Shown: piece after piece, positions 1 through 64,000 of the stretch
Position numbering within the stretch: the stretch's first letter is position 1
How the letters are laid out: every line of letters starts with the position of its first letter
Assembly (NCBI GenBank): GCA_013215295.1
Contig: JABSOZ010000007.1
Coordinates: 62,001 to 126,000 of the forward strand
Origin: Colwellia sp.
GTDB taxonomy: Bacteria; Pseudomonadota; Gammaproteobacteria; Enterobacterales; Alteromonadaceae
DNA: 64,000 bases
Reading direction: 5' to 3'
Notes under the pieces: model-generated
The model's input: only the letters and a program-made list of their open reading frames with translations
What the model was told of the DNA's origin: nothing
Databases searched by the model: none
Made by a program: the position numbers and the translations under genes

Positions 1-2
1 AA

Positions 3-185
3 TTAGATGAAAATGGTGAGGTTAATCTGTTAGAATTAGTGGAAGAAGAGTTATTACTTGCAATTCCATTAATAGCAAAGCATGAACCCAGTAAATGTCA
101 AGCACCAGTTGACAGTGTATGGGGTGAGTTGCCTGAAGAGCTAGAAAAACCAAACCCATTTGATATATTAAAAAAAATTAAATAA
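3..185 (+). CDS. yceD: YceD/DUF177 family protein, C-terminal part (cut by window edge)
   Basis: An open frame runs from the window edge to a TAA and encodes the last 60 residues of a protein. The tail has an acidic, Leu-rich stretch, then a Cys in the context SKCQAP and an ending PFDILKKIK. This is the usual C-terminus of YceD (DUF177), a small protein linked in the family to 23S rRNA and ribosome assembly. It sits just before rpmF, the conserved order in gammaproteobacteria. The N-terminal part, start and promoter lie outside the window. The call rests mainly on the tail and the neighbour. Confidence 0.85.
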   Translation, partial: LDENGEVNLLELVEEELLLAIPLIAKHEPSKCQAPVDSVWGELPEELEKPNPFDILKKIK

Positions 186-229
186 CTTATTTAATTAATA
201 ACCGATTAACCGATTTTTAGGAGTAGCTA

Positions 230-400
230 ATGGCAGTACAAAAAAGTAAAAAGTCTCGTTCAAGACGTGGCATGCGCCGTTCACACGATGCAGTAACAAC
301 AGAAAACTTATCAGTAGATCCAGTATCTGGTGAAGCACACCGTCGTCATCATGTAACAGCTGATGGCTTTTACAAAGGTGTTAAAGTAATCAACAAGTAA
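230..400 (+). CDS. rpmF: 50S ribosomal protein L32
   Basis: This 56-residue protein begins [20 protein letters not shown], the signature basic N-terminus of bacterial L32. It carries no zinc-binding Cys pairs, as in many gammaproteobacterial L32 proteins. The ATG is preceded by TTTTTAGGAGTAG, a strong ribosome binding site. L32 is a component of the large ribosomal subunit near the peptidyl transferase region. The gene lies 44 bp after yceD and 10 bp before plsX, and the three are probably co-transcribed with the fatty acid genes, as in E. coli. Confidence 0.97.
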
Positions 401-410
401 GCTGATTGCT

Positions 411-1442
411 TTGAATAATCTAACCATAGCGTTAGATGTTATGGGGGGCGATAAAGGCCCCCTTATAACAATTTCTGCTGCCATTTTAGCAGTTAAGAAC
501 ATTCCAGAACTTCACCTCATTCTTTGTGGTGATGTCGATATTATCAACGCTGAATTATCTAAAAGTCAGTTTGTTGAGCACTCACAATTAACTATTTATC
601 CAACCACTGAAATTGTGGAAATGGGCGATAAACCTATTGTTGCTTTACGTAACAAAAAAAACTCTTCAATGCGAAAGTCTCTTGACCTTGTGCATGAAAA
701 TAAAGCCCAAGCGTGTGTTAGTGCTGGTAATACCGGAGCCTTGTTTTCTATGGCTCACTTTGTATTGAAAACATTACCCGGCGTAGAACGTCCCGCATTA
801 ATCTCTTCTCTACCTACCCATGATGAAAATAAACACGTGTTTATGCTCGATTTAGGCGCGAATGTTTTTTGTGACTCTAATGTTTTATATCAGTTTGCTG
901 TAATGGGCTCTGTAATGGCTGAACAGGTTGATGGTATTAAAGCCCCACGTATCGCTTTATTAAATATGGGAGAAGAAGAAATAAAGGGCAGCGAACACAT
1001 TAAGCAAACCGCTGCAAAGTTAACGCAAAATAGTGACATTAATTACATTGGTTTTGTTGAAGGTAATGACATTTTCACTAACAAAGCGGATGTTATTGTC
1101 TGTGATGGTTTTGTTGGAAACGTTGCATTGAAAACTTGTGAGGGTGTTGCCCGTTTAGTTTATCAAAAAATGCATACAGTATTATCCCGAAACATATTTA
1201 CGCGAATTGTAGGCAGATTATTGTCGTCTACAATAAAAAAACTCTTTAAACCCTTGAACCCCGACCAGTATAACGGCGCAAGTCTGATAGGATTACGCGG
1301 TATTGTAGTTAAGAGCCATGGTAATGCGAGTTCAAAGGCTTTTTACATGGCTATATTAGAAGCAATAAAAGAAGTTGAACGGCAAGTACCTGAAAGAATA
1401 AAGGACAAGCTCGAACATGGTTTTGCATGTGGTCGAAAGTAA
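411..1442 (+). CDS. plsX: Phosphate acyltransferase PlsX
   Basis: PlsX makes acyl-phosphate from acyl-ACP, the first step of the PlsX/PlsY route to phosphatidic acid, and is a peripheral membrane enzyme. The product has 343 residues, close to the family norm. It begins with the hallmark LDVMGGD and contains SAGNTGAL near residue 104 and the later NGASLIGLRG block. I chose the TTG start at 411 because it places LDVMGGD eight residues in, as in E. coli; no ATG upstream is in frame and near. The next gene is fabD, not fabH, which is unusual for this operon. Confidence 0.95.
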   Translation: MNNLTIALDVMGGDKGPLITISAAILAVKNIPELHLILCGDVDIINAELSKSQFVEHSQLTIYPTTEIVEMGDKPIVALRNKKNSSMRKSLDLVHENKAQACVSAGNTGALFSMAHFVLKTLPGVERPALISSLPTHDENKHVFMLDLGANVFCDSNVLYQFAVMGSVMAEQVDGIKAPRIALLNMGEEEIKGSEHIKQTAAKLTQNSDINYIGFVEGNDIFTNKADVIVCDGFVGNVALKTCEGVARLVYQKMHTVLSRNIFTRIVGRLLSSTIKKLFKPLNPDQYNGASLIGLRGIVVKSHGNASSKAFYMAILEAIKEVERQVPERIKDKLEHGFACGRK

Positions 1443-1562
1443 GTCTTTAACATTCAGCCAAAATAAAACGTATTTAATGAATTGTTTTTTTCAACAAAAC
1501 ATAATTCATTAAATATCGCTTATCACATTTAATTAAAACACAAATAAACATTAGGTAATAAA

Positions 1563-2498
1563 ATGCAAAATAATTTAGCGTTTGTTTTCCCCGGCCAAGG
1601 TTCACAAACCGTTGGCATGTTAGCTGACTTTGCTGACAATGAAGTTGTACAAAATACATTTTTAGAAGCTTCAGAAGCCTTAGGGTATAACCTTTGGCAA
1701 TTAGTTTCACAAGGGCCTATTGAAAAGCTTAACCAAACAAATTTCACCCAACCAGCGCTATTAACCGCTAGTGTTGCTTTGTGGCGTTTATGGGCATCTC
1801 AATCAGATAGTCAACCTGCAATGTTAGCCGGTCATAGTTTAGGAGAATATTCTGCTTTAGTTTGTGCAGGTGTTATTTCTTTAGCTGAAGGAGTGAAGTT
1901 AGTGGAGAAGCGAGGCGAGTTTATGCAAGCTTCTGTTCCTGCTGGTGTTGGTGCTATGGCAGCGATTATCGGCCTTGACGATCAAACGATTATTGACTCG
2001 TGTGCAAAAGCACAAAACGATGAAGTGGTCGCCGCCGTTAATTTCAACTCACCAGGACAAGTTGTTATTGCTGGTCATAAAAACGCAGTAGAAAGAGCAG
2101 GTGTACTTTGTAAAGAAGCCGGTGCAAAGCGTGTACTTCCTTTACCTGTAAGTGTACCGTCTCACTGTGCATTAATGAAAGATGCGGCTGACAAACTTGC
2201 TGAAGAGTTTAATAATGTCACATTTAATATGCCACAAATACCCGTCGTCAATAATGTTGATGTAGCAACAGAAACTGATGTAGAAGCCATTAAACTAGCT
2301 TTGATCAAACAATTATATAGTCCGGTACGTTGGACTGAAACAATTGAACTACTGGCAAAAAGTGGTATTTCACTTGTTGTTGAGGCAGGCCCTGGCAAAG
2401 TTTTACAAGGGTTAATTAAACGCATAGACAAATCAATCACTAGTGCTTCAATTAATGATCAAGCATCATTAACAAAAGCATTAGAAACAATTAAATAG
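1563..2498 (+). CDS. fabD: Malonyl-CoA:ACP transacylase
   Basis: FabD moves malonyl from CoA to ACP, supplying the extender unit for type II fatty acid synthesis in the cytoplasm. The 311-residue product has the N-terminal FPGQGSQ motif and the nucleophile elbow GHSLGEYSAL, where the Ser is catalytic. The partner His lies in the PSHCALM segment near residue 200. The gene is 120 bp after plsX, and that gap is where fabH would normally be. The stop is 8 bp from the fabG start, which implies co-transcription. Confidence 0.97.
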   Translation: MQNNLAFVFPGQGSQTVGMLADFADNEVVQNTFLEASEALGYNLWQLVSQGPIEKLNQTNFTQPALLTASVALWRLWASQSDSQPAMLAGHSLGEYSALVCAGVISLAEGVKLVEKRGEFMQASVPAGVGAMAAIIGLDDQTIIDSCAKAQNDEVVAAVNFNSPGQVVIAGHKNAVERAGVLCKEAGAKRVLPLPVSVPSHCALMKDAADKLAEEFNNVTFNMPQIPVVNNVDVATETDVEAIKLALIKQLYSPVRWTETIELLAKSGISLVVEAGPGKVLQGLIKRIDKSITSASINDQASLTKALETIK

Positions 2499-2506
2499 GA
2501 TAAATT

Positions 2507-3241
2507 ATGTTTTCTTTTGAAGGAAAAGTAGTCTTAGTTACTGGCGCAAGTCGTGGTATCGGTAAAGCAATCGCAAGTCAATTTAAAGCATTAGGCGCAA
2601 CGGTTTTAGGCACAGCAACATCAGAACATGGCGCTGGAAATATCAGTGAATATTTAGGCGCTGGTAATGGTTTAGTGCTTAACGTGACTGACAATGATTC
2701 AATCGCAGCATTATTCGTTGCGATTAAAGAAAACCATGGCGGCATTGATATTTTAGTTAATAATGCGGGTATCACTCGCGATAATTTATTTATGCGAATG
2801 AAAGATGAAGAATGGCAAGATATTATCGATACTAACTTATCTTCAGTTTTTAAAATCAGTAAAGCGGTTATTCGTTCTATGATGAAAAAGCGCAATGGCC
2901 GTATTATTAATATTGGCTCTGTAGTAGGTAGTATGGGCAATGCAGGCCAAGTAAACTACGCAACGTCTAAAGCGGGTTTACTTGGTTTTACAAAATCATT
3001 AGCGCGTGAGGTTGCATCTCGTGGCATAACTGTTAATACTGTGTCGCCGGGTTTTATCGATACTGATATGACACAAACGTTAACTGATGAGCAAAAAGAT
3101 GGTATTTTTTCACAAGTTCCTGCCAATCGTTTAGGTAAGCCAGAAGAAATTGCTAACGCAGTTGTCTTTTTAGCTTCTGATGGTGCGGCATACATAACAG
3201 GTGAAACATTGCATGTAAACGGCGGTATGTATATGGTTTAA
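2507..3241 (+). CDS. fabG: 3-oxoacyl-ACP reductase
   Basis: FabG reduces 3-oxoacyl-ACP with NADPH in each cycle of fatty acid elongation. The 244-residue short-chain dehydrogenase has the cofactor motif TGASRGIG near residue 14, the NNAG motif, and the catalytic Ser (IGSVVG), Tyr and Lys (YATSK). The C-terminus GGMYMV matches E. coli FabG. The start is preceded by TAGGATAAATT, a modest ribosome site. It belongs to the fabD-fabG-acpP run; the 159 bp before acpP may hold a separate acpP promoter. Confidence 0.97.
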   Translation: MFSFEGKVVLVTGASRGIGKAIASQFKALGATVLGTATSEHGAGNISEYLGAGNGLVLNVTDNDSIAALFVAIKENHGGIDILVNNAGITRDNLFMRMKDEEWQDIIDTNLSSVFKISKAVIRSMMKKRNGRIINIGSVVGSMGNAGQVNYATSKAGLLGFTKSLAREVASRGITVNTVSPGFIDTDMTQTLTDEQKDGIFSQVPANRLGKPEEIANAVVFLASDGAAYITGETLHVNGGMYMV

Positions 3242-3400
3242 TTTGTCTGTCTTATTGAAAATAAGCGATAAATTGAGCGATTTTAATACAGTCAACAGGT
3301 TAGACCAGAAGAAAATTAGAATTAGAAGCTTGCAAGCTAGGCTGTTGACGAATAAACTACACACAATTATGAAAAATTGTATTTTTAGAAAGGAAAAAAA

Positions 3401-3634
3401 ATGAGTACTATTGAAGAACGCGTAAGAAAAATTACTATTGAACAGTTAGGTGTAAGTGAAGAAGAAGTTAAAATTAGTTCTTCTTTTGTTGACGACCTAG
3501 GTGCAGACTCTTTAGACACTGTTGAATTAGTAATGGCGTTAGAAGAAGAATTTGATACTGAAATTCCAGATGAAGAAGCTGAAAAAATCACAACTGTTCA
3601 AGCAGCTGTTGATTACGTTACTGCTAACCAATAA
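3401..3634 (+). CDS. acpP: Acyl carrier protein
   Basis: ACP carries the growing acyl chain on a 4'-phosphopantetheine arm. The 77-residue acidic protein has the attachment site [12 protein letters not shown], with the modified Ser in the DSL triplet, and is near-identical in layout to E. coli AcpP. The ATG is preceded by AGAAAGGAAAA, a strong ribosome binding site as expected for such an abundant protein. A clear hairpin and T-run follows the gene, so transcription is at least partly ended before fabF. Confidence 0.98.
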
Positions 3635-3697
3635 TTACAATGTAAATTATTGGCTTTCAAGTAAAGCTTTTTAAATGAGAATTTAAAGTACATATCC

Positions 3698-3723
3698 AGG
3701 CGGTTTTTACCGCCTGTTTTTTT
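3698..3723 (+). terminator. Rho-independent terminator after acpP
   Basis: The stem AGGCGG/CCGCCT has a short T-rich loop and runs straight into eight T residues. It lies 64 bp after the acpP stop and before fabF. It would set acpP mRNA apart from fabF or act as a partial terminator. Confidence 0.85.
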
Positions 3724-3810
3724 ATCTACGATTTCTGTTTGTTACTTTTTTAATCATGAAAATTTAACAGCTCCTTTTCCCTTTTAAACTCTTAGCGGAG
3801 GCACATAGTC

Positions 3811-5043
3811 ATGAGACGCGTTGTTGTTACCGGTCTTGGTATGCTGAGCCCTTTGGGCAATAGTCCTGAATCTACTTGGCAAAATCTGCTGCTTGGTAAA
3901 AGCGGCATTAGTAATATTGAGCATTTTGATACATCTTTATACACCACCAAATTTGCAGGTTTAATTAAAAATTTTGATGCACAAAATTATATGGCAAGAA
4001 AAGAAGCCAAAAAAATGGATCTTTTTATTCAATATGGTGTTGCTGCTGGTGTACAAGCTTTTAAAGATTCTGGCCTTGAAATCGATGATGTAAATACTCA
4101 TCGCATTGGTGTTGCGGTTGGCGCAGGCATTGGTGGTTTAGGATTAATCGAAGATAATTTTGAAAAATTACTGAAAGGCGGCCCTCGTAAGTTATCGCCA
4201 TTTTTTGTGCCTTCGACTATTATCAATATGATCTCTGGTCACTTATCTATGATGCATAGTTTAAGAGGGCCGAACATTTCTATTGCTACCGCTTGTACTA
4301 GTGGTGTTCACAATATAGGCCATGCAGCTCGAATGATCGTTTATGGCGATGCTGATGCTATGTTAGCAGGTGGCGCTGAAAAAGCTTCAACACGTACTGG
4401 AATGGGCGGCTTTGGTGCTGCACGTGCTTTATCCAGACGTAATGATGCACCAGAAGAAGCTTCTCGCCCTTGGGACAAAGACCGTGACGGTTTTGTACTT
4501 GGTGACGGTGCTGGTGTCTTAGTACTTGAAGAGTACGAACATGCGAAAGCGCGTGGCGCAAAAATATATGCAGAACTTGTTGGCTTTGGCATGAGTGCCG
4601 ATGCTCATCACATGACATCACCACCAGCAAATGGTGAAGGTGGTGCACGTGCTATGGTGAATGCCATTAATGATGCAAAAGTTGATCAAAGTAAAATTGG
4701 TTATATTAATGCCCATGGTACTTCAACGCCAGCAGGTGATATTGCCGAAACCAATGCGGTAAAATCAGTATTTGGTGATAACGCTTATAAATTAATGATG
4801 GGCTCTACAAAATCAATGACAGGTCACCTTCTGGGAGCAGCAGGTGCGATTGAAACTATTTTTACCGTCCAATCATTAATGAATAATGTCGTACCACCTA
4901 CCATAAACTTAGATAACCCAAGCGAGGGGTGTGATCTCGATTATATTGCACATACAGCGCGTGATGTTAAGTTAGAATATGCTTTATGTAACTCTTTTGG
5001 TTTTGGCGGTACTAACGGCTCGTTGATCTTTAAGAAAGTTTAA
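3811..5043 (+). CDS. fabF: 3-oxoacyl-ACP synthase II
   Basis: FabF condenses malonyl-ACP with acyl-ACP and controls chain length and the cis-vaccenate response to cold. The 410-residue thiolase-fold protein has the full Cys-His-His set: the Cys in [10 protein letters not shown], the first His in [11 protein letters not shown] and the second in [11 protein letters not shown]. The C-terminus [14 protein letters not shown] is typical. The start follows a good AGCGGAGG ribosome site. With fabH absent nearby, this is the only condensing enzyme in the window. A strong terminator follows. Confidence 0.97.
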
Positions 5044-5093
5044 GCGTTTTAAAATCGTAAATATCATTAACTAACCCTTGCAGTTGATCGTTT

Positions 5094-5134
5094 AAGCCTG
5101 AATACTAGTCATAAGTATTCGGGCTTTTTATTTT
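5094..5134 (+). terminator. Rho-independent terminator after fabF
   Basis: A 13-bp stem (AAGCCTGAATACT with AGTATTCGGGCTT, one G-T wobble) encloses a 7-nt loop and is followed by TTTATTTT. It ends the fatty acid transcript before pabC. Confidence 0.9.
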
Positions 5135-5202
5135 ACCGTATTTTATTTAATGAGCTTTCCCTTGATGACAATTCTCCTAACAATGAACATTTTTATTTTT
5201 CA

Positions 5203-6024
5203 ATGAAAGCTAATATGTATTATCAAAGTATAAATGGCGAACAAGAACAGCACCTTTTAATCAATAACCGTGGATTAGCTTATGGTGATGGGGTATTTAC
5301 TACTGCCAAAGTGGACAATGGCAAAATTCAGTTTTTATCTGCGCACATTGAACGATTAAAAAACAGCTGCAATAAGCTTAATGTTGCTCTGCCAGATTTC
5401 AATAGAATTATTAATGAATTAACTGAGGTAGCCCAAAGATATAAACAGTCGGTAGCAAAAATCATTATCACTGCCGGAGATGGCGGACGAGGGTATTCAC
5501 GTCAAGGTTGTTCATCCAGTCATGTTATTATCACCTTTCATGAATTTCCCGGACATTATTCATCATTACAACAAACAGGTATTCACCTAGGCGTATCAAG
5601 CTTAAAAATAGGAATAAACCCATTAACTGCAGGTATAAAACACTTGAACCGTCTTGAGCAAGTGCTTATTCGTCAAGAGTTGGACAACCGAACCGAAGAT
5701 GATTTATTAGTGCTTAATTACTTCGATAACGTCATTGAAGCAACTGCTGCGAATATCTTTTGGTTTAAAAATAATATTTGGTATACGCCTACATTAGATG
5801 AATCAGGTGTCGAGGGGTTAATGCGTAATCATATTTTACAAAATTTCAGTAACCATTGTGATATAAAACTCGTTAACGCTAAGTTATCAGCCTTAGACAA
5901 TATTGACGCAATGTTTATTTGTAATAGTGTTATGGGGATTATGCCGGTTAAATATTTTGAAAGCCAAATTTTATCCTTAGCACCTTGTTATGATATTAAT
6001 GAACGCTTACAGGAGGTTATGTAA
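5203..6024 (+). CDS. pabC: Aminodeoxychorismate lyase
   Basis: PabC removes pyruvate from 4-amino-4-deoxychorismate to give p-aminobenzoate for folate. The 273-residue fold-type IV PLP enzyme has RGLAYGDGVFTTAKV near the N-terminus, the Schiff-base Lys in GIKHLNRLEQ near residue 147, and the EATAANIFW strand. Family members usually start at the position of Met5 (base 5215, MYYQSINGEQ), so the true start may be 5215; neither start has a strong ribosome site. It sits 2 bp from mltG, the order also found in E. coli. Confidence 0.93.
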   Translation: MKANMYYQSINGEQEQHLLINNRGLAYGDGVFTTAKVDNGKIQFLSAHIERLKNSCNKLNVALPDFNRIINELTEVAQRYKQSVAKIIITAGDGGRGYSRQGCSSSHVIITFHEFPGHYSSLQQTGIHLGVSSLKIGINPLTAGIKHLNRLEQVLIRQELDNRTEDDLLVLNYFDNVIEATAANIFWFKNNIWYTPTLDESGVEGLMRNHILQNFSNHCDIKLVNAKLSALDNIDAMFICNSVMGIMPVKYFESQILSLAPCYDINERLQEVM

Positions 6025-6026
6025 AT

Positions 6027-7037
6027 ATGAAGTCTTATAAAGTATTATTCGCAGTATTATGCATAACATTGATCATTTCAATCACATCTTTAGTTGGTTA
6101 CACCTTTTATCAAGCCAAACAGCCACTTGATATTGCAGAAACACAATTATTAACGATCAAAGATGGTACATCGTTTAGCCATTTTTCTAAGCAGTTAATA
6201 AAAAAGAAATGGTTAGATAACCGTTTTTGGCTGCGTAATTATGTTCGGCTCAAACCTGAGTACGCTAATATAAAAGCGGGTACTTATAAAGTAGCTAAGG
6301 GTAGTTCAATACAAGGTTTGTTAGCGCAATTAGTTACGGGTAAAGAGCATCAATTTAGTGTAACTTTTATTGAAGGAACAACCTTCAAAGAATGGTTAGT
6401 TCAATTGAACGCAATGGATAACATTATCCACACAATTAACCAAAGCTCTGTTGCTGATATTGCTAAGAAGCTAAACATCAGTCAATCCAACCCAGAAGGG
6501 CTATTTTACCCAGAAACATACGCCTTCACTGCGGGTACAACAGATATTCAGTTATTAAAAAGGGCTCAACATAAAATGTCTGTGGAATTAGATTTAGCGT
6601 GGGAAAGTCGTGCCGAACTATTACCGTATGAAAATAAATATCAAGCCTTGATCATGGCTTCAATTATTGAAAAAGAAAGTGGTAAAAACGCTGAGCATGG
6701 CATTATTTCATCTGTATTTGTTAATCGCTTAAATATAAAGATGCGTTTGCAAACAGATCCTACGATAATCTATGGGCTGGGCGATCGATATAAAGGAGAT
6801 ATTAAACGTAAACATAAACGAGAAAAAACAGCGTATAATACTTACCGAATTAATGGCTTACCGCCCACGCCTATTGCTATGGCAGGTAAAAGTGCAATAC
6901 ATGCCGCTTTAAACCCCTTAGCAACTGATTATTTTTATTTTGTTAGTAATGGTAATGGTCAGCATATATTCTCAACTAACTTGAAAGATCATAATGCGGC
7001 TGTTACAAAATATCAGTTGAATCGAAAAACTCAATAA
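6027..7037 (+). CDS. mltG: Endolytic murein transglycosylase MltG
   Basis: MltG cuts nascent glycan strands at the outer face of the inner membrane and so sets their length. The 336-residue protein has one N-terminal membrane anchor (about residues 7-27), a LysM-like region, and a YceG catalytic domain with the active Glu in ASIIEKESG and the RLQTDPTIIYGLG and NTYRINGLPPTPI blocks. The size matches E. coli YceG. The start is 2 bp after pabC and the stop is 10 bp before tmk, so the three genes form an operon. Confidence 0.95.
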   Translation: MKSYKVLFAVLCITLIISITSLVGYTFYQAKQPLDIAETQLLTIKDGTSFSHFSKQLIKKKWLDNRFWLRNYVRLKPEYANIKAGTYKVAKGSSIQGLLAQLVTGKEHQFSVTFIEGTTFKEWLVQLNAMDNIIHTINQSSVADIAKKLNISQSNPEGLFYPETYAFTAGTTDIQLLKRAQHKMSVELDLAWESRAELLPYENKYQALIMASIIEKESGKNAEHGIISSVFVNRLNIKMRLQTDPTIIYGLGDRYKGDIKRKHKREKTAYNTYRINGLPPTPIAMAGKSAIHAALNPLATDYFYFVSNGNGQHIFSTNLKDHNAAVTKYQLNRKTQ

Positions 7038-7047
7038 GAAGAGAAAA

Positions 7048-7677
7048 ATGAATAAAGGCCAATTTATTGTAATAGAAGGAATCGAAGGCGCTGGTAAATC
7101 TTCAGCTATTTCAGTGGTAAAAAAAGTACTTTCGGAGCAAGGTATTGATTTTATAAATACCCGAGAACCAGGAGGCACTCCTTTAGCAGAATTATTGCGA
7201 GATATTGTTAAATCAGCAGATCACGAAGAAGTCTTAACACAAGAAACTGAATTATTACTGATGTACGCTAGTCGAAGCCAGCTTCTTGCTAATAGAATTC
7301 TTCCTGCACTGAATAAAGGGCAATGGGTTATTGGTGATCGTCATGATTTAAGCTCAAGAGCTTATCAAGGTGGCGGAAGAGAATTTGACGATGATCTTAT
7401 GGAAACTATTGCACAAGTTACCTTAAAAGGATTTAAACCTCAGTTGACACTTTATTTAGATATATCGCCTGAATTAGGTTTAGCAAGAGCACAAGCGCGA
7501 GGAGCTTTAGACCGTATAGAATTAGAAAAAATAGAATTCTTTCATCGAGTGCGAAATAAATACCGTGAAATTGCATTAGCTGACGCCAGCATTAAAATTA
7601 TTGATGCGAGTGCACCGATGCCCGTGGTACATAATAACATTCGCTTGGCCGTTAACGCTTTTTTAAAAAGTCAGTAA
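7048..7677 (+). CDS. tmk: Thymidylate kinase
   Basis: Tmk phosphorylates dTMP to dTDP with ATP. The 209-residue protein has the P-loop EGIEGAGKSS at the start, the TREPGGTPLAE motif that follows the dTMP-binding region, and the DRHDLSSRAYQGGGR segment. The lid contains RAQARGALDRIE. The ribosome site AAGAAGAG lies 6 bp before the ATG. It sits between mltG and holB, the conserved gammaproteobacterial order. Confidence 0.97.
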   Translation: MNKGQFIVIEGIEGAGKSSAISVVKKVLSEQGIDFINTREPGGTPLAELLRDIVKSADHEEVLTQETELLLMYASRSQLLANRILPALNKGQWVIGDRHDLSSRAYQGGGREFDDDLMETIAQVTLKGFKPQLTLYLDISPELGLARAQARGALDRIELEKIEFFHRVRNKYREIALADASIKIIDASAPMPVVHNNIRLAVNAFLKSQ

Positions 7678-7705
7678 TAGTCACGTTGGCTAGTAGGAAA
7701 CCCTA

Positions 7706-8614
7706 ATGCACAGTTGGTTAGATCAACAACAGCTTTTATTATCTAAGCAAATAACACAAATAAAATTACCTCACGCTATTTTAATTAGTGGTGTAGAAAG
7801 TGCAGGTAAAAGTGAACTTTCTCAATGGCTTATTAAGGTTCTTTCATGTAATAAACCTGAAAATGTTCAATCCGTTTTAATGCCATGTAAAAGTTGTAAA
7901 TCCTGCTTACTACATCGGAGTAATACTTATCCGGATCATTTACTTATTGAAAGTGGTGGTAAAAGCATCGGGGTGGATCAAGTAAGACAAGCCAGTCGTT
8001 TTTTTGAAAAAACAGCGCAATTAGGCCATTGTAAAACGGCATTAATCACTGCTGCGCATAACATGACGGTCTCAGCGGCTAATGCTTTATTAAAAACGCT
8101 TGAAGAACCTAATCCTGATAATTATATTGTATTATTAACATCTGAACTTGAAACACTTTTACCGACAATAATTAGTCGTTGTTTTATTATAGATATCAGA
8201 CCGCCTGTTGGTGAGAAGTTATTAGCAGAACTGAAACTGTCGGGCACAGACCCTTTTGTTAATTTAAGTCAGTTGAAAGAATTATCTGATCCATCTGTTA
8301 ATGAAAAATATCAAAATTTTGAACATTGTTTTTGTACCTTTTTGCAGAAAAAACCAATCAATCTTAGTGAAGTATTGAGTTTGTTAAATGATAATTCAGA
8401 TAGTGTACGCTGGTTAGAAAAGGTGATGGTTAAATTGATGAGACAGCAATATAATTGGTTAGAAGGTGATCATTTACTTAATGAAAAAGTAATATGGGCG
8501 ATATATCAGTTAGTTTTGTCTGCTATTAAACAGCTAAAGTTATTAATGCAGGCCAACAAACAGTTCATATTTGAAAAACTACTTGTTGATATAACTGTTG
8601 TGATCAATAAATAA
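7706..8614 (+). CDS. holB: DNA polymerase III subunit delta'
   Basis: HolB is the stator subunit of the clamp loader that puts the beta clamp on DNA. The 302-residue protein has a degenerate P-loop (SGVESAGKSELSQW), a four-Cys zinc module (about residues 48-70, MPCKSCKSCLLH), and the sensor 1 region SAANALLKTLEEPNPDNY followed by the SRC motif. The length is slightly below that of E. coli HolB. It follows tmk by 28 bp and is followed by the PilZ gene, which is the common arrangement in this order. Confidence 0.94.
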   Translation: MHSWLDQQQLLLSKQITQIKLPHAILISGVESAGKSELSQWLIKVLSCNKPENVQSVLMPCKSCKSCLLHRSNTYPDHLLIESGGKSIGVDQVRQASRFFEKTAQLGHCKTALITAAHNMTVSAANALLKTLEEPNPDNYIVLLTSELETLLPTIISRCFIIDIRPPVGEKLLAELKLSGTDPFVNLSQLKELSDPSVNEKYQNFEHCFCTFLQKKPINLSEVLSLLNDNSDSVRWLEKVMVKLMRQQYNWLEGDHLLNEKVIWAIYQLVLSAIKQLKLLMQANKQFIFEKLLVDITVVINK

Positions 8615-8649
8615 TAAAGAATAGCGTTATAAAATTTTGAGGAATTGTT

Positions 8650-8976
8650 ATGCACGAATTTACGATAGAGTTTTTATCTGATAGAGAGCTATATCAATAC
8701 TACATGCCTTTTGTAAAAAGTGGCGGATTATTTGTTCGTACACCAGATCAATTTGATTTAGGTGACGAAATCAAACTTGAAGTTACTTTACCCGACGCGT
8801 TAGAAGCATCGATAGTTATTGGGAAGGTTTGTTGGTTAACGCCAGTAGGTGCTCAAAATGGTACGCCAGCGGGTGTTGGAGTCAAATTTGAAGAAGATGA
8901 AGATCATGTTCGTAATCAAATTGAAAAATTGATAGGGCGTTTGTTGAGCTCGTCAGAACCTACACTATCAATGTAG
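8650..8976 (+). CDS. PilZ domain protein
   Basis: This 108-residue protein is a stand-alone PilZ-type domain of the kind encoded between holB and tatD in many gammaproteobacteria. It contains the SGGLFVRTP strand and a C-terminal AGVGVKFEE segment. The N-terminal RxxxR motif that binds c-di-GMP in canonical PilZ proteins is not evident, so it resembles the type IV pilus protein PilZ, which does not bind the nucleotide. The family role is in type IV pilus assembly. The ATG follows TGAGGAATTGTT, a good ribosome site. Confidence 0.88.
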   Translation: MHEFTIEFLSDRELYQYYMPFVKSGGLFVRTPDQFDLGDEIKLEVTLPDALEASIVIGKVCWLTPVGAQNGTPAGVGVKFEEDEDHVRNQIEKLIGRLLSSSEPTLSM

Positions 8977-9011
8977 GTTAAATAACTGAATTAAAATATT
9001 GGAGAAACTGT

Positions 9012-9782
9012 TTGTTTATAGATTCACATTGCCATTTAGATAGGCTTGATTTGACTGAGTTTGATGGCGAATTAGATAATGTACTTGAAGCCGCGGCTTC
9101 AGCTCAAGTAGATGAGATTTTATGTGTTAGCGTTACCTTAGCTGAATTCCCTAGCATGGTAGAAAAAACCACAAAATATAACAATGTATGGCTCTCGTGT
9201 GGTGCTCATCCGTTAAATCAAGATGATCTCATTGACCAAGAAGAACTGGCTCGTTTATCCCAAACAGATAGAGTTATCGCGATTGGAGAAACAGGTTTAG
9301 ATTATTTTTATGCACCTGAAACTAAGGCTGTTCAACTCGATTCTTTTCGCAAACATGTACGTGTTGCCAATCAACTGAATAAGCCATTAATTATTCATAC
9401 CCGTGATGCTCAACAAGATACCTTAGATATTCTTCGAGAAGAAAACGCCGAAAATGTTGGTGGAATATTGCATTGTTTCACAGAAACGTGGGATATGGCA
9501 AAACAAGCCATTGAATTGGGATTCTATATTTCATTTTCAGGTATTGTTACCTTTAAAAATGCCAGTGAATTACGTGAAGTTGCTAAACAAGTACCAGATG
9601 ACAAATTTTTAATTGAAACTGATGCACCTTATTTAGCACCAGTTCCTCATCGAGGAAAACAAAATCAGCCTGCTTATGTTGCCGATGTTGCTAAGTTCTT
9701 AGCCAGTGTTCGAGGGCAGTCAGTTGAAGAAATAGCTGCTCTTTCAACAGCAAACTTTAAACGTCTTTTTAAAATGAAATAA
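9012..9782 (+). CDS. TatD family metal-dependent deoxyribonuclease (YcfH type)
   Basis: TatD-family enzymes are TIM-barrel hydrolases; characterised members are Mg-dependent DNases. The 256-residue protein opens with the metal motif DSHCHLD, has GETGLDYFY with the central Glu, the His segments IIHTRDA and GILHCFTE, and the late Asp in LIETDAPYLAP. I chose the TTG start at 9012 because the family begins MFIDSHCHLD and a GGAGAAAC ribosome site precedes it. The place after holB and pilZ marks it as the YcfH type. Confidence 0.93.
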   Translation: MFIDSHCHLDRLDLTEFDGELDNVLEAAASAQVDEILCVSVTLAEFPSMVEKTTKYNNVWLSCGAHPLNQDDLIDQEELARLSQTDRVIAIGETGLDYFYAPETKAVQLDSFRKHVRVANQLNKPLIIHTRDAQQDTLDILREENAENVGGILHCFTETWDMAKQAIELGFYISFSGIVTFKNASELREVAKQVPDDKFLIETDAPYLAPVPHRGKQNQPAYVADVAKFLASVRGQSVEEIAALSTANFKRLFKMK

Positions 9783-9820
9783 TATTTATAGTTTGTGTCA
9801 ATATATCTCTAATTTCACCG

Positions 9821-9863
9821 AAAAAACAACAAAAAAGTGCCCGAAACTATCGCTAGTTCGGGC
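9821..9863 (-). terminator. Terminator-like hairpin, minus orientation
   Basis: The stem GCCCGAAACTA/TAGTTCGGGC has one bulged A. On the minus strand it is followed by a T-rich tract (ACTTTTTTGTTGTTTTTT). On the plus strand no T-run follows it. No minus-strand gene is recognised upstream, so its partner is unknown; it could also stop tatD readthrough less efficiently. Confidence 0.5.
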
Positions 9864-10136
9864 TCAAGGGGATGGCTCATAAGGAAGTGAGCCTTGCGCT
9901 AATAAACACTATGTAAAACCATGATATTCAGTAAAATAAAAGATGAAAATGCGCGAGCAATTGATTAATATTTAAACTGTATAATTAATTGTAGTGTAAA
10001 CTTTATTAAAAGCTAATTTTATTTGTGTTTTTTGTAAGTGTTTAATAAAAAACAATTAATTTCGTCCGTTATAAATAATTTAATTTGTTGGTTAAATTTT
10101 ACCCACCTCTTGTGCACTTGTTTTTAACACGTTTCC

Positions 10137-10156
10137 CACAAGTATTTTTACTTGTG
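10137..10156. promoter_or_regulatory. Perfect 20-bp inverted repeat before the SpmA/B-type gene
   Basis: The sequence CACAAGTATTTTTACTTGTG is an 8-bp perfect inverted repeat around TTTT, 60 bp before the TTG start at 10217. It could be a repressor operator or an mRNA hairpin. No matching regulator was identified. Confidence 0.4.
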
Positions 10157-10216
10157 ATGTCGCCTTGTTTTATGTCATGATAATTCCATTATTTATTACT
10201 TAATAAGATTGCCTTT

Positions 10217-11446
10217 TTGTTAAATCGTCTGTGGATCAGTTTCTTTTTTATTGCTTTTGGCTCTGCGCTATATCAATGGATATTTCTTGATAATATATTG
10301 ATATTTGAAGAGCTAGTTCAGGCTCTTTTTTCTATGTCAAAAGTGACAGTTGATATAGCTATTGGTTTGATTGGTATTTTAAGTTTTTGGCTAGGTATGA
10401 TGAAAATAGCTGAAAACGCTGGGCTTATGGATAAAGTTGCTCGTGCTATTTCCCCGCTATTCACTCGTTTAATGCCAGGAGTTCCTAAAGGGCATCCTGC
10501 TATTGCTTCAATGACCATGAATTTGTCCGCTAATTTCTTGGGATTAGACAATGCTGCCACGCCACTTGGCTTAAAAGCAATGCAAGACCTTCAGCTGTTG
10601 AATCCAAAGAAAGACACCGCAACGAATGCGCAAATATTATTTCTCGTGTTGAATACTTCTTCAGTAACACTTTTCCCCGTTGCTGTATTTGTTTACCGAG
10701 CTCAGCAAGGAGCTGCAAATCCTACCGACGTTTTTGTGCCTATTATACTCGCAACGTTTGCTTCTACGTTTGCAGGATTATTAGCAGTAGCAACCGTGCA
10801 AAAAATTAAGTTACAAGACCAAATTATTTTATTGTACTTGTCAGGTGCCATTGCTGTGGTTGGAGGGTTAGTGGTTTATTTCTCAATGCTCACATCTCAA
10901 GCGCTCGCTGAACAATCATCATTTCTGGGGAATTTTCTTATATTCTCAACGTTAATTCTTTTCATTCTAGCGGCGGTACGTAAAAAAGTTGATGTTTACG
11001 ACAGTTTCATTGAAGGCGCTAAGCAAGGCTTTGAAACAAGCATAAAGCTGATCCCTTATTTACTTGCCATGTTAGTGGCTATCGGCGTTTTTCGAGCCAG
11101 TGGCGCGTTGGCATTAATTGTCGACAGCTTTAGACAATTAGTCATGATTTTAGGTTTCGATACACGTTTTGTAGATGCTATGCCCACTGCTTTAATGCAA
11201 CCGTTAAGTGGCTCTGGCGCAAGAGCTATGATGATAGAAACCATGAAAACTCATGGTGCTGATTCTTTTGCGGGCCGTTTAGCATCGATTTTTCAAGGGT
11301 CAACTGAAACGACGTTTTATGTTTTAGCTGTGTATTTTGGCTCGGTAGGTATTCGTTATAGTCGACATGCGATAGCTTGTGGTTTATTGGCTGATTTAGC
11401 AGGGATCAGTGCTGCAATAGGCGTTTGCTATTGGTTCTTTGGCTAA
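10217..11446 (+). CDS. Nucleoside-recognition (Gate) domain membrane protein, fused SpmA-SpmB type
   Basis: The 409-residue protein is very hydrophobic, with about 9-10 membrane segments. Two Gate (nucleoside recognition) domains are arranged in tandem: one around residues 45-160 with the LSANFLGLDNAATPLGLKAM block, and one around residues 270-400 with PLSGSGARAMMIE and FQGSTETTFYVLAVYFGSVG. These match SpmA and SpmB, which are separate in Bacillus and fused in many proteobacteria. Substrate and role are unknown in non-sporulating species. The TTG start is supported by the family N-terminus but has no strong ribosome site. An upstream ATG was not found. Confidence 0.85.
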   Translation: MLNRLWISFFFIAFGSALYQWIFLDNILIFEELVQALFSMSKVTVDIAIGLIGILSFWLGMMKIAENAGLMDKVARAISPLFTRLMPGVPKGHPAIASMTMNLSANFLGLDNAATPLGLKAMQDLQLLNPKKDTATNAQILFLVLNTSSVTLFPVAVFVYRAQQGAANPTDVFVPIILATFASTFAGLLAVATVQKIKLQDQIILLYLSGAIAVVGGLVVYFSMLTSQALAEQSSFLGNFLIFSTLILFILAAVRKKVDVYDSFIEGAKQGFETSIKLIPYLLAMLVAIGVFRASGALALIVDSFRQLVMILGFDTRFVDAMPTALMQPLSGSGARAMMIETMKTHGADSFAGRLASIFQGSTETTFYVLAVYFGSVGIRYSRHAIACGLLADLAGISAAIGVCYWFFG

Positions 11447-11470
11447 CATCGTAATAATAACATTCCAAAA

Positions 11471-11500
11471 TAGGATTTAATTGTCGACAATTAAGTCCTA
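11471..11500. promoter_or_regulatory. 30-bp palindromic operator for the GntR regulator
   Basis: The sequence from 11471 to 11500 is a palindrome with one mismatch per arm, centred on TTGTCGACAA. It ends 6 bp before a likely -35 box. Its core recurs at 11551-11564. Sites of this shape suit a dimeric GntR/FadR-type regulator, so autoregulation of the adjacent gene is likely by inference. Confidence 0.7.
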
Positions 11501-11506
11501 GTCTAC

Positions 11507-11534
11507 TTGACTAATTATAAATATAGGCTAAAAT
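11507..11534 (+). promoter_or_regulatory. Sigma-70 type promoter of the GntR/methylcitrate cluster
   Basis: TTGACT at 11507 and TAAAAT at 11529 are separated by 16 bp. The promoter lies between the two palindromic GTCGAC sites, so a bound regulator could block both polymerase entry and clearance. Confidence 0.6.
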
Positions 11535-11550
11535 TCTTTCCAAACCCGTT

Positions 11551-11564
11551 AAATGTCGACAATT
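11551..11564. promoter_or_regulatory. Second GTCGAC operator overlapping the first start codon
   Basis: AAATGTCGACAATT repeats the core of the upstream palindrome about 16 bp downstream of the -10 box. It overlaps the ATG at 11553. If it is an operator, translation more likely starts at the ATG at 11565, which lies just beyond it. Confidence 0.55.
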
Positions 11565-12263
11565 ATGGCGTTAGATAATCCCACCTTACAAAAAGCAGTA
11601 ACTACTGCAGATAAAGTTTTTGATGCAATGCTTCATGCCATTGTTGATGGAAAAATTGCTGCAGGCAGTAAAATTAGTGAACCTGAGCTAGCTAAGCAAT
11701 ATGAGATTAGTCGCTCTACATTACGAGAAGCCCTTAATCGTTTAGAGAAATGTCACTTAATCGAACGTAAAGCCAATGTCGGCTCAAGAGTCGTCGATTG
11801 TACCATTGAAGGTTTATTAGAAATTTATGTGGTTCGCGAAGCGCTTGAAGGTATGGCTTGTCGAGAAGCTGCAAATAATATGAGTGACGAAGAAATCGCT
11901 GAAATGCAAGCAATGCTAGCACAGCATGCAAATTCTCAAGCACTTAAAGATGGCGTTTCGTATTATCAAGAAGAGGGCGATCTAGATTTCCATTATAAAG
12001 TGATTTTAGGTAGCCATAATCAGCAACTTATTAATATTTTGTGTGGCCAGTTGTATCACTTAGTACGCATGTACCGTATTCAGTTTGGTATGCATAGCCC
12101 GCGTGCTACTCGTGCTTTTCAAGAACACTCCAATATTATTCAAGCCATTTGTGATCGCGACGGAGAGCTCGCTGAAATACTTATGCGACGTCATATTGCA
12201 GCTTCTAGAAAAAATATTGAAAACAAAATAGCTCAACAGAATAGCTCTCAAAATAAAGCGTAA
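11553..12263 (+). CDS. GntR family (FCD domain) regulator of the methylcitrate cluster
   Basis: The 236-residue protein has an N-terminal winged helix (about residues 20-85, with SEPELAKQYEISRSTLREAL) and a C-terminal FCD all-helical ligand domain with metal-binding His residues (DLDFHYKVI and the later EHSNI). This is the FadR/VanR type of GntR regulator that binds an organic acid. It lies 54 bp before prpB on the same strand, so it probably senses 2-methylcitrate or a related acid and controls the cluster. The start may be 11565 (Met5), since the first ATG falls in a palindromic site. Confidence 0.88.
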   Translation: MSTIMALDNPTLQKAVTTADKVFDAMLHAIVDGKIAAGSKISEPELAKQYEISRSTLREALNRLEKCHLIERKANVGSRVVDCTIEGLLEIYVVREALEGMACREAANNMSDEEIAEMQAMLAQHANSQALKDGVSYYQEEGDLDFHYKVILGSHNQQLINILCGQLYHLVRMYRIQFGMHSPRATRAFQEHSNIIQAICDRDGELAEILMRRHIAASRKNIENKIAQQNSSQNKA

Positions 12264-12317
12264 ATTAATAAATACAAATAATTCAACAAACATCTCACGA
12301 CAAATAGAGGACACATT

Positions 12318-13208
12318 ATGTCTACCAAACTTTCACCTGGCGCTAAATTTCGCCAAGCATTAGCAAACAACAAACCTTTACAAGTAGTCGGCACGATTAA
12401 CGCCTACTGCGCGATTATGGCAGAACAACTAGGTCATCAAGCTATCTATCTTTCAGGTGGCGGAGTTGCCAATGCTTCTTATGGTTTACCTGATTTAGGT
12501 ATGACGTCTTTAAACGATGTTATTGCTGACGTACAGCGTATTACCGCAGCGTCAAGTTTACCTTTGTTAGTTGATATAGATACAGGTTGGGGCGGCGCTT
12601 TTAACATTGCTAAAACTATACGTGATATGGAAAAAGCCGGTGCTGCTGCAGTTCATCTTGAAGACCAAGTGGCGCAAAAACGTTGTGGTCATCGTCCAAA
12701 TAAAGAGATTGTATCAACAGAGGAAATGGTTGACCGAATTAAAGCTGCAGTAGACGCACGTACTGATAAAGATTTCTTCATTATGGCTCGTACAGATGCT
12801 TTTGCTCAAGAAGGCTTAGAAGCAGCACTTGAACGTGCTAAAGCATATGTTGCTGCCGGCGCAGACGGTATTTTCGCTGAAGCGATTAAAACTGAAGAAC
12901 ATTACCGTGCCTTTACGTCAAATTTAGACGTTCCAGTACTTGCTAACATTACGGAATTTGGCCAAACAGAATTGTGGAATAAAGAGCAATTAGGCGAGTG
13001 GGGCTGTGCCATGGTGCTTTACCCATTGTCAGCATTTCGCGCGATGAACAAAGCGGCTGAATCTGTCTATAAAACTTTATTAAGCGATGGCGATCAAAAA
13101 GCTGAAATCGACAATATGCAAACGCGCATGGACTTATATGACTATCTTGGTTACCACGAGTATGAACAAAAGCTTGATGGGTTGTTTTCGCAAGGTAAGA
13201 ATAAATAA
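12318..13208 (+). CDS. prpB: 2-methylisocitrate lyase
   Basis: PrpB splits 2-methylisocitrate into pyruvate and succinate, the last step of the methylcitrate cycle for propionate. The 296-residue PEP-mutase/isocitrate-lyase family barrel has [15 protein letters not shown], the metal Asp pair in LVDIDTGWG, and the catalytic Cys motif [10 protein letters not shown]. The length matches E. coli PrpB. A GAGGACAC ribosome site precedes the ATG. It is the first enzyme gene of prpB-prpC-acnD. Confidence 0.97.
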
Positions 13209-13286
13209 AAATTATTAATAATAAAAATAGTAGGTCGGCACGAATATAGATTGCCCGACAAAACATAAAAATTTGAGGAAAGAACT

Positions 13287-14426
13287 ATGTCAGATACAAA
13301 AGTAGCAGATAAAAAAATTAGCGGCGCAGGTTTACGTGGTCAAAGTGCAGGTGAAACATCACTTTGTACTGTAGGACAGTCAGGTTCAGGTTTAACTTAC
13401 TGTGGTTATGATATTGCCGATTTAGCCGAAAACTCAACTTTCGAAGAAGTTGCCTTCTTACTTTTTAATGGTGAATTGCCCAATGAAAAAGAATTAGCGA
13501 CCTATAAAGCTGAATTATTTGCCATGCGTGATTTACCGCAAGCATTAAAAGAAGTACTTAAGCTTATTCCTGCCGACGCACATCCAATGGATGTTATGCG
13601 CACCGGTTGTTCATTTTTAGGCAACTTAGAGCCAGAAAATGATTTTTCAACACAAAATAAAGCGGCAAATCGTTTATTAGCAACATTCCCTGCAATCATG
13701 TGTTACTGGTATAAATTTTCCCATGACGGTGTAGAAATTGATTGTACGTCTGACGAAGACTCTTTAGGCGGACACTTCTTACGCTTATTAAATGGTGAAA
13801 GCCCGTCAGCACAGCATCAACGTGTGATGGATGTATCATTAATTTTATATGCTGAACATGAATTTAACGCTTCTACCTTTACTGCACGTGTTTGTGCTTC
13901 AACATTATCAGATATGTTTTCTTGTATCACAGGTGCGATTGGTTCCTTACGTGGTCCTCTGCACGGTGGTGCTAACGAAGCCGCTATGGCTATGATTGAA
14001 TCTTTTAAATCCCCTGAAGATGCGAAAGAACAAATGGCAGGCATGCTTTCACGTAAAGAAAAAATTATGGGTTTTGGCCATGCTATTTACCGCACATCAG
14101 ACCCACGTAACGTTATTATCAAAGCTTGGTCAGAAAAACTAGCCGCTGAAAATGGTGATACTTCACTTTACGACATTTCTGTTGCCTGTGAAGAATTCAT
14201 GTGGGACACGAAAAAATTGTTCTGTAACGCTGACTTTTTCCATGCTTCAACCTATAACTATATGGGTATTCCAACAAAATTATTCACCCCTATTTTTGTA
14301 TGCTCACGTTTAACAGGATGGGCAGCTCATATTATGGAGCAACGCTCAAATAACCGTATTATTCGCCCAAGTGCTGATTATACTGGAGCAGAGCCAAGAA
14401 CAGTTACCCCAATTAGCGAAAGGTAA
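13287..14426 (+). CDS. prpC: 2-methylcitrate synthase
   Basis: PrpC condenses propionyl-CoA with oxaloacetate to 2-methylcitrate. The 379-residue protein is a short citrate-synthase-fold enzyme with SLRGPLHGGANEAAM (catalytic His), MGFGHAIYRTSDPR (second His and substrate Arg) and FYAS-like FFHASTYNYMGIP. The YCGYDIADLAE segment near residue 34 is typical of methylcitrate synthases rather than hexameric citrate synthases. It lies 78 bp after prpB and 5 bp before acnD. Confidence 0.96.
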   Translation: MSDTKVADKKISGAGLRGQSAGETSLCTVGQSGSGLTYCGYDIADLAENSTFEEVAFLLFNGELPNEKELATYKAELFAMRDLPQALKEVLKLIPADAHPMDVMRTGCSFLGNLEPENDFSTQNKAANRLLATFPAIMCYWYKFSHDGVEIDCTSDEDSLGGHFLRLLNGESPSAQHQRVMDVSLILYAEHEFNASTFTARVCASTLSDMFSCITGAIGSLRGPLHGGANEAAMAMIESFKSPEDAKEQMAGMLSRKEKIMGFGHAIYRTSDPRNVIIKAWSEKLAAENGDTSLYDISVACEEFMWDTKKLFCNADFFHASTYNYMGIPTKLFTPIFVCSRLTGWAAHIMEQRSNNRIIRPSADYTGAEPRTVTPISER

Positions 14427-14431
14427 TTACT

Positions 14432-17050
14432 ATGAATTATGAACATCGCAAACCGCTGCCAGGTTATAAAATCGGCGGCGTTAATGTTGATTATTTTGAT
14501 ACACGAAGTGCTGTTGAGGCTATTAGCGCAGGTAGTTATGCAACACTACCTTACACCTCTCGCGTATTAGCTGAGCAGCTAGTACGTCGTTGCTCACCTG
14601 AAACCTTAACTGATTCATTAAAACAATTAATTGAGCGCAAGCAAGACCTAGATTTCCCTTGGTATCCGGCACGTGTTGTTTGTCATGATATTTTAGGGCA
14701 AACCGCATTAGTCGATTTAGCCGGTTTACGTGACGCAATTGCTGAGCAAGGTGGCGATCCATCAAAAGTAAACCCTGTTGTGCCAACGCAACTCATTGTC
14801 GACCACTCGCTAGCAGTGGAAGCGCCGGGATTTGACCCTAAAGCCTTTGATAAAAACCGTGTGATAGAAGAACGCCGTAATAAAGAACGTTTTCATTTTA
14901 TTGAATGGACAAAAACCGCTTTTAAAAATGTCGATGTAATACCTGCGGGCAACGGCATTATGCACCAAATCAATTTAGAGAAAATGTCACCGGTTATTCA
15001 GCTACGCGACGGTGTTGCTTTCCCTGATACCTGTGTTGGTACTGATTCTCATACCCCCCATATTGATGCACTGGGTGTTATTGCGATTGGCGTTGGCGGT
15101 TTAGAAGCTGAAACTGTCATGCTGGGTCGCCCAACGATGATGCGTTTACCTGACATTATTGGTGTTAAGTTAACGGGCAAGCGTAAGCCTGGTATCACAG
15201 CAACCGATATGGTACTTGCTATCACTGAGTTTTTACGTAACGAAAAAGTAGTTTCTAGCTACTTAGAGTTCTTCGGTGAAGGTACTAAAGATTTAACCAT
15301 TGGTGACCGAGCGACTATCTCAAACATGACACCAGAGTATGGTGCATCTGCAGGCATGTTTTACATTGATGAGCAAACGATTGATTACTTAAAGATCACC
15401 GGTCGTGAGCCAGAACAAGTTAAATTAGTTGAAACATACGCTAAACATACGGGGTTATGGGCTGATGACCTAGAAGAAGTACAATACCCACGTGTTATTG
15501 AATTTGATTTATCAACGGTTTGTCGTAATTTGGCAGGTCCATCTAACCCGCATCGTCGATTAGCGACCGCTGATTTAGCCTCGAAAGGTATCGCTAAAGA
15601 CTTAGCTGCCTGTAAAGCACAAGAAGCTAAGGGTGAAATGCCAGATGGCGCCGTAATTATTGCCGCAATCACTTCTTGTACCAATACTTCTAACCCACGT
15701 AACGTTGTTGCTGCTGGCTTAGTTGCTAAGCGTGCTAACGAGCTTGGCCTAAAACGTAAACCTTGGGTTAAAACGTCATTTGCGCCGGGTTCAAAAGTTG
15801 CAAAACTTTACTTAGAAGAAGCCGGCTTATTATCTGAAATGGAAAAAATGGGCTTTGGTATTGTCGGTTACGCATGTACAACGTGTAACGGAATGTCGGG
15901 CGCATTAGATCCTAAAATTCAACAAGAAATTATTGATCGTGACTTATATTCAACCGCAGTTCTATCAGGTAACCGTAACTTTGATGGTCGTATTCATCCA
16001 CACGCTAAACAAGCTTTCTTAGCGTCACCGCCATTAGTTGTTGCTTATGCGATTGCCGGTACTATGCGTTTTGATATTGAAAAAGACGTATTAGGACAAG
16101 ATCAAAGCGGTAATGACATTACCTTGAAAGACATCTGGCCATCAGATGAAGAAATTGATGCCATTGTTGCCTCAGCAGTAAAGCCTGAGCAATTTAAGAA
16201 AATTTATACACCCATGTTTGATTTAGGTGCCTTTGAACCTGCAGAAAGTCCGTTATACGACTGGGATCCTAAAAGTACTTATATTCGCCGTCCTCCTTAT
16301 TGGGAAGGAGCGTTAGCCGGTGAACGTACAATGAAGGGGATGCGTCCTTTAGCGGTGTTAGGTGACAATATCACAACGGATCATTTATCACCGTCAAACG
16401 CTATCCAGTTAGATAGCGCTTCAGGTGCTTATCTTGATAAAATGGGCGTACCACATGAAGACTTTAACTCCTATGCAACGCACCGTGGCGATCATGAAAC
16501 AACGCAACGTGCAACATTCGCTAATCCGAAATTGTTTAATGAAATGTGTAGAGATGAAAACGGTGAAGTTAAGCAAGGCTCACTAACACGTATCGAGCCT
16601 GAAGGCACAGAGTCTCGCATGTGGGAAGCTATCGAAACGTATATGGAGCGAAAACAGCCATTAATCATCATCGCTGGTGCTGATTATGGTCAGGGTTCAT
16701 CACGTGACTGGGCTGCAAAAGGTGTTCGTTTAGCCGGTGTTGAAGTTATCGTTTCGCAAGGTTTTGAGCGAATTCACCGTACTAACTTAGTGGGTATGGG
16801 TGTACTACCATTAGAATTTACTCATGGAGAAACACGTCACACTTACAATATTGACGGTAGTGAAACTTACGATGTTGTTGGAACGACATCACCGGGTGCA
16901 GCTATGACGGTTGTAATGACTAGAGCTAACGGTGAAGTGATTGAAATTCCAGTGAAATGTCGTTTAGACACCGCGGAAGAAGTTTCAGTTTACGACGGTG
17001 GTGGGGTATTACAGAAGTTTGCCACCGATTTCTTGAAGTCTAATGGCTAA
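14432..17050 (+). CDS. acnD: Fe-S dependent 2-methylcitrate dehydratase
   Basis: AcnD is the aconitase-like enzyme that dehydrates 2-methylcitrate to a methylaconitate, replacing PrpD in many marine bacteria. The 872-residue protein carries the cluster ligands in TSCTNTSNPRN and YACTTCNGMSG, the swivel-domain motif GADYGQGSSRDWAAKGVRL and the DTCVGTDSHTPHIDALG block. The length is that of AcnD and not of AcnB. The start is 5 bp after prpC, so the two are translationally close. It needs PrpF for full function in the known pathway, and prpF follows after a hairpin. Confidence 0.96.
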   Translation: MNYEHRKPLPGYKIGGVNVDYFDTRSAVEAISAGSYATLPYTSRVLAEQLVRRCSPETLTDSLKQLIERKQDLDFPWYPARVVCHDILGQTALVDLAGLRDAIAEQGGDPSKVNPVVPTQLIVDHSLAVEAPGFDPKAFDKNRVIEERRNKERFHFIEWTKTAFKNVDVIPAGNGIMHQINLEKMSPVIQLRDGVAFPDTCVGTDSHTPHIDALGVIAIGVGGLEAETVMLGRPTMMRLPDIIGVKLTGKRKPGITATDMVLAITEFLRNEKVVSSYLEFFGEGTKDLTIGDRATISNMTPEYGASAGMFYIDEQTIDYLKITGREPEQVKLVETYAKHTGLWADDLEEVQYPRVIEFDLSTVCRNLAGPSNPHRRLATADLASKGIAKDLAACKAQEAKGEMPDGAVIIAAITSCTNTSNPRNVVAAGLVAKRANELGLKRKPWVKTSFAPGSKVAKLYLEEAGLLSEMEKMGFGIVGYACTTCNGMSGALDPKIQQEIIDRDLYSTAVLSGNRNFDGRIHPHAKQAFLASPPLVVAYAIAGTMRFDIEKDVLGQDQSGNDITLKDIWPSDEEIDAIVASAVKPEQFKKIYTPMFDLGAFEPAESPLYDWDPKSTYIRRPPYWEGALAGERTMKGMRPLAVLGDNITTDHLSPSNAIQLDSASGAYLDKMGVPHEDFNSYATHRGDHETTQRATFANPKLFNEMCRDENGEVKQGSLTRIEPEGTESRMWEAIETYMERKQPLIIIAGADYGQGSSRDWAAKGVRLAGVEVIVSQGFERIHRTNLVGMGVLPLEFTHGETRHTYNIDGSETYDVVGTTSPGAAMTVVMTRANGEVIEIPVKCRLDTAEEVSVYDGGGVLQKFATDFLKSNG

Positions 17051-17068
17051 ACGTTTATTTCTAATGAT

Positions 17069-17126
17069 AGCTGCGTTGGCTGTACTCACTTGGTAAACCA
17101 AGCTCCGTGCAGTCGCCTTGCTCTCA
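17069..17126. repeat. REP-like intergenic hairpin element
   Basis: An imperfect hairpin is centred on CTTGGTAAACCAAG, with flanks GGCTGTACTCA and TCCGTGCAGTC that partly pair. The sequence resembles short dispersed repeats I associate with Colwellia and Shewanella intergenic regions, but only this one copy is visible here. Being a repeat family is therefore an inference. Confidence 0.45.
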
Positions 17127-17172
17127 ATATAAATAATTCGTCTAGACATCAAACTTGATTGATTTAATTTTT

Positions 17173-17215
17173 AAATGGCACATTATTCTGATTAAAGAAT
17201 ATGTGTCATTTTTAT
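17173..17215 (+). terminator. Terminator between acnD and prpF
   Basis: AAATGGCACATTATTCT pairs with AGAATATGTGTCATTT with one bulge and one mismatch, around GATTAA. TTTTTAT follows. It would end or attenuate the prpBC-acnD transcript, so prpF may have its own promoter in the 76 bp that follow. Confidence 0.75.
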
Positions 17216-17291
17216 GTTCAGGATGAACGGTATGTCACGGTGTTATGGATGGCAAAGAGTGACGATAAGAACAAAATAAAAGGAGAGAGCA

Positions 17292-18506
17292 ATGGCTTTC
17301 GAACCTCAAGTACACAAACCTCAGGTTAAAATCCCAGCAACCTATATGCGAGGCGGCACTTCAAAAGGGGTGTTTTTCAATTTAACTGATTTACCCGAAC
17401 GTTGTCAGGTTGCAGGAGATGCGCGCGATAATATGTTGCTAAGGGTTATTGGTAGTCCTGATCCATACGGTAAGCAAACCGATGGTATGGGTGGCGCAAC
17501 GTCAAGTACCAGTAAAACGGTTATTTTAGCGAAGTCTGAACAAGCTGATCACGATGTTGATTATTTATTTGGTCAAGTTGCTATTGATAAAGCGTTTGTT
17601 GATTGGAGTGGCAACTGTGGAAATTTAACCGCCGCTGTTGGCTCTTTTGCGATTAATTGTGGTCTTGTTGATGCGACACGTATTCCTGAAAATGGCATTT
17701 GTACGGTACGTATTTGGCAAAAGAACATTTCAAAAACCATTATTGCGCAAGTCCCCATCACGAATGGTGAAGTACAAGAAACCGGTGATTTTGAATTAGA
17801 TGGTGTTACTTTTCCTGCAGCAGAAGTGCCGGTTGAATTTATCGCGCCTGTTGACCCCTCTGAAGCGATGTTTCCAACAGGGAATTTAGTGGATAAATTA
17901 GAGGTTCCTACTCATATTTCAGAGAAGGGCTATTTACAGGCCACCATGATCACTGCAGGTATTCCGACCATTTTTCTAAACGCAGAAGAGATTGGTTATA
18001 CCGGCACAGAACTTCAAGAAGCGATAAATAGCGACCCTGCGGCACTCGAACGTTTTGAAACCATTCGTGCTTATGGCGCAATGAAAATGGGCTTGATAAC
18101 CGAACTTTCAGAAGCACAAGCACGTCAACATACGCCAAAGGTCGCTTTTGTTTCATCAGCGCAAGATTATGTTACTTCTAGTGGAAAGTCTGTTGCAGCA
18201 AACAAAATAGACTTACATGTTCGTGCATTATCAATGGGTAAGTTACACCATGCGATGATGGGTACTGCGGCTGTTGCTATTGGTACTGCAGCGGCTATTC
18301 CTGGCACTTTAGTTGCTCTTGCTACAGGCAATGCTGCAGATGAAGCCTCAGAGTCAGTCACTTTTGGTCATCCGTCAGGAACGCTAAAAGTGGGCGCACA
18401 GGCAAGTGAAGTAAACGGTTCTTGGATTGTTGATAAAGCGGTAATGAGCCGAAGTGCTCGAGTATTGATGGAAGGTTGGGTACGTATTCCTAACGATTCA
18501 TTTTAA
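17292..18506 (+). CDS. prpF: AcnD-accessory methylaconitate isomerase PrpF
   Basis: PrpF isomerises the methylaconitate made by AcnD so that the cycle can proceed. The 404-residue diaminopimelate-epimerase-fold protein begins with the family motif PATYMRGGTSKGVFF and includes GGATSSTSKTVI, WSGNCGNLTAAVG and a C-terminal GHPSGTLKVGA. The ATG follows AAAAGGAGAGAGCA, a strong ribosome site. Its place next to acnD rather than prpD is the standard pairing. A bidirectional terminator follows the stop. Confidence 0.97.
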   Translation: MAFEPQVHKPQVKIPATYMRGGTSKGVFFNLTDLPERCQVAGDARDNMLLRVIGSPDPYGKQTDGMGGATSSTSKTVILAKSEQADHDVDYLFGQVAIDKAFVDWSGNCGNLTAAVGSFAINCGLVDATRIPENGICTVRIWQKNISKTIIAQVPITNGEVQETGDFELDGVTFPAAEVPVEFIAPVDPSEAMFPTGNLVDKLEVPTHISEKGYLQATMITAGIPTIFLNAEEIGYTGTELQEAINSDPAALERFETIRAYGAMKMGLITELSEAQARQHTPKVAFVSSAQDYVTSSGKSVAANKIDLHVRALSMGKLHHAMMGTAAVAIGTAAAIPGTLVALATGNAADEASESVTFGHPSGTLKVGAQASEVNGSWIVDKAVMSRSARVLMEGWVRIPNDSF

Positions 18507-18527
18507 TACGCCTATTTAAAAAATAAT

Positions 18528-18559
18528 AAAAAGCAAAGAAAATGTGTTCTTTGCTTTTT
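18528..18559. terminator. Bidirectional terminator between prpF and the chemoreceptor gene
   Basis: AAAAAGCAAAGAA and TTCTTTGCTTTTT form a perfect 13-bp stem around AATGTG. The outer A and T runs serve both strands, suiting the convergent genes at 18506 and 18572. Confidence 0.9.
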
Positions 18560-18571
18560 ATAGATTTTTAA

Positions 18572-20290
18572 TTATTTATTAGTAAAACGTTTTAATTGTT
18601 TATTAATATTGTTAGCTGCTAAGTTTATTTCTTCAGCCATTTGAGATAGCTGTATGGCATTATTATTAGATTCATGAGTTACTTGATTAATACTGTCAAT
18701 ATTAGCGTGTATTTCCTCACCAATAGATGTTTGCTCTTTAGTCGCTGAAGAAATTTGTAAACTTTGCTCTTGAATTGAAGCGATGGCATTACCGACTGTA
18801 CTGATCACTTGTTGAGCTTCTTGAGCTTTGTTTTCACTTAATTCGATGTTTTTATTTCCTTCTTTAATCGATTGAACCGCAGATTTTGCACTGTGTTGTA
18901 ACTGCTCAATCATCTTATTAATTTCTTCTGTTGATTCTTGTGTTCGACTGGCGAGTGTTCTCACTTCATCAGCAACAACTGCGAAACCGCGACCTTGATC
19001 GCCTGCGCGCGCCGCCTCTATGGCAGCATTTAGTGCTAATAAATTAGTTTGTTCGGCAATGCCACGTATTACATCTAAAACACTGCCTATGTTTTGACTG
19101 TCCTTTTCCAAACCAATAACGACCTCAGCAGCTTGCTGCATACTTTTTGATAATGCTTGCACCGACTGCAAATTTTCACTAATAAGTAGCTGGCTATGTT
19201 CCGATTGTTGTTGGGTTTCTTGGCTATTACTTGTTGTGTTTGCAACTATAGCTGCCATTTCTTTTGTTGCAGAAATCATTTCGTTCATCGAACAGGATAC
19301 TTGTTCGGTAACTTGCTGTTGATTAACAGAGCTTTGTTGTGTTTGCTCTGTAATATTAGCCATTTCAGATGTAGTTTCTGTTAATTGACTGACCTGAGTG
19401 CTGATTTTTGACATGGTTTTTTCTAATTGCACGATAAAGTTATTAAATGCGGAGGCGATACTTCCTATTTCATCAGTTGGCGTTTCATTTAATCTTTGGC
19501 TTAAGTCACCATCGCCATTAGCTATTTCTTGAAGTGCAGCGTGAACACTTCTTAAACGATTAGAAATTAAACGTCTAAACATTATAAATAATAAAATTGC
19601 GGTAGAAGATACGGCTATTAATACAATGACGGTGATAGTTGTGTTTAGGTGAGAAGCGTTGATTAACTGTTTATCAATAGGGAGTTGTACTTCTAAAATT
19701 CCGCGTATATCTTTTAACTGCCAGTCATTTTTAGGAGTTTCTGGGTGGCTATTATGACAATTTACACAACCTTGTTGTGTCATTGTATCTGCAAGAGCCA
19801 CACGCACGACTTCTCTACCATTAATATTTTCAACACGTGAAAATGTTTTAGATGTATTGTTCTTTAAAGCTGTCCAAGCTTCTTTAGCAAAGTTATCTAA
19901 TCTACGCTCTGCTCTGTTAGGGAAAGGGTAGGGGCTGTACAGTTTTAAAGTAATAATGTCATTTTTCGCAAATGCTTCGCTAATTTCATGAATAAAAGTT
20001 GCCGGTAAGGGGATTACTTTATCTTTACCTTTGTGCCGATAATCTGCGGTAACATCTGAAGTGCTAAGTACTTTTTTTATCACGTTTTTAGTGTAATAAC
20101 CACGGATAGTTTTGTATTGTTTTACGGTGTTTTCTGCAGTAGCAATGGCAGAATCTATGGTGTGTTTTTGTGTCACTGAAGGCACATAAACGAGGAGGAT
20201 TACGATCACCCCAACAAAAATAACTAATAAAGGTGTGAATAAACGGGTACTGAGCTTGTCGAAAAAATTGATAGATGAATGTACAAGCAT
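18572..20290 (-). CDS. Methyl-accepting chemotaxis protein with haem-type (Tll0287-like) sensor domain
   Basis: The 572-residue receptor has one membrane segment at about residues 19-36, a periplasmic Tll0287-like (DUF3365) domain to about residue 205, a second segment around residues 208-230, a HAMP domain, and a signalling domain whose tip includes the conserved [21 protein letters not shown] and VRTLA. The sensor has a single c-type haem motif, CVNCH, near residue 183, so it may sense redox state, oxygen or a diatomic gas. No C-terminal CheR-tethering pentapeptide is present. It stands alone between terminators. Confidence 0.93.
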
Positions 20291-20440
20291 AACATGCGGC
20301 TAATTTGATAAAACATAGGTTTAATTTTAGTAGAAAATATTCATTTTTCAAATCAACATCAAAACATTTTGAGAATGCTCATCTTTGTCTTATAAAAAAC
20401 AACTCTCAGCTAAGGTATTGATAATAAATATAAAAGTGTT

Positions 20441-20467
20441 ATAAAAAAAAGCCCTGCAAGCAGGGCT
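20441..20467 (-). terminator. Rho-independent terminator of the dgcNA transcript
   Basis: On the minus strand GCCCTGC and GCAGGGC pair around a 2-nt centre and run into eight T residues (plus-strand A run at 20443-20450). It lies 54 bp past the stop of the gene at 20521. Confidence 0.9.
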
Positions 20468-20520
20468 AAGACATTTCAATATTATGAAGTCTAAAAGGGA
20501 ATCAAGAGGAACACTAAAAC

Positions 20521-21588
20521 TTAAATAATGAGTAAATTACTCGCGGCTTGCAATGTCTGAGGACCACCCCATAAAATTGGCGGAAGAGGTTGCATCACAC
20601 CTTTGTCAAAACTGAAACCAAACTCTCGGTCGTCGCGAATAAGTAATGGGCCATCTAAATCTACATAACGCGCTTCACTGACTAATAATGCTGCTGGTGC
20701 CATCGCTAAAGAGCTTGCTACCATACAACCTAGCATAATATCGAACCCTTGCTGTTTGGCTTGTTGAGCTAATAAAACAGCTTCAGTTAAACCACCTGTT
20801 TTATCGAGCTTAATGTTAACCACTTGATAGCGACCTTTTAAATAATCAAGCTCAGCTCGAGTATGACAAGATTCATCAGCGCAAAGCGGAATTGGGGAGT
20901 CAAAGTCAATTAAGTCTTGATCATGTCCTGCAGCAAGTGGTTGCTCAATTAAGATGACATTTAATGCTTTAAGTTGCTCACAGCAATTACGTAAATCGTC
21001 GATAGACCATCCTTCGTTAGCATCGACAATAAACTCACTGTCAGGTGCTGCTTGTGCAATGGCGGTCATTTTCTCGATGATGTCTTGATTATCAAGTTTA
21101 ACTTTCACCAATGGCGGCTTGTTAAGTTTAGCGACTGCTTCTGCCATAGCCACTGGAGTATCAATACTTAATGTTTGAGCAGTAATACAGGCTTTGGAAG
21201 GCTTAAGGAGTAATAATTTTTCTACACTTGTATGACGCTGTTTAGCTTGTAGATCCCACCAAGCACAATCTAAAGCATTTCGAGTTGCCCCTGCGGGTAA
21301 AGACGAAAGCATTTCGTTCATGTTTTCATTAGACAAGTCGGTCAGCGCCAGAGCGTTAACTTGTTCCATAGCAATATCAACAGATTCGTTATAACGCGCA
21401 TAGGGTACCGCTTCAGCCCAGCCACAATGTGTGCCGTCATCTATGGTAACAACAATAACGTCTGCTTGGGTTTTTGCGCCACGAGCAATACGAAACACAT
21501 TTTTTAGTGGTTGTTTTTCATTAAAAATGTTGACGGTCAGCTTATGAGTAAACGGTTGTTGTTTGCTTGTCGCCTTTTCAAATACCAT
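20521..21588 (-). CDS. dgcA: N-acetyl-D-glutamate racemase / dipeptide epimerase family
   Basis: The 355-residue protein is an enolase-superfamily enzyme of the L-Ala-D/L-Glu epimerase group. The catalytic pieces are VKVKLD (KxK lysine), FIVDANEGW, LIEQPL and CADES as metal ligands, and the NIKLDKTGG lysine. Its fusion-tight pairing with the DUF1611 gene (TAATG overlap, one base shared) matches the DgcN-DgcA pair reported for marine D-glutamate catabolism, where DgcA racemises N-acetyl-D-glutamate. A true dipeptide epimerase acting on muropeptide L-Ala-D-Glu is the alternative. A terminator follows. Confidence 0.85.
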   Translation of the reverse strand: MVFEKATSKQQPFTHKLTVNIFNEKQPLKNVFRIARGAKTQADVIVVTIDDGTHCGWAEAVPYARYNESVDIAMEQVNALALTDLSNENMNEMLSSLPAGATRNALDCAWWDLQAKQRHTSVEKLLLLKPSKACITAQTLSIDTPVAMAEAVAKLNKPPLVKVKLDNQDIIEKMTAIAQAAPDSEFIVDANEGWSIDDLRNCCEQLKALNVILIEQPLAAGHDQDLIDFDSPIPLCADESCHTRAELDYLKGRYQVVNIKLDKTGGLTEAVLLAQQAKQQGFDIMLGCMVASSLAMAPAALLVSEARYVDLDGPLLIRDDREFGFSFDKGVMQPLPPILWGGPQTLQAASNLLII

Positions 21589-22583
21589 TACAAGTTCGCC
21601 ACTATGCTATCGGTACCATCTCTAAGTGGATCGACACAAGGTAGAGAAAATTCTTCGCTTAATTTGGCACAAATACGTTGTCCTTCTTCAACACTGACAC
21701 TTGAAGTATTAACCGTAATACCGACAACTTTTACATTTGGGTTGGTTAATCTTGCTGCATGTAAATTTAATGTGATAGTTGTTTCAATACTCGGAAATTG
21801 ACTATGAGGCAAGCCGCGCATATAACTACGATTTAAATCATGACAAATAACCAAAGCGTCAGGTTGAGAGCCATGTAGTAACCCCAAACTAACACCGGCG
21901 AAAGCAGGGTGAGAAAGTGATCCTTGACCTTCAATAATATCCCAATGTTCACTGTCATTATTAGGAGATAAAGACTCAGCGGCACCTGATAAAAAGTCTG
22001 AAATAACACAATCAATCGCCACACCATTACCTGCTATTAAAATACCGCATTGACCTGTTGCGCGAAAATCAACACTTATTTTATGCTTTTTCATCGATTT
22101 TTCTAGGCTTAGCGAGGTATACATTTTTCCAACTGAGCAGTCAGTTCCTACAGTAAGTAATCTTTTACCTGTACGCTTAACGCCAGTACCCGTCAAAAAA
22201 TCGGCTTTAGGATGACGAATATCAAGTAATTTTTGATTTGTTTCTTTCGCTTTAGCGACAATTGCTGGGAAATCGGTAAGTTTATTGTGCAAGCCACTGA
22301 CAATGTCCATGCCATTGTCTAAAGCTTCAATAATATATGGCAGCCATTTTTTGTCTAATACACCACCACTGTTGGCAAAACCAAGAATGAAAGATTTTGC
22401 TCCTTTCTCAGCGGCTTGCTTGATATTTAATTTTTCAATGCCCGTTGAAACTTTACAGCCAGAAACCGAATATTCTCCAATGCACAGTTCTGGGCGCCAA
22501 TCTGAAACACCACGAGCCATTTTTATTGAGAGTTGGTCGGTGGCGTCACCGATAAATAATAAGTATGGAGAAGTAATATGCAT
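21588..22583 (-). CDS. dgcN: D-glutamate N-acetyltransferase DgcN (DUF1611)
   Basis: The 331-residue DUF1611 protein has an N-terminal Rossmann-like part and a C-terminal P-loop domain with GTDCSVGKMYTSLSLEK near residue 173 and the later IEGQGSLSHPAF block. DUF1611 proteins paired with an enolase-superfamily partner were shown to acetylate D-glutamate in the first step of D-Glu use in marine bacteria. The stop TAA overlaps the dgcA ATG. A perfect LysR-type T-N11-A palindrome lies 93 bp before the start, which points to control by the adjacent LysR gene. Confidence 0.87.
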   Translation of the reverse strand: MHITSPYLLFIGDATDQLSIKMARGVSDWRPELCIGEYSVSGCKVSTGIEKLNIKQAAEKGAKSFILGFANSGGVLDKKWLPYIIEALDNGMDIVSGLHNKLTDFPAIVAKAKETNQKLLDIRHPKADFLTGTGVKRTGKRLLTVGTDCSVGKMYTSLSLEKSMKKHKISVDFRATGQCGILIAGNGVAIDCVISDFLSGAAESLSPNNDSEHWDIIEGQGSLSHPAFAGVSLGLLHGSQPDALVICHDLNRSYMRGLPHSQFPSIETTITLNLHAARLTNPNVKVVGITVNTSSVSVEEGQRICAKLSEEFSLPCVDPLRDGTDSIVANL

Positions 22584-22675
22584 AGCAGTATTCCTAAAGT
22601 TAAACGTATATAATTTTTATATCTCTAGCTTAACCGAGTGACCATGCATTAAAAGTGATAAGGTTTTTACTAACC

Positions 22676-22690
22676 ATAACCTAGGGTTAT
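22676..22690. promoter_or_regulatory. LysR-type box upstream of dgcN
   Basis: ATAACCTAGGGTTAT is a perfect palindrome around TAG and fits the T-N11-A rule. It sits between dgcR and dgcN, 93 bp before the dgcN start. Related boxes occur at 24989, 25060 and 32130. Confidence 0.7.
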
Positions 22691-22729
22691 GCTCTGATAT
22701 TTGTAACGTTTACTTTAGATAAAATTCTT

Positions 22730-23605
22730 TTAAAATCCTTGGGTTAGATATGGGGTGAACTCATCAATTACCTTGGAGTTCTTGCGATTTTCAAGATGAA
22801 CCGCATTAATACTAAAAGTTAAAGCGGGTTCAAATGATGCTATAGCGACATTTTCGCTTAAGTTACCTTCTGCGGTAAAGCGGTCAACAACACATACACC
22901 AACGCCCCTAGCAACTAGACGGGAGGCAATAAAATAGGTTTGCACTTTGATTTTCGATTTGTAATTTATGTCTTCTTCCATAATTCTCGTCCATAACATG
23001 TCAGCTAAGGGACCGCTGTCGCTTATATCAATAAATTCGAGATCACAGACGTCGCTTAGGGTTAATTTATCTGGACTATGGGGGAACTTGTCCTTCGGGT
23101 AAACAATAACGAGTTCAGATTGTGCTAATGGAACAGATGTTAAGCCAGGCAGCGTTTTAGGCGAAAATAAAACCGCTAGATCACATTTGTGCTCTAACAA
23201 CGTTTGCATCATATCGTCGTTATGTATAGTTTGAATATCGAAGGTGACATTAGGGTAGTCTTTGTGGAATTTTGCAATAACATTTGGAATAACATCAAAG
23301 CCAAGGGCAGGTGAAACCCCTAGGCTAATACTGCCAAACTCAGATTTTCTAATATTCTGTGCGGTATTTTTAATTGAACGCATTTGCTGATAAATTTTAT
23401 CTACTTCATCGAAAAGCATTTCAGCTTCGTCGGTAGGGATCAAACGTCCTTTGACCCGGTCAAATAAGTTAAATCCTAATTGTAATTCCGCATGAGATAA
23501 CACTTTACTGACAGAGGGTTGTGATACATGCAATATTTTAGCTGCATTGGTGATTGAACCTGTCGTGTAGATAGCATGAAAAATTTCAATATGTCTTAAG
23601 CGCAT
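22730..23605 (-). CDS. dgcR: LysR family regulator of the D-glutamate locus
   Basis: The 291-residue LysR regulator has a winged helix at residues 1-60 (GSITNAAKILHVSQPSVSKVL) and a periplasmic-binding-like effector domain from about residue 90. Its place directly before dgcN matches DgcR, the reported activator of dgcN-dgcA that responds to D-glutamate. The symbol is given by context and family; the effector is inferred. It lies 41 bp downstream of gltS and 146 bp upstream of dgcN. Four T-N11-A boxes nearby are candidate targets. Confidence 0.83.
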   Translation of the reverse strand: MRLRHIEIFHAIYTTGSITNAAKILHVSQPSVSKVLSHAELQLGFNLFDRVKGRLIPTDEAEMLFDEVDKIYQQMRSIKNTAQNIRKSEFGSISLGVSPALGFDVIPNVIAKFHKDYPNVTFDIQTIHNDDMMQTLLEHKCDLAVLFSPKTLPGLTSVPLAQSELVIVYPKDKFPHSPDKLTLSDVCDLEFIDISDSGPLADMLWTRIMEEDINYKSKIKVQTYFIASRLVARGVGVCVVDRFTAEGNLSENVAIASFEPALTFSINAVHLENRKNSKVIDEFTPYLTQGF

Positions 23606-23646
23606 GATGTCCCTTAAAAGTAAAATATGGTTTATCTAAGTTAATG

Positions 23647-24861
23647 CTAGCCCATCATGAATGGAAAGCTTAAAAATAACTGTATTACTAAAGCATTGGT
23701 AATATCAATAAAAAATGCGCCCACCAAAGGAACAACCAAAAAAGCTTGTGGGGAAGGACCATGTCGAGAAACCAAAGATTCCATATTGGCAACCGCAGTT
23801 GGTGTGGCGCCTAAGCCAAAACCACAGTGTCCACCCGCCATAATTGCAGCGTGATAATTTTTTCCCATTATTCTAAAAGTGATAAAATAAGCAAATAACA
23901 TCAGCATGACAGCTTGTACGAGGATCATAAAAATCATTGGGCCAGCTAAGCTCACTAACTCCCAAATTTTCAGAGACATTAACGCCATGGCTAAAAACAT
24001 TGAAAGTGCCATCGTACCCCATAAATCAATACATGCTCTGCTAATTTTATAGGTTTTAGTGAACTCAGTAAAATTGGTAATCACAACGCCCACTAATAAT
24101 GGAATTAAAAAAGCAGGTAAGATAACGTCAACAGATTTTAGCGCTAAATAACCGATATTACCTAAATACATACAGCTTAAGATAACAAATAAAGTTTCCA
24201 TCATCTTTCTCGGTGTAACCAGGTCATGATCATCAGGATCATAGGTGATGGTATCGTCGAGTTCCTCGTGGTATGAGTTATCGGGTTTCAAATTGTATTT
24301 TGTGATCAGCCTTTTACTGACAGGCCCACCAACAAGTCCACCTAAAATAAGACCTAATGTTGCGGCTGCCATCGCTAATTCAAAGACACTGCTCGGTAAA
24401 CCATACTCATTAATGAATAAGTCAGAGTATGTCGCACCATTACCATGGCCGCCAGAAAGGGTAACTGAACCACCAATCAGTCCCATTAACGGGTCTAGTC
24501 CTGAAGCCATTGCTATGGAAACACCTACAGCATTTTGAACAAGTAAATATAAGGTGGCGACACCAAGAAATAATAAAACTTTAGGTCCACCTTTAATAAG
24601 TAAAGCAAAACTTGCCCCTAAGCCAACGGTAGTAAAAAATATTGTCATTAATGGTGTTTTAAAAGACATGTCAAATTGAAAGTTTATCTCAAAGTAGAGA
24701 TATAAAATGGCTGAAAGTATTGAAAATACAATGCCACCTACTACGGGTTCAGGAATATTATTATTTTTCAAAAACATCACTTTGCTATTGAGAAAATAAC
24801 CGGTGAAAAGGATTAACAAAGCGATTATGAACGTTTCAATTATCGATATCTCTAGTTGCAT
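23647..24861 (-). CDS. gltS: Sodium/glutamate symporter
   Basis: GltS takes up glutamate with sodium across the inner membrane and accepts both L- and D-glutamate in E. coli. The 404-residue protein has about 10 membrane segments and two inverted halves, with the hairpin motifs GGSVTLSGGHGNGATYSD near residue 150 and GGHCGFGLGATPTAVANM near residue 345. The length matches the family. It is the first gene of a probable gltS-dgcR transcript, and a LysR-type box lies 128 bp upstream. The substrate here is most likely D-glutamate, by context. Confidence 0.94.
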   Translation of the reverse strand: MQLEISIIETFIIALLILFTGYFLNSKVMFLKNNNIPEPVVGGIVFSILSAILYLYFEINFQFDMSFKTPLMTIFFTTVGLGASFALLIKGGPKVLLFLGVATLYLLVQNAVGVSIAMASGLDPLMGLIGGSVTLSGGHGNGATYSDLFINEYGLPSSVFELAMAAATLGLILGGLVGGPVSKRLITKYNLKPDNSYHEELDDTITYDPDDHDLVTPRKMMETLFVILSCMYLGNIGYLALKSVDVILPAFLIPLLVGVVITNFTEFTKTYKISRACIDLWGTMALSMFLAMALMSLKIWELVSLAGPMIFMILVQAVMLMLFAYFITFRIMGKNYHAAIMAGGHCGFGLGATPTAVANMESLVSRHGPSPQAFLVVPLVGAFFIDITNALVIQLFLSFPFMMG

Positions 24862-24988
24862 GTGAGTAATAGCCCTTATTTTTTTATGACACTTTTATTA
24901 TTATAATGAATAAATTGTAAATTCAAAAATAGAAATCTGATTGTAGAGGGTAATCAAACAATAAGCAGTTCAAAAAGTTAACAAAACC

Positions 24989-25003
24989 ATAACCGCAGGT
25001 TCT
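24989..25003. promoter_or_regulatory. LysR-type box on the gltS side
   Basis: ATAACCGCAGGTTCT shares the ATAACC-n3-GGTT layout of the dgcN box but lacks the last A of the T-N11-A rule. It is 128 bp before the gltS start. Confidence 0.45.
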
Positions 25004-25059
25004 ACACCTTCAGCAGACGAACATAAAAAACGCTGACTTTATGCTAATCTTAATTGTGC

Positions 25060-25074
25060 ATAACTTTAGGTTAT
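25060..25074. promoter_or_regulatory. LysR-type box on the TonB receptor side
   Basis: ATAACTTTAGGTTAT has 5-bp perfect arms and obeys T-N11-A. It is 127 bp before the ATG at 25201. Confidence 0.6.
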
Positions 25075-25200
25075 AGGGTTCAGATATTCTAATCATGGTA
25101 TTTTTCAGTGACATTGGGCAAGGTGAGTTTAATAAAAAAATGATCGGATAAAAATATTCGACAAAAAATTACCACAATTAAACTATACAAGGTGGAAGAG

Positions 25201-28071
25201 ATGAAACAGCAAACAACAAGCGGCTATAAACTAAAACACTTGAGCTTATGTGTTATTACTGCATTAGCAACCCAAGTCACTTTTCAAGCACATGCCGAAG
25301 AAACTTCAACTGCAGCAGAAGAAAAGAAAGTAGAACGCATCAGTGTTATTGGTTCTAACGTTAAACGTGCTACAGATATTAGTGCATTGCCCGTAACAAC
25401 AATGACGGCTGCGGATATTGAAAACTCTGCTGCAATGACAGGAGATGAACTACTACGCTCTATCCCACAAATGGGCTCTGTAAATTTTGGTGAAACTACA
25501 GGTTCTTCAAACGTAAATGATGCCCGTGGCGATGTTGGCTCATTCAACCTTCGTGGTTTAGGTGCGGGTAATACCTTGGTATTACTTAATGGTCGCCGCA
25601 TGGTCAATCATCCCGGTACACAATCAAAATCAGGCGCTAACAAAGTCCCCGTAAATACGGTTAACTCAAATACTTTACCCGTATCAGGCCTACGTTCATT
25701 AGAAGTGTTACGTGATGGCGCTGCTGCGGTATACGGCTCAGATGCTATTGCTGGTGTAATTAATTATGCACTTGATAGTGAGTACGTTGGCAACAAAATG
25801 AGCCTTAGACATGGCGGCTCGCAAGGTACACCATTAAATGAAACAACCTTTACCTACTTAGGTGGTGTTGAACTCAATAATGGCCTTTCTAACCTTGTTG
25901 GCTCTTTAAGTATTTATAACCGCAATGGCATGATGGCAACAGAACGTCCATATTCGGCAAGTCACGACAGACGTGAATACGCAGGTTTACCTGAAGAATT
26001 TATTGGTGACACACAATTAGATAACCGAAGTTCAGATACACCTTGGGGCGAGTTTGACAGTGATACTTTTGGACGATTTCACCTACAACCAGATACTTTG
26101 GATGGCTGTGTAGATTCACCACTCGCTGTTGAAGGTGTTTGTGTTGATAAAGGCAGTTCAGGCCGAGATATTCGTTTTGATCGAGGAACCACTCGTCCTT
26201 TATCTTCAGATGCAAAAAGAGTTAACTTTTACACGCATTTTACTCATGAAGTTAATGATGATGTAGAGTTTTTTGCGGAAGGTATTTATTACCAAGCACA
26301 ACTTACTAATCAATCAGAGCAAAATCATAATGGTAGTAAACATCGCTTTGATATATCTGCAGATGCCTTTTATAACCCTTTTGGCGAAGAAGTAACCTTA
26401 CGTAGATATCGTCCTACTGATATTGGGCCAAGAACGGTTACAGTGGATGATAGTAGTTTTCGAGTACTCGCCGGTTTTAAAGGTTATATGGGTGAATGGG
26501 ATTGGGAAAGTGCTGTATTTTATAGCGAAGCAGAAACCAATGACCGTAGCACACGTATTGATATAAATGCCTTTGAAAAAGCAGTAAACAGTACAGATGC
26601 AGCGACAGCTTACAACGTTTTTGGTGGTGGTGATGTTAACAATCCTAATACTATTGGTGATAGACCATTAGTTTCAACGTCAATCAGCGATCAATTTTTA
26701 ATTCAAGCGAGAACTGACTCTGAAACAAGCTTAGCGTCGTTTGATTTTAAAGCCAGTAATGCTGAATTATTCTCTATGCCTGCCGGCGATGCTGGTCTTG
26801 CTATAGGTGTTGAGTTTCGCCGTGAAACTTACGACAGTGACCGTTCTAAGTATGTAGATGGCAGCCTGCCTTTTACTGATTCTTCAGGTGTTGTTAATCA
26901 AAGTTCATTGTATGGTAGTAGCGCAACAACTGATTCTAGTGCTAGCCGTAATGTTGGTTCAGCTTATGCCGAAATTATCTTGCCATTACTTGACAGTGGT
27001 GATCAGTATGCCGAAGTTCAACTGGCAGCACGCTATGAAAACTTTTCTGATGGCGGTGACGCACTCAAACCTAAAATTGCTTTATTTTATAAACCCACTG
27101 ATTGGTTAAGTGTAAGAGCATCGTATGCTGGTGGCTTTAAAGTACCTGGTTTACAGCAAAGCTCTGAAGAAGCAAGCATGCCGCGTCGTTCTTCTAAGTA
27201 TGACCCTGTAATTGATGAAAGCTATGCTGTTATTGATAACCGTCAAGGTAATTCAGACCTTGAGCCAGAAGACAGTGTGAATACCTCATTTGGACTGGTT
27301 TTTGAACCGACTGATAATTTAACCTTTACTATCGATTATTGGAATATTGACCAAGAAAACCTTGTTTTCCTTGCTCCTTATGAAACAGTGCTAGCACACG
27401 ATTATGTGATACGCCAAGACGGTGGTGCAGGTAACCCTAATGTTATTCGTGACGGTGATCTAGTTGCAAGCCAAGTCAATAACCGATATATCAATGCAGC
27501 AAGCCAAGAGTTGGCTGGACTTGATTTTGGCATCGTATATGACTTTGAAACATCGTTTGGTAATTTTGAGTTCAACATTAATGCAGCACATTTAACTAAA
27601 TATGAAACATCTGTTGATAGTCTTTCTGCAATCGTACTTGAAGCACAGAAAGATTTAGATAAATATCCTAACCTTGCCGAAGTAGAAGTTGCTGGAGTAG
27701 GCGATTTAATATTACAAGATGGTAATCCTGAATGGCGCGCTAAATCGTCACTTAACTGGAAACTTAATCAATGGGGAGCTGGTATAAGTGTTAATTACGT
27801 CAGTGAATTTATTGATACCAGTACAAACTATACTAATGATGATGACGTGAAAATATTTTTACCGATTGCTAGTATGACAACCGTCAATGTATATGCGTCA
27901 TATAAATTTGGTGAAGGAAGTCCTCTTAATGGTACATACGCTCGATTAGGTGTTCGAAATATTGCTGACGAAGAGCCACCAATGGCAGATAACTACTGGC
28001 ATGGTTATTCTGGCGATTATCACTCAAACCGTGGTCGTTACGTATATTTAAATCTAAGTAAATCATTTTAA
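25201..28071 (+). CDS. TonB-dependent receptor
   Basis: The 956-residue outer-membrane transporter has a signal peptide to about residue 32, a plug domain with FNLRGLGAGNTLVLLNGRRM and VLRDGAAAVYGSDAIAGVIN, and a long beta-barrel ending in YVYLNLSKSF with the expected C-terminal Phe. I chose ATG 25201 because AAGG lies 8 bp before it; a GTG at 25192 is also in frame. It precedes a peptidase and a D-amino acid deacylase and carries a LysR-type box, so it probably imports a D-glutamate-containing oligomer. The substrate is inferred only. Confidence 0.93.
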   Translation: MKQQTTSGYKLKHLSLCVITALATQVTFQAHAEETSTAAEEKKVERISVIGSNVKRATDISALPVTTMTAADIENSAAMTGDELLRSIPQMGSVNFGETTGSSNVNDARGDVGSFNLRGLGAGNTLVLLNGRRMVNHPGTQSKSGANKVPVNTVNSNTLPVSGLRSLEVLRDGAAAVYGSDAIAGVINYALDSEYVGNKMSLRHGGSQGTPLNETTFTYLGGVELNNGLSNLVGSLSIYNRNGMMATERPYSASHDRREYAGLPEEFIGDTQLDNRSSDTPWGEFDSDTFGRFHLQPDTLDGCVDSPLAVEGVCVDKGSSGRDIRFDRGTTRPLSSDAKRVNFYTHFTHEVNDDVEFFAEGIYYQAQLTNQSEQNHNGSKHRFDISADAFYNPFGEEVTLRRYRPTDIGPRTVTVDDSSFRVLAGFKGYMGEWDWESAVFYSEAETNDRSTRIDINAFEKAVNSTDAATAYNVFGGGDVNNPNTIGDRPLVSTSISDQFLIQARTDSETSLASFDFKASNAELFSMPAGDAGLAIGVEFRRETYDSDRSKYVDGSLPFTDSSGVVNQSSLYGSSATTDSSASRNVGSAYAEIILPLLDSGDQYAEVQLAARYENFSDGGDALKPKIALFYKPTDWLSVRASYAGGFKVPGLQQSSEEASMPRRSSKYDPVIDESYAVIDNRQGNSDLEPEDSVNTSFGLVFEPTDNLTFTIDYWNIDQENLVFLAPYETVLAHDYVIRQDGGAGNPNVIRDGDLVASQVNNRYINAASQELAGLDFGIVYDFETSFGNFEFNINAAHLTKYETSVDSLSAIVLEAQKDLDKYPNLAEVEVAGVGDLILQDGNPEWRAKSSLNWKLNQWGAGISVNYVSEFIDTSTNYTNDDDVKIFLPIASMTTVNVYASYKFGEGSPLNGTYARLGVRNIADEEPPMADNYWHGYSGDYHSNRGRYVYLNLSKSF

Positions 28072-28105
28072 GCATTAACATTTTCTTATTGTAAAATAAC
28101 AAAAG

Positions 28106-28140
28106 TGGCTCGGCAGATATATTTAGCCGAGCCATTTTTA
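28106..28140 (+). terminator. Terminator after the TonB receptor gene
   Basis: TGGCTCGGC and GCCGAGCCA form a perfect 9-bp stem around an 11-nt loop, followed by TTTTTA. It lies 31 bp before the peptidase start, so readthrough or a second promoter is needed for the downstream genes. Confidence 0.88.
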
Positions 28141-28170
28141 TATTAGCCATTCAACTTTATAAGATTAATC

Positions 28171-29343
28171 ATGAAAAAATTATTATCTATTTGCGCATTG
28201 TCATTTTTAGCCATGTTACTTGTCGCTTGTACTTCAACTAATGAAAGTGTGAATGCGCAAACATGTAATTCAGGCAATGTTCTATTAACAGCTGATTTTG
28301 CTAACGGACGTATGGATGAGTGTAAGTCACTAGGAAATAGCGAATATTTCATCAAACTAAAACCTGAAAATACACCTATCAACTCAAGCCCATGGTATGC
28401 CTTCAAGATACAGGCTAAACAAGCAACAACAATTAAAGTCACTATGGTAGTCAAGGGTGATAAACACAGATACCTTCCTAAGATTAGCCAAGACGGAAAA
28501 ACGTGGCAACCACAGCCTTATAAGATTAATGGTAAACGATTAGTCATGAATATTGATGCCTCTCAAAATCCTGTTTATATTTCGGCACAAGAAATTATCG
28601 ATAATCAGTACTATGTTGATTGGGCGAATACACTGCAAAATAAAATGAACGTTAGCTATGACGTTTTAGGGAAGTCGACACAAGGTCGTCCGATATATAA
28701 AATAGAAAGCAAAGGCAATAGTAAAGAGTGGCTCGTTGTTTTAGGACGTCAGCATCCGCCAGAAGTTACCGGTGCTTTAGCTTTATTTCCTTTTGTTGAA
28801 ACATTGTTAGCCAATAACGATTTAGCTAACAATTTCCGTGAGAACTACAATGTACTGGTTATTCCAAATATTAATCCTGATGGTGTTTTTATGGGAAACT
28901 GGCGTCATAATGCTAACGGCTTAGATCTAAACAGAGACTGGATTAAATTTAGCCAACCCGAAATCCGACATGTAAATAACTATCTAAAGTCACTCGTGGC
29001 GAAAGGTGAGAAAATCAAGTTTGCCATAGACTTTCATTCAACAGGCAAAGATATTTTTTATACCTTGCCAGTAAATTATGGTGTTGAAGCCCCTTATTTT
29101 GTTAAACATTGGCTCGGCAGTTTAGATAAAGCTATGCCTAACTTTACTGTTATTCAACAGCCAGGAAGTAAGCCTGATCAAGGTGTCGCAAAGCAATATT
29201 TTGCTGATAATTATAATGTTCACGCCATTACTTATGAAGTGGGTGATGAAACTAATCGTGAAAATATCATAATTATTGCAAAAAATGCATCGACACTATT
29301 AATGAAAACCATGTTGTCGAACACTAATCATAATAAAGAATAG
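28171..29343 (+). CDS. M14 family zinc carboxypeptidase, lipoprotein
   Basis: The 390-residue protein starts with a lipoprotein signal (lipobox LVAC, Cys20). After an N-terminal beta-rich region, an M14 catalytic domain shows the zinc ligands His195 and Glu198 in RQHPPE, His289 in DFHST, the substrate Arg/Asn block NGLDLNRDW and the general base Glu356 in TYEVGDE. M14 members include enzymes that cut gamma-D-Glu-diaminopimelate bonds in muropeptides. The stop is 10 bp before the D-aminoacylase gene. It probably trims D-Glu peptides in the periplasm; specificity is not visible. Confidence 0.88.
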   Translation: MKKLLSICALSFLAMLLVACTSTNESVNAQTCNSGNVLLTADFANGRMDECKSLGNSEYFIKLKPENTPINSSPWYAFKIQAKQATTIKVTMVVKGDKHRYLPKISQDGKTWQPQPYKINGKRLVMNIDASQNPVYISAQEIIDNQYYVDWANTLQNKMNVSYDVLGKSTQGRPIYKIESKGNSKEWLVVLGRQHPPEVTGALALFPFVETLLANNDLANNFRENYNVLVIPNINPDGVFMGNWRHNANGLDLNRDWIKFSQPEIRHVNNYLKSLVAKGEKIKFAIDFHSTGKDIFYTLPVNYGVEAPYFVKHWLGSLDKAMPNFTVIQQPGSKPDQGVAKQYFADNYNVHAITYEVGDETNRENIIIIAKNASTLLMKTMLSNTNHNKE

Positions 29344-29353
29344 GTCAGGGTTA

Positions 29354-30913
29354 ATGAGTCAAAAAACAATCAAACAAGTATTAATAACAGGCTGTTTACT
29401 TAGTTTGTTTTCCTGTTCATTTGCAGAGAAAACGCAGGTTGATATTTTAATCGAAAATGGCGAAGTTTACACAGGTATAAATGGCGAAGCTCAAGCATTA
29501 GATATTGCACTATGCGGTGATATTATTTGTGGTATTTACCCAAGAGGTGAGCATAACGTAACGGCCAAAAAAGTGATTAATGCACAAGATAAAGTCGTTA
29601 GCCCTGGTTTTATTGATCCACATACGCATAGCTTAGCAGAGCTTTATAGTCAGGATAAAAATCATAACTTAAATTATCTGACTCAAGGCGTAACGACTGT
29701 TATTAATGGTAATGATGGCGAGGGCCCTGTTGATATTGCCAAAACCGCTGAAGACCTTGAAGCTAATGGTATTGGCACTAATGTTGGTTTACTCGTTGGC
29801 CACGGTAGTATTCGTGAACAAGTGATGGGGAGAGCTCAGCGTTTTGCTACTGCCCAAGAACTTGAAGAAATGTCGCAATTATTAACCAAAGCAATGGAAG
29901 CAGGTGGGCTAGGGCTCTCAACAGGGCTTTATTATGTACCTGGCAGTTTCGCAAATACCGAAGAAGTCGTAACCTTGGCAAAAATCGCCAGCAAACATGG
30001 CGGGATTTATGATACGCATTTACGCGACGAAAGTACTTTTACTATCGGTTTAGATGCAGCCATCGATGAAGCTCTTCATATTGCCAGTGCGGCTGACATA
30101 CATTTACACCTTGCTCATATTAAGGCGTTGGGTGTTGACGTTTGGGGGCAAAGTAAAAGTGTCATTGAAAAAATAGAGCAAGCTCAAGCGAGCGGTTTAA
30201 GTATTTCAGCGGATCAATACCCTTGGTTAGCTTCAGGTACTAAATTACACAGTGCAGTAATGCCAAAATGGGTCATGGCTGATTCAACAGAAGCCTTTTA
30301 TAAACGCTTAAATGATCCTAAATTAGCCGATAAACTACGCAATGAAATTGCTGAAAATATTCGCCGACGCGGTGGACCAACATCATTATTGATCACCGCT
30401 TTTAAAAACGAAGAACTTGTTGGATTAAATCTAGCTGAAGTGGCAAAGAAAAGATCATCAGACCCAATTACTACCGCCATTCAATTAGTACAAGAAGGTA
30501 ATGTTCGTGTTGCTTCTTTTAATATGTCACCACAAGATGTTGAAAACTTTATGGTACAGCCTTGGGTCGTTACGTCGTCAGATGGCACTAATGGTCACCC
30601 AAGAAAATATGCAAGTTTCCCCAAAAAGTATCAGAAATATGTTGTTGAAAAGAAACTACTTACCCTAGGCGACTTCATTGAGAAAAGTTCAAGCCAAACG
30701 GCTGAAATTCTTGGTTTAGACAATAGAGGAAAATTAGTGAAGGGTTATAAAGCAGATGTTATTGTTTTTAATCCAAAAACCCTCAGCGCTAACGCAGATT
30801 TTTCTACATGGAATAAATACTCAACGGGCATAGATCACGTCATAGTGAACGGTGAGTTAGTTATTCATCACAGAAAGTATTTGAACAAACTTGCTGGAAA
30901 ATTTGTGCATTAA
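29354..30913 (+). CDS. N-acyl-D-amino-acid deacylase (amidohydrolase), exported
   Basis: The 519-residue amidohydrolase has the first metal motif PHTHS (His90 and His92), an HLRDES segment, the HLAHIKALG strand with later metal ligands, and SSDGTNGHPR with the catalytic Asp. This is the D-aminoacylase/N-acyl-D-glutamate deacylase family. The N-terminus has a signal peptide, either cleaved after SFA or a weak lipobox at LFSC. It overlaps functionally with the dgcN-dgcA route, whose intermediate is N-acetyl-D-glutamate, but an exported enzyme would free D-amino acids outside the cytoplasm. Confidence 0.88.
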   Translation: MSQKTIKQVLITGCLLSLFSCSFAEKTQVDILIENGEVYTGINGEAQALDIALCGDIICGIYPRGEHNVTAKKVINAQDKVVSPGFIDPHTHSLAELYSQDKNHNLNYLTQGVTTVINGNDGEGPVDIAKTAEDLEANGIGTNVGLLVGHGSIREQVMGRAQRFATAQELEEMSQLLTKAMEAGGLGLSTGLYYVPGSFANTEEVVTLAKIASKHGGIYDTHLRDESTFTIGLDAAIDEALHIASAADIHLHLAHIKALGVDVWGQSKSVIEKIEQAQASGLSISADQYPWLASGTKLHSAVMPKWVMADSTEAFYKRLNDPKLADKLRNEIAENIRRRGGPTSLLITAFKNEELVGLNLAEVAKKRSSDPITTAIQLVQEGNVRVASFNMSPQDVENFMVQPWVVTSSDGTNGHPRKYASFPKKYQKYVVEKKLLTLGDFIEKSSSQTAEILGLDNRGKLVKGYKADVIVFNPKTLSANADFSTWNKYSTGIDHVIVNGELVIHHRKYLNKLAGKFVH

Positions 30914-30961
30914 ACAGATTTATTATTCACAGTTATATTTATTGAACAAAGGCTGATACTT

Positions 30962-30995
30962 AGTAATAAGGTCAGCCTTATTACTTTCTTTTCAT
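30962..30995 (+). terminator. Terminator after the D-aminoacylase gene
   Basis: AGTAATAAGG and CCTTATTACT pair around TCAG and are followed by TTCTTTTC. An overlapping stem, AAGGCTGA with TCAGCCTT, could form instead. Confidence 0.7.
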
Positions 30996-31042
30996 TCGTT
31001 TTTATACATAATTAGTTATTGAATGTATAAAAGGAATACCTA

Positions 31043-31771
31043 ATGAAAGTAATTGTTTGTTTGTGCTTGTTTTTTTGCTTCATTAGCGGTGCTAAGGCTA
31101 ATGTCGTGCAAGTATCCCAAGACAAGTTAGTTATTAAAGCAGGCGTTGCTAAAGGGTTTCAGAACGGATTACATGCTAAATACTTAGCTTATTTTGCTGA
31201 CAAACTTTCTTTGAAATTAACTATCTCTACGATGTCGTTTGCACGTCGAATTCAGCAATTGAAAACGGGTAAGCTAGATTTAATGGTTGGGCTGCAACGA
31301 ACAAAGAAACGAGAAGATGAATTTATATATATTTTCCCTGCCTATGAAACATTAAGGTTTCGTTTTTATTCATTAAAAAAAAATAGTGACAGTTTTACTG
31401 AATATAAAGATCTACAGGGTAAGGACATAGGAGTTATCCGACATGCAAAATATTTCTCAACATTCGATCTTGATAAAAATATAAAGAAACATTCGGTATC
31501 TTCATTAAAACAGAATATTGAATTACTGCTTCATAAGCGTATAGATGCATTTATTCATTATGAAGAAAGCACTTCACCTATTTTAGAACAGCTAAACTTA
31601 ACAGATAAAGTTGTTAAAACCCTCTATCAGCCGCAGCATGAATATTATCATTATTTAGTTATTTCTAGTCATTCACCTTTAACATATTTACAAACTCGAT
31701 TAGAAGGTATTGTAAAAGATGCGGTTAAAAATGGTGACCTGAGTCATATTCGTGCAGAACATTATCGCTAA
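31043..31771 (+). CDS. Periplasmic solute-binding-like protein (SBP family 3 type)
   Basis: The 242-residue protein has a signal peptide (cleavage probably after AKA, about residue 19) and a binding-protein fold with LKLTISTMSFARRIQQLKTGKLDLMVGLQ and a second lobe with GKDIGVIRHAKYFS. It resembles the transporter-less family 3 binding proteins common in Colwellia and Shewanella. No ABC permease is nearby, so it may be a sensor or scavenging factor. It is preceded by AAAAGGAATACC and flanked by the D-aminoacylase and CapA-like genes. The ligand is unknown; an amino acid is plausible. Confidence 0.75.
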   Translation: MKVIVCLCLFFCFISGAKANVVQVSQDKLVIKAGVAKGFQNGLHAKYLAYFADKLSLKLTISTMSFARRIQQLKTGKLDLMVGLQRTKKREDEFIYIFPAYETLRFRFYSLKKNSDSFTEYKDLQGKDIGVIRHAKYFSTFDLDKNIKKHSVSSLKQNIELLLHKRIDAFIHYEESTSPILEQLNLTDKVVKTLYQPQHEYYHYLVISSHSPLTYLQTRLEGIVKDAVKNGDLSHIRAEHYR

Positions 31772-31787
31772 AAATTAACTCAATATT

Positions 31788-32039
31788 TTAGTTATAACCT
31801 AATACATAAAAGGGCGTTATATCATCACTTTCATGAATAGGCGTGGTAAATTGTTGATGGGCTTTATTTAAGGTACTAGGTGTAAAAAATGAATGAGCGT
31901 TTTTCTTTTCTGTAGTTGCTGTTACTGCTGTTACTGCTGTTACTGCTGTTTCATCGTTATTAGTTGTTGAGTTTTTCATTATTGCCTCGATTTCATGGTC
32001 TAGAAGGTATTCCTTATCCTCACTTAATTCTTTGAACAT
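31788..32039 (-). CDS. Small acidic hypothetical protein with a short repeat
   Basis: I do not recognise this 83-residue product. It begins MFKELSEDKEYLLDHEIEA and contains a run of VTAVTAVTA encoded by a 9-bp repeat at about 31917-31950. There is no signal peptide or membrane segment and no clear ribosome site. It is convergent with the binding-protein gene and divergent from the CapA-like gene. It may be real, but support is only an open frame of ordinary codon use. Confidence 0.4.
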   Translation of the reverse strand: MFKELSEDKEYLLDHEIEAIMKNSTTNNDETAVTAVTAVTATTEKKNAHSFFTPSTLNKAHQQFTTPIHESDDITPFYVLGYN

Positions 32040-32129
32040 TAATATTGCTATAATTTTAGTACTTCATAAATTAAGGCTATGGGTGATGTTATACCAATTC
32101 CATTAATGAATTTACCCAGATTTAAGTCC

Positions 32130-32144
32130 ATACCCTTAGGTTAT
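32130..32144. promoter_or_regulatory. LysR-type box upstream of the CapA-like gene
   Basis: ATACCCTTAGGTTAT fits T-N11-A and shares TTAGGTTAT exactly with the box at 25060. It is 80 bp before the ATG at 32225. It would place the CapA-like gene in the same regulon as dgcN. Confidence 0.55.
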
Positions 32145-32224
32145 AGGTTTGTTTTATTTATGAATAAAGCTTTCAATAAAAAATCTATATAGTAGTCGTT
32201 GTTAATTGTTTTAAATTAGGAAAT

Positions 32225-34282
32225 ATGATGAACAAATTTTGGTCTTTTTTATTATTTATTTTTACGATAAATAGCTTTGCTAATGATAATTTTGCTCTTA
32301 ATGGCAAGGTTCTGACCGAGCAAGGAAAACCGCTTACGGGTGTTGAAATTACCGTGGGAGATAAAAAAGTAACAACAAGCTCTGATGGCACTTTCGAAGT
32401 TAAGGCAAATGTTGCAGACAGTTACCAAATTGTTTTATCACATGCTAAATATTTTCCGAGTGTGCAAACGTTTAGCCATTTTGAATTAGCGCAAGCGGCA
32501 GATAAACTAAGAAACATTAGCGATATAACACTGGTTAAAAAAGCTAAAAATCGGGTCATGCTAGCTTTTGGCGGCGACGTTATGATGGGACGTCGATTTT
32601 ATAAACCCTATTTTGGTGATGAAGTGTTAATTCACCTAGATAATAAAGCTGCAGATAGCCGCGCAATTGTTGCGCATATTAAGCCCTACATGAGCATTGC
32701 TGATTACGCCGCGGTGAATTTAGAAACACAAATTGCCGATACAAAACCTAACGAACGAGCACCTAAGTCAGTCACCTTTTATTCTCAACCAGAAATATTA
32801 GCTGCGTTAAGTTGGGCGGGAATTGATTACGTGTCCCTCGGTAATAACCATACTTATGATTACCTGGATTCAGGATTACATTCGACGTTAAAATTTTTAT
32901 CTCAAAGTAAATTGGCATATTCTGGCGCAGGCATTAATGAAAAATCCGCTTTAAAAGCCCATCAACAAAAAATAAAGAACAATAACTTCTCTATGCTTGC
33001 TTATGTTGGTTGGGAGGGGAGTGCAAATCCTACTCAAACGGCAAATAACGATCATGGCGGTGCCGCATATGGCTCAATGGAAAATATGTTGAGTTCAGTA
33101 ACCAAGCAAGTTGATCAAGGTAATGTCACTATTGTTCAATATCATGGTAGCCAAGAATACGCCAATAGCCCTACAGGTGTTACCGAACAGCGATTGAAAT
33201 CATCTCTTGATGCAGGTGCAGCGTTGGCCATTGCTCATCACCCTCATGTTACACAAGGCTTAGAGCTTTACGACAATAAACTTATTGCTTATTCGATGGG
33301 GAATTTTATTTTCGATCAAAATTTTAGTGCCACTCAACACAGTTTTATTTTATATGTATGGCTTGATGGCGAGAAGTTTCATCGCGCTGAAATAGTACCT
33401 ATTTATGTTAAAGGCTATAAACCAACACCAGCAACTGGCATGCATCGTTACACGGTGATGAAGCGTATTAAAACATTGTCTAAAATTCGTAATACTGAAA
33501 TTACTCAGTCAGGCGGACATGGTGTTATCACCGCGCATCAAACGCTGTCTGTAGCTAAAAATACAAAAGCAGAATTAACCTTTGGTCGTAATGAACGTGT
33601 AACGAGTTTATATCAACTGCCATGGAAAACCCCTATTACACAAGTCATTTTACCTGATACTAACGTGCGCTATCGTTTAGGAACCAATCTTATTAACGAT
33701 AGTAACTTTGAGACCTTTAATCTTTTTGACAGCCCAGAACGGGGTTGGTTATTTGATCGAGAAAGTACATCAATTAATGACTTTGGTGCAAGTGGACAGC
33801 ATAGTTTGGCGATACAATTAAAACCATCGCAGAGTAATACTTTTGGTATGCAGAGTTTCAAAAGAGTCTATAAACCTAGTAGTGCGATGACATTAAAAGC
33901 AAAATTTAATGTACAAACTGCGGTGAAAATTAACTTCTATTGGCAAGGACGTAAGAAAAGACAAAAGTTATTTGATGCTTTTAAAAATGGTAAAAAACAT
34001 TTAATTGGTTCTGTAGACTTAACTAAAAATACACAATGGCAAAATGTTGAAATAGAGTTTAATTCACCACGGATCGGCTATAAAAGTTACCGGGTGATTG
34101 CACAAGCGGTTCTTGCAAATGGAAAAGAGTTAACGCTTAATATTGATGACTTTGCATTGATAGAATGGCAAACAGCTTATAGCAAACAGGTTGAGCCGAG
34201 TAATTATAACAGTGAAAGCGCTCAAGCATCGTATTTAGGGGTTGATCGTTTTATTGAACAACCAATAACGCTAAAGCATTAA
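32225..34282 (+). CDS. Secreted CapA-family (poly-gamma-glutamate type) metallophosphatase with accessory domains
   Basis: The 685-residue protein has a signal peptide (to about residue 20), a carboxypeptidase-regulatory-like beta-sandwich (about residues 25-105) and a CapA/PgsA domain (about residues 112-400). The CapA domain shows AFGGDVMMGRR with Asp118, NLETQIAD, LGNNHTYDY and AHHPHVTQG, all expected metal-site motifs. Residues 470-660 look like a jelly-roll binding module. CapA proteins occur in poly-gamma-glutamate synthesis and also alone, where their role is unclear. With no pgsB/C genes here and D-Glu catabolic genes alongside, a degradative or binding role is more likely, by inference. 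Confidence 0.82.
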   Translation: MMNKFWSFLLFIFTINSFANDNFALNGKVLTEQGKPLTGVEITVGDKKVTTSSDGTFEVKANVADSYQIVLSHAKYFPSVQTFSHFELAQAADKLRNISDITLVKKAKNRVMLAFGGDVMMGRRFYKPYFGDEVLIHLDNKAADSRAIVAHIKPYMSIADYAAVNLETQIADTKPNERAPKSVTFYSQPEILAALSWAGIDYVSLGNNHTYDYLDSGLHSTLKFLSQSKLAYSGAGINEKSALKAHQQKIKNNNFSMLAYVGWEGSANPTQTANNDHGGAAYGSMENMLSSVTKQVDQGNVTIVQYHGSQEYANSPTGVTEQRLKSSLDAGAALAIAHHPHVTQGLELYDNKLIAYSMGNFIFDQNFSATQHSFILYVWLDGEKFHRAEIVPIYVKGYKPTPATGMHRYTVMKRIKTLSKIRNTEITQSGGHGVITAHQTLSVAKNTKAELTFGRNERVTSLYQLPWKTPITQVILPDTNVRYRLGTNLINDSNFETFNLFDSPERGWLFDRESTSINDFGASGQHSLAIQLKPSQSNTFGMQSFKRVYKPSSAMTLKAKFNVQTAVKINFYWQGRKKRQKLFDAFKNGKKHLIGSVDLTKNTQWQNVEIEFNSPRIGYKSYRVIAQAVLANGKELTLNIDDFALIEWQTAYSKQVEPSNYNSESAQASYLGVDRFIEQPITLKH

Positions 34283-34331
34283 ATTAGAATAAAATCTTTG
34301 TTTTATATAACGGGAATAGTAGACAATATTT

Positions 34332-34805
34332 ATGATTAACATTTCAGAACCTGAGCTACTTGATGCGGTAAAGTCGTTGTTAAATGACCAGCGCTTTGGC
34401 TCTCAGTTACAATTAACGCGTGCGCTGTCATTACGTGGTTTTGACAATGTTACACAAACACGAATTTCACGTTTATTGAAAAAAGTGGGGGCAATAAAGT
34501 TTCGTAATAACAATAATGATGCTGTTTATCGGTTGCCATTAAAGCAACACATTCCGCGAGCTAAACAGCCTATTGACTCTGTGATTTTAGAAATTAAACA
34601 TAATCATATGCAAATAATTATCAAAACGGTTATTGGGGCAGCAACATTGATTTCTAAGATTGTCGAAGATATGGGGGAGCGATTAGGCGTTTTAGCTTGT
34701 ATGGCGAGTGACAATACGATTCTGGTCATACCTTGTGACGTTAGTAATATTGAAGAAACAACGAATAATCTCATCAATTATCTAGATATGAATGGCCAAC
34801 GTTAA
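34332..34805 (+). CDS. ArgR-like transcription regulator with altered ligand motif
   Basis: The 157-residue protein has the ArgR winged helix (about residues 8-70, QLQLTRALSLRGFDNVTQTRISRLLKK) and the ArgR C-terminal core (about residues 80-150). Canonical ArgR has a GTIAGDDTIF segment whose Asp pair binds arginine; here the segment reads ACMASDNTILV, so one Asp is replaced by Asn and the glycine-rich turn differs. It is not next to mdh or arg genes. It is probably a paralogue that binds a changed ligand. It is 50 bp after the CapA-like gene and may be co-transcribed. Confidence 0.85.
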   Translation: MINISEPELLDAVKSLLNDQRFGSQLQLTRALSLRGFDNVTQTRISRLLKKVGAIKFRNNNNDAVYRLPLKQHIPRAKQPIDSVILEIKHNHMQIIIKTVIGAATLISKIVEDMGERLGVLACMASDNTILVIPCDVSNIEETTNNLINYLDMNGQR

Positions 34806-34811
34806 GTTTCA

Positions 34812-34846
34812 TGCCTTAGATAGTTAACGTTTAATTATCTAAGGCA
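34812..34846. terminator. Inverted repeat between convergent argR-like and sbcB genes
   Basis: TGCCTTAGATA and TATCTAAGGCA form a perfect 11-bp stem around 13 nt. No T-run follows on either strand, so it is a weak terminator candidate in the right place between two convergent genes. Confidence 0.5.
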
Positions 34847-34861
34847 CTCATATGAATAACC

Positions 34862-36331
34862 TTAAGGCTGTAAATATTGATAAAGTGCTTTTAACACCTT
34901 CATTTTTCCTTCATTACTTTCATGTTCATGAGCTAAGTTTTCTAGGGTGATCATAAACTCATCAGCACTTAATAAGCCTTTGCCACCAAATTGTATTTTG
35001 TCTTGGCAGCGTTGTTGCCATTTTTGTTGCTCTGCACTTGTTAAAGTTAAAGGGTAATTTCTAGCGCGATATAAAAATAATAAAGACGTTAACCGTTCAT
35101 CTTGAAAAGTAAACGGATGCGTTGCTAGTTGCTCTGGAGCAAGTTCACGCAAAATATCCATTTGAGCTTTATCACTATGAGAAAAGAAGCTTCCGCCGTA
35201 TAACGCATGTTCAGCGTCAGGCTTTTCTTGGTCGCTGTAATCGTCAGGCGCAAATACTTCTGCTAACTTGTCTCTAACCTCTAAATGCTGTTTCAATTTA
35301 GTTAAATTCTCTAAACAAAGCTCTCTAGGAATATTCAATCGTTTAGCATTTTCAGGTAATAATGTTTTCGCTGGCGCAACAATAGGACATTTATTGATAT
35401 GAATGAGTTTTATAGGGATTGGCAGTTCATCTTCTGCTAACTCATCGTGTCGGGTATATAAACGTGCTTTAATTTCTTCTGCGCTTAAGTCAAATAAAGG
35501 CTGTGGATCACATGCTAAATCAACGGCGATAATCGCATTTTTATTAACAGGATGATAAGCAAAAGGTGCGAACCAACTTGTACAACCATGCTCTGAAGAT
35601 ATTTTACTTGAGGTATGTACAACGGGCGTCATGTTGTAAACATCGAGTAATTCTGCAACCTGTTTTTTATTTCTTAAGTTAAAAATAAACTCGTATAGTT
35701 TCGGTTGTTTGTCTTTAATTAACTTAGCCATAGCAATAGTGGCGTAAACATCACTCATTGCATCATGAGCCGCCTCATGGGCAATATCATTGGCTTTAGT
35801 TAACAGCTCAAGTCGAAAACTCACCACTTGTTCGCCGTCACGATCTACGGTTGGCCAGTTTATACCTTCAGGGCGAAGCGCATAACATGCACGTACCATA
35901 TCGATAATATCCCAACGCGAATTACCGTTTTGCCATTCACGTGCATACGGGTCGTAAAAATTACGATAAAGCAGATAGCGCGTAAACTCATCATCGAAAC
36001 GAATATTGTTATAGCCTGCAACACAAGTATTTGGCTGAGTAAACAAAGTATGAATACGTTCAGCAAACTCGACCTCAGACAAACCGTCTCTTTGAGCTTT
36101 TTGAGGTGTAATACCTGTGACTAAACATGCTTCAGGATGAGGCAAGTAATCTTGTGGTGGCTTACAATAAAACATCTCAGGTTTACCGACGATGTTTAAA
36201 TCTAAGTCAGTACGAATACCGGCGAATTGAGAAGGTTTATCAAACTTCGCGGATATGCCGAATGTTTCATAATCGTGCCAAAGGATCGTTGCTTGGTTTT
36301 TTGTCATTTTAGAATTATCGTTTTGATTCAT
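34862..36331 (-). CDS. sbcB: Exodeoxyribonuclease I
   Basis: ExoI degrades single-stranded DNA 3' to 5' in recombination and mismatch repair. The 489-residue protein begins with the DEDD exonuclease motif WHDYETFGI, has GYNNIRFDDEFTRY, and HDAMSDVYATIAMAKL as the third motif, followed by the SH3-like and helical ExoI C-domains (ALYGGSFFSHSDK). The length is near that of E. coli SbcB (475). The start used here is 36331; a Met at residue 9 is a possible alternative. It converges with the argR-like gene. Confidence 0.95.
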   Translation of the reverse strand: MNQNDNSKMTKNQATILWHDYETFGISAKFDKPSQFAGIRTDLDLNIVGKPEMFYCKPPQDYLPHPEACLVTGITPQKAQRDGLSEVEFAERIHTLFTQPNTCVAGYNNIRFDDEFTRYLLYRNFYDPYAREWQNGNSRWDIIDMVRACYALRPEGINWPTVDRDGEQVVSFRLELLTKANDIAHEAAHDAMSDVYATIAMAKLIKDKQPKLYEFIFNLRNKKQVAELLDVYNMTPVVHTSSKISSEHGCTSWFAPFAYHPVNKNAIIAVDLACDPQPLFDLSAEEIKARLYTRHDELAEDELPIPIKLIHINKCPIVAPAKTLLPENAKRLNIPRELCLENLTKLKQHLEVRDKLAEVFAPDDYSDQEKPDAEHALYGGSFFSHSDKAQMDILRELAPEQLATHPFTFQDERLTSLLFLYRARNYPLTLTSAEQQKWQQRCQDKIQFGGKGLLSADEFMITLENLAHEHESNEGKMKVLKALYQYLQP

Positions 36332-36431
36332 TATGTTTTAATTTACAAACTCTTAGCTGTTAATAGATTTAATAATGTTCCATTTTGAACGTTGTTAAAT
36401 CGTTATAGATTTTGTTGTTTTTGTCCTATTG

Positions 36432-36489
36432 TGTGTCCCTAACTGGAATTTTAAACTGAGATTATAAATATCAAGATAAATGGGACACA
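36432..36489. repeat. TGTGTCCC / GGGACACA inverted repeat before the integrase remnant
   Basis: TGTGTCCC at 36432-36439 and GGGACACA at 36482-36489 are perfect inverted copies 42 bp apart, immediately before the integrase fragment. They could be arm-type binding sites or an integrase operator. Confidence 0.5.
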
Positions 36490-36761
36490 TAATGACACTA
36501 AGCCATTCAAAATTAAAAGCTTTACTCAATGGTCAACAAGCAACTCGTTTGGAATTGTCTGAAAGAGACGGACTTAGTGTACGCATCAGTGAGTATGGCC
36601 GTATTGTTTTTCAGTATAGGCATAGGTTTTTAACTAAACCTAAACGTATGACTATTGGTCGTTTTCCTGATATCACATTAACACAGGCAAGGGATAAAAT
36701 CCCTGAACTTCGTCTATACCTAGCTAATGGAAAAGACGAATTTATTAACGCGCAGGCTTAA
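36480..36761 (+). pseudogene. Tyrosine integrase remnant (arm-binding DUF4102-like domain only)
   Basis: The 93-residue frame is the N-terminal DNA arm-binding domain of P4-type integrases: GLSVRISEYGRIVFQYRH, MTIGRFPDITLTQARDK and the helix after it. Full integrases have about 400 residues with a catalytic Arg-His-Arg-Tyr core; none of that is here. The frame ends in the stretch FINAQA just where a transposase tail begins. It may start at 36480 or at the ATG at 36492. It marks a lost integrated element. Confidence 0.8.
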
Positions 36762-36764
36762 AAT

Positions 36765-36869
36765 GTTCGAACCGAAATGAATCGCCATGTTCAGGCTTAT
36801 AACTTAAAACGAATGTTAAACATAATGGGCAATCAAGGCTTAATAAATGCGATAAAGTCTAAAAGATAA
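36765..36869 (+). pseudogene. Transposase C-terminal remnant (IS1182-like)
   Basis: A short open stretch reads VRTEMNRHVQAYNLKRM and continues LNIMGNQGLINAIKSKR before a TAA. This matches the typical end of IS1182-family transposases (a conserved TEM..H..AYNLKR..N..G pattern). Nothing of the upstream catalytic region is present. It abuts the integrase remnant directly, so a deletion has probably joined two mobile-element relics. Confidence 0.6.
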
Positions 36870-37067
36870 GGCTCTAGCTTTGTTTTTATATTTAAATTAT
36901 ACCCTCATCAAAAATAAACAAACTCAGTGGAAGAGCTTATATTTAAATTCATACAAATAACAATGAGTTGTTACACCGGCTGGCCACTATGTGGAATAAA
37001 GTATAAAACGCTCTTGATATGAGATGATTAGGTGTTAGAAGCAAACGGTATCAACATAGTCGCATTA
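36870..37067. other. Non-coding stretch after the mobile-element remnants
   Basis: No ORF or hairpin with a T-run is evident in these 198 bp. The sequence is AT-rich and may be further relic DNA. Confidence 0.4.
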
Positions 37068-38741
37068 CTATAAAGGCATTGGCTTAGAATACAAGTAGCC
37101 CTGAGCGTACGGACAGGATAAGGAACTAAGCAGATTAGCAATTTCTTCTGTCTCTACTCCTTCCGCAATAACGTCTAAACTTAACGCCTTTCCCAAGGCG
37201 ATAATTGCAGTGCAAAGCGCCAGATCTTCTTTGGATTTTAATATATTCTGTATTATAGACTTATCTATTTTTATTGAATCCATTGGGAATGCGCGTAGAT
37301 AAGAAATCGAAGAATGGCCAATACCAAAATCATCGACTGAAAATTTGAATCCTATGCCAGATAATAGTAGCAATCTGTTTATTGTCGTGGGTGAAATAAC
37401 CAATGGCTTACGTTCTGTTAACTCTATAGTTAATTTTTTTGCCAATTCAGGTGTTTCTTTTACGTGTTTCTCTACTTGTAGGGTAAAGTCATCAGAGTTA
37501 AATTGATTTGCTGAGACATTGATTGAAATATGTCGGTCGTTAATTCCCTGCTCAGACCAAATTTTCAGCTGTAAACAAGCTTGTTTAAAAACCCAATCAC
37601 CTATTTTTAATATTAAGCTGCTCTCTTCTGCGACTTCAATAAACTCTTCAGTATTACGAAAACCTTTTTTATTGTCTGGCCATCTCAATAAAGCTTCATA
37701 GGAAGTAATTTCCCCCGTCTTTAGAGAAACTATGGGTTGATAATGCAGGAGTAGTTGGTTGTTATCTATTGCAGCAGTTAACTCTAATTCTAATTGATGC
37801 TTAACTATCGCTTGTTGATGTAACTTTTGATTGTAGAAACTATAATTATTTCGACCAAGTGCTTTAGCTTGATACATAGCGCGATCACTATTATCAATTA
37901 ACTCACTTGCTATTTTAGCATCTGTGGGAAAAATTGCGATTCCAGCACTGGTTGTTACTGAAACCGATTTACTGTCAACTTGAATAGGCTCTTGAAAAAT
38001 GTCCATAATATTTTCAACTAACTTAACAAAGTCAGAGTCATTTTTGACATCTTTTAACAATAATGAAAATTCATCGCCGCCTAACCTTGCGACAATATCT
38101 GAACTTCGAGTCGAGTGTTTTAATCGTCGAGAAATTTTGGTCAGTAACTGATCGCCAGCTGGGTGCCCATAATTGTCATTAACGAATTTAAAGTTATCTA
38201 AATCCAAAGTGACTAAAGCAAATTTTTGACCTGTGCGTTCAGATTGTTGAATAGATTTGACCAGTAATTCATTAAAAAGGCTACGATTATACAAGCCGGT
38301 CAAACCATCATAATGAGCCAGTTTTGCTAGTTTAGCTTCTAGGTCTTTACTCTTTAATGAATAGCGAAATGTTCGTTCAAGTAAATGAGCGGTTAACTCA
38401 CTTTTTATCAAGTAATCATCAGCGCCTTTCTCCATAGCTTCGAGATCTGTTTGATAATCATCGACTCCTGATAACATAACAATTGGTGGCGCTGTTTCAA
38501 ATTGCCGCTTTATTTCGACGATTAAATTTAGACCTAGTTCAGCACCGAGACGATTATCTAGGAAATAAAAATCAAAATGCTCATCGGCTATTTTAGTTTG
38601 AGCAGACTTAAAGTCTTCAGCCCAAGTAATAGTACCAATCTCACCAACGGCTTCAATTAGCAATTCCTCGAGTAAGATGTAATCATCTTCATCATCTTCA
38701 ACGATCAGAACTTTAAACTTAGAGTATTTTCCCATTTTCAA
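37068..38741 (-). CDS. Response regulator with GGDEF and EAL domains
   Basis: The 557-residue protein has an N-terminal receiver (residues 8-125, acceptor Asp in FYFLDNRLG), a GGDEF domain with the intact active site RLGGDEF (near residue 220), and an EAL domain with SYEALLRW, DDFGIGHSS and VIAEGVET. Both enzymatic domains keep their key motifs, so it could make or degrade c-di-GMP depending on phosphorylation. It lies 16 bp after a single-domain receiver gene and ends the histidine kinase operon, so it is probably the output of that phosphorelay. Confidence 0.93.
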   Translation of the reverse strand: MKMGKYSKFKVLIVEDDEDDYILLEELLIEAVGEIGTITWAEDFKSAQTKIADEHFDFYFLDNRLGAELGLNLIVEIKRQFETAPPIVMLSGVDDYQTDLEAMEKGADDYLIKSELTAHLLERTFRYSLKSKDLEAKLAKLAHYDGLTGLYNRSLFNELLVKSIQQSERTGQKFALVTLDLDNFKFVNDNYGHPAGDQLLTKISRRLKHSTRSSDIVARLGGDEFSLLLKDVKNDSDFVKLVENIMDIFQEPIQVDSKSVSVTTSAGIAIFPTDAKIASELIDNSDRAMYQAKALGRNNYSFYNQKLHQQAIVKHQLELELTAAIDNNQLLLHYQPIVSLKTGEITSYEALLRWPDNKKGFRNTEEFIEVAEESSLILKIGDWVFKQACLQLKIWSEQGINDRHISINVSANQFNSDDFTLQVEKHVKETPELAKKLTIELTERKPLVISPTTINRLLLLSGIGFKFSVDDFGIGHSSISYLRAFPMDSIKIDKSIIQNILKSKEDLALCTAIIALGKALSLDVIAEGVETEEIANLLSSLSCPYAQGYLYSKPMPL

Positions 38742-38757
38742 TCTTTAGTTACCTCCG

Positions 38758-39207
38758 TTATTTTTGCGGTAAGGAGACTAAATGAAACCAATAATCAGTA
38801 ACTGACTTGACCATATCTACCAAACTATCAAATGAGACGGGTTTCATAATAAAAGAATTAACCCCCATGTCATAAGTGCGAGCGATATCGGCTTCTGCTT
38901 TTGAAGTGGTTAAGACTATGATGGGTATTGAACGGAATTTTTCGTGTTGCTTGAGCTTACTTAACACTTCTCTACCGTCCATCACTGGCATATTTAAATC
39001 TAATAAAATTAATCCAGGTAGCGGTTGATCAACTAGGTGGCTGAATTGTCCTTCACGGTTCAAATATTGCAGTAATTCTTTACCATTATTAGTGAAATCT
39101 ATATAGTTAGCCAAGCGAGCTTCTTCCAAAGCATCACTCACCAATAATTGATCATCAGGGTCATCATCACACATATGTATTCTAATCGGTTTTAAATTTT
39201 CATTCAT
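38758..39207 (-). CDS. Single-domain response regulator (Rcp1 type)
   Basis: The 149-residue protein is a stand-alone receiver with acidic pocket CDDDPDD, acceptor Asp in ILLDLNMPVMDG, the conserved Thr/Ser in VLTTSKAEAD and Lys in FIMKPVSF. It resembles Rcp1, the partner of phytochrome-type kinases, which fits the neighbour kinase's histidine motif. It is 27 bp downstream of that kinase gene and 16 bp upstream of the REC-GGDEF-EAL gene, and could shuttle phosphate between them. Confidence 0.93.
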   Translation of the reverse strand: MNENLKPIRIHMCDDDPDDQLLVSDALEEARLANYIDFTNNGKELLQYLNREGQFSHLVDQPLPGLILLDLNMPVMDGREVLSKLKQHEKFRSIPIIVLTTSKAEADIARTYDMGVNSFIMKPVSFDSLVDMVKSVTDYWFHLVSLPQK

Positions 39208-39234
39208 AGGTTTTCCTCAAATATACTCTTTGTC

Positions 39235-40899
39235 TTATACTTCGAATAATAAAGTAAAGCATGTGCCTTTATCTAATTCTGACTTAACGTATATCATACC
39301 GTTGTGCTTTTCCATTACTTTTTTACATATTGCCAGACCTATGCCTGTGCCTGCGTATTGGCTACGGCCATGTAATCGTTGAAATACTTCAAATATTTTA
39401 TCCTCGTACTCTTGTTCAAAGCCAATTCCATTGTCTTGTATGTTAATTTGCCAATAGTGTCTGCTTTCTTTCAGTATTTTCTGACAGCTTATGGTAATTA
39501 TGGGCGCTTGGTCGGCTTTTGAAAATTTAAGTGCATTAGATAATATATTCAAAAACACCTGATACAGTTTATTACTTTCTGCCAAAAGAGTGGGTAATTC
39601 TTCGACATTTATCTGTGCAGATTTTTCATTAATACTGATATGTAAATCATCAAGCACATTATCTAACACCTCATTAAGTTTGGTGGGTTTTAGGATAAAA
39701 TCGTCACTACCAATCCGAGAAAATTTCAATAAATCATCGATTAAACTACGCATCCGTGTCGAAGCCTTTTGCATTCTATCAATATAATCAACGGCTTTTT
39801 CATCATCAACAATTGACTCTCTTTTTTGCAGTCGGTCGCCAAATGCTTGAATTTTACGTAATGGTTCTTGTAAGTCGTGGGAAGCAATATATGCAAATTT
39901 TTCTAATTCAGCATTAGATGCCGTTAATCTGGTATTGGTGCGATCTAATTCAAATGCTTTAGCGTTTAAATTTTCATGAGTATGTTTTAACTGTTCATGA
40001 TGTTCTATTTGAGTTTTGTAGGTTTGTACATAGTCTAATACTAACCCAACCAAAGGGATGACATAGGCAACAATTTTCAAAAAGTGAGCAATATTAAAAT
40101 CACTATCAAACAACCGTTGTGAGCCAAAGGCCATATGCAATTCCACCGCAACTTCGGGTAAAGCACTTAATAATAAAGCGGTGGCAAAAATACTAGGATA
40201 GCGTTTGGCAAACAGTGGATAAATAACTAATCCGGCAAATAGAAACAGTAACAAGGGGATAATGTCATAAGGACGGCGAATGATGGCATCTGGAAACTGA
40301 GTTTGCGGCAAATTATAACTTGTTGCTGAAACATAGATTAATAGGTAACCAATGGAGGCAAATATTAAGCTGATAAGGATAATAAACTTAAAGCCATTTT
40401 TTGGGTTTATTTTCTTACCCGATAAAAATATTCCAACACCGGCAATCATAATAATCGCATTAAAAATACGCGATAACGCCCAAGTGAAGGGAATTAAATC
40501 TTTATTTTCTGCAACCGCACTGATTAATCGGGTCGCCGCTAAAGTGTGAAAAGCATCCATCGCACCGGCGCAAAATAATGCAACACCAATAACCGGCGTA
40601 GTAATGTCGTTGGTTATAGAATAATGACAAAAAGCTAATAAAACCACGAAGATAGCAGCAGTAAACGCCGTCCACTCTAGTAATGCATGCGTAAACCCAC
40701 CTGATAAACGATAAAACATATCATCTGTCGATACTTGAGCAGCGGCAGAGGTTTGACTCGCTGCAGTTACGTGCAGGGCATTACCAAAATCACCGCCAAG
40801 TAATTGCAAAAGAAAAGGCACGATACAAATAACAATTACCGCGATGACAATAGAACTCGGAAGTCTATATTCGTCTTCAATATAAAAAAAATCTTTCAT
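39235..40899 (-). CDS. Membrane sensor histidine kinase (MASE-like sensor)
   Basis: The 554-residue kinase has a membrane sensor of about 8 segments in residues 15-290 (including FCAGAMDAFHTLAATR, reminiscent of MASE3 domains), a coiled coil, a HisKA domain with the His in IASHDLQEPLRK near residue 341, and an HATPase with NILSNALKFSK, DNGIGF and GTGIGLAICKKV. The sensor signal is unknown. It is the first gene of a three-gene minus-strand set with Rcp1-type and REC-GGDEF-EAL regulators, implying control of c-di-GMP. Confidence 0.88.
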   Translation of the reverse strand: MKDFFYIEDEYRLPSSIVIAVIVICIVPFLLQLLGGDFGNALHVTAASQTSAAAQVSTDDMFYRLSGGFTHALLEWTAFTAAIFVVLLAFCHYSITNDITTPVIGVALFCAGAMDAFHTLAATRLISAVAENKDLIPFTWALSRIFNAIIMIAGVGIFLSGKKINPKNGFKFIILISLIFASIGYLLIYVSATSYNLPQTQFPDAIIRRPYDIIPLLLFLFAGLVIYPLFAKRYPSIFATALLLSALPEVAVELHMAFGSQRLFDSDFNIAHFLKIVAYVIPLVGLVLDYVQTYKTQIEHHEQLKHTHENLNAKAFELDRTNTRLTASNAELEKFAYIASHDLQEPLRKIQAFGDRLQKRESIVDDEKAVDYIDRMQKASTRMRSLIDDLLKFSRIGSDDFILKPTKLNEVLDNVLDDLHISINEKSAQINVEELPTLLAESNKLYQVFLNILSNALKFSKADQAPIITISCQKILKESRHYWQINIQDNGIGFEQEYEDKIFEVFQRLHGRSQYAGTGIGLAICKKVMEKHNGMIYVKSELDKGTCFTLLFEV

Positions 40900-41491
40900 A
40901 TAGTTATAGCTATCTTTTAGGATTAATTCATTGAGTATAATATAGAATTTGGTTTATGGATGTTTAATTTAAAGTTATAAATTTGAGCATAATCAGTAAA
41001 TGGAATATGCATGACATGATCTAAATGATACGACTATCCCAGTTAAGACATATTTCACTTAATTGAGGATACAATCGAAAACAGTAAAACTTATTCAAAT
41101 TAGATGCAATTGCTCTTGTTAGGGCTCAAAACAACGCCGTAGCGAAGTGTCTAGAACTTAATACGTAGGCATCGAAGCGTTCTAGTTAAAGTCTTTGGTA
41201 TTACGGTATTTGAAGTGGCAATTATATTAATCACTCGGTTTAATATTTTTATTCCGTTTCTCCTGTACTCAGTGCGTTTTTTTCCAGTAAAGGGCTAACA
41301 ATTTATTTTAAAATAAATAAATTTGTCAGGTATATACAAGGCTATATTTAAAATATTAGCAGTTTAAAAAATGGGCCAAGTTAACTATTTATTCATCTGA
41401 TTGTTTATATTATAAATAAGAAGAAAAACTAGGCTTTTTACTATTATTTACTATGCTTGATAAATAATAAATAAACTAAAGCGGCCGCTTT
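40900..41491. other. 592-bp divergent intergenic region
   Basis: No gene is recognised. It should contain promoters for the kinase sets on both sides. CTAGAAC at 41151 and GTTCTAG at 41179 form a 7-bp perfect inverted repeat in a locally GC-richer patch (41125-41190) that may be relic DNA. A 16-bp palindrome lies at the right end. Confidence 0.45.
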
Positions 41492-41492
41492 A
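41477..41492. promoter_or_regulatory. Perfect 16-bp palindrome touching the hybrid kinase start codon
   Basis: TAAAGCGGCCGCTTTA is a perfect palindrome, GC-rich in an AT-rich setting; its last base is the first base of the ATG at 41492. No ribosome binding site is otherwise visible, so it could be an operator at the 5' end of the mRNA or an element that affects start-codon access. Confidence 0.5.
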
Positions 41493-44400
41493 TGGGTTTA
41501 AACAAGCAAAAAACAGAAATTAAACGCAGATTTACCCTAAAACAAAAGTTATTACTCAATGCGTTAATTAATATTAGCTTAATGTTGCTAATAGGTTTTT
41601 ATGCATTAAATCAAATGAAATTGATTGGCATAGAAATAGAAGAAATTGCCGAAATTGACATGCCGCTGATCAGAATAATCACCAAGATTGAAACTCATCA
41701 GTTAGAACAAACGCTTAATCTAGAAAGGCTGTTACGTTTAGGCAGTAAAACAAAGTTTTCTCCCTTAACACTTCAAGAGTATGCAAATAGTAAGGAACAG
41801 TTTTATCTTTATGGCGCTAAAGTAAAAGAAGAGCTGCTAGTTGCTGAAAAAAATGCCAAAGCAGACATAGAACTCGCTCATTCGAATAGTGATAAAAAAG
41901 AGTTTGAATATATCCTCGAGCAACTTCTTTTAATAGATAAACAGCATATTATTTATCAAGAACATGCTATCAAGATAATTTTTCTAGTTAACGCTGTTAT
42001 TGAAGATGTTAGCAGCGGCAAAAGTGTTATTCTTCTTGAAAAAGAAAAAGAAAAAGAAAAAGAAAAAGAAAAAGAAAAAGAAAAAGAACTAGAGCAACTG
42101 ATTACCAAAATAGAACGAGAAGAAAATACCTTGAATTTTGTGCTTGAACAACTGCTGGAAGAGATTGAAAAATTTACTCAACAGTCACTTACTACCGCCA
42201 ATCAACATGAAAAATCTGCCATACAGCAAATCTTATTTTATCTTATCTTTGGCATACTCCTAGCCCTTGTTGGTGCTATCGTTATCATCCGACAAATTAC
42301 CATACCGGTAAACCGTTTAAATGACCTAGCAAAAAAAATTGCAGTTGGCGATTTAAGCGAAAGCATTTCGCAAACCTATAACGATGAAATTGGTGATTTA
42401 GGCCAGTCGATAAATGCCTTGGTTAGTACGCTCAATCAAACTTCAGCACAAGCAGAGGCTATTGCCGCTGAGAATTTTTCTGTAGATATAATTCCTCAGG
42501 GAGAGCAAGATAAACTCGGCCATGCCTTAAAAAACATGAAAAATAAAATTATAGAACGTAATGCTATTCTAGCTGAAAAGGTGGCTCTTAATGATGGCAT
42601 AGTTAATACAAGTGCAGATGGTATTTTAACCATAGATGAACAAGGGGGTATTTTATCATGCAACAACGCTACCCAAAAACTGTTTCAATATCAACAAGAC
42701 GAGCTGCTCGGTAAAAATATTAAAATGTTGATGCCTATGCCATACACAGCTGAACACGACAGTTATTTAGTTAACTATAAAAATTCTGGCATTAAGAAAA
42801 TCATCGGCAGTGGCCGTGAAGTTCAGGCATTAAAAAAAGACGGCACCTCTTTTCCTATTGCCCTTTCTGTTGGTGAAGTAAAAACTACCGCCAGCGGCAA
42901 GGCTATTTACACGGGTTTTATTAGAGATATTAGCAAAGATAAGCAGTTTGAAGTTGACTTACAAGCCAAAAACAATGAGTTAAATAAAGAAAACGCCCGT
43001 AAAACTCAGTTAGCGAAAATGAATGAACTTACGCAAGGTGCAAGTGATATTAACCAACTGAGTGACGATATTATTGCCAATCTGGCGAAATTAAGCCATG
43101 CGGGTCATGGTGTTATCTATATCGTTAATCAGGATAATAAGCTCAAACTTGCGGGTAGTTATGCCTTTAGAGAAAGAAAAAATATTTTAGCCGAAATAGC
43201 GGTGGGTGAAGGCTTAGTAGGGCAATGTGCCAAAGAGAAAAAAGTCATATTACTGACTAAAGTCCCTAGTGATTATATTGAAATTAACTCTGCTTTAGGC
43301 GAGCAAGTACCGTTAAATTTACTGTTGTTGCCGGTACTCTTTGAACAAAAAGTAATGGCAGTAATAGAATTAGCTTCCTTTGAGTTATTTAGTCAAGAAC
43401 AGCAAGAAATTCTTATACAGATAGCGCAAAATTTGGGGGTGGTGATCAACAATATTTTTAATCAGCAACGCACTCAACAATTATTACTAGCAACCCAGCA
43501 ACAGTCGGAAGAATTACAGACTCAACAAGAAGAGTTAAAAAGTGCCAATGAAAATTTAACTCAACAAACACAAGAATTACAGGCCTCAGAAGAAGAGTTA
43601 AAACAACAAAGTGAAGAGCTTAAGGTCTCAAATGAAGAATTAGAACTACGTCAAGCCGATTTGCAAAACCAAAAAGATAAAATATCATTAGCCAAGCAAG
43701 AGTTGGAAATAAAGGCCGAAGAGCTGGCGTTAGCAAGTAAGTATAAATCTGAATTTTTAGCTAATATGAGCCATGAGTTAAGAACACCACTTAATAGTTT
43801 GTTATTGTTATCTAAAGCCCTTGCCGACAATGCTAATAATCATCTAGATGCTACCGAAGTAGAAGATGCCCAGATAATCTATCAAGGCGGTCAGAGCTTA
43901 TTGGCACTTATTAACGATATTCTTGATTTATCTAAAGTAGAAGCAGGAAAACTTAACATTCATATAGAAAGCATTAACTTTACCGAGGTAAAAGACCGGT
44001 TAATGCAGCTATTTACTCCACTAGCAAAAAATAGAAAACTCAGTCTAGATACTATTATTGATGAAAAATTACCTCTCAGCTTTCATACTGATAGCCAACG
44101 TCTAGAGCAAATATTACGTAACCTAGTGTCTAATGCGATTAAATTCACCGAAATGGGTGGGGTAACCATAAACTTCTGCTTAGCCGAAGCCAACATTAAA
44201 TTTCGTAATAGTAATTTAAGCCATGATAATTGTTTTGTCATTCATGTCAGCGATACCGGTGTCGGTATTAGTGAAGATAAGCTACAAGCGATATTTGAAG
44301 CCTTTCAACAAGAAGATGGCTCTACCAGTAGAAAATATGGTGGCACCGGCTTGGGGTTAACTATTGCAAGAGAATTAAGCTACTTACTCGGTGGTGAAAT

Positions 44401-45862
44401 TCAACTCAGTAGTACTTTAGGTCAAGGCAGTTGCTTTAGTTTGTATTTACCATTATCTATTGAACAGCAAGGAAGCAGCGTAAAAGCATTAAACACAGAC
44501 AATAAATCTATAACAAAGCATGAGATTAAAGTAAGCGCTGGCAAGTTAACAAACGCAAAGGACGATTCTTCTTATTCGCAGCATGCACTTCCTGCGATCA
44601 AACCCTTAATAAATACCTTTATTGACGATGATCGCTTAACTATATCTGCTGGGGATAAAATCTTGTTAGTCGTTGATGATGATGAGGTTTTTGCCAAAAT
44701 ATTACGTGACCACGCGAGAAGAAGCGGTTATAAATGTTTGGTCGCGGGTAATGGTTTAACGGGTATTGAATTGGCAAAACACTATCAACCGCAAGGGATT
44801 ATTCTTGATATTATGTTACCTGATATTGATGGCCATCAAGTACTAGAGCGGCTAAAAGGCGATGATGAAACTCGTCATATCCCTGTGGAGATAATTTCTG
44901 CTCACAGTGATGACCGCAGCGAGGCGTTGTCTCAAGGGGCTATTGGCATACAAACAAAACCCGTTAGTAGTGAACAATTGCAACAAGTATTGATTGATAT
45001 TGAAAATATGGCGAAGGCTAAGATAAAACAAATACTGATCATTGAAGATAATAAACACCATAGTAAAGCCACTCGACGTTTATTAGAAAATATTGGTTTG
45101 TTCACTCATTGTGTTACTTGCGGAGAAGATGGTTACCAAGCTATTTTAACGGGCAAATATGACTGTGTTATTTTAGATTTAGGCTTACCCGATATCAGTG
45201 GTATTGAACTGTTAGATAAACTTAACAAAAATAAAACCAAAATAAAGGCCGGAGTATTACCACCCGTCATTATTTATACCGGTAAAGAAATAACCGATCA
45301 AGAACAAGCACAATTGGATAAATATTCTGCCACCATCGTTATCAAAGGTGTGGGGTCTGCAGAGCGTTTACTTGACGATATTTCATTATTTTTGCATCAA
45401 ATAGAAAGAGACATCAACCCATCTCATAGCAATAAAAACAAAGTCAACATGCATTTATTGCATGATGAAAATAACATGTTAGCCGATCGAAAAATATTAC
45501 TGGTTGATGATGATATGCGCAATACCTACGCTTTATCAAAACAATTAATAGATATTGGCTTTGATGTTGAAATGGCCAATAACGGACAAGAAGCTATCGA
45601 CTTGTTAGCACAACAAGATGATTTTGAGCTTATTTTAATGGATACCATGATGCCAATAATGGATGGTAATCAAGCAACAAAAAAGATCCGTAAAATGAAA
45701 CATTACGCTAATATACCTATTATAGCTTTAACGGCGAAAACTATGCCTGAGGATAGAGAAAACGCTTTGCAAGCAGGGGCGTCTGAGTATTTAACTAAAC
45801 CGTTAGATCTTGAAAAATTACTGTCAATTATGCGCATATGGCTATTTAAAAAAACGTCTTAA
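41492..45862 (+). CDS. Large hybrid histidine kinase with HAMP, PAS, GAF and three receiver domains
   Basis: The 1456-residue protein has two membrane segments (about residues 20-40 and 248-270) around a periplasmic helical domain, then HAMP (to about 325), PAS (about 370-490), GAF (about 515-660) and a long Gln/Glu coiled coil. A HisKA domain with His761 (NMSHELRTPLN) follows, then an HATPase domain. Three receivers follow, with Asp1106, Asp1229 and Asp1384. The periplasmic part carries an (EK)8 run at residues 183-198 from a GAAAAA repeat. It heads an operon with CheR, CheB and a receiver-kinase, a signalling complex type known from several marine bacteria. Confidence 0.93.
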   Translation: MGLNKQKTEIKRRFTLKQKLLLNALINISLMLLIGFYALNQMKLIGIEIEEIAEIDMPLIRIITKIETHQLEQTLNLERLLRLGSKTKFSPLTLQEYANSKEQFYLYGAKVKEELLVAEKNAKADIELAHSNSDKKEFEYILEQLLLIDKQHIIYQEHAIKIIFLVNAVIEDVSSGKSVILLEKEKEKEKEKEKEKEKELEQLITKIEREENTLNFVLEQLLEEIEKFTQQSLTTANQHEKSAIQQILFYLIFGILLALVGAIVIIRQITIPVNRLNDLAKKIAVGDLSESISQTYNDEIGDLGQSINALVSTLNQTSAQAEAIAAENFSVDIIPQGEQDKLGHALKNMKNKIIERNAILAEKVALNDGIVNTSADGILTIDEQGGILSCNNATQKLFQYQQDELLGKNIKMLMPMPYTAEHDSYLVNYKNSGIKKIIGSGREVQALKKDGTSFPIALSVGEVKTTASGKAIYTGFIRDISKDKQFEVDLQAKNNELNKENARKTQLAKMNELTQGASDINQLSDDIIANLAKLSHAGHGVIYIVNQDNKLKLAGSYAFRERKNILAEIAVGEGLVGQCAKEKKVILLTKVPSDYIEINSALGEQVPLNLLLLPVLFEQKVMAVIELASFELFSQEQQEILIQIAQNLGVVINNIFNQQRTQQLLLATQQQSEELQTQQEELKSANENLTQQTQELQASEEELKQQSEELKVSNEELELRQADLQNQKDKISLAKQELEIKAEELALASKYKSEFLANMSHELRTPLNSLLLLSKALADNANNHLDATEVEDAQIIYQGGQSLLALINDILDLSKVEAGKLNIHIESINFTEVKDRLMQLFTPLAKNRKLSLDTIIDEKLPLSFHTDSQRLEQILRNLVSNAIKFTEMGGVTINFCLAEANIKFRNSNLSHDNCFVIHVSDTGVGISEDKLQAIFEAFQQEDGSTSRKYGGTGLGLTIARELSYLLGGEIQLSSTLGQGSCFSLYLPLSIEQQGSSVKALNTDNKSITKHEIKVSAGKLTNAKDDSSYSQHALPAIKPLINTFIDDDRLTISAGDKILLVVDDDEVFAKILRDHARRSGYKCLVAGNGLTGIELAKHYQPQGIILDIMLPDIDGHQVLERLKGDDETRHIPVEIISAHSDDRSEALSQGAIGIQTKPVSSEQLQQVLIDIENMAKAKIKQILIIEDNKHHSKATRRLLENIGLFTHCVTCGEDGYQAILTGKYDCVILDLGLPDISGIELLDKLNKNKTKIKAGVLPPVIIYTGKEITDQEQAQLDKYSATIVIKGVGSAERLLDDISLFLHQIERDINPSHSNKNKVNMHLLHDENNMLADRKILLVDDDMRNTYALSKQLIDIGFDVEMANNGQEAIDLLAQQDDFELILMDTMMPIMDGNQATKKIRKMKHYANIPIIALTAKTMPEDRENALQAGASEYLTKPLDLEKLLSIMRIWLFKKTS
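42038..42085 (+). repeat. Hexanucleotide microsatellite, 8 x GAAAAA
   Basis: Eight perfect GAAAAA units lie in frame inside the hybrid kinase gene and encode Glu-Lys pairs. Copy-number change would alter the helix length by two residues per unit without breaking the frame. Confidence 0.95.
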
Positions 45863-45887
45863 CTCAATTGTTATTAAGGAGGATCTA

Positions 45888-46778
45888 TTGTCAGAAAAAT
45901 TGACCGAAGCAAGCCCCTTAATTACTAAGGAGAGTTTTAAAAATGTGATGAACAATATTGAAATTGTGGATTTTGAAATAAACTTATTGCTGCAAGCTAT
46001 TTTATTTCGTTACGGATATGACTTTCACCACTACGCCAGAGCGTCAATTACCAGACGTATTAATAACTGTATGCGTAAAACAGGTTTGAATAATATATCT
46101 GAGATGATTGCTAAAATTTTACATGAGGTTGATTTTTTTGAGCTGTTTTTAAAAGAAATGTCGGTAACCGTGACCGAAATGTTTCGTGATCCGAAGGTAT
46201 TCAATACGCTAAGACAACAAGTCTTTACCCAATTAAAAACCTATTCTCGAGTCAATATTTGGCATGCGGGTTGTGCTACGGGTGAGGAAGTTTATTCGGT
46301 TGCTATTATGCTCAAAGAAGAAGGTTTGTTATCGCGTTGCCGCATTTACGCCACTGATTTTAACAATCATTCTCTGGATATTGCCGAAAAAGCTATTTAT
46401 CCCGCAGAAAAAATGGCTGGATTTACCCATAACTATTTACTTTCTGGTGGTAAAGCCTCCTTTGCCGATTATTATCAAGCCAAACATCGGCACGCAAAAA
46501 TGCATTCTTCGCTAAAAGAACATATTACTTTTGCCAACCATAATTTAATGAAAGACCAAAGTTTTGCAAAAATGCACTTGATAATTTGTCGCAATGTCCT
46601 TATTTATTTTGACCAAGTATTACAGAATAAGGTGCTTAAAGTTTTTCAGCAAAGTTTGCTTCATCGAGGTTATTTATTATTAGGTGACAAGGAGTCATTA
46701 GACTTTAGTGGTCAAAGTAAAAATTTTCTTTGCATTGCTAAAAAAGAAAAAATTTATCAAAAGATAAATTATGATTAA
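45888..46778 (+). CDS. CheR-type protein-glutamate methyltransferase
   Basis: The 296-residue protein has the CheR N-terminal helical domain and a SAM-binding domain with HAGCATGEEVYSVAIM, IYATDFNNHSL and ICRNVLIYFD. I chose the TTG at 45888 because a perfect AAGGAGG lies 5 bp before it; an ATG at 45810 would add 26 residues that overlap the kinase end. It lies 25 bp after the hybrid kinase stop and overlaps the CheB gene by 8 bp. With no receptor gene here, its target may be the helical region of the hybrid kinase, by inference. Confidence 0.9.
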   Translation: MSEKLTEASPLITKESFKNVMNNIEIVDFEINLLLQAILFRYGYDFHHYARASITRRINNCMRKTGLNNISEMIAKILHEVDFFELFLKEMSVTVTEMFRDPKVFNTLRQQVFTQLKTYSRVNIWHAGCATGEEVYSVAIMLKEEGLLSRCRIYATDFNNHSLDIAEKAIYPAEKMAGFTHNYLLSGGKASFADYYQAKHRHAKMHSSLKEHITFANHNLMKDQSFAKMHLIICRNVLIYFDQVLQNKVLKVFQQSLLHRGYLLLGDKESLDFSGQSKNFLCIAKKEKIYQKINYD

Positions 46779-47412
46779 GCCAATGCTAACACTCCAGTCA
46801 AAAAAACAGGCGTATAGTGCTTTAGTTATCGGGGTGTCCGCAGGCGGTCTAGCTGCATTAGAACATTTATTACCACAACTACCTCAATGCTTTTCACTCG
46901 CAATTATTGTGTTACAACATAGAGGCGAAAATAGCGTAAAGTCGATTGATGATAGTGATGAAGACTTCTTGGTAGAATATTTTAAAGGTCGCTGCTCAAT
47001 GCCAGTATTTGCAGCAACCATGGGCGACAAGATCAAAGCAGGTCACATTTATATTGCCCCCGCCCAGTACCATTTATTAATAGAGCAGCAACAAACCTTC
47101 AGCTTTAGCTTAGAGCCTCCAGTAAATTATGCACTGCCTTCAATCGATGTATTATTTGAAAGTGCTAGTCATTGCTACAAAAATCAGCTAATTGGTCTTA
47201 TACTTACAGGGGCAATCAGTGACGGCAGTCAAGGATTAAAAATGATCAAAATAAATGGTGGTTTAACTATAGTACAAGAACCTAGTACCGCTGAGGCGAG
47301 TTTTATGCCAACAGCTGCCATCGCATCGCATAAGGTCGATCATATTTTACCCTTAAAAGACATCAGTACTTTTTTAATTAATTTAACCTTAAAGGATCAA
47401 GGGGATGATTGA
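46771..47412 (+). CDS. CheB-type methylesterase domain protein without receiver
   Basis: The 213-residue protein is only the CheB catalytic domain: the Ser in GVSAGGLAALE, the His in VLQHRGEN and the Asp in LTGAISDGSQGL form the triad. It lacks the regulatory receiver of chemotaxis CheB. It overlaps the cheR-type gene by 8 bp and the next gene by 8 bp, so translation is coupled. It probably reverses the adjacent CheR reaction or regulates the complex. Confidence 0.9.
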   Translation: MIKPMLTLQSKKQAYSALVIGVSAGGLAALEHLLPQLPQCFSLAIIVLQHRGENSVKSIDDSDEDFLVEYFKGRCSMPVFAATMGDKIKAGHIYIAPAQYHLLIEQQQTFSFSLEPPVNYALPSIDVLFESASHCYKNQLIGLILTGAISDGSQGLKMIKINGGLTIVQEPSTAEASFMPTAAIASHKVDHILPLKDISTFLINLTLKDQGDD

Positions 47413-48685
47413 TAAACCTAAAATACTCATTGTTGACGATGAGCCTAATAATCTGCGCGTTTTTGAGCGAACACTTGCCTTGCTTGACGTAGATATTGTA
47501 AAAGCTTTATCGGGGCAACAAGCGCTAGCTGTTGCTCATAAATATGATTTTGCCTTGATCTTAATGGATGTACAAATGCCTGGTATGGATGGCTTTGAAA
47601 CCGCAACCTTAATATTAGAACACCCCAAAACTAGCCATATCCCCGTTATCTTTATTACCGCCTTCGCCCGAGATGAAGCGTTTGAATTTACCGGTTATGC
47701 CAGTGGTGCGGTTGATTATTTGATTAAACCCATTAACGAAGAAATTGTCCGTAGTAAAGTATCGGTTTTTTTGAAATTGCATAAAGAAAAACAACTGTTA
47801 GATCAAGCCTGTAAAGTGCGAGAGCAAGCCGAAGCAGAATTAAGGGAGCATAAGGCCCATTTAGAGGAAACAGTAAAAGAACGTACAAAGGAGTTGCAAG
47901 AATCGATTGAGATATTGATGACAACACAAAAAAAACTGGTTGAGTCAGAAAAAATGGCCTCTCTTGGTCGTTTGGTCGCAGGGGTAGCACATGAGCTTAA
48001 TACACCTATTGGCATTTGTGTTACCGGAGCATCATTTTTACAGGAAAAGCTTGAGGTGTTAGCCCAACGTTATGAGGAAGGTGGGATGCGTAAAAAAGAT
48101 CTCGATGACTTCCTGCAAAGTGCGCCGAAATCGGCAGAAATAATTTTAGCTAATTTAAACCGCGCCGCCGAACAAATATCAAATTTCAAGTTGGTCGCGG
48201 TCGACCAAACTAGCGAACGTAAACGTGAAATCAATTTACTTGAATACACCCAAAAAGTCGTGCAAAGTCTTCAACCCGCTATTAAACGTGCCCACCATCA
48301 TATCGAAGTAACGGGAGAAACCAATATCACCATGAACACTATTCCTGGTGATATTTCACAAATTATCACCAATTTAGTGATGAACTCCATTCATCATGCT
48401 TATAGTGAAGAGCAAAAAGGTGCTATATTTCTCGATATTAAATCATCGAAAGGCAAAGTTATAATGAGCTACAGTGATGATGGTATTGGTATGGAGCAAG
48501 CCACAAAAAAAATGATTTTTGAGCCTTTTTTTACCACTAAACGCGGCACGGGTGGTAGTGGTCTAGGCATGTACATAGTGTATAACCTCATCACGCAAAG
48601 CCTTCATGGGGAAATAATCTGTATTAGTGAATTAGCACAAGGCACTCAATTTATCCTGACATTCCCAATTGAAATTCCTGAATAA
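47405..48685 (+). CDS. Response regulator-histidine kinase
   Basis: The 426-residue protein has an N-terminal receiver (residues 5-120, Asp in LILMDVQMPGMDGF), a coiled coil (about 135-180), a HisKA-like domain with His in VAGVAHELNTPIG near residue 197, and an HATPase domain with NLVMNSIHHA, YSDDGIGM and GSGLGMYIVYN. It has no membrane segment. The receiver could accept phosphate from the hybrid kinase upstream, placing this as a second kinase in the same cascade. Confidence 0.9.
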   Translation: MIDKPKILIVDDEPNNLRVFERTLALLDVDIVKALSGQQALAVAHKYDFALILMDVQMPGMDGFETATLILEHPKTSHIPVIFITAFARDEAFEFTGYASGAVDYLIKPINEEIVRSKVSVFLKLHKEKQLLDQACKVREQAEAELREHKAHLEETVKERTKELQESIEILMTTQKKLVESEKMASLGRLVAGVAHELNTPIGICVTGASFLQEKLEVLAQRYEEGGMRKKDLDDFLQSAPKSAEIILANLNRAAEQISNFKLVAVDQTSERKREINLLEYTQKVVQSLQPAIKRAHHHIEVTGETNITMNTIPGDISQIITNLVMNSIHHAYSEEQKGAIFLDIKSSKGKVIMSYSDDGIGMEQATKKMIFEPFFTTKRGTGGSGLGMYIVYNLITQSLHGEIICISELAQGTQFILTFPIEIPE

Positions 48686-48866
48686 TTTAACCTTAATGAA
48701 TTGATGGTGGAAAATGGGGGCAATAAGTGTGTATTATTGCAAAATATTCTTCAAAAAAACTGACATTTTATTAATCAATATTATTGGCTATGTCTTCAAA
48801 GGATATGATAGCTACATCTCCAATTGTTTGTGGCTTCAACCCCTGTTAATTGTTGTAATGGCAAAC
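48686..48866. other. Intergenic stretch before the radA terminator
   Basis: No supported gene. A 64-codon plus-strand frame from 48714 has no family features and is probably chance. Confidence 0.4.
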
Positions 48867-48931
48867 ACAAAAAAAGACAATATCTTATTACTAGCCAATG
48901 AAAGCTAGCTTTATTAAAGTCGATATTGTCT
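48867..48931 (-). terminator. Terminator downstream of radA (minus strand)
   Basis: On the minus strand AGACAATATC and GATATTGTCT close a long hairpin with an inner CTAGC/GCTAG stem, followed by seven T residues. It lies 112 bp after the radA stop. Confidence 0.8.
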
Positions 48932-49042
48932 CGGTGTACCGTTTTTAAATTAATTGAAATAGCCTGTTGTTTTATTCACTGCACTGGTAACTTTCAATTG
49001 TTTTTCTCTTGTGATTTATTTTTACCATGTAATGGGGTGATA

Positions 49043-50419
49043 TCAGAAAATTTCTAGCACATCTTTAACATGTGATACCTGTATCAATGTAACCCCTTTA
49101 GTTTCTAAGCGTTTATTGTAATTACGTTTTGGTAATATGATTACTTTAAAGTCATTACGAATAGCCTCTTTGACACGCTCTTCACCTGAAGGCACAGGTC
49201 TTACACTTCCGTCTAAACCTATTTCTCCAAAAGCGATAGTATTGACCGAAAATTTATGTTCTCTAGATGATGATATCATTGCGAGGATCAAAGGCAGATC
49301 AGAGCCGACATCTTTGGTTAAATTTACCCCTGAAACAACGTTCACGTAAATATCATTACCCCCAATATTCACGCCCATTCGGCTTCGTAATATGGCCAAA
49401 AGCATTTGCATACGTTTATAATCAAAACCGACACCACCCCTGATTGGGTTCTCAGCTTGAGACTCTGTTACCAGTGATTGAATATTAATTAATAAGGTTC
49501 TGCCGGTATCGTTTGATGCGTAGGCCATGTTGCCACTTGATTCAGCGCCATCTTTATCTAAGAAAATGGCTGATGGATTTACAACATCTTGCATACCTCT
49601 GGCGGTCATTGCAAAAGTGGCGATTTCTGTTGTGTCACCAAATCGATTTTTAGACGTTCTCAGTGTTCGGTATTTACTGTCAGCTTCAGGTTCTATTTTA
49701 CACATACAATCACCAATATGCTCAAGCACCCTAGGCCCAGCCATATCTCCCGATTTAGAAACATGACAAACTAATATAACGGTAACACCATGCTCTTTCG
49801 CTAGCCTGTTTAACATAGCCGCGGATTCTTTAACTTGAGTAACACCCCCTGGAGAATTTGGCAGTGAACTAATAAATGCAGTTTGAATAGAATCAACCAC
49901 GAGAAATTTATAACCATCGGTGACCATGACATTACAAATCAGCTCAACATCACCTGAATTCATGATATCAATTTTAGAAATATCTGCTTGTAATCTTAAG
50001 CCTCGGTCTCTTACTTGACCTTTCGATTCTTCACCTGAGGTATATAAAGCTTTACCTATTTGACTTAAATGAGCACATGTTTTTAACAACAATGTACTTT
50101 TACCTGCACCAGGATCACCCGCGACAAGAATAACTGAACCCTCAACAATACCGCCGCCCAAAACTCGATTAAACTCAGAGCTACCGGTGTCAAATCGAGT
50201 TAAGTCCATATCAGATACTTCACTCAATTTACATATTTTTGCATCTTGCTGAGAGTAGCCTCGGTGAGCGCTTTTACTGGGTGTTCGCTGCGTTATAACC
50301 TTGGATTCTTTAAACTCTACAATGCTATTCCAAGCTGAACAACTTGAACATTGACCTAACCATCGAGGATGATTTTCACCACACTCGGTGCAAACATAAG
50401 TTGTTTTATCTTTTGCCAT
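49043..50419 (-). CDS. radA: DNA repair protein RadA
   Basis: RadA is a RecA-like helicase that extends D-loops in homologous recombination. The 458-residue protein has an N-terminal four-Cys zinc finger (CTECG...CSSC), the Walker A GDPGAGKSTLL near residue 100, the family-specific KNRFGDTTE, and a Lon-protease-like C-terminal domain (about residues 290-455, GEIGLDGSVRPVP). The length matches E. coli RadA. The gene is followed by a terminator and stands beside an IS1595 relic. Confidence 0.97.
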   Translation of the reverse strand: MAKDKTTYVCTECGENHPRWLGQCSSCSAWNSIVEFKESKVITQRTPSKSAHRGYSQQDAKICKLSEVSDMDLTRFDTGSSEFNRVLGGGIVEGSVILVAGDPGAGKSTLLLKTCAHLSQIGKALYTSGEESKGQVRDRGLRLQADISKIDIMNSGDVELICNVMVTDGYKFLVVDSIQTAFISSLPNSPGGVTQVKESAAMLNRLAKEHGVTVILVCHVSKSGDMAGPRVLEHIGDCMCKIEPEADSKYRTLRTSKNRFGDTTEIATFAMTARGMQDVVNPSAIFLDKDGAESSGNMAYASNDTGRTLLINIQSLVTESQAENPIRGGVGFDYKRMQMLLAILRSRMGVNIGGNDIYVNVVSGVNLTKDVGSDLPLILAMISSSREHKFSVNTIAFGEIGLDGSVRPVPSGEERVKEAIRNDFKVIILPKRNYNKRLETKGVTLIQVSHVKDVLEIF

Positions 50420-50701
50420 AATATTCTTAATAATTTATTTGTGGGGGTATTCCAATTGTCTGAGTGCATTTAACCACAAGCTCAGGTAAAGAAGCAAAAA
50501 TATAGTCTTCATCAAAATATCTGATTTTTTATTACTTTAAATTTTGCGTTTTTGGCTGAACGATTGGCTGACTTGATTGGCATGCTCTCGAGTGTTTTTT
50601 ATAAAATCATGTGCCTATGCAGATAATTCAGGACTGAACTGTGCATGCAGAAAAGCTATCCACTTAGAGCAACCAACCATTAGATGTAGTGTTTAGAGTA
50701 T

Positions 50702-51489
50702 ATGAAACAAATGAAGTGGCAAAAAGGTTTTATTTGCCTAGGCTGTGACAATGACCATAGCTATGAAATTAAAAGTCGTCACTTATGCGAATGTGCGCAA
50801 TGTATAAAGCAAATCTCAGTCACAGGAGGCATAATGTTTCATGGTAGTCACGTCACCTTAATCCAGTGGTTTTGGGCTATCTATTTTCTTGGCTCAGATA
50901 AATGAAGTATATAGCACTGAGATTAAGTCAATTAATCGAAGTCAATTGGCGAATCGCGAGGCTGATTTCAAAGAAACTTAGAACGGCTACGGGCCATAGA
51001 GATAGTTTGTATCAATTGAGTTAGATGATGTACTTGTTGACGGAAGACAAAAAAGGTCGTGGTGCAGCGGGGAAAAAGAATGTACTAATCGCCTGTGAAA
51101 GTAAGGATAAAAAAGCAGGGTTCATCATAATGGCAGTAGTCGATAGTATTTGTCACTTTAGCGTAGATGAATTTGTCAAAAAACACTTAAAACGAGGTCA
51201 TAAAGTGCATTCTGATGCATTGCCCTCATTGAATGTAATTGACCAAATACAAAACTAGGAAGCTAGAGTAACCCCTAGTTATCTAGTTGATGAATGGCTA
51301 TCGTGGCCACATAACCATAGGCAATTTAAAACGTTTTTGTTAGGTACATTTCGTGGCATATCAGGAAAATACCTACAAGAATACTTAGGTGAGCTCTGTT
51401 ATCGGTTCAATCAGCAATTCATTGAGAAATATATACCTAACCGATTGTTAAGTTTAGTAATAATTCATGCAGCAGTAAAGTCTATCTAA
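50702..51489 (+). pseudogene. Degraded IS1595-family transposase
   Basis: Three pieces together span an IS1595 transposase. The first (50702-50905) is the zinc-ribbon start with WQKGFICLGC, CAQCIKQISVTGG and WFWAIYFLGSDK. The second, in another frame (51025-51258), holds the catalytic region GRGAAGKKNVLIACE and VHSDALPSLNV. After a stop at 51256 the same frame continues HNHRQFKTFLLGTFRGISGKYL and CYRFNQQF to a TAA at 51489. A frameshift and an internal stop make it inactive. Residue order agrees with the family throughout. Confidence 0.85.
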
Positions 51490-51627
51490 GTCAAATGCAT
51501 AGGCATGTAATAATAAATATTTACCGGAGTCGTTTTTGATTTACATTTTACCAATTAATTGTGTAGGTCTTACTTTAATGCAATAATGAAATGACATGAA
51601 ATGACATGAAATATATATAACGAAAAC

Positions 51628-53316
51628 ATGGAAGAAGTTGATTACTCATTACCCGCAGGTACACTAATATCCGAATTTAGAATTATTGATATTCTAGGTG
51701 TCGGTGGCTTTGGCATTACTTATAAAGCTCAAGACACACGCTTAGATAGATTCGTAGCTATTAAAGAGTTTTTACCCGTCGAACTTGCTGCCAGAGGCTC
51801 CGATAATAAAACTGTGATGCCACGGACCAACGTGAAAGGTGATTATCAATATGGTTTATCAAAGTTTTTAGATGAAGCTAAAACATTAGCTAAATTTAAT
51901 CATCCAAACATTGTAAAGGTATTAACCTTCCTTAAAGAAAATGGTACTGCTTATTTAGTGATGGAGTTCGTAGAAGGTGAGGCATTAGATGCCCACCTTA
52001 AAAAAATACACTTTAACGGTAATATGGCAGAAAGTCGCATTCGTGAAATCATCGAGCCACTTTTAAAAGGTTTAGCACAAGTACACAAAACAGGATTACT
52101 GCACCGTGACATAAAGCCCGGTAATATTTACCTACAAAGTTCAAGTGATGCTTCTAACGAGCACGGTAATAACCCAATGCTGATAGATTTTGGAGCCGCT
52201 CGACAAAGCGTAGGTGAAAAATCTAAATCAATCAGTTCCATTATTAGCCAGGGTTATGCACCGCCAGAGCAATACACTACTCGAGGAAAACAAGGTGCCC
52301 ACACTGATATTTATGCCGTAGGCGCAGTTATGTACTACCTAGTAACAGGTGAAAAACCTATAGAAAGTACTGACAGACAACACGAAATCATGGACGAACT
52401 GCCAGACCCGCTCAAGCCAATAGAAAAAAACCGTAGCTATAGTAATGCGTTAATTAATGCTATTACCCAAGCCATGATCCTACGCGTAAGCAATCGTACT
52501 CCAAATGTAACTGTTTTACAGCAGATGTTAAGCGATAATACATGCAATAGTAACAATGAAAAAAACACTACTATAGAAAATGAACATCAATCACAAATTG
52601 ATGATAGTACGGTAAAAATTAAGGTCTCAAGTACATTTGAAAAGCAACAAGTAGTTGAGCCAGTTAAACCTAGTGTATTAATAGAGCCAGAAGCAGTTGA
52701 GTCGGTTAAACCTAGTGTATTAATAGAGGCAGAAGCAGTTGAGCCAGTTAAACCTAGTGTATTAATTGAGGCAGAAGTAGTTGAGCCAGTTAAACCTAGT
52801 GTATTAAAAGAGGCTGAAGCAGTTGAGCCAGTTAAACCTAGTGTATTAATTGAGGCAGAAGTAGTTGAGCCAGTTAAACCTAGTGTATTAATAGAGGCTG
52901 AAGCAGTTGAGTCGGCTAAACCTAGTGTATTAAAAGAGGCTGAAGCAGTTGAGCCAGTTAAACCTAGTGTATTAAAAAATCAGCAAATTAGTAAGGTATT
53001 TGAACTCAGTCATTTTAAAAAGCATATTAAAGAAGATGTAGTAGCTTATTCATTGGTTTTTATTGTTATTGTATTAGGTGTTATCGGTAAATTTCAATAT
53101 CAAACATACTTAAATGAACAAGAAGTAATTACCAAACACCAAAAAGTGCGAATGGAGCAACTTATTCGATCACAAAACAGAAAAGGAGATGAGTTATTAT
53201 GGGACCGAGCAGTAAGTACGGGATATGTGAGAATTTATAACGAATACTTAGTTGAATACCCTAGAGGAATTCATATTGAAGAAGTAAAAAAATGGCTTCT
53301 TGAAAATAAAAAATAA
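51628..53316 (+). CDS. Membrane serine/threonine protein kinase with tandem repeat linker
   Basis: The 562-residue protein has a Hanks-type kinase domain (residues 12-300) with glycine loop GVGGFG, Lys46 in AIKEF, HRDIKPGN with Asp161, DFG Asp187 and YAPPEQY. Residues 342-453 are eight 14-residue repeats of the type VEPVKPSVLIEAEA. One membrane segment follows (about 474-492), and the short C-terminal tail looks like the YNEYLVEYPRG motif seen near bacterial caspases. The kinase is thus cytoplasmic and the tail periplasmic. It heads the accessory envelope locus with a PP2C phosphatase and an FHA protein. Confidence 0.93.
   Translation: MEEVDYSLPAGTLISEFRIIDILGVGGFGITYKAQDTRLDRFVAIKEFLPVELAARGSDNKTVMPRTNVKGDYQYGLSKFLDEAKTLAKFNHPNIVKVLTFLKENGTAYLVMEFVEGEALDAHLKKIHFNGNMAESRIREIIEPLLKGLAQVHKTGLLHRDIKPGNIYLQSSSDASNEHGNNPMLIDFGAARQSVGEKSKSISSIISQGYAPPEQYTTRGKQGAHTDIYAVGAVMYYLVTGEKPIESTDRQHEIMDELPDPLKPIEKNRSYSNALINAITQAMILRVSNRTPNVTVLQQMLSDNTCNSNNEKNTTIENEHQSQIDDSTVKIKVSSTFEKQQVVEPVKPSVLIEPEAVESVKPSVLIEAEAVEPVKPSVLIEAEVVEPVKPSVLKEAEAVEPVKPSVLIEAEVVEPVKPSVLIEAEAVESAKPSVLKEAEAVEPVKPSVLKNQQISKVFELSHFKKHIKEDVVAYSLVFIVIVLGVIGKFQYQTYLNEQEVITKHQKVRMEQLIRSQNRKGDELLWDRAVSTGYVRIYNEYLVEYPRGIHIEEVKKWLLENKK
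52651..52986 (+). repeat. Eight 42-bp in-frame tandem repeats in the kinase gene
   Basis: Eight units of 42 bp encode 14 residues each (consensus AVEPVKPSVLIEAE). Two variants (starting AVE and VVE) partly alternate, which suggests expansion by duplication of larger blocks. Confidence 0.95.
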
Positions 53317-53467
53317 AAAGGACCCTTGTAATAGATTTTGTGTAAGGTATAGCTAACGGCACCTGTTTCTAATATTATATCTCCTATATCTTATCTCCAA
53401 GCTTAATGTCAGAGATAACCATGAGAATTACACGTAGCCAAGAACAATGGCAAAACATTATGATTTT

Positions 53468-54865
53468 TTATTTTACGGTTTCCAAAATCAAAACGGCTTC
53501 TGCAATATCTATTTTCACTTTTTCATTTTTAATTGTCTTTTGTTTCTTCCTGACTAAACCTCGTGTTTTGGTTACCGCTTTTTTACTGTTATTCTGTAAG
53601 CGATGATAAATGCCGTCATGCTCGGTACTTGGCAGTATGTCTAATAATTTTGTTGTAGACGCTATAAGTTGTAAGCTTTCTTGGCCAAAAGGAGATGTTA
53701 CATCGAACTCGCCAAATATTACCCAACGATTAATCTCGTCATAGCCCAAATATTTTATGAATTTATCACGAGTAGGCCTATCATTGAAGTCAAGTAGGTA
53801 ACTGATTTTACCTTCTGCATTATCTATATGGCCTGTAACGTAAAAGTAACTGGGTTTATTTACTTTTACCAGTAAAATTACCGTTTCAGAGCTGTTAAAT
53901 AGTACATTGCGGCTCCCTTTATTTGATGTGATTTTTACTTTGAAGTCTTGGTTTATTATTTTCCCATTTAAGAGCATTTGTTCAAAGTTGGAATCTTGAG
54001 GTGTATATTCGTCAACATTAAGTTTCGTCTTATCTAAATTTACCACCGCGGCATCAATGACATCGCCTTTGTTATTTATTAACTGACTTTCAATTTGTAA
54101 TACTTTCTCATTAATTCGGTATTTACCTACAAGCGTATAAAGAGCGTCGCTTTCATTATTTGTAGAGGCTATTTTTGCACTTATCGCTGTTAGTAAAGCA
54201 CTCGAAAAAGGTGTTGTGTCGTAGGAAAGGTAAGGGAGAAAAGGTTTTATTAATACTTTCTTCTGATTAATGTTTTTTGTTAATAATAATGCCGCCATAG
54301 AAATACTGTCTGCCGTTTTTTCTAAATGACTTAATTCCTCTCTAATTGTCACCGCAATTAGAGGGCTAGCTGGGATAGTAGCCTCGGGAGATAACATTTT
54401 TAATACTAAAGTTAATTGTTGTACCTCGTGGATCAATTTTAATAATGTCGTTAACTCATCATATTTGGTATGAGCTGAGCTAATGTTTTTAGTTTTATTC
54501 CAAGTACGGTCAATGAATTTCTGTTTTTCTTGAATTGCTGAAATATATAAAGGGCTGCTGAGCGATTTCTTTAATGAGGAGTCGCATTGAAAATACCCTG
54601 ACTTTTTATAACACTCAGTTTTATGACCTAATATAGGCAAAGAGGATGAAAGAGTACTTTTAGCTGTAAACATGTCAATGCCAGTGTTAGTTTGGTAGCT
54701 TTCACTGACACTTTCAACATTCACGTAAATATTTTGTTGCAGATCAGAAATCGCTTGTTCTTTGGCTGCATGCTTATTTTTATTCATCGCTTGGCCATCA
54801 AAATCTGCTGAAAAACATATACTAGATAAAGTGCAAAGGTAAATTAAAAAAAATATTTTATACAT
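53468..54865 (-). CDS. Secreted protein with LPP20-like and DUF4384-like regions
   Basis: The 465-residue protein has a signal peptide (cleavage after CFSA, about residue 19). Residues 30-100 read like an LPP20-type domain (KHAAKEQAISDLQQNIYVNV). The middle is helical. Residues 290-430 resemble DUF4384, with VILLVKVNKPSYFYVTGHI. DUF4384 proteins often occur with kinases and caspases in envelope loci. It is the only minus-strand gene between the kinase and phosphatase genes. No catalytic site is seen. A role as periplasmic partner of the kinase tail is only a guess. Confidence 0.65.
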   Translation of the reverse strand: MYKIFFLIYLCTLSSICFSADFDGQAMNKNKHAAKEQAISDLQQNIYVNVESVSESYQTNTGIDMFTAKSTLSSSLPILGHKTECYKKSGYFQCDSSLKKSLSSPLYISAIQEKQKFIDRTWNKTKNISSAHTKYDELTTLLKLIHEVQQLTLVLKMLSPEATIPASPLIAVTIREELSHLEKTADSISMAALLLTKNINQKKVLIKPFLPYLSYDTTPFSSALLTAISAKIASTNNESDALYTLVGKYRINEKVLQIESQLINNKGDVIDAAVVNLDKTKLNVDEYTPQDSNFEQMLLNGKIINQDFKVKITSNKGSRNVLFNSSETVILLVKVNKPSYFYVTGHIDNAEGKISYLLDFNDRPTRDKFIKYLGYDEINRWVIFGEFDVTSPFGQESLQLIASTTKLLDILPSTEHDGIYHRLQNNSKKAVTKTRGLVRKKQKTIKNEKVKIDIAEAVLILETVK

Positions 54866-55342
54866 TGTTATCTCGCTTTAGTAAATTTCACTCAGAATAG
54901 TAAATGAATCGATCCTACATTTCTATTTTTTGACAGAGGTTAATCGTTTTTAAATAGCCTTTGGTCACAAGAGCATAGTTATCATATAACAAAAGTTATA
55001 GGTGTGAAAATTATTTACTAATTATAGTAAACACTCACAATTAACGAAAAAGGCATGTTATGAGGAGAGCTTGAATACAACGAACAAAGATAAAGAAGTC
55101 GTTGGTTATTGTTATTGATCGAAACTTACATACATGCAAACGTGAGTGAATAGGCTCTAGAATATTACAATAAAAATTACAACCACAGCCCGAAGAGGGC
55201 AGAAATGATATAAAGGCTGGCTAAATGGTGGCAGCGAACTTCGCGTGCATCGGTGCAGCGTTATCTGTTTCAGTATCAGTATTGTCGTCTAATCTATAGT
55301 TGTAATATCGTCTTTTATCAGTGATTATAGAGTAAATAAAAA
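54866..55342. other. 477-bp divergent intergenic region
   Basis: No gene seen. The region lies between divergent genes and should carry promoters for the secreted protein (minus) and the phosphatase set (plus). Confidence 0.45.
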
Positions 55343-56152
55343 ATGTATTTTATAACTATGTTTAATAAAGTCTTATCAATAATTCAACGCTCTCCTGTTG
55401 CTCCTGAGCAATCATTGCTTTGTCAGCACACTATTATTGGCGATAGAAGCTGCAATGAAGATGCCCTTGGGTGTGTAACCGTAAAAACCAATGAAAAACA
55501 TGGCCATTTTTTAATTGTTTGTGATGGTATGGGCGGACATGTCGCAGGAGACATTACTGCTCAAACATTAGTTAAATGCTTTATTGAACAAGTCGGTAAA
55601 CTTAAAAATCCATTAACACTAACCGCTTTTCAAACGCTTTATAAAAAAAGTATTAGTGAAATGAAACAATATGTTAAAGAAAATCATGGTGAGGTAGACG
55701 GGCATACGACCTTGGCTTGTGCATGGATTGATGAAGAAAAAATTTTAACATTACATGTAGGTGATTCAAGAGTTTATCAGCTTGATAGTACACAAGTGAA
55801 ATTTCGAACACGGGATCATTCAGTGGTGCAAATGCTACTTGATGAAGGGGAAATTAGTGAAGAAGAAATGGGTACGCACCCCGAACAAAACAAGTTATTC
55901 AAAAGCATTGGTGTGTTAAATGAAGAATTAGACAAGCCCAGTATTAAACAATATTCACCTTTAACTGCAGGTGAAAGCATTCTAGTGTGCAGTGACGGCT
56001 TTTGGGAACACCTTAGTCAAAAAGAACTAGTAAAATTAAATAATAAATTTAGCCAAAAAAGTCTTGAAAAAAGTTGCGATATTAGCCAAATACGGGCGAA
56101 TGGGAAAAGCGATAATATTTCAGTCATTGTATTTAAACAGGGAAAATCCTAA
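55343..56152 (+). CDS. PP2C-type serine/threonine phosphatase
   Basis: The 269-residue protein carries the PP2C metal-site motifs in order: GDRSCNEDALG, CDGMGGHVAGD, LHVGDSRVYQL, CSDGFWEHL and KSDNISVIVF. It is soluble. It probably removes phosphate from substrates of the kinase at 51628. The start could also be the ATG at 55358. It is 19 bp before the caspase-FHA gene, so kinase antagonist and phospho-reader are co-expressed. Confidence 0.94.
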   Translation: MYFITMFNKVLSIIQRSPVAPEQSLLCQHTIIGDRSCNEDALGCVTVKTNEKHGHFLIVCDGMGGHVAGDITAQTLVKCFIEQVGKLKNPLTLTAFQTLYKKSISEMKQYVKENHGEVDGHTTLACAWIDEEKILTLHVGDSRVYQLDSTQVKFRTRDHSVVQMLLDEGEISEEEMGTHPEQNKLFKSIGVLNEELDKPSIKQYSPLTAGESILVCSDGFWEHLSQKELVKLNNKFSQKSLEKSCDISQIRANGKSDNISVIVFKQGKS

Positions 56153-56171
56153 CAGGATAAGTAATACTTAC

Positions 56172-57584
56172 ATGATCAAAATAACAGGGAAATATGGGAA
56201 GATTGAAAGAATATCAGTATTATTATTTGCGTTATTTATAATAATTGTTTTTTTATTGTCAGTTTACGGTTTTGAAAATAAAGAGCAAGAAAATACCAAA
56301 CCGAATGAAAACTTGGCTAAATTTGCATTTATAATAGGTAATCAAGATTATGTTGGTAGAGATGCAGATTTAAACAACCCGATTAATGATGTAAATGCCA
56401 TGGAGGAAAAGCTTCACGCTTTAGATTTTACAACAATAAAGCTTAAAAACAGTTTTAAACATCATTTTGATTTACGTTTTAAAGAATTTATTAAATTAGT
56501 ACGTAATAGTAAACGTGAAGGAAAACAGATTGTTACTCTTTTTTTCTATGCAGGTCACGGCATTCAGTTTGACAACATTAACTATATTGTTCCCGTAGAA
56601 ACTGAACTTTTTCAGCAATCTAATCCAATAACTTCACAAGACATTCGTCGTGAATTAATTTCTTTAAAAAAAGTAACCAATAAACTAGCTACACTTGACA
56701 GTATGATCAATATTGTAATACTTGATGCCTGCCGTAATTTACCAATCGAAGGTTTAGAAGCGCACTCTGGTGGTTGGGCCGACGTAGTACAAGCAGATTT
56801 TTTTGTGGCTTTTGGAACTGGGCCAGGTGCTGAAGCTGCTGATGGTAATGGTAGTAATGGTTTATTTACCTCGTCTATCATTCAATATATCGACACCAAA
56901 GGGCAATCACTTTCTCAGTTGTTTCAGCGAGTACGTAAAGACGTAATAGAGGCTAGTCATGGTGAACAGATACCCCAAGACTCAAACCGCGCTACGGTTG
57001 ACTTTTATTTTATACCAGGTAAAAAAACAAGTTACTTATGGCAACTTTTTTTAATTGCTTTTTTATTGGTAAGTAGCAGTGTTTGGTTTGTTTTTTATCA
57101 CAAAAAACAAAAAGTAGCTTGGGTTACTGGTATCGACTTAACATCACATATTATGAGAGATAAAGTACATGTTGAAGAAATGGTTTCTCGTTCTAGATTA
57201 CAAAAAAATATAACCGGTTATGTGAAAGACTTAAAACGTAAAAAAGTAATTTGTTTAATTTATGATAAAAAGCTGACGATAGGACGTGACCCTAGCTGCA
57301 ATATTCATTTACCTGACGACGAAAAATACGTCAGCCGTTTCCATTGTGATTTAGCTTGGGATAACGAAAAACAACGCTTTTGGTTAGAAGAGTCGTTAAA
57401 CAAACCAGCAGCAAACGGAACATACTCAGGTGCCCTTGCTGAAAAAGGAGAGGGAGGTGAATTTGGTGAGGGTAAAATAATACCAGGTCAACGTTATTAC
57501 TTAGAGCCAGGTGAAGTGTTTTATTTGGCGGATCCAAAAGAGAAGGGTTGGCCCATGACCATTATTAAACATAAAAGCAATTAA
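56172..57584 (+). CDS. Caspase-like (C14) protease with membrane segments and FHA domain
   Basis: The 470-residue protein has a membrane segment at about 16-37, a caspase-fold domain (about 48-270) with the dyad His129 in FYAGHGIQF and Cys187 in LDACRNLP, a second segment (about 283-303) and a C-terminal FHA domain (about 365-465) with TIGRDPSCNIHL and YVSRFHCDL. Positive residues flank both segments on the outer sides, so the caspase domain should face the periplasm and FHA the cytoplasm. I chose ATG 56172; a frame from 56064 only overlaps the phosphatase gene. FHA would read phospho-Thr set by the kinase. Confidence 0.9.
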   Translation: MIKITGKYGKIERISVLLFALFIIIVFLLSVYGFENKEQENTKPNENLAKFAFIIGNQDYVGRDADLNNPINDVNAMEEKLHALDFTTIKLKNSFKHHFDLRFKEFIKLVRNSKREGKQIVTLFFYAGHGIQFDNINYIVPVETELFQQSNPITSQDIRRELISLKKVTNKLATLDSMINIVILDACRNLPIEGLEAHSGGWADVVQADFFVAFGTGPGAEAADGNGSNGLFTSSIIQYIDTKGQSLSQLFQRVRKDVIEASHGEQIPQDSNRATVDFYFIPGKKTSYLWQLFLIAFLLVSSSVWFVFYHKKQKVAWVTGIDLTSHIMRDKVHVEEMVSRSRLQKNITGYVKDLKRKKVICLIYDKKLTIGRDPSCNIHLPDDEKYVSRFHCDLAWDNEKQRFWLEESLNKPAANGTYSGALAEKGEGGEFGEGKIIPGQRYYLEPGEVFYLADPKEKGWPMTIIKHKSN

Positions 57585-57614
57585 CAATGAGTACGTATAT
57601 AAGGATTATGTGAC

Positions 57615-58469
57615 ATGAAAATATCTATTTTTTTATCAACGTTAATCAGTATTGTGATGAGCTTTTTTATCGTATTAAATGCTTTTGCAGTCTGTAAACC
57701 ATTTAATAATAATGAATTAGCGTTAAATCTAACGCAGCGAATATACCAATTACAAGATACGGTAGACGATTGTGAGGATATACATACAATAATCCCCTTT
57801 GTTAAAGAACTTATTTCTCAAAATAAGTTTAGTCTAGTACAAAATTATTTGGCGATGGCTGTAGATTATGCAAATAATGATAGTCAAAAAATAACAGTTG
57901 CGGAGTTAAATGCAGAATTCTACCTAGCTCAGGGTAATGTTTGTCAAGTACATAAGTTGTTAAGTAAGAAAATTAAACAGCCTTACCAGAAAGAAGCCAA
58001 TGAAAGTATTGATTTATCATTAAGTGATTATATTCAAGTCCACGGTATTAATAGCGACACCTTAACGTGCATGCTTGAATCGAGTCGCTCTGTGTCGACT
58101 AGTCGTGGTTTAACACGAAGCAACGGTATTAATATGGCAATAAAGTTTAAAAAGAACAGTTCAGAATTAACAGAACAAGGGGTTAAACAAGTTACCGCAT
58201 TAAGTCATTCAATAAAAAGGCTAAATTTTGAACGTTTTAACATTAACTTTGTTGGGCATACTGATGTGCGAGGCGAAGCAAATTATAATTTAACTTTATC
58301 CAAAGCGAGGGCTTACTCTGTTTACAATGCCGTGATAAAGCAAGAACCTAGTTTGAAAGCATTATTAAACTATTCGGGTCAAGGTGAAGCGCAGCCTATA
58401 ACGCTAAATGACACAGAAAGTGCTCATAATACAAACCGTCGTGTAGAAATATTTTTGAGTAAAAAGTAG
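57615..58469 (+). CDS. OmpA-family C-terminal domain protein
   Basis: The 284-residue protein has a signal peptide (cleavage after AFA, about residue 26), a helical middle (residues 30-160) and an OmpA/MotB-type peptidoglycan-binding domain (about 170-284) with FVGHTDVRGEANYNLTLSKARA and NRRVEIFL. It is periplasmic and would anchor to the cell wall. It is 31 bp after the caspase-FHA gene on the same strand. It may localise or restrain the periplasmic caspase domain. Confidence 0.88.
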   Translation: MKISIFLSTLISIVMSFFIVLNAFAVCKPFNNNELALNLTQRIYQLQDTVDDCEDIHTIIPFVKELISQNKFSLVQNYLAMAVDYANNDSQKITVAELNAEFYLAQGNVCQVHKLLSKKIKQPYQKEANESIDLSLSDYIQVHGINSDTLTCMLESSRSVSTSRGLTRSNGINMAIKFKKNSSELTEQGVKQVTALSHSIKRLNFERFNINFVGHTDVRGEANYNLTLSKARAYSVYNAVIKQEPSLKALLNYSGQGEAQPITLNDTESAHNTNRRVEIFLSKK

Positions 58470-58617
58470 CTTTTTGAACGTTAAATCTAATGTTACTACT
58501 CAGACTATAAAATGGGATGAATTAATTGGGGGAATAAAAGGGGGGCGTTAAACAAGTCAATTAACGTATCAAGCCTATTAACGCTTTGTTTTTTCACCGT
58601 TAATAAATAATTTATTA
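58470..58617. other. Intergenic stretch after the OmpA-family gene
   Basis: No gene. A GGGGGAATAAAAGGGGGG tract (58527-58544 region) and AT-rich DNA precede the IS66 relic. Confidence 0.4.
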
Positions 58618-58870
58618 ACGAACAGAATATATCACCGCCGTTTGCTGAGCGAAAATATCTTGAAATATTTTATTTCAACTTGGTCATTCGAATATATCTT
58701 TCAACCAAGCTATTATCAAACGGTAACGAGAAGTTATACATAAAGGCGAGCAATTGGTTAAAGTCAGTGAGGATAGCTAGAATATTGGTACCATATTGTG
58801 CACCATTCAATATTATCAGGGAGCGTTGTTTTACTATTTTTTGATAGCATTCCTTTAATAGTTTTATCAC
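58618..58870 (-). pseudogene. IS66-family transposase C-terminal remnant
   Basis: The minus-strand frame reads LLAFMYNFSLPFDNSLVERYIRM then TKLK and a stop. In the same frame past the stop it continues NISRYFRSANGGDIFC. This is the well-known IS66 TnpC tail (PFDNN.aER..RM.K.KQKISG.FRS). The Gln codon of the KQK motif has become TAA. Only the last part of the transposase is left. Confidence 0.85.
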
Positions 58871-59192
58871 CTAATGTTGATTTATTAACGTTTGATCATC
58901 ATTTGATATTGATGGTTTGAGGCGCTTTATCATTCATACTGCTATAATAGAGCATCAAAAGGGTCAAGCAACTCGATTCTTCAATGTTTTGAAATAATTT
59001 AGTTTAGACTAAATAGTAACAATTATTTTTAAGTTTTCATAAATGAGCATTAACTACTTAGAACTAGCTAACCGTAATGTTATTTATTTTCAATGGTTTA
59101 TAAAAAAACAAAAAAATAAAAAATTATATTATTTACGCGACATAAATAGTACTTTATTTTTATAAAAACTTTAGTTTTAAAGGTCGTCATTA
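58871..59192. other. 322-bp AT-rich intergenic stretch
   Basis: Nothing coding was recognised. It probably includes the end of the IS66 relic and the promoter of the gene at 59193. Confidence 0.4.
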
Positions 59193-60062
59193 ATGATACA
59201 CAAGCTTCTTTTTTTTATTTTATTATTTACCAGCTTTATATCCATAAATATAAACGCAGAAGAAAATGAAACACTTAATCAAATAATTCATCAATTTAAA
59301 ATAGATGCAAATGAATTAAATGCTTTGTTAGCTACAGAAGTAAAATTAGAAAAACAAATGAGCACACTTCAGTTGCAAATCACAACGGCAGAATCAATGT
59401 TGGCTCAGTTAACAATTAAACAAAGAAAACTGAAGGATAAATTAAGTAATAATCCCAGCGAACTGGATATTGAATTCTTAAATTTGGATGAAGAGGTGGT
59501 TAATACTGATTTTACAAATACTCAAATTGAATTAGCTGAATATAAAAATGACCACAAAAGTATTGGTGAAAAACTTGCTCATTTAGTAACGAATTATAGA
59601 CAATTAGAAAATCATCAAATTAATAAAAGAAAAAATATAAAACTGTTAATTACTGATAAAAATATGTCTGTCGAAAGCGTCAACAGAAGTATAACTTACC
59701 CTTGTGAGATCGTTAGATTAAAAGAACAATGCAAATCTGAAGCTAAAAATATTTTGCTTAGAGAAATATCAGAGCAGTTTGCAGGCGTAGAGCTTCAATC
59801 TATAACTGAAATTGATAAATATTTATTAGTTAAAGACGAGGTCAATACCCAATCTAAAGTGATATTTAAGAGTGTTAACATTACTGAGCAGAAAATGATC
59901 GTTGTCGCTGGAAAAAGTCATTTAAAGCTAACTATTTCCGCTGAATTACAAAAAGAGATCACAGCTAAAGAGATTACTTTATTACATTTAAAAATCGATA
60001 CAGCGATGGATAAATATTTACAAGATAATACCCAATTTCATAAAAATAATAGCAGATATTAA
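59193..60062 (+). CDS. Secreted coiled-coil protein with an LPP20-like C-terminal region
   Basis: The 289-residue protein has a signal peptide (to about residue 22), a coiled coil (about residues 30-150), then a Cys pair near 171 and 178 (YPCEIVRLKEQCKSEAK). The C-terminal part (ILLREISEQFAGVELQSITEI onward) resembles LPP20/FlgO-like domains, in which a helix is followed by beta strands. I do not recognise a full-length family. It stands between the IS66 relic and the MltC-like gene, in the envelope locus. Confidence 0.6.
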   Translation: MIHKLLFFILLFTSFISININAEENETLNQIIHQFKIDANELNALLATEVKLEKQMSTLQLQITTAESMLAQLTIKQRKLKDKLSNNPSELDIEFLNLDEEVVNTDFTNTQIELAEYKNDHKSIGEKLAHLVTNYRQLENHQINKRKNIKLLITDKNMSVESVNRSITYPCEIVRLKEQCKSEAKNILLREISEQFAGVELQSITEIDKYLLVKDEVNTQSKVIFKSVNITEQKMIVVAGKSHLKLTISAELQKEITAKEITLLHLKIDTAMDKYLQDNTQFHKNNSRY

Positions 60063-60782
60063 TTAAAACGTTATCCCAATATAAAATATATTCTCTCCAT
60101 ATTTCAGCTTTTTAGACAAGCTGTAGTCAATTACAAAAGGTCTTATTATTGTCGATATCTATTTAAGGATTTTAGACATTTTTTGATTTAAAAGTCTTTT
60201 ATATATAGCAATAAATTTCCCAAAAAAAATCAGACCATGTCAACTCAGTTTTGTAAAGTGGCTAAACTTCACTTCGTGGAGGTTTAACTATTGGCTAACC
60301 CTTTTTGCACTTAGCGCTAATATTGCTTCAATAAATGGTCGAAAGTGACAGCTTCAGAAGTAACTAAATGATGTGTATTGTCCTGCAATATCAAACCTCC
60401 AGCTATGTGATTATGTCCCCTACAATCACCCATTTTATCATTGTTAAGTGTGTTTCTTAATAACTTCCCAACATCAATGTGAACAGATTATGGGTGGAGC
60501 GAGAATAAATATCCTGATTATAATTCATTGCAACTACTACTAATATCTCGAATTCGTTTACGTATAAAAGGAAGTCAGCCAATACACTTAATAATATTTT
60601 TCACAAGTTTTCTTCAATAAAACAGAAGCAATACCATAATTGCTTTTAATATCATCAAAAAGGTTTTGTAAGTACCTAATTCAATTTAATTTAAAGATTT
60701 TCTACAAATAGTTGTTAACTAAATCTAAATTCGCAATTTTATTAAAAACATTTTTGTAAAAAGTTATTTATATTGAACGTGA
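60063..60782. other. 720-bp intergenic region with a possible gene relic
   Basis: There is no intact gene. A minus-strand frame at 60317-60487 reads IDVGKLLRNTLNNDKMGDC followed by RGHNHIAGGLILQDN, which resembles the end of a DHH/DHHA1-type phosphoesterase domain. Upstream it is broken. The remainder is AT-rich. Confidence 0.45.
60317..60487 (-). pseudogene. Possible DHHA1-like gene fragment
   Basis: This 57-codon stretch has a VG.L.R pattern and a GHNHIAGG motif, like the GGH..AAG motif of DHHA1 domains. No start codon or N-terminal DHH motif is present. The match is weak and made by eye. Confidence 0.35.
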
Positions 60783-62189
60783 TCAAATTGAATCGACCGA
60801 CGCATAGATTTTTTTGCGTTTGATGACCCTTTTAACGTAATTTTTAGTTTCATTGTAAGGTAAATTTTCAACTAAATGGTTATAAACTTCTTTAGGGGAC
60901 AATGCATTAATTATCTTTGCGGCTTTATTTATATTACGAGAACCATCTGTATTGAACGTTTTTGCCACATTACCACTGCCAGTGTTATACGCAGCAATTA
61001 TGCAATACATACGACTCTCCGAATTAGTGATATTTTTTAGGTATCGAGAATTTAAAATATGCATGTATGCTACGCCTGTCTCAATATTATTTTCTGATTG
61101 AAATAAGTATGACTCAGTCATTGGCAGATCTTTTTTATAAAGAAATCTATTTACATCGATCCCCGCAGAACGAGGAACTATTTGCATTAAGCCAAAAGCA
61201 GGGATATGCGATTGTGCTTTTGGATTAAAATAACTCTCCGTATGAATTATAGCTAATAATAAACTTGGTGAAAGTCCCCATCTATTACCTTGGGCTTTAA
61301 CATGACCGATATAAGGTTTAGCTTTTACTAAGTCTTTTTTATTACCTAATGGCATAGTATAGGTCGTGATTTTCTTATTTTTTAATGCATCCCGCTTTAT
61401 ACTATTATTCAATTTAGTGGTATGCGTTTGTAAAGCTGTAATTCTTGTTTGTTTTTCTATTTCTATTTGTGCTTTTTCTTTTTTGATATTGTTTTCTGTT
61501 TCTTTAGCTAATTTATCAGAGTTAGGGGTATCGACATTTACTAAGTCATAGATTTTTTCAATTTGGGATTGCTGAGCTTGAGATTGTTCTTCAATTAACA
61601 TTATTTCTTTTGCTAATAGTGCTGCTTTATTTGTGATAAAGGCTGTTTTTTTATGAACAATTTTAGCCTTTTTGACTAAATACTCCGCTAAATTGTTAGT
61701 TAAGGGTTGGCCAATAACTTGTGAAAATGAAATATTACTTGATGTAGGTTCCGCCATTTTTGTTAAACTATCGATAACAAATAATTGGCTTATTTCTTCA
61801 TCATTACCATGTAGCATACTAATGCTTAATTCATTTTTTTCAAAATCTATAGTGGTTTTAGTTTTGTTATCTTTACTATATTGAACATACTTTGAAGGGG
61901 ATGAAGCATCTGATTCACCCCACAAGCTAATTAAATTATCTCGAATATCATCAACTCGCTTAAAATGTTCTTTTCTAAAATTTTGATATTCATAAAGATA
62001 CTCAGATTTCCATTGCTGAAACTCCCTAATATCTGAAGGACTTCCTTCATTATTCAGTGACTTGATCTCTTTATCTAATTCCGCAAAAGGGTCTTCACTA
62101 AGAGGACTCTCTTGAGCAAAAGTCACATTACTGTTGATTAGCATAAGTATAAATACAGTAATTGAAATTGATAAAAAATTCATAAACAA
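60783..62189 (-). CDS. MltC-like membrane-associated lytic murein transglycosylase
   Basis: The 468-residue protein has a signal peptide (to about residue 25), a DUF3393-like N-terminal domain as in MltC (LISLWGESDASSPSKYVQY), a long coiled coil (about 195-265) and a C-terminal SLT lysozyme-like domain with catalytic Glu318 in IIHTESYF, AFGLMQIVP and AAYNTGSGNVAK. E. coli MltC is shorter (about 360), and the extra length is the coiled coil. It lacks a lipobox Cys. It cleaves peptidoglycan and starts 9 bp downstream of the ETEC_3214-like gene. Confidence 0.87.
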   Translation of the reverse strand: MFMNFLSISITVFILMLINSNVTFAQESPLSEDPFAELDKEIKSLNNEGSPSDIREFQQWKSEYLYEYQNFRKEHFKRVDDIRDNLISLWGESDASSPSKYVQYSKDNKTKTTIDFEKNELSISMLHGNDEEISQLFVIDSLTKMAEPTSSNISFSQVIGQPLTNNLAEYLVKKAKIVHKKTAFITNKAALLAKEIMLIEEQSQAQQSQIEKIYDLVNVDTPNSDKLAKETENNIKKEKAQIEIEKQTRITALQTHTTKLNNSIKRDALKNKKITTYTMPLGNKKDLVKAKPYIGHVKAQGNRWGLSPSLLLAIIHTESYFNPKAQSHIPAFGLMQIVPRSAGIDVNRFLYKKDLPMTESYLFQSENNIETGVAYMHILNSRYLKNITNSESRMYCIIAAYNTGSGNVAKTFNTDGSRNINKAAKIINALSPKEVYNHLVENLPYNETKNYVKRVIKRKKIYASVDSI

Positions 62190-62198
62190 TCCTTTAAA

Positions 62199-62999
62199 TT
62201 AGCTTTTTGTGAATATTTTATATTCATAACGTGTTAGTAATGCTTCAGCAATAATGACAGGTTCAAGTTCTGTTATCGCATAATAATTTGGGTAAATAGC
62301 ATTGCGAACATCATTTAATACGATAGATATCTCTTCTTCATTGTCAGAAAAAGTTACTTTTTCATCTAATTTTTCAATAAAAGATACTATCGATTTTTTA
62401 TAATCAGGTTTTATATTTTTATCTGAGGGAGTAGCACCATATTCAACATACCCTCTCATTAAGGTTAAAAACATCTGTTCTTTACCCAAGTCTTGAGATT
62501 CTATGTAATAAATAAGATTACCAATATCATAACTATAAACACCTTGATTTTTATGCGCATTATTTATATTTAATGAGCCTAGATTTTCAGAAAAAGGAAC
62601 TTTAGGAGTAAAGTCGTTTTTCTGCGTAAATACGCTATAGCCTACTATACGGCTATCTGATGAGATTAAAGTTAGGTTGAATTTACCTTCGTTGTAATAT
62701 TGAAATAAAACACTAGGGTTAATTTTAGAACGCTTAATTACACTAGGTTCACCAACTATCGATTTTACATAATCAATACTATTACCTATATGTATATTAT
62801 CAAGAATTTCATATTGCAAGCTATGGGTGAAGTTCTCAATAACCGCTTCATAAGAACTGGTGATAATATCTTTAGTATCACTCCATTGTCCTGCTGATAT
62901 CATTAAAGCAGCAATCATCCATATAGTATTTTGAACCTTTTTCCACGTAGAGGTTTCTTCTACTTTCTTTTCTACTTCACCTAACGTTGAAGGTTCCAT
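62199..62999 (-). CDS. ETEC_3214-like membrane protein of unknown function
   Basis: The 266-residue protein has a short cytoplasmic start, one membrane segment (about residues 23-40) and an outside domain with HIGNSIDYVKSIVGEP and a YYNEGKFNLTLI strand, a pattern I associate with ETEC_3214-domain proteins. No catalytic site is evident. It lies between the LPP20 lipoprotein gene (74 bp upstream) and the MltC-like gene (9 bp downstream), so the three may be one transcript. Confidence 0.55.
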   Translation of the reverse strand: MEPSTLGEVEKKVEETSTWKKVQNTIWMIAALMISAGQWSDTKDIITSSYEAVIENFTHSLQYEILDNIHIGNSIDYVKSIVGEPSVIKRSKINPSVLFQYYNEGKFNLTLISSDSRIVGYSVFTQKNDFTPKVPFSENLGSLNINNAHKNQGVYSYDIGNLIYYIESQDLGKEQMFLTLMRGYVEYGATPSDKNIKPDYKKSIVSFIEKLDEKVTFSDNEEEISIVLNDVRNAIYPNYYAITELEPVIIAEALLTRYEYKIFTKS

Positions 63000-63073
63000 C
63001 GTAGTTGTCCTTTACTTGATTTCTAGAGTACAAAAAAAGGAGTTATAATTAAGCTCCTTTTTCTCTTTTCTAA

Positions 63074-63655
63074 TTAATCCTTAGTTAGCCTTTTGATTTC
63101 ATTATCTAAGTTTATCTCTGCTTTATGGGCTTTAAACTCTTGATATAGGAACTTTTCATCTTGTGGATTTACTAAACGTTGACTTTGTTTTATGATCGCT
63201 TCAAAAAGATTTGTTGTAGCTTTTGGGCTTAACGTTGTTAATACACAAAAATATTCTTTACCCGATATAGTTACAATATCTGACCTTACTACACGAGAAC
63301 CACGAAGTTCTTGTTTAGTCAGTTGCTTAGAAACAGATGAAAATTTATTACCAACGGTCATATCATTATTATCATCAACTCTATTTGAATATGTTTTATC
63401 CAAACCTTCAACTTTTACATCTATTTGCTGAGCAAGTGATAAGCGACTATTCGCTGTTGCCATCTTTTTATCAATTGAAAAATTACCAGAAGATTTAACA
63501 CAGTCTGTTGCCGCAATTCCGTCTTTAGCTACAGGATTAAGCACCCAAGACGGTAAGTTTGAAATAGAAGTTATTCCGTCTGTTTTCTTCGTTGAACCAC
63601 ATGCTGATACTGTTGTTGCAATTAATGCAGCTAAAATTATTTTTTGTGTTTTCAT
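63074..63655 (-). CDS. LPP20-family lipoprotein
   Basis: The 193-residue product starts with a lipoprotein signal (MKTQKIILAALIATTVSAC, lipobox VSAC). I chose the Met at 63655 because an upstream start at 63691 would put twelve extra residues before the signal. The body (ATANSRLSLAQQIDVKVEG and later FCVLTTLSPKATTNLFEA) fits the LPP20 domain. It leads a minus-strand set with the ETEC_3214-like and MltC-like genes. Its place in the outer membrane is inferred. Confidence 0.82.
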   Translation of the reverse strand: MKTQKIILAALIATTVSACGSTKKTDGITSISNLPSWVLNPVAKDGIAATDCVKSSGNFSIDKKMATANSRLSLAQQIDVKVEGLDKTYSNRVDDNNDMTVGNKFSSVSKQLTKQELRGSRVVRSDIVTISGKEYFCVLTTLSPKATTNLFEAIIKQSQRLVNPQDEKFLYQEFKAHKAEINLDNEIKRLTKD

Positions 63656-64000
63656 AACGTATATCCCTAGTTTGATATGTCTAATAACCATGTAAATATA
63701 AAAAACTTAAATTTTAATTCGTAACTATTTTAAGCAATAAATTTTGCAATAATTATAGTTAAAACTGGCCTACTATTTAGATGACGATTACTCATCATTA
63801 ATAAAAATAGCTCGTGATTAACTTCCTTGCTTGGCCAACTCAGTAAGCTCATCTTTAATAGCATATTTCACCACACTACTAAAGTTCAATTTTATGATAA
63901 AGCAATAAAAATGCTAATCTATTACGTTTATCAGTATCGCAAGAAGAATAAAAGTTTATACAGTAATAGCAAAAAATTAGTGTATTTCAAATCAATGGGA
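63656..64000. other. Right-end stretch without a supported gene
   Basis: No intact frame is convincing. A short minus-strand stretch near 63815-63890 reads FSSVVKYAIKDELTELAKQGS before a stop, but it is too short to name. Confidence 0.4.

Follow-up and report, generated by a model that had tools for sequence, protein, structure and literature searches.

A cluster of five genes, coding for a membrane Ser/Thr kinase, a secreted DUF4384-type protein, a PP2C phosphatase, a caspase-TM-FHA protein and an OmpA-type protein, was identified at positions 51628-58469 of the window (the 64,000-nucleotide stretch of Colwellia sp. DNA analyzed here). The cluster, hereafter unit 1, is a new arrangement of known parts, and no earlier description of this set was found in the literature searched. 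We see an even chance that these genes form an inside-to-outside proteolytic switch, in which phospho-Thr signalling would cluster and activate a periplasmic caspase.

The predicted genes of the surrounding 12 kb (51628-63655) were real and mostly as earlier described, and the kinase, PP2C, caspase-FHA, OmpA-type and MltC-like genes were confirmed by Pfam matches. The region was, however, split into two units rather than the single system of about 12 kb that had been proposed: unit 1, and an opposite-strand unit 2 (60783-63691) of LPP20-like, ETEC_3214-domain and MltC-like genes, which is a separate, conserved envelope/cell-wall operon adjoining unit 1. The DUF4384-type protein and the ETEC_3214 identity of 62199-62999 add to or correct the original prediction. 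The features are as follows.

50690..51489, + strand: left-edge remnant of a decayed IS1595-family transposase (Pfam, three separate pieces)
51628..53316, + strand: membrane Ser/Thr kinase (Pfam Pkinase, 1.7e-39)
52649..52975, + strand: 42-bp tandem repeat, 7.8 copies (Tandem Repeats Finder, 90% matches)
53468..54865, - strand: secreted-looking protein with a C-terminal DUF4384-type domain (DUF4384, 1.6e-4; family alignment)
55343..56152, + strand: PP2C phosphatase (Pfam PP2C_2, 1.3e-13)
56172..57584, + strand: caspase (C14)-TM-FHA protein (Pfam Peptidase_C14, 3.4e-36; FHA, 5.6e-8)
57615..58469, + strand: OmpA-type protein (Pfam OmpA, 4e-12; hydrophobic segment 3-21)
58670..58867, - strand: possible IS66 transposase fragment (DDE_Tnp_IS66, 1.6e-4; 21.6 bits, cut-off 23.1)
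59193..60062, + strand: secreted-looking protein of no recognised family (hydrophobic N-terminus 2-20)
60783..62189, - strand: MltC-like SLT lytic transglycosylase, third trio gene (SLT, 7e-25; Mltc_N, 1.6e-5)
62199..62999, - strand: ETEC_3214-domain protein, second trio gene (NF043066, 157.6 bits, cut-off 35)
63074..63691, - strand: LPP20-like lipoprotein, first trio gene (LPP20, 3.9e-4; 21.2 bits, cut-off 25.9)

The start of the caspase gene was set at the ATG at 56172, within an open reading frame running from 56064, because this ATG lies just past the PP2C stop at 56152. The caspase domain passed the Peptidase_C14 cut-off (125.5 bits against 21.4), with the His/Cys dyad in YAGHG and DACR, and the FHA domain also passed (33.5 bits against 20.7), with GR, S..H and NGT present. 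These FHA residues serve in phospho-Thr contact, and the kinase, PP2C and caspase motifs were read by their established meanings. His129 and Cys187 of the caspase dyad and Arg372, His391 and Asn415 of the FHA domain were invariant in all four aligned caspase-TM-FHA proteins (the window's included), and Ser388 was kept in three of them. TM-like segments were found at 14-32 and 289-307 of the window protein. A hydrophobic N-terminus preceded the caspase domain in all four proteins, and a second hydrophobic segment preceded the FHA domain in three at the threshold used, that of genome G836 falling below it; the protein of genome G050 had one further hydrophobic stretch (173-191) within the caspase domain. 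This arrangement suggests that the caspase domain is periplasmic and the FHA domain cytoplasmic. Among solved structures, MALT1 matched the caspase-FHA profile best (4.1e-19) and is the nearest relative of the caspase domain; the present protein differs from it in being bacterial, membrane-bound and joined to FHA. MALT1, a distant relative, is a paracaspase activated by dimerisation. Predicted structures of the caspase-FHA and DUF4384 proteins (mean pLDDT 52.7 and 42.2) were too weak for use.

The kinase contained VAIK, HRD and DFG motifs. Its predicted order is an N-terminal kinase domain, a repeat linker holding the 42-bp repeat, one TM segment (471-489) and a short tail; no shared repeat turned up when kinase tails were scanned by pattern. 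In the phosphatase, DGMGG, GDSR, SDG and GKSDN motifs were present, and its NCBIfam Stp1 score (155.5 bits) was below the 230-bit cut-off. Among relatives of the PP2C protein, no caspase, DUF4384 or OmpA match lay within about 1.4 kb in any of the 29 loci read, out of 43 non-own places found. The OmpA-type protein, 46% identical to its Colwellia MAG neighbour, probably binds peptidoglycan.

The DUF4384 score of 53468-54865 (22.1 bits; hydrophobic N-terminus 4-22) was below the 27-bit Pfam gathering cut-off, as were those of three long relatives (16.1, 25.5 and 20.5 bits), and the protein is termed DUF4384-type because of the family alignment; the shorter DUF4384 proteins of G836 and G050 passed (58.7 and 35.2 bits). 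The profile used for relatives included sequences from genomes G861 and G1082. A search of the DUF4384 family that used no protease query gave three full-length relatives, and all three had a secreted-looking protease next to them (CHAT, CHAT and trypsin-like); the count is three of four with a partial relative in G020, which had no protease beside it. This count leaves out the Colwellia MAG and genome G861, in which a caspase-FGE gene adjoins DUF4384, since caspase or FHA queries had led to both. The family gave no match among solved structures up to E 1, and the window protein gave none in a plasmid search. The parts of PMC8283722 and PMC6426788 used here place DUF4384 in orthocaspases and, in other proteins, with kinases. 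We regard 53468-54865 as a putative protease partner or substrate.

The original prediction had set co-occurrence in other genomes as its check and expected a phospho-Thr unit of kinase, PP2C and caspase-FHA with an OmpA-type wall binder. This view was borne out: three other genomes carried the set, complete or altered, so the contrary outcome, that the genes never co-occur elsewhere, was not obtained. These three (a Colwellia MAG, G836 and G050) were the only other genomes in which the caspase-TM-FHA architecture was found; up to four candidates were scored per genome, and a copy in a caspase-rich genome could be missed. In the Colwellia MAG, the PP2C, caspase-FHA, DUF4384 and OmpA genes were contiguous (46-66% protein identity), the window's DUF4384 gene being inverted relative to that order. 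A kinase remnant lies directly upstream of PP2C and downstream of an assembly N run; the kinase may therefore act from elsewhere or be dispensable, or the assembly may be wrong. A frame-broken kinase in the same MAG was 90.7% identical to the window kinase over 215 residues. The more distant G836 and G050 each had a kinase, a PP2C, a DUF4384 protein and an SLT transglycosylase. The G836 cluster covers about 19 kb (caspase-TM-FHA, two kinases, PP2C, another FHA protein, SLT, FGE and DUF4384), and in G050 the caspase-FHA gene is on one contig and the SLT, DUF4384, PP2C and kinase genes are on another. Two G836 proteins considered as MotA/MotB-like had no such Pfam or NCBIfam match, and one G836 membrane protein gave no match in a plasmid search.

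Unit 1 is uncommon. Caspase and DUF4384 queries matched none of five same-genus genomes, and the Colwellia MAG copy is at a different chromosomal site; these findings support an accessory, movable unit, as had been suggested. The IS relics invoked for such an island were found at the edge, as IS1595 pieces (Zn_ribbon_IS1595, 6.6e-8; DDE_Tnp_IS1595, 7e-7 and 7.8e-6, the last just below cut-off), while the middle yielded one weak IS66 piece below cut-off. The genes around unit 1 were mostly signalling and housekeeping ones. Membership of 59193-60062 in unit 1 is doubtful; it had no Pfam family above cut-off and no match in the Colwellia MAG cluster (L044).

The several LPP20-like proteins of the original prediction were reduced to one (63074-63691), which aligned with six relatives at 26-69% identity; against the LPP20 family profile, hhalign gave probabilities of only 0.32 for 59193-60062 and 0.25 for the DUF4384 family. 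The MltC-like protein passed the Pfam SLT and MltC N-terminal models, with an NCBIfam MltC score (171.4 bits) below the 375-bit cut-off. ETEC_3214 of E. coli, which sits on a T2SS/SslE island and is given as of unknown function in the part of PMC5554520 used, shares its domain with 62199-62999, which differs in being flanked by LPP20-like and SLT genes. A literature search on LPP20 with kinases gave a sole match, concerning brown algae.

Unit 1 resembles the T6SS threonine phosphorylation pathway (PpkA, PppA, Fha), in which kinase, PP2C and FHA write, erase and read; unlike there, FHA is here fused to a caspase. The score against the T6SS FHA (TagH-type) model TIGR03354 was 26.2 bits, below the cut-off of 120.25, and no T6SS structural genes were present among the nine cluster and ten flanking proteins typed with Pfam. 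The C14 domain with its His/Cys dyad and the DUF4384 association (PMC8283722, in part) are shared with prokaryotic metacaspases/orthocaspases. In the portion of PMC3501461 compared, TM helices are given for 104 of 671 metacaspases, OmpA for 14 of 217 predicted metacaspase operons, and no assignable location for 529 of the 671. Unlike the reported metacaspases, the window protein has a TM segment followed by a C-terminal FHA domain, with kinase and PP2C adjoining; the running text of PMC3501461, figures and tables aside, does not mention FHA or PP2C. According to the parts of PMC7159879 and PMC8195603 used, bacterial caspases are mainly treated as effectors of cell death or immunity that are linked to NTPase systems, and some MoxR-vWA ternary conflict systems include caspase, FHA, kinase, PP2C and OmpA. 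The window cluster differs from these, as neither MoxR ATPase nor vWA genes were present among the 19 proteins typed. A literature search on CHAT/caspase/DUF4384/FHA neighbourhoods found nothing, and among the matches listed for periplasmic or secreted caspases, judged by title and abstract start, none concerned bacterial caspases.

Several other readings were weighed. A plain envelope stress sensor, whose caspase would activate or degrade a regulator without lysis or death and whose DUF4384 and OmpA proteins would be structural, is a lesser possibility. It agrees with the mostly signalling and housekeeping surroundings and with two findings elsewhere: G836 has an ECF-like sigma gene in its cluster, scoring under curated cut-offs, and G050 has a piece of a related gene. 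The compact cluster, however, showed no sigma gene. That all nine genes form one device, with the MltC-like, ETEC_3214 and LPP20 proteins as downstream effectors of the kinase, is unlikely and was set aside. The trio occurs apart from unit 1, namely in two genomes that gave no caspase-TM-FHA gene (G020 and G1082), on two Pseudoalteromonas plasmids with unit 1 not nearby, and on a different contig in the Colwellia MAG, and in the window it is on the opposite strand. Adjacency and the SLT genes of G836 and G050 speak for such a device, although these SLTs only weakly resembled the window SLT (8.5e-6 and 8.5e-7, compared with 1.3e-79 to each other). LPP20 remains linked to this type of kinase by one finding, which also speaks for such a device: the frame-broken Colwellia MAG kinase carries an LPP20-like C-terminal region and adjoins an LPP20-like gene.

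Anti-phage suicide, in which phage damage would trigger the kinase and the caspase would destroy the envelope, is decidedly unlikely. PADLOC matched the kinase (mad6, 1e-49, residues 10-509; PD-T4-6, 3.7e-49, residues 11-331), PP2C (PDC-M21C, 1.1e-14), the caspase (2.7e-7) and the OmpA-type protein (ZorB, 1.6e-13), and in the flanks a helicase (DpdE model, 1924 bits), exonuclease I (RT-associated SbcB, 4.1e-46) and, weakly, SduA and mad8; the sporadic distribution and IS relic fit as well. These matches are single-gene or generic-domain ones, and no complete defence system was found among the 19 proteins scanned. The kinase was below the NCBIfam MAD6 cut-off (145.7 against 460 bits), two of the matched proteins among the ten flanking ones were of housekeeping type (exonuclease and RadA-like), and the Colwellia MAG copy lies among housekeeping-like genes (names judged by eye). 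Further, no single place in plasmid records covered 80% of the caspase-FHA protein, and a phage search gave no match; three loci on viral contigs matched in the caspase domain only. A random gathering of unrelated accessory genes beside old IS copies would agree with the IS1595 and weak IS66 relics and the lack of caspase and DUF4384 matches in the five same-genus genomes. It is highly improbable, being contradicted by conserved gene order: four genes are contiguous at a different site in a second genome, and caspase-FHA, kinase, PP2C and DUF4384 occur together in two further genomes.

In the proteolytic switch that we favor, the membrane kinase, tuned by the envelope, would phosphorylate its own threonines or those of the caspase-FHA linker; its adjacency suggests that it may act on this FHA domain. 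The cytoplasmic FHA domain would bind phospho-threonine, so that caspase-FHA molecules cluster in the inner membrane, and clustering would switch on the periplasmic caspase domain, by analogy with the dimerisation of MALT1. The caspase may then cut at least one envelope protein, with the DUF4384 protein as likely substrate, co-factor or inhibitor, while the OmpA-type protein would tie the device to the wall and PP2C would reset it. Under stress, the output would probably be a remodelled envelope or controlled damage to it. More tentatively, and with less than even probability, these proteins may represent a new transmembrane caspase class, in which cytoplasmic phospho-Thr reading by FHA toggles a periplasmic protease. 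On this reading, a secreted DUF4384 protein would be the dedicated partner of the caspase, and in related bacteria it would work with periplasmic CHAT and trypsin-like proteases too.

From the pattern of its neighbours, the unnamed DUF4384 domain, already observed in caspase and kinase proteins, acquires a role open to testing, that of protease partner. If the proposal is true, a caspase separated by the membrane from its phospho-reading domain would be a simple device for signalling from inside to outside, and would connect proteolysis in the envelope with signalling by Hanks-type kinases.

By Pfam and NCBIfam typing, the domains named in the original prediction were, after corrections, present in the ORFs of 51628-63691, which were arranged as follows.

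51628-58469, plus strand: Ser/Thr kinase, PP2C phosphatase, caspase-TM-FHA protein and OmpA-type protein
Between the kinase and PP2C genes, minus strand: DUF4384-type secreted-looking protein
59193-60062, plus strand: secreted-looking protein of no recognised family
60783-63691, minus strand: LPP20-like lipoprotein, ETEC_3214-domain protein and MltC-like SLT (the trio)

The sequences VAIK, HRD and DFG were found in the kinase, DGMGG, GDSR and SDG in PP2C, YAGHG and DACR in the caspase, and GRD, SRFH and NGT in the FHA part, which we take to be motifs of the respective families. A 42-bp repeat (7.8 copies) was located inside the kinase linker. Of the IS relics proposed at the edge and in the middle, the one at the left edge was recovered (an IS1595 relic), but the middle yielded one weak IS66 piece only. 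To the left, genes for a hybrid histidine kinase, CheR methyltransferase, a 213-aa ORF and a response-regulator kinase stood in a row (41492-48685), apparently unrelated to the caspase unit.

The original prediction, which treated all genes of the stretch as one kinase-controlled system, was borne out in part in both observation and interpretation: two units were found instead, and the trio recurred apart from the caspase unit. The neighbourhood itself did recur. In a Colwellia MAG (locus L044, JAPYOP010000050.1, taken to be G1076), genes for PP2C (63% identity), caspase-FHA (66%), DUF4384 (48%) and OmpA (46%) were contiguous. The cluster kinase of this MAG was a remnant of 78 residues ending just before PP2C, with a run of N further upstream, and this was counted against the unit reading. 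The MAG copy was flanked by a purC-like gene and maf; at that place the window genome has other genes, which by eye are rne and genes for pseudouridine synthase-like and HAD-like proteins, and the unit therefore sits at different sites. Two further close kinases were encoded in the MAG. One (L140:8476-11310) combined, in a single protein, a kinase domain 79% identical to the window kinase with an FGE domain and two stretches matching PG_binding_1; by eye, a TM segment lies between these domains. The other, frame-broken as assembled, showed 90.7% identity over 215 residues. Part of it was LPP20-like by hhalign (probability 76, E 2.3e-5), and an LPP20-like gene adjoined it.

Caspase-TM-FHA sets were also identified in two other genomes, G836 and G050. 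The G836 cluster (L071:3-19401, about 19 kb) comprised two kinases, PP2C, FGE, caspase-TM-FHA, SLT, DUF4384, an ECF-like sigma gene, one FHA protein and one further protein whose FHA-like match fell below threshold. In G050, caspase-FHA and four genes homologous to G836 genes were found on a 5.6-kb contig, and SLT, DUF4384, PP2C and kinase on a separate 6.9-kb contig. The G836 cluster also encodes four proteins, membrane or secreted-looking, that belong to no known family and are shared with G050.

The LPP20-like/ETEC_3214/SLT trio is an operon of its own, apart from the caspase unit. Its order and strand were kept in genomes G020 and G1082 and in the Colwellia MAG, where the contig end cuts SLT. 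On two Pseudoalteromonas plasmids (the comparison in these strains covered the plasmids), ETEC_3214 adjoined SLT, and the LPP20-like gene lay after the pair in one and before it in the other. Caspase queries found no caspase gene in G020, and in G1082 the match was to a caspase domain only, with no FHA part; each genome had a DUF4384 relative at another place. ETEC_3214 was matched in 4 of 59 relatives and in four of seven chosen genomes, with no match in G836, G861 or G050 among the latter.

The long DUF4384 family consisted of the window copy and those at loci L044 (Colwellia MAG), L072 and L096, with 34-48% identity to the window copy. It was matched in two of 39 genomes of the MAG's genus (G1076, G1082) and in four of 170 family genomes (own, G861, G783, G020). 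All three full-length genes found without a caspase query had a secreted-looking protease beside them:

G1082: trypsin-like protease, adjacent
G783: CHAT-TPR protease, same strand, one gene between
G020: CHAT-TPR protease, adjacent

CHAT His and Cys motifs were found in the CHAT proteins. At an assumed rate of 1/100, the chance of two of three loci having a caspase or CHAT neighbour was about 3e-4. A DUF4384/caspase-FGE pair in G861 was left out of this count, having been found through the caspase query, and a partial G020 relative, comprising the N-terminal part and PEGA, had no protease neighbour. In G1082, a secreted-looking caspase was followed by stretches matching DUF3859 (L097:7694-9829).

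The full caspase-FHA protein was rare in all genome draws, which overlap one another. It matched 4 of 59 relatives, extending into the FHA part in two (own, G050), and 14 of 369 genomes of the class, where only the own genome reached that part. With at most four candidates scored per genome where more existed, the family draw gave 19 of 395 matched genomes (FHA part reached in own, G1076 and G836) and the phylum draw 57 of 349 (own only). The FHA part as sole query matched 8 of 394 genomes of the order; the match ran the length of the query in own and G050 and spanned just 28-54 residues in the other six. G836 was the sole match among three genomes of its genus. When 84,980 species genomes were scanned by pattern, 26 stretches and two confirmed loci were returned, a lower bound because the patterns were narrow. 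Among plasmid records, none of the 262 with a caspase match or the 678 with a kinase match covered 80% of the query at one place.

PP2C relatives were matched in 38 of 147 family genomes. In 29 PP2C loci read, of 43 non-own places, no caspase, DUF4384 or OmpA match lay within ~1.4 kb, and therefore PP2C alone is no predictor of the unit; a kinase match lay within that distance in 11. PADLOC matches in the cluster and its flanks (10 flanking proteins scanned), which bear on an anti-phage reading, were read as generic or single-gene. An SNF2-type helicase in the right flank (L031:5485-8811) matched one PADLOC DpdE model with 1924 bits over nearly its whole length, but it may be a generic helicase that this model picks up. 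The one other right-flank gene scanned with PADLOC gave no match.

Topology of the caspase-TM-FHA protein was inferred from hydropathy and a reading of charges. A hydrophobic N-terminus preceded the caspase in all four such proteins; by eye, it looks signal-peptide-like in some and anchor-like in the window protein. The nearest solved relative of the caspase was MALT1. MALT1 is activated by dimerisation, and this analogy suggests that the caspase-TM-FHA protein may be activated in the same way.

No description of a caspase-TM-FHA protein with a kinase and PP2C was found in the literature searched, outside which most subscription papers fell; the papers compared were PMC7159879, PMC8195603, PMC3501461, PMC6426788, PMC7475262, PMC8283722 and PMC5554520. 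The unit is a new arrangement built from known parts.
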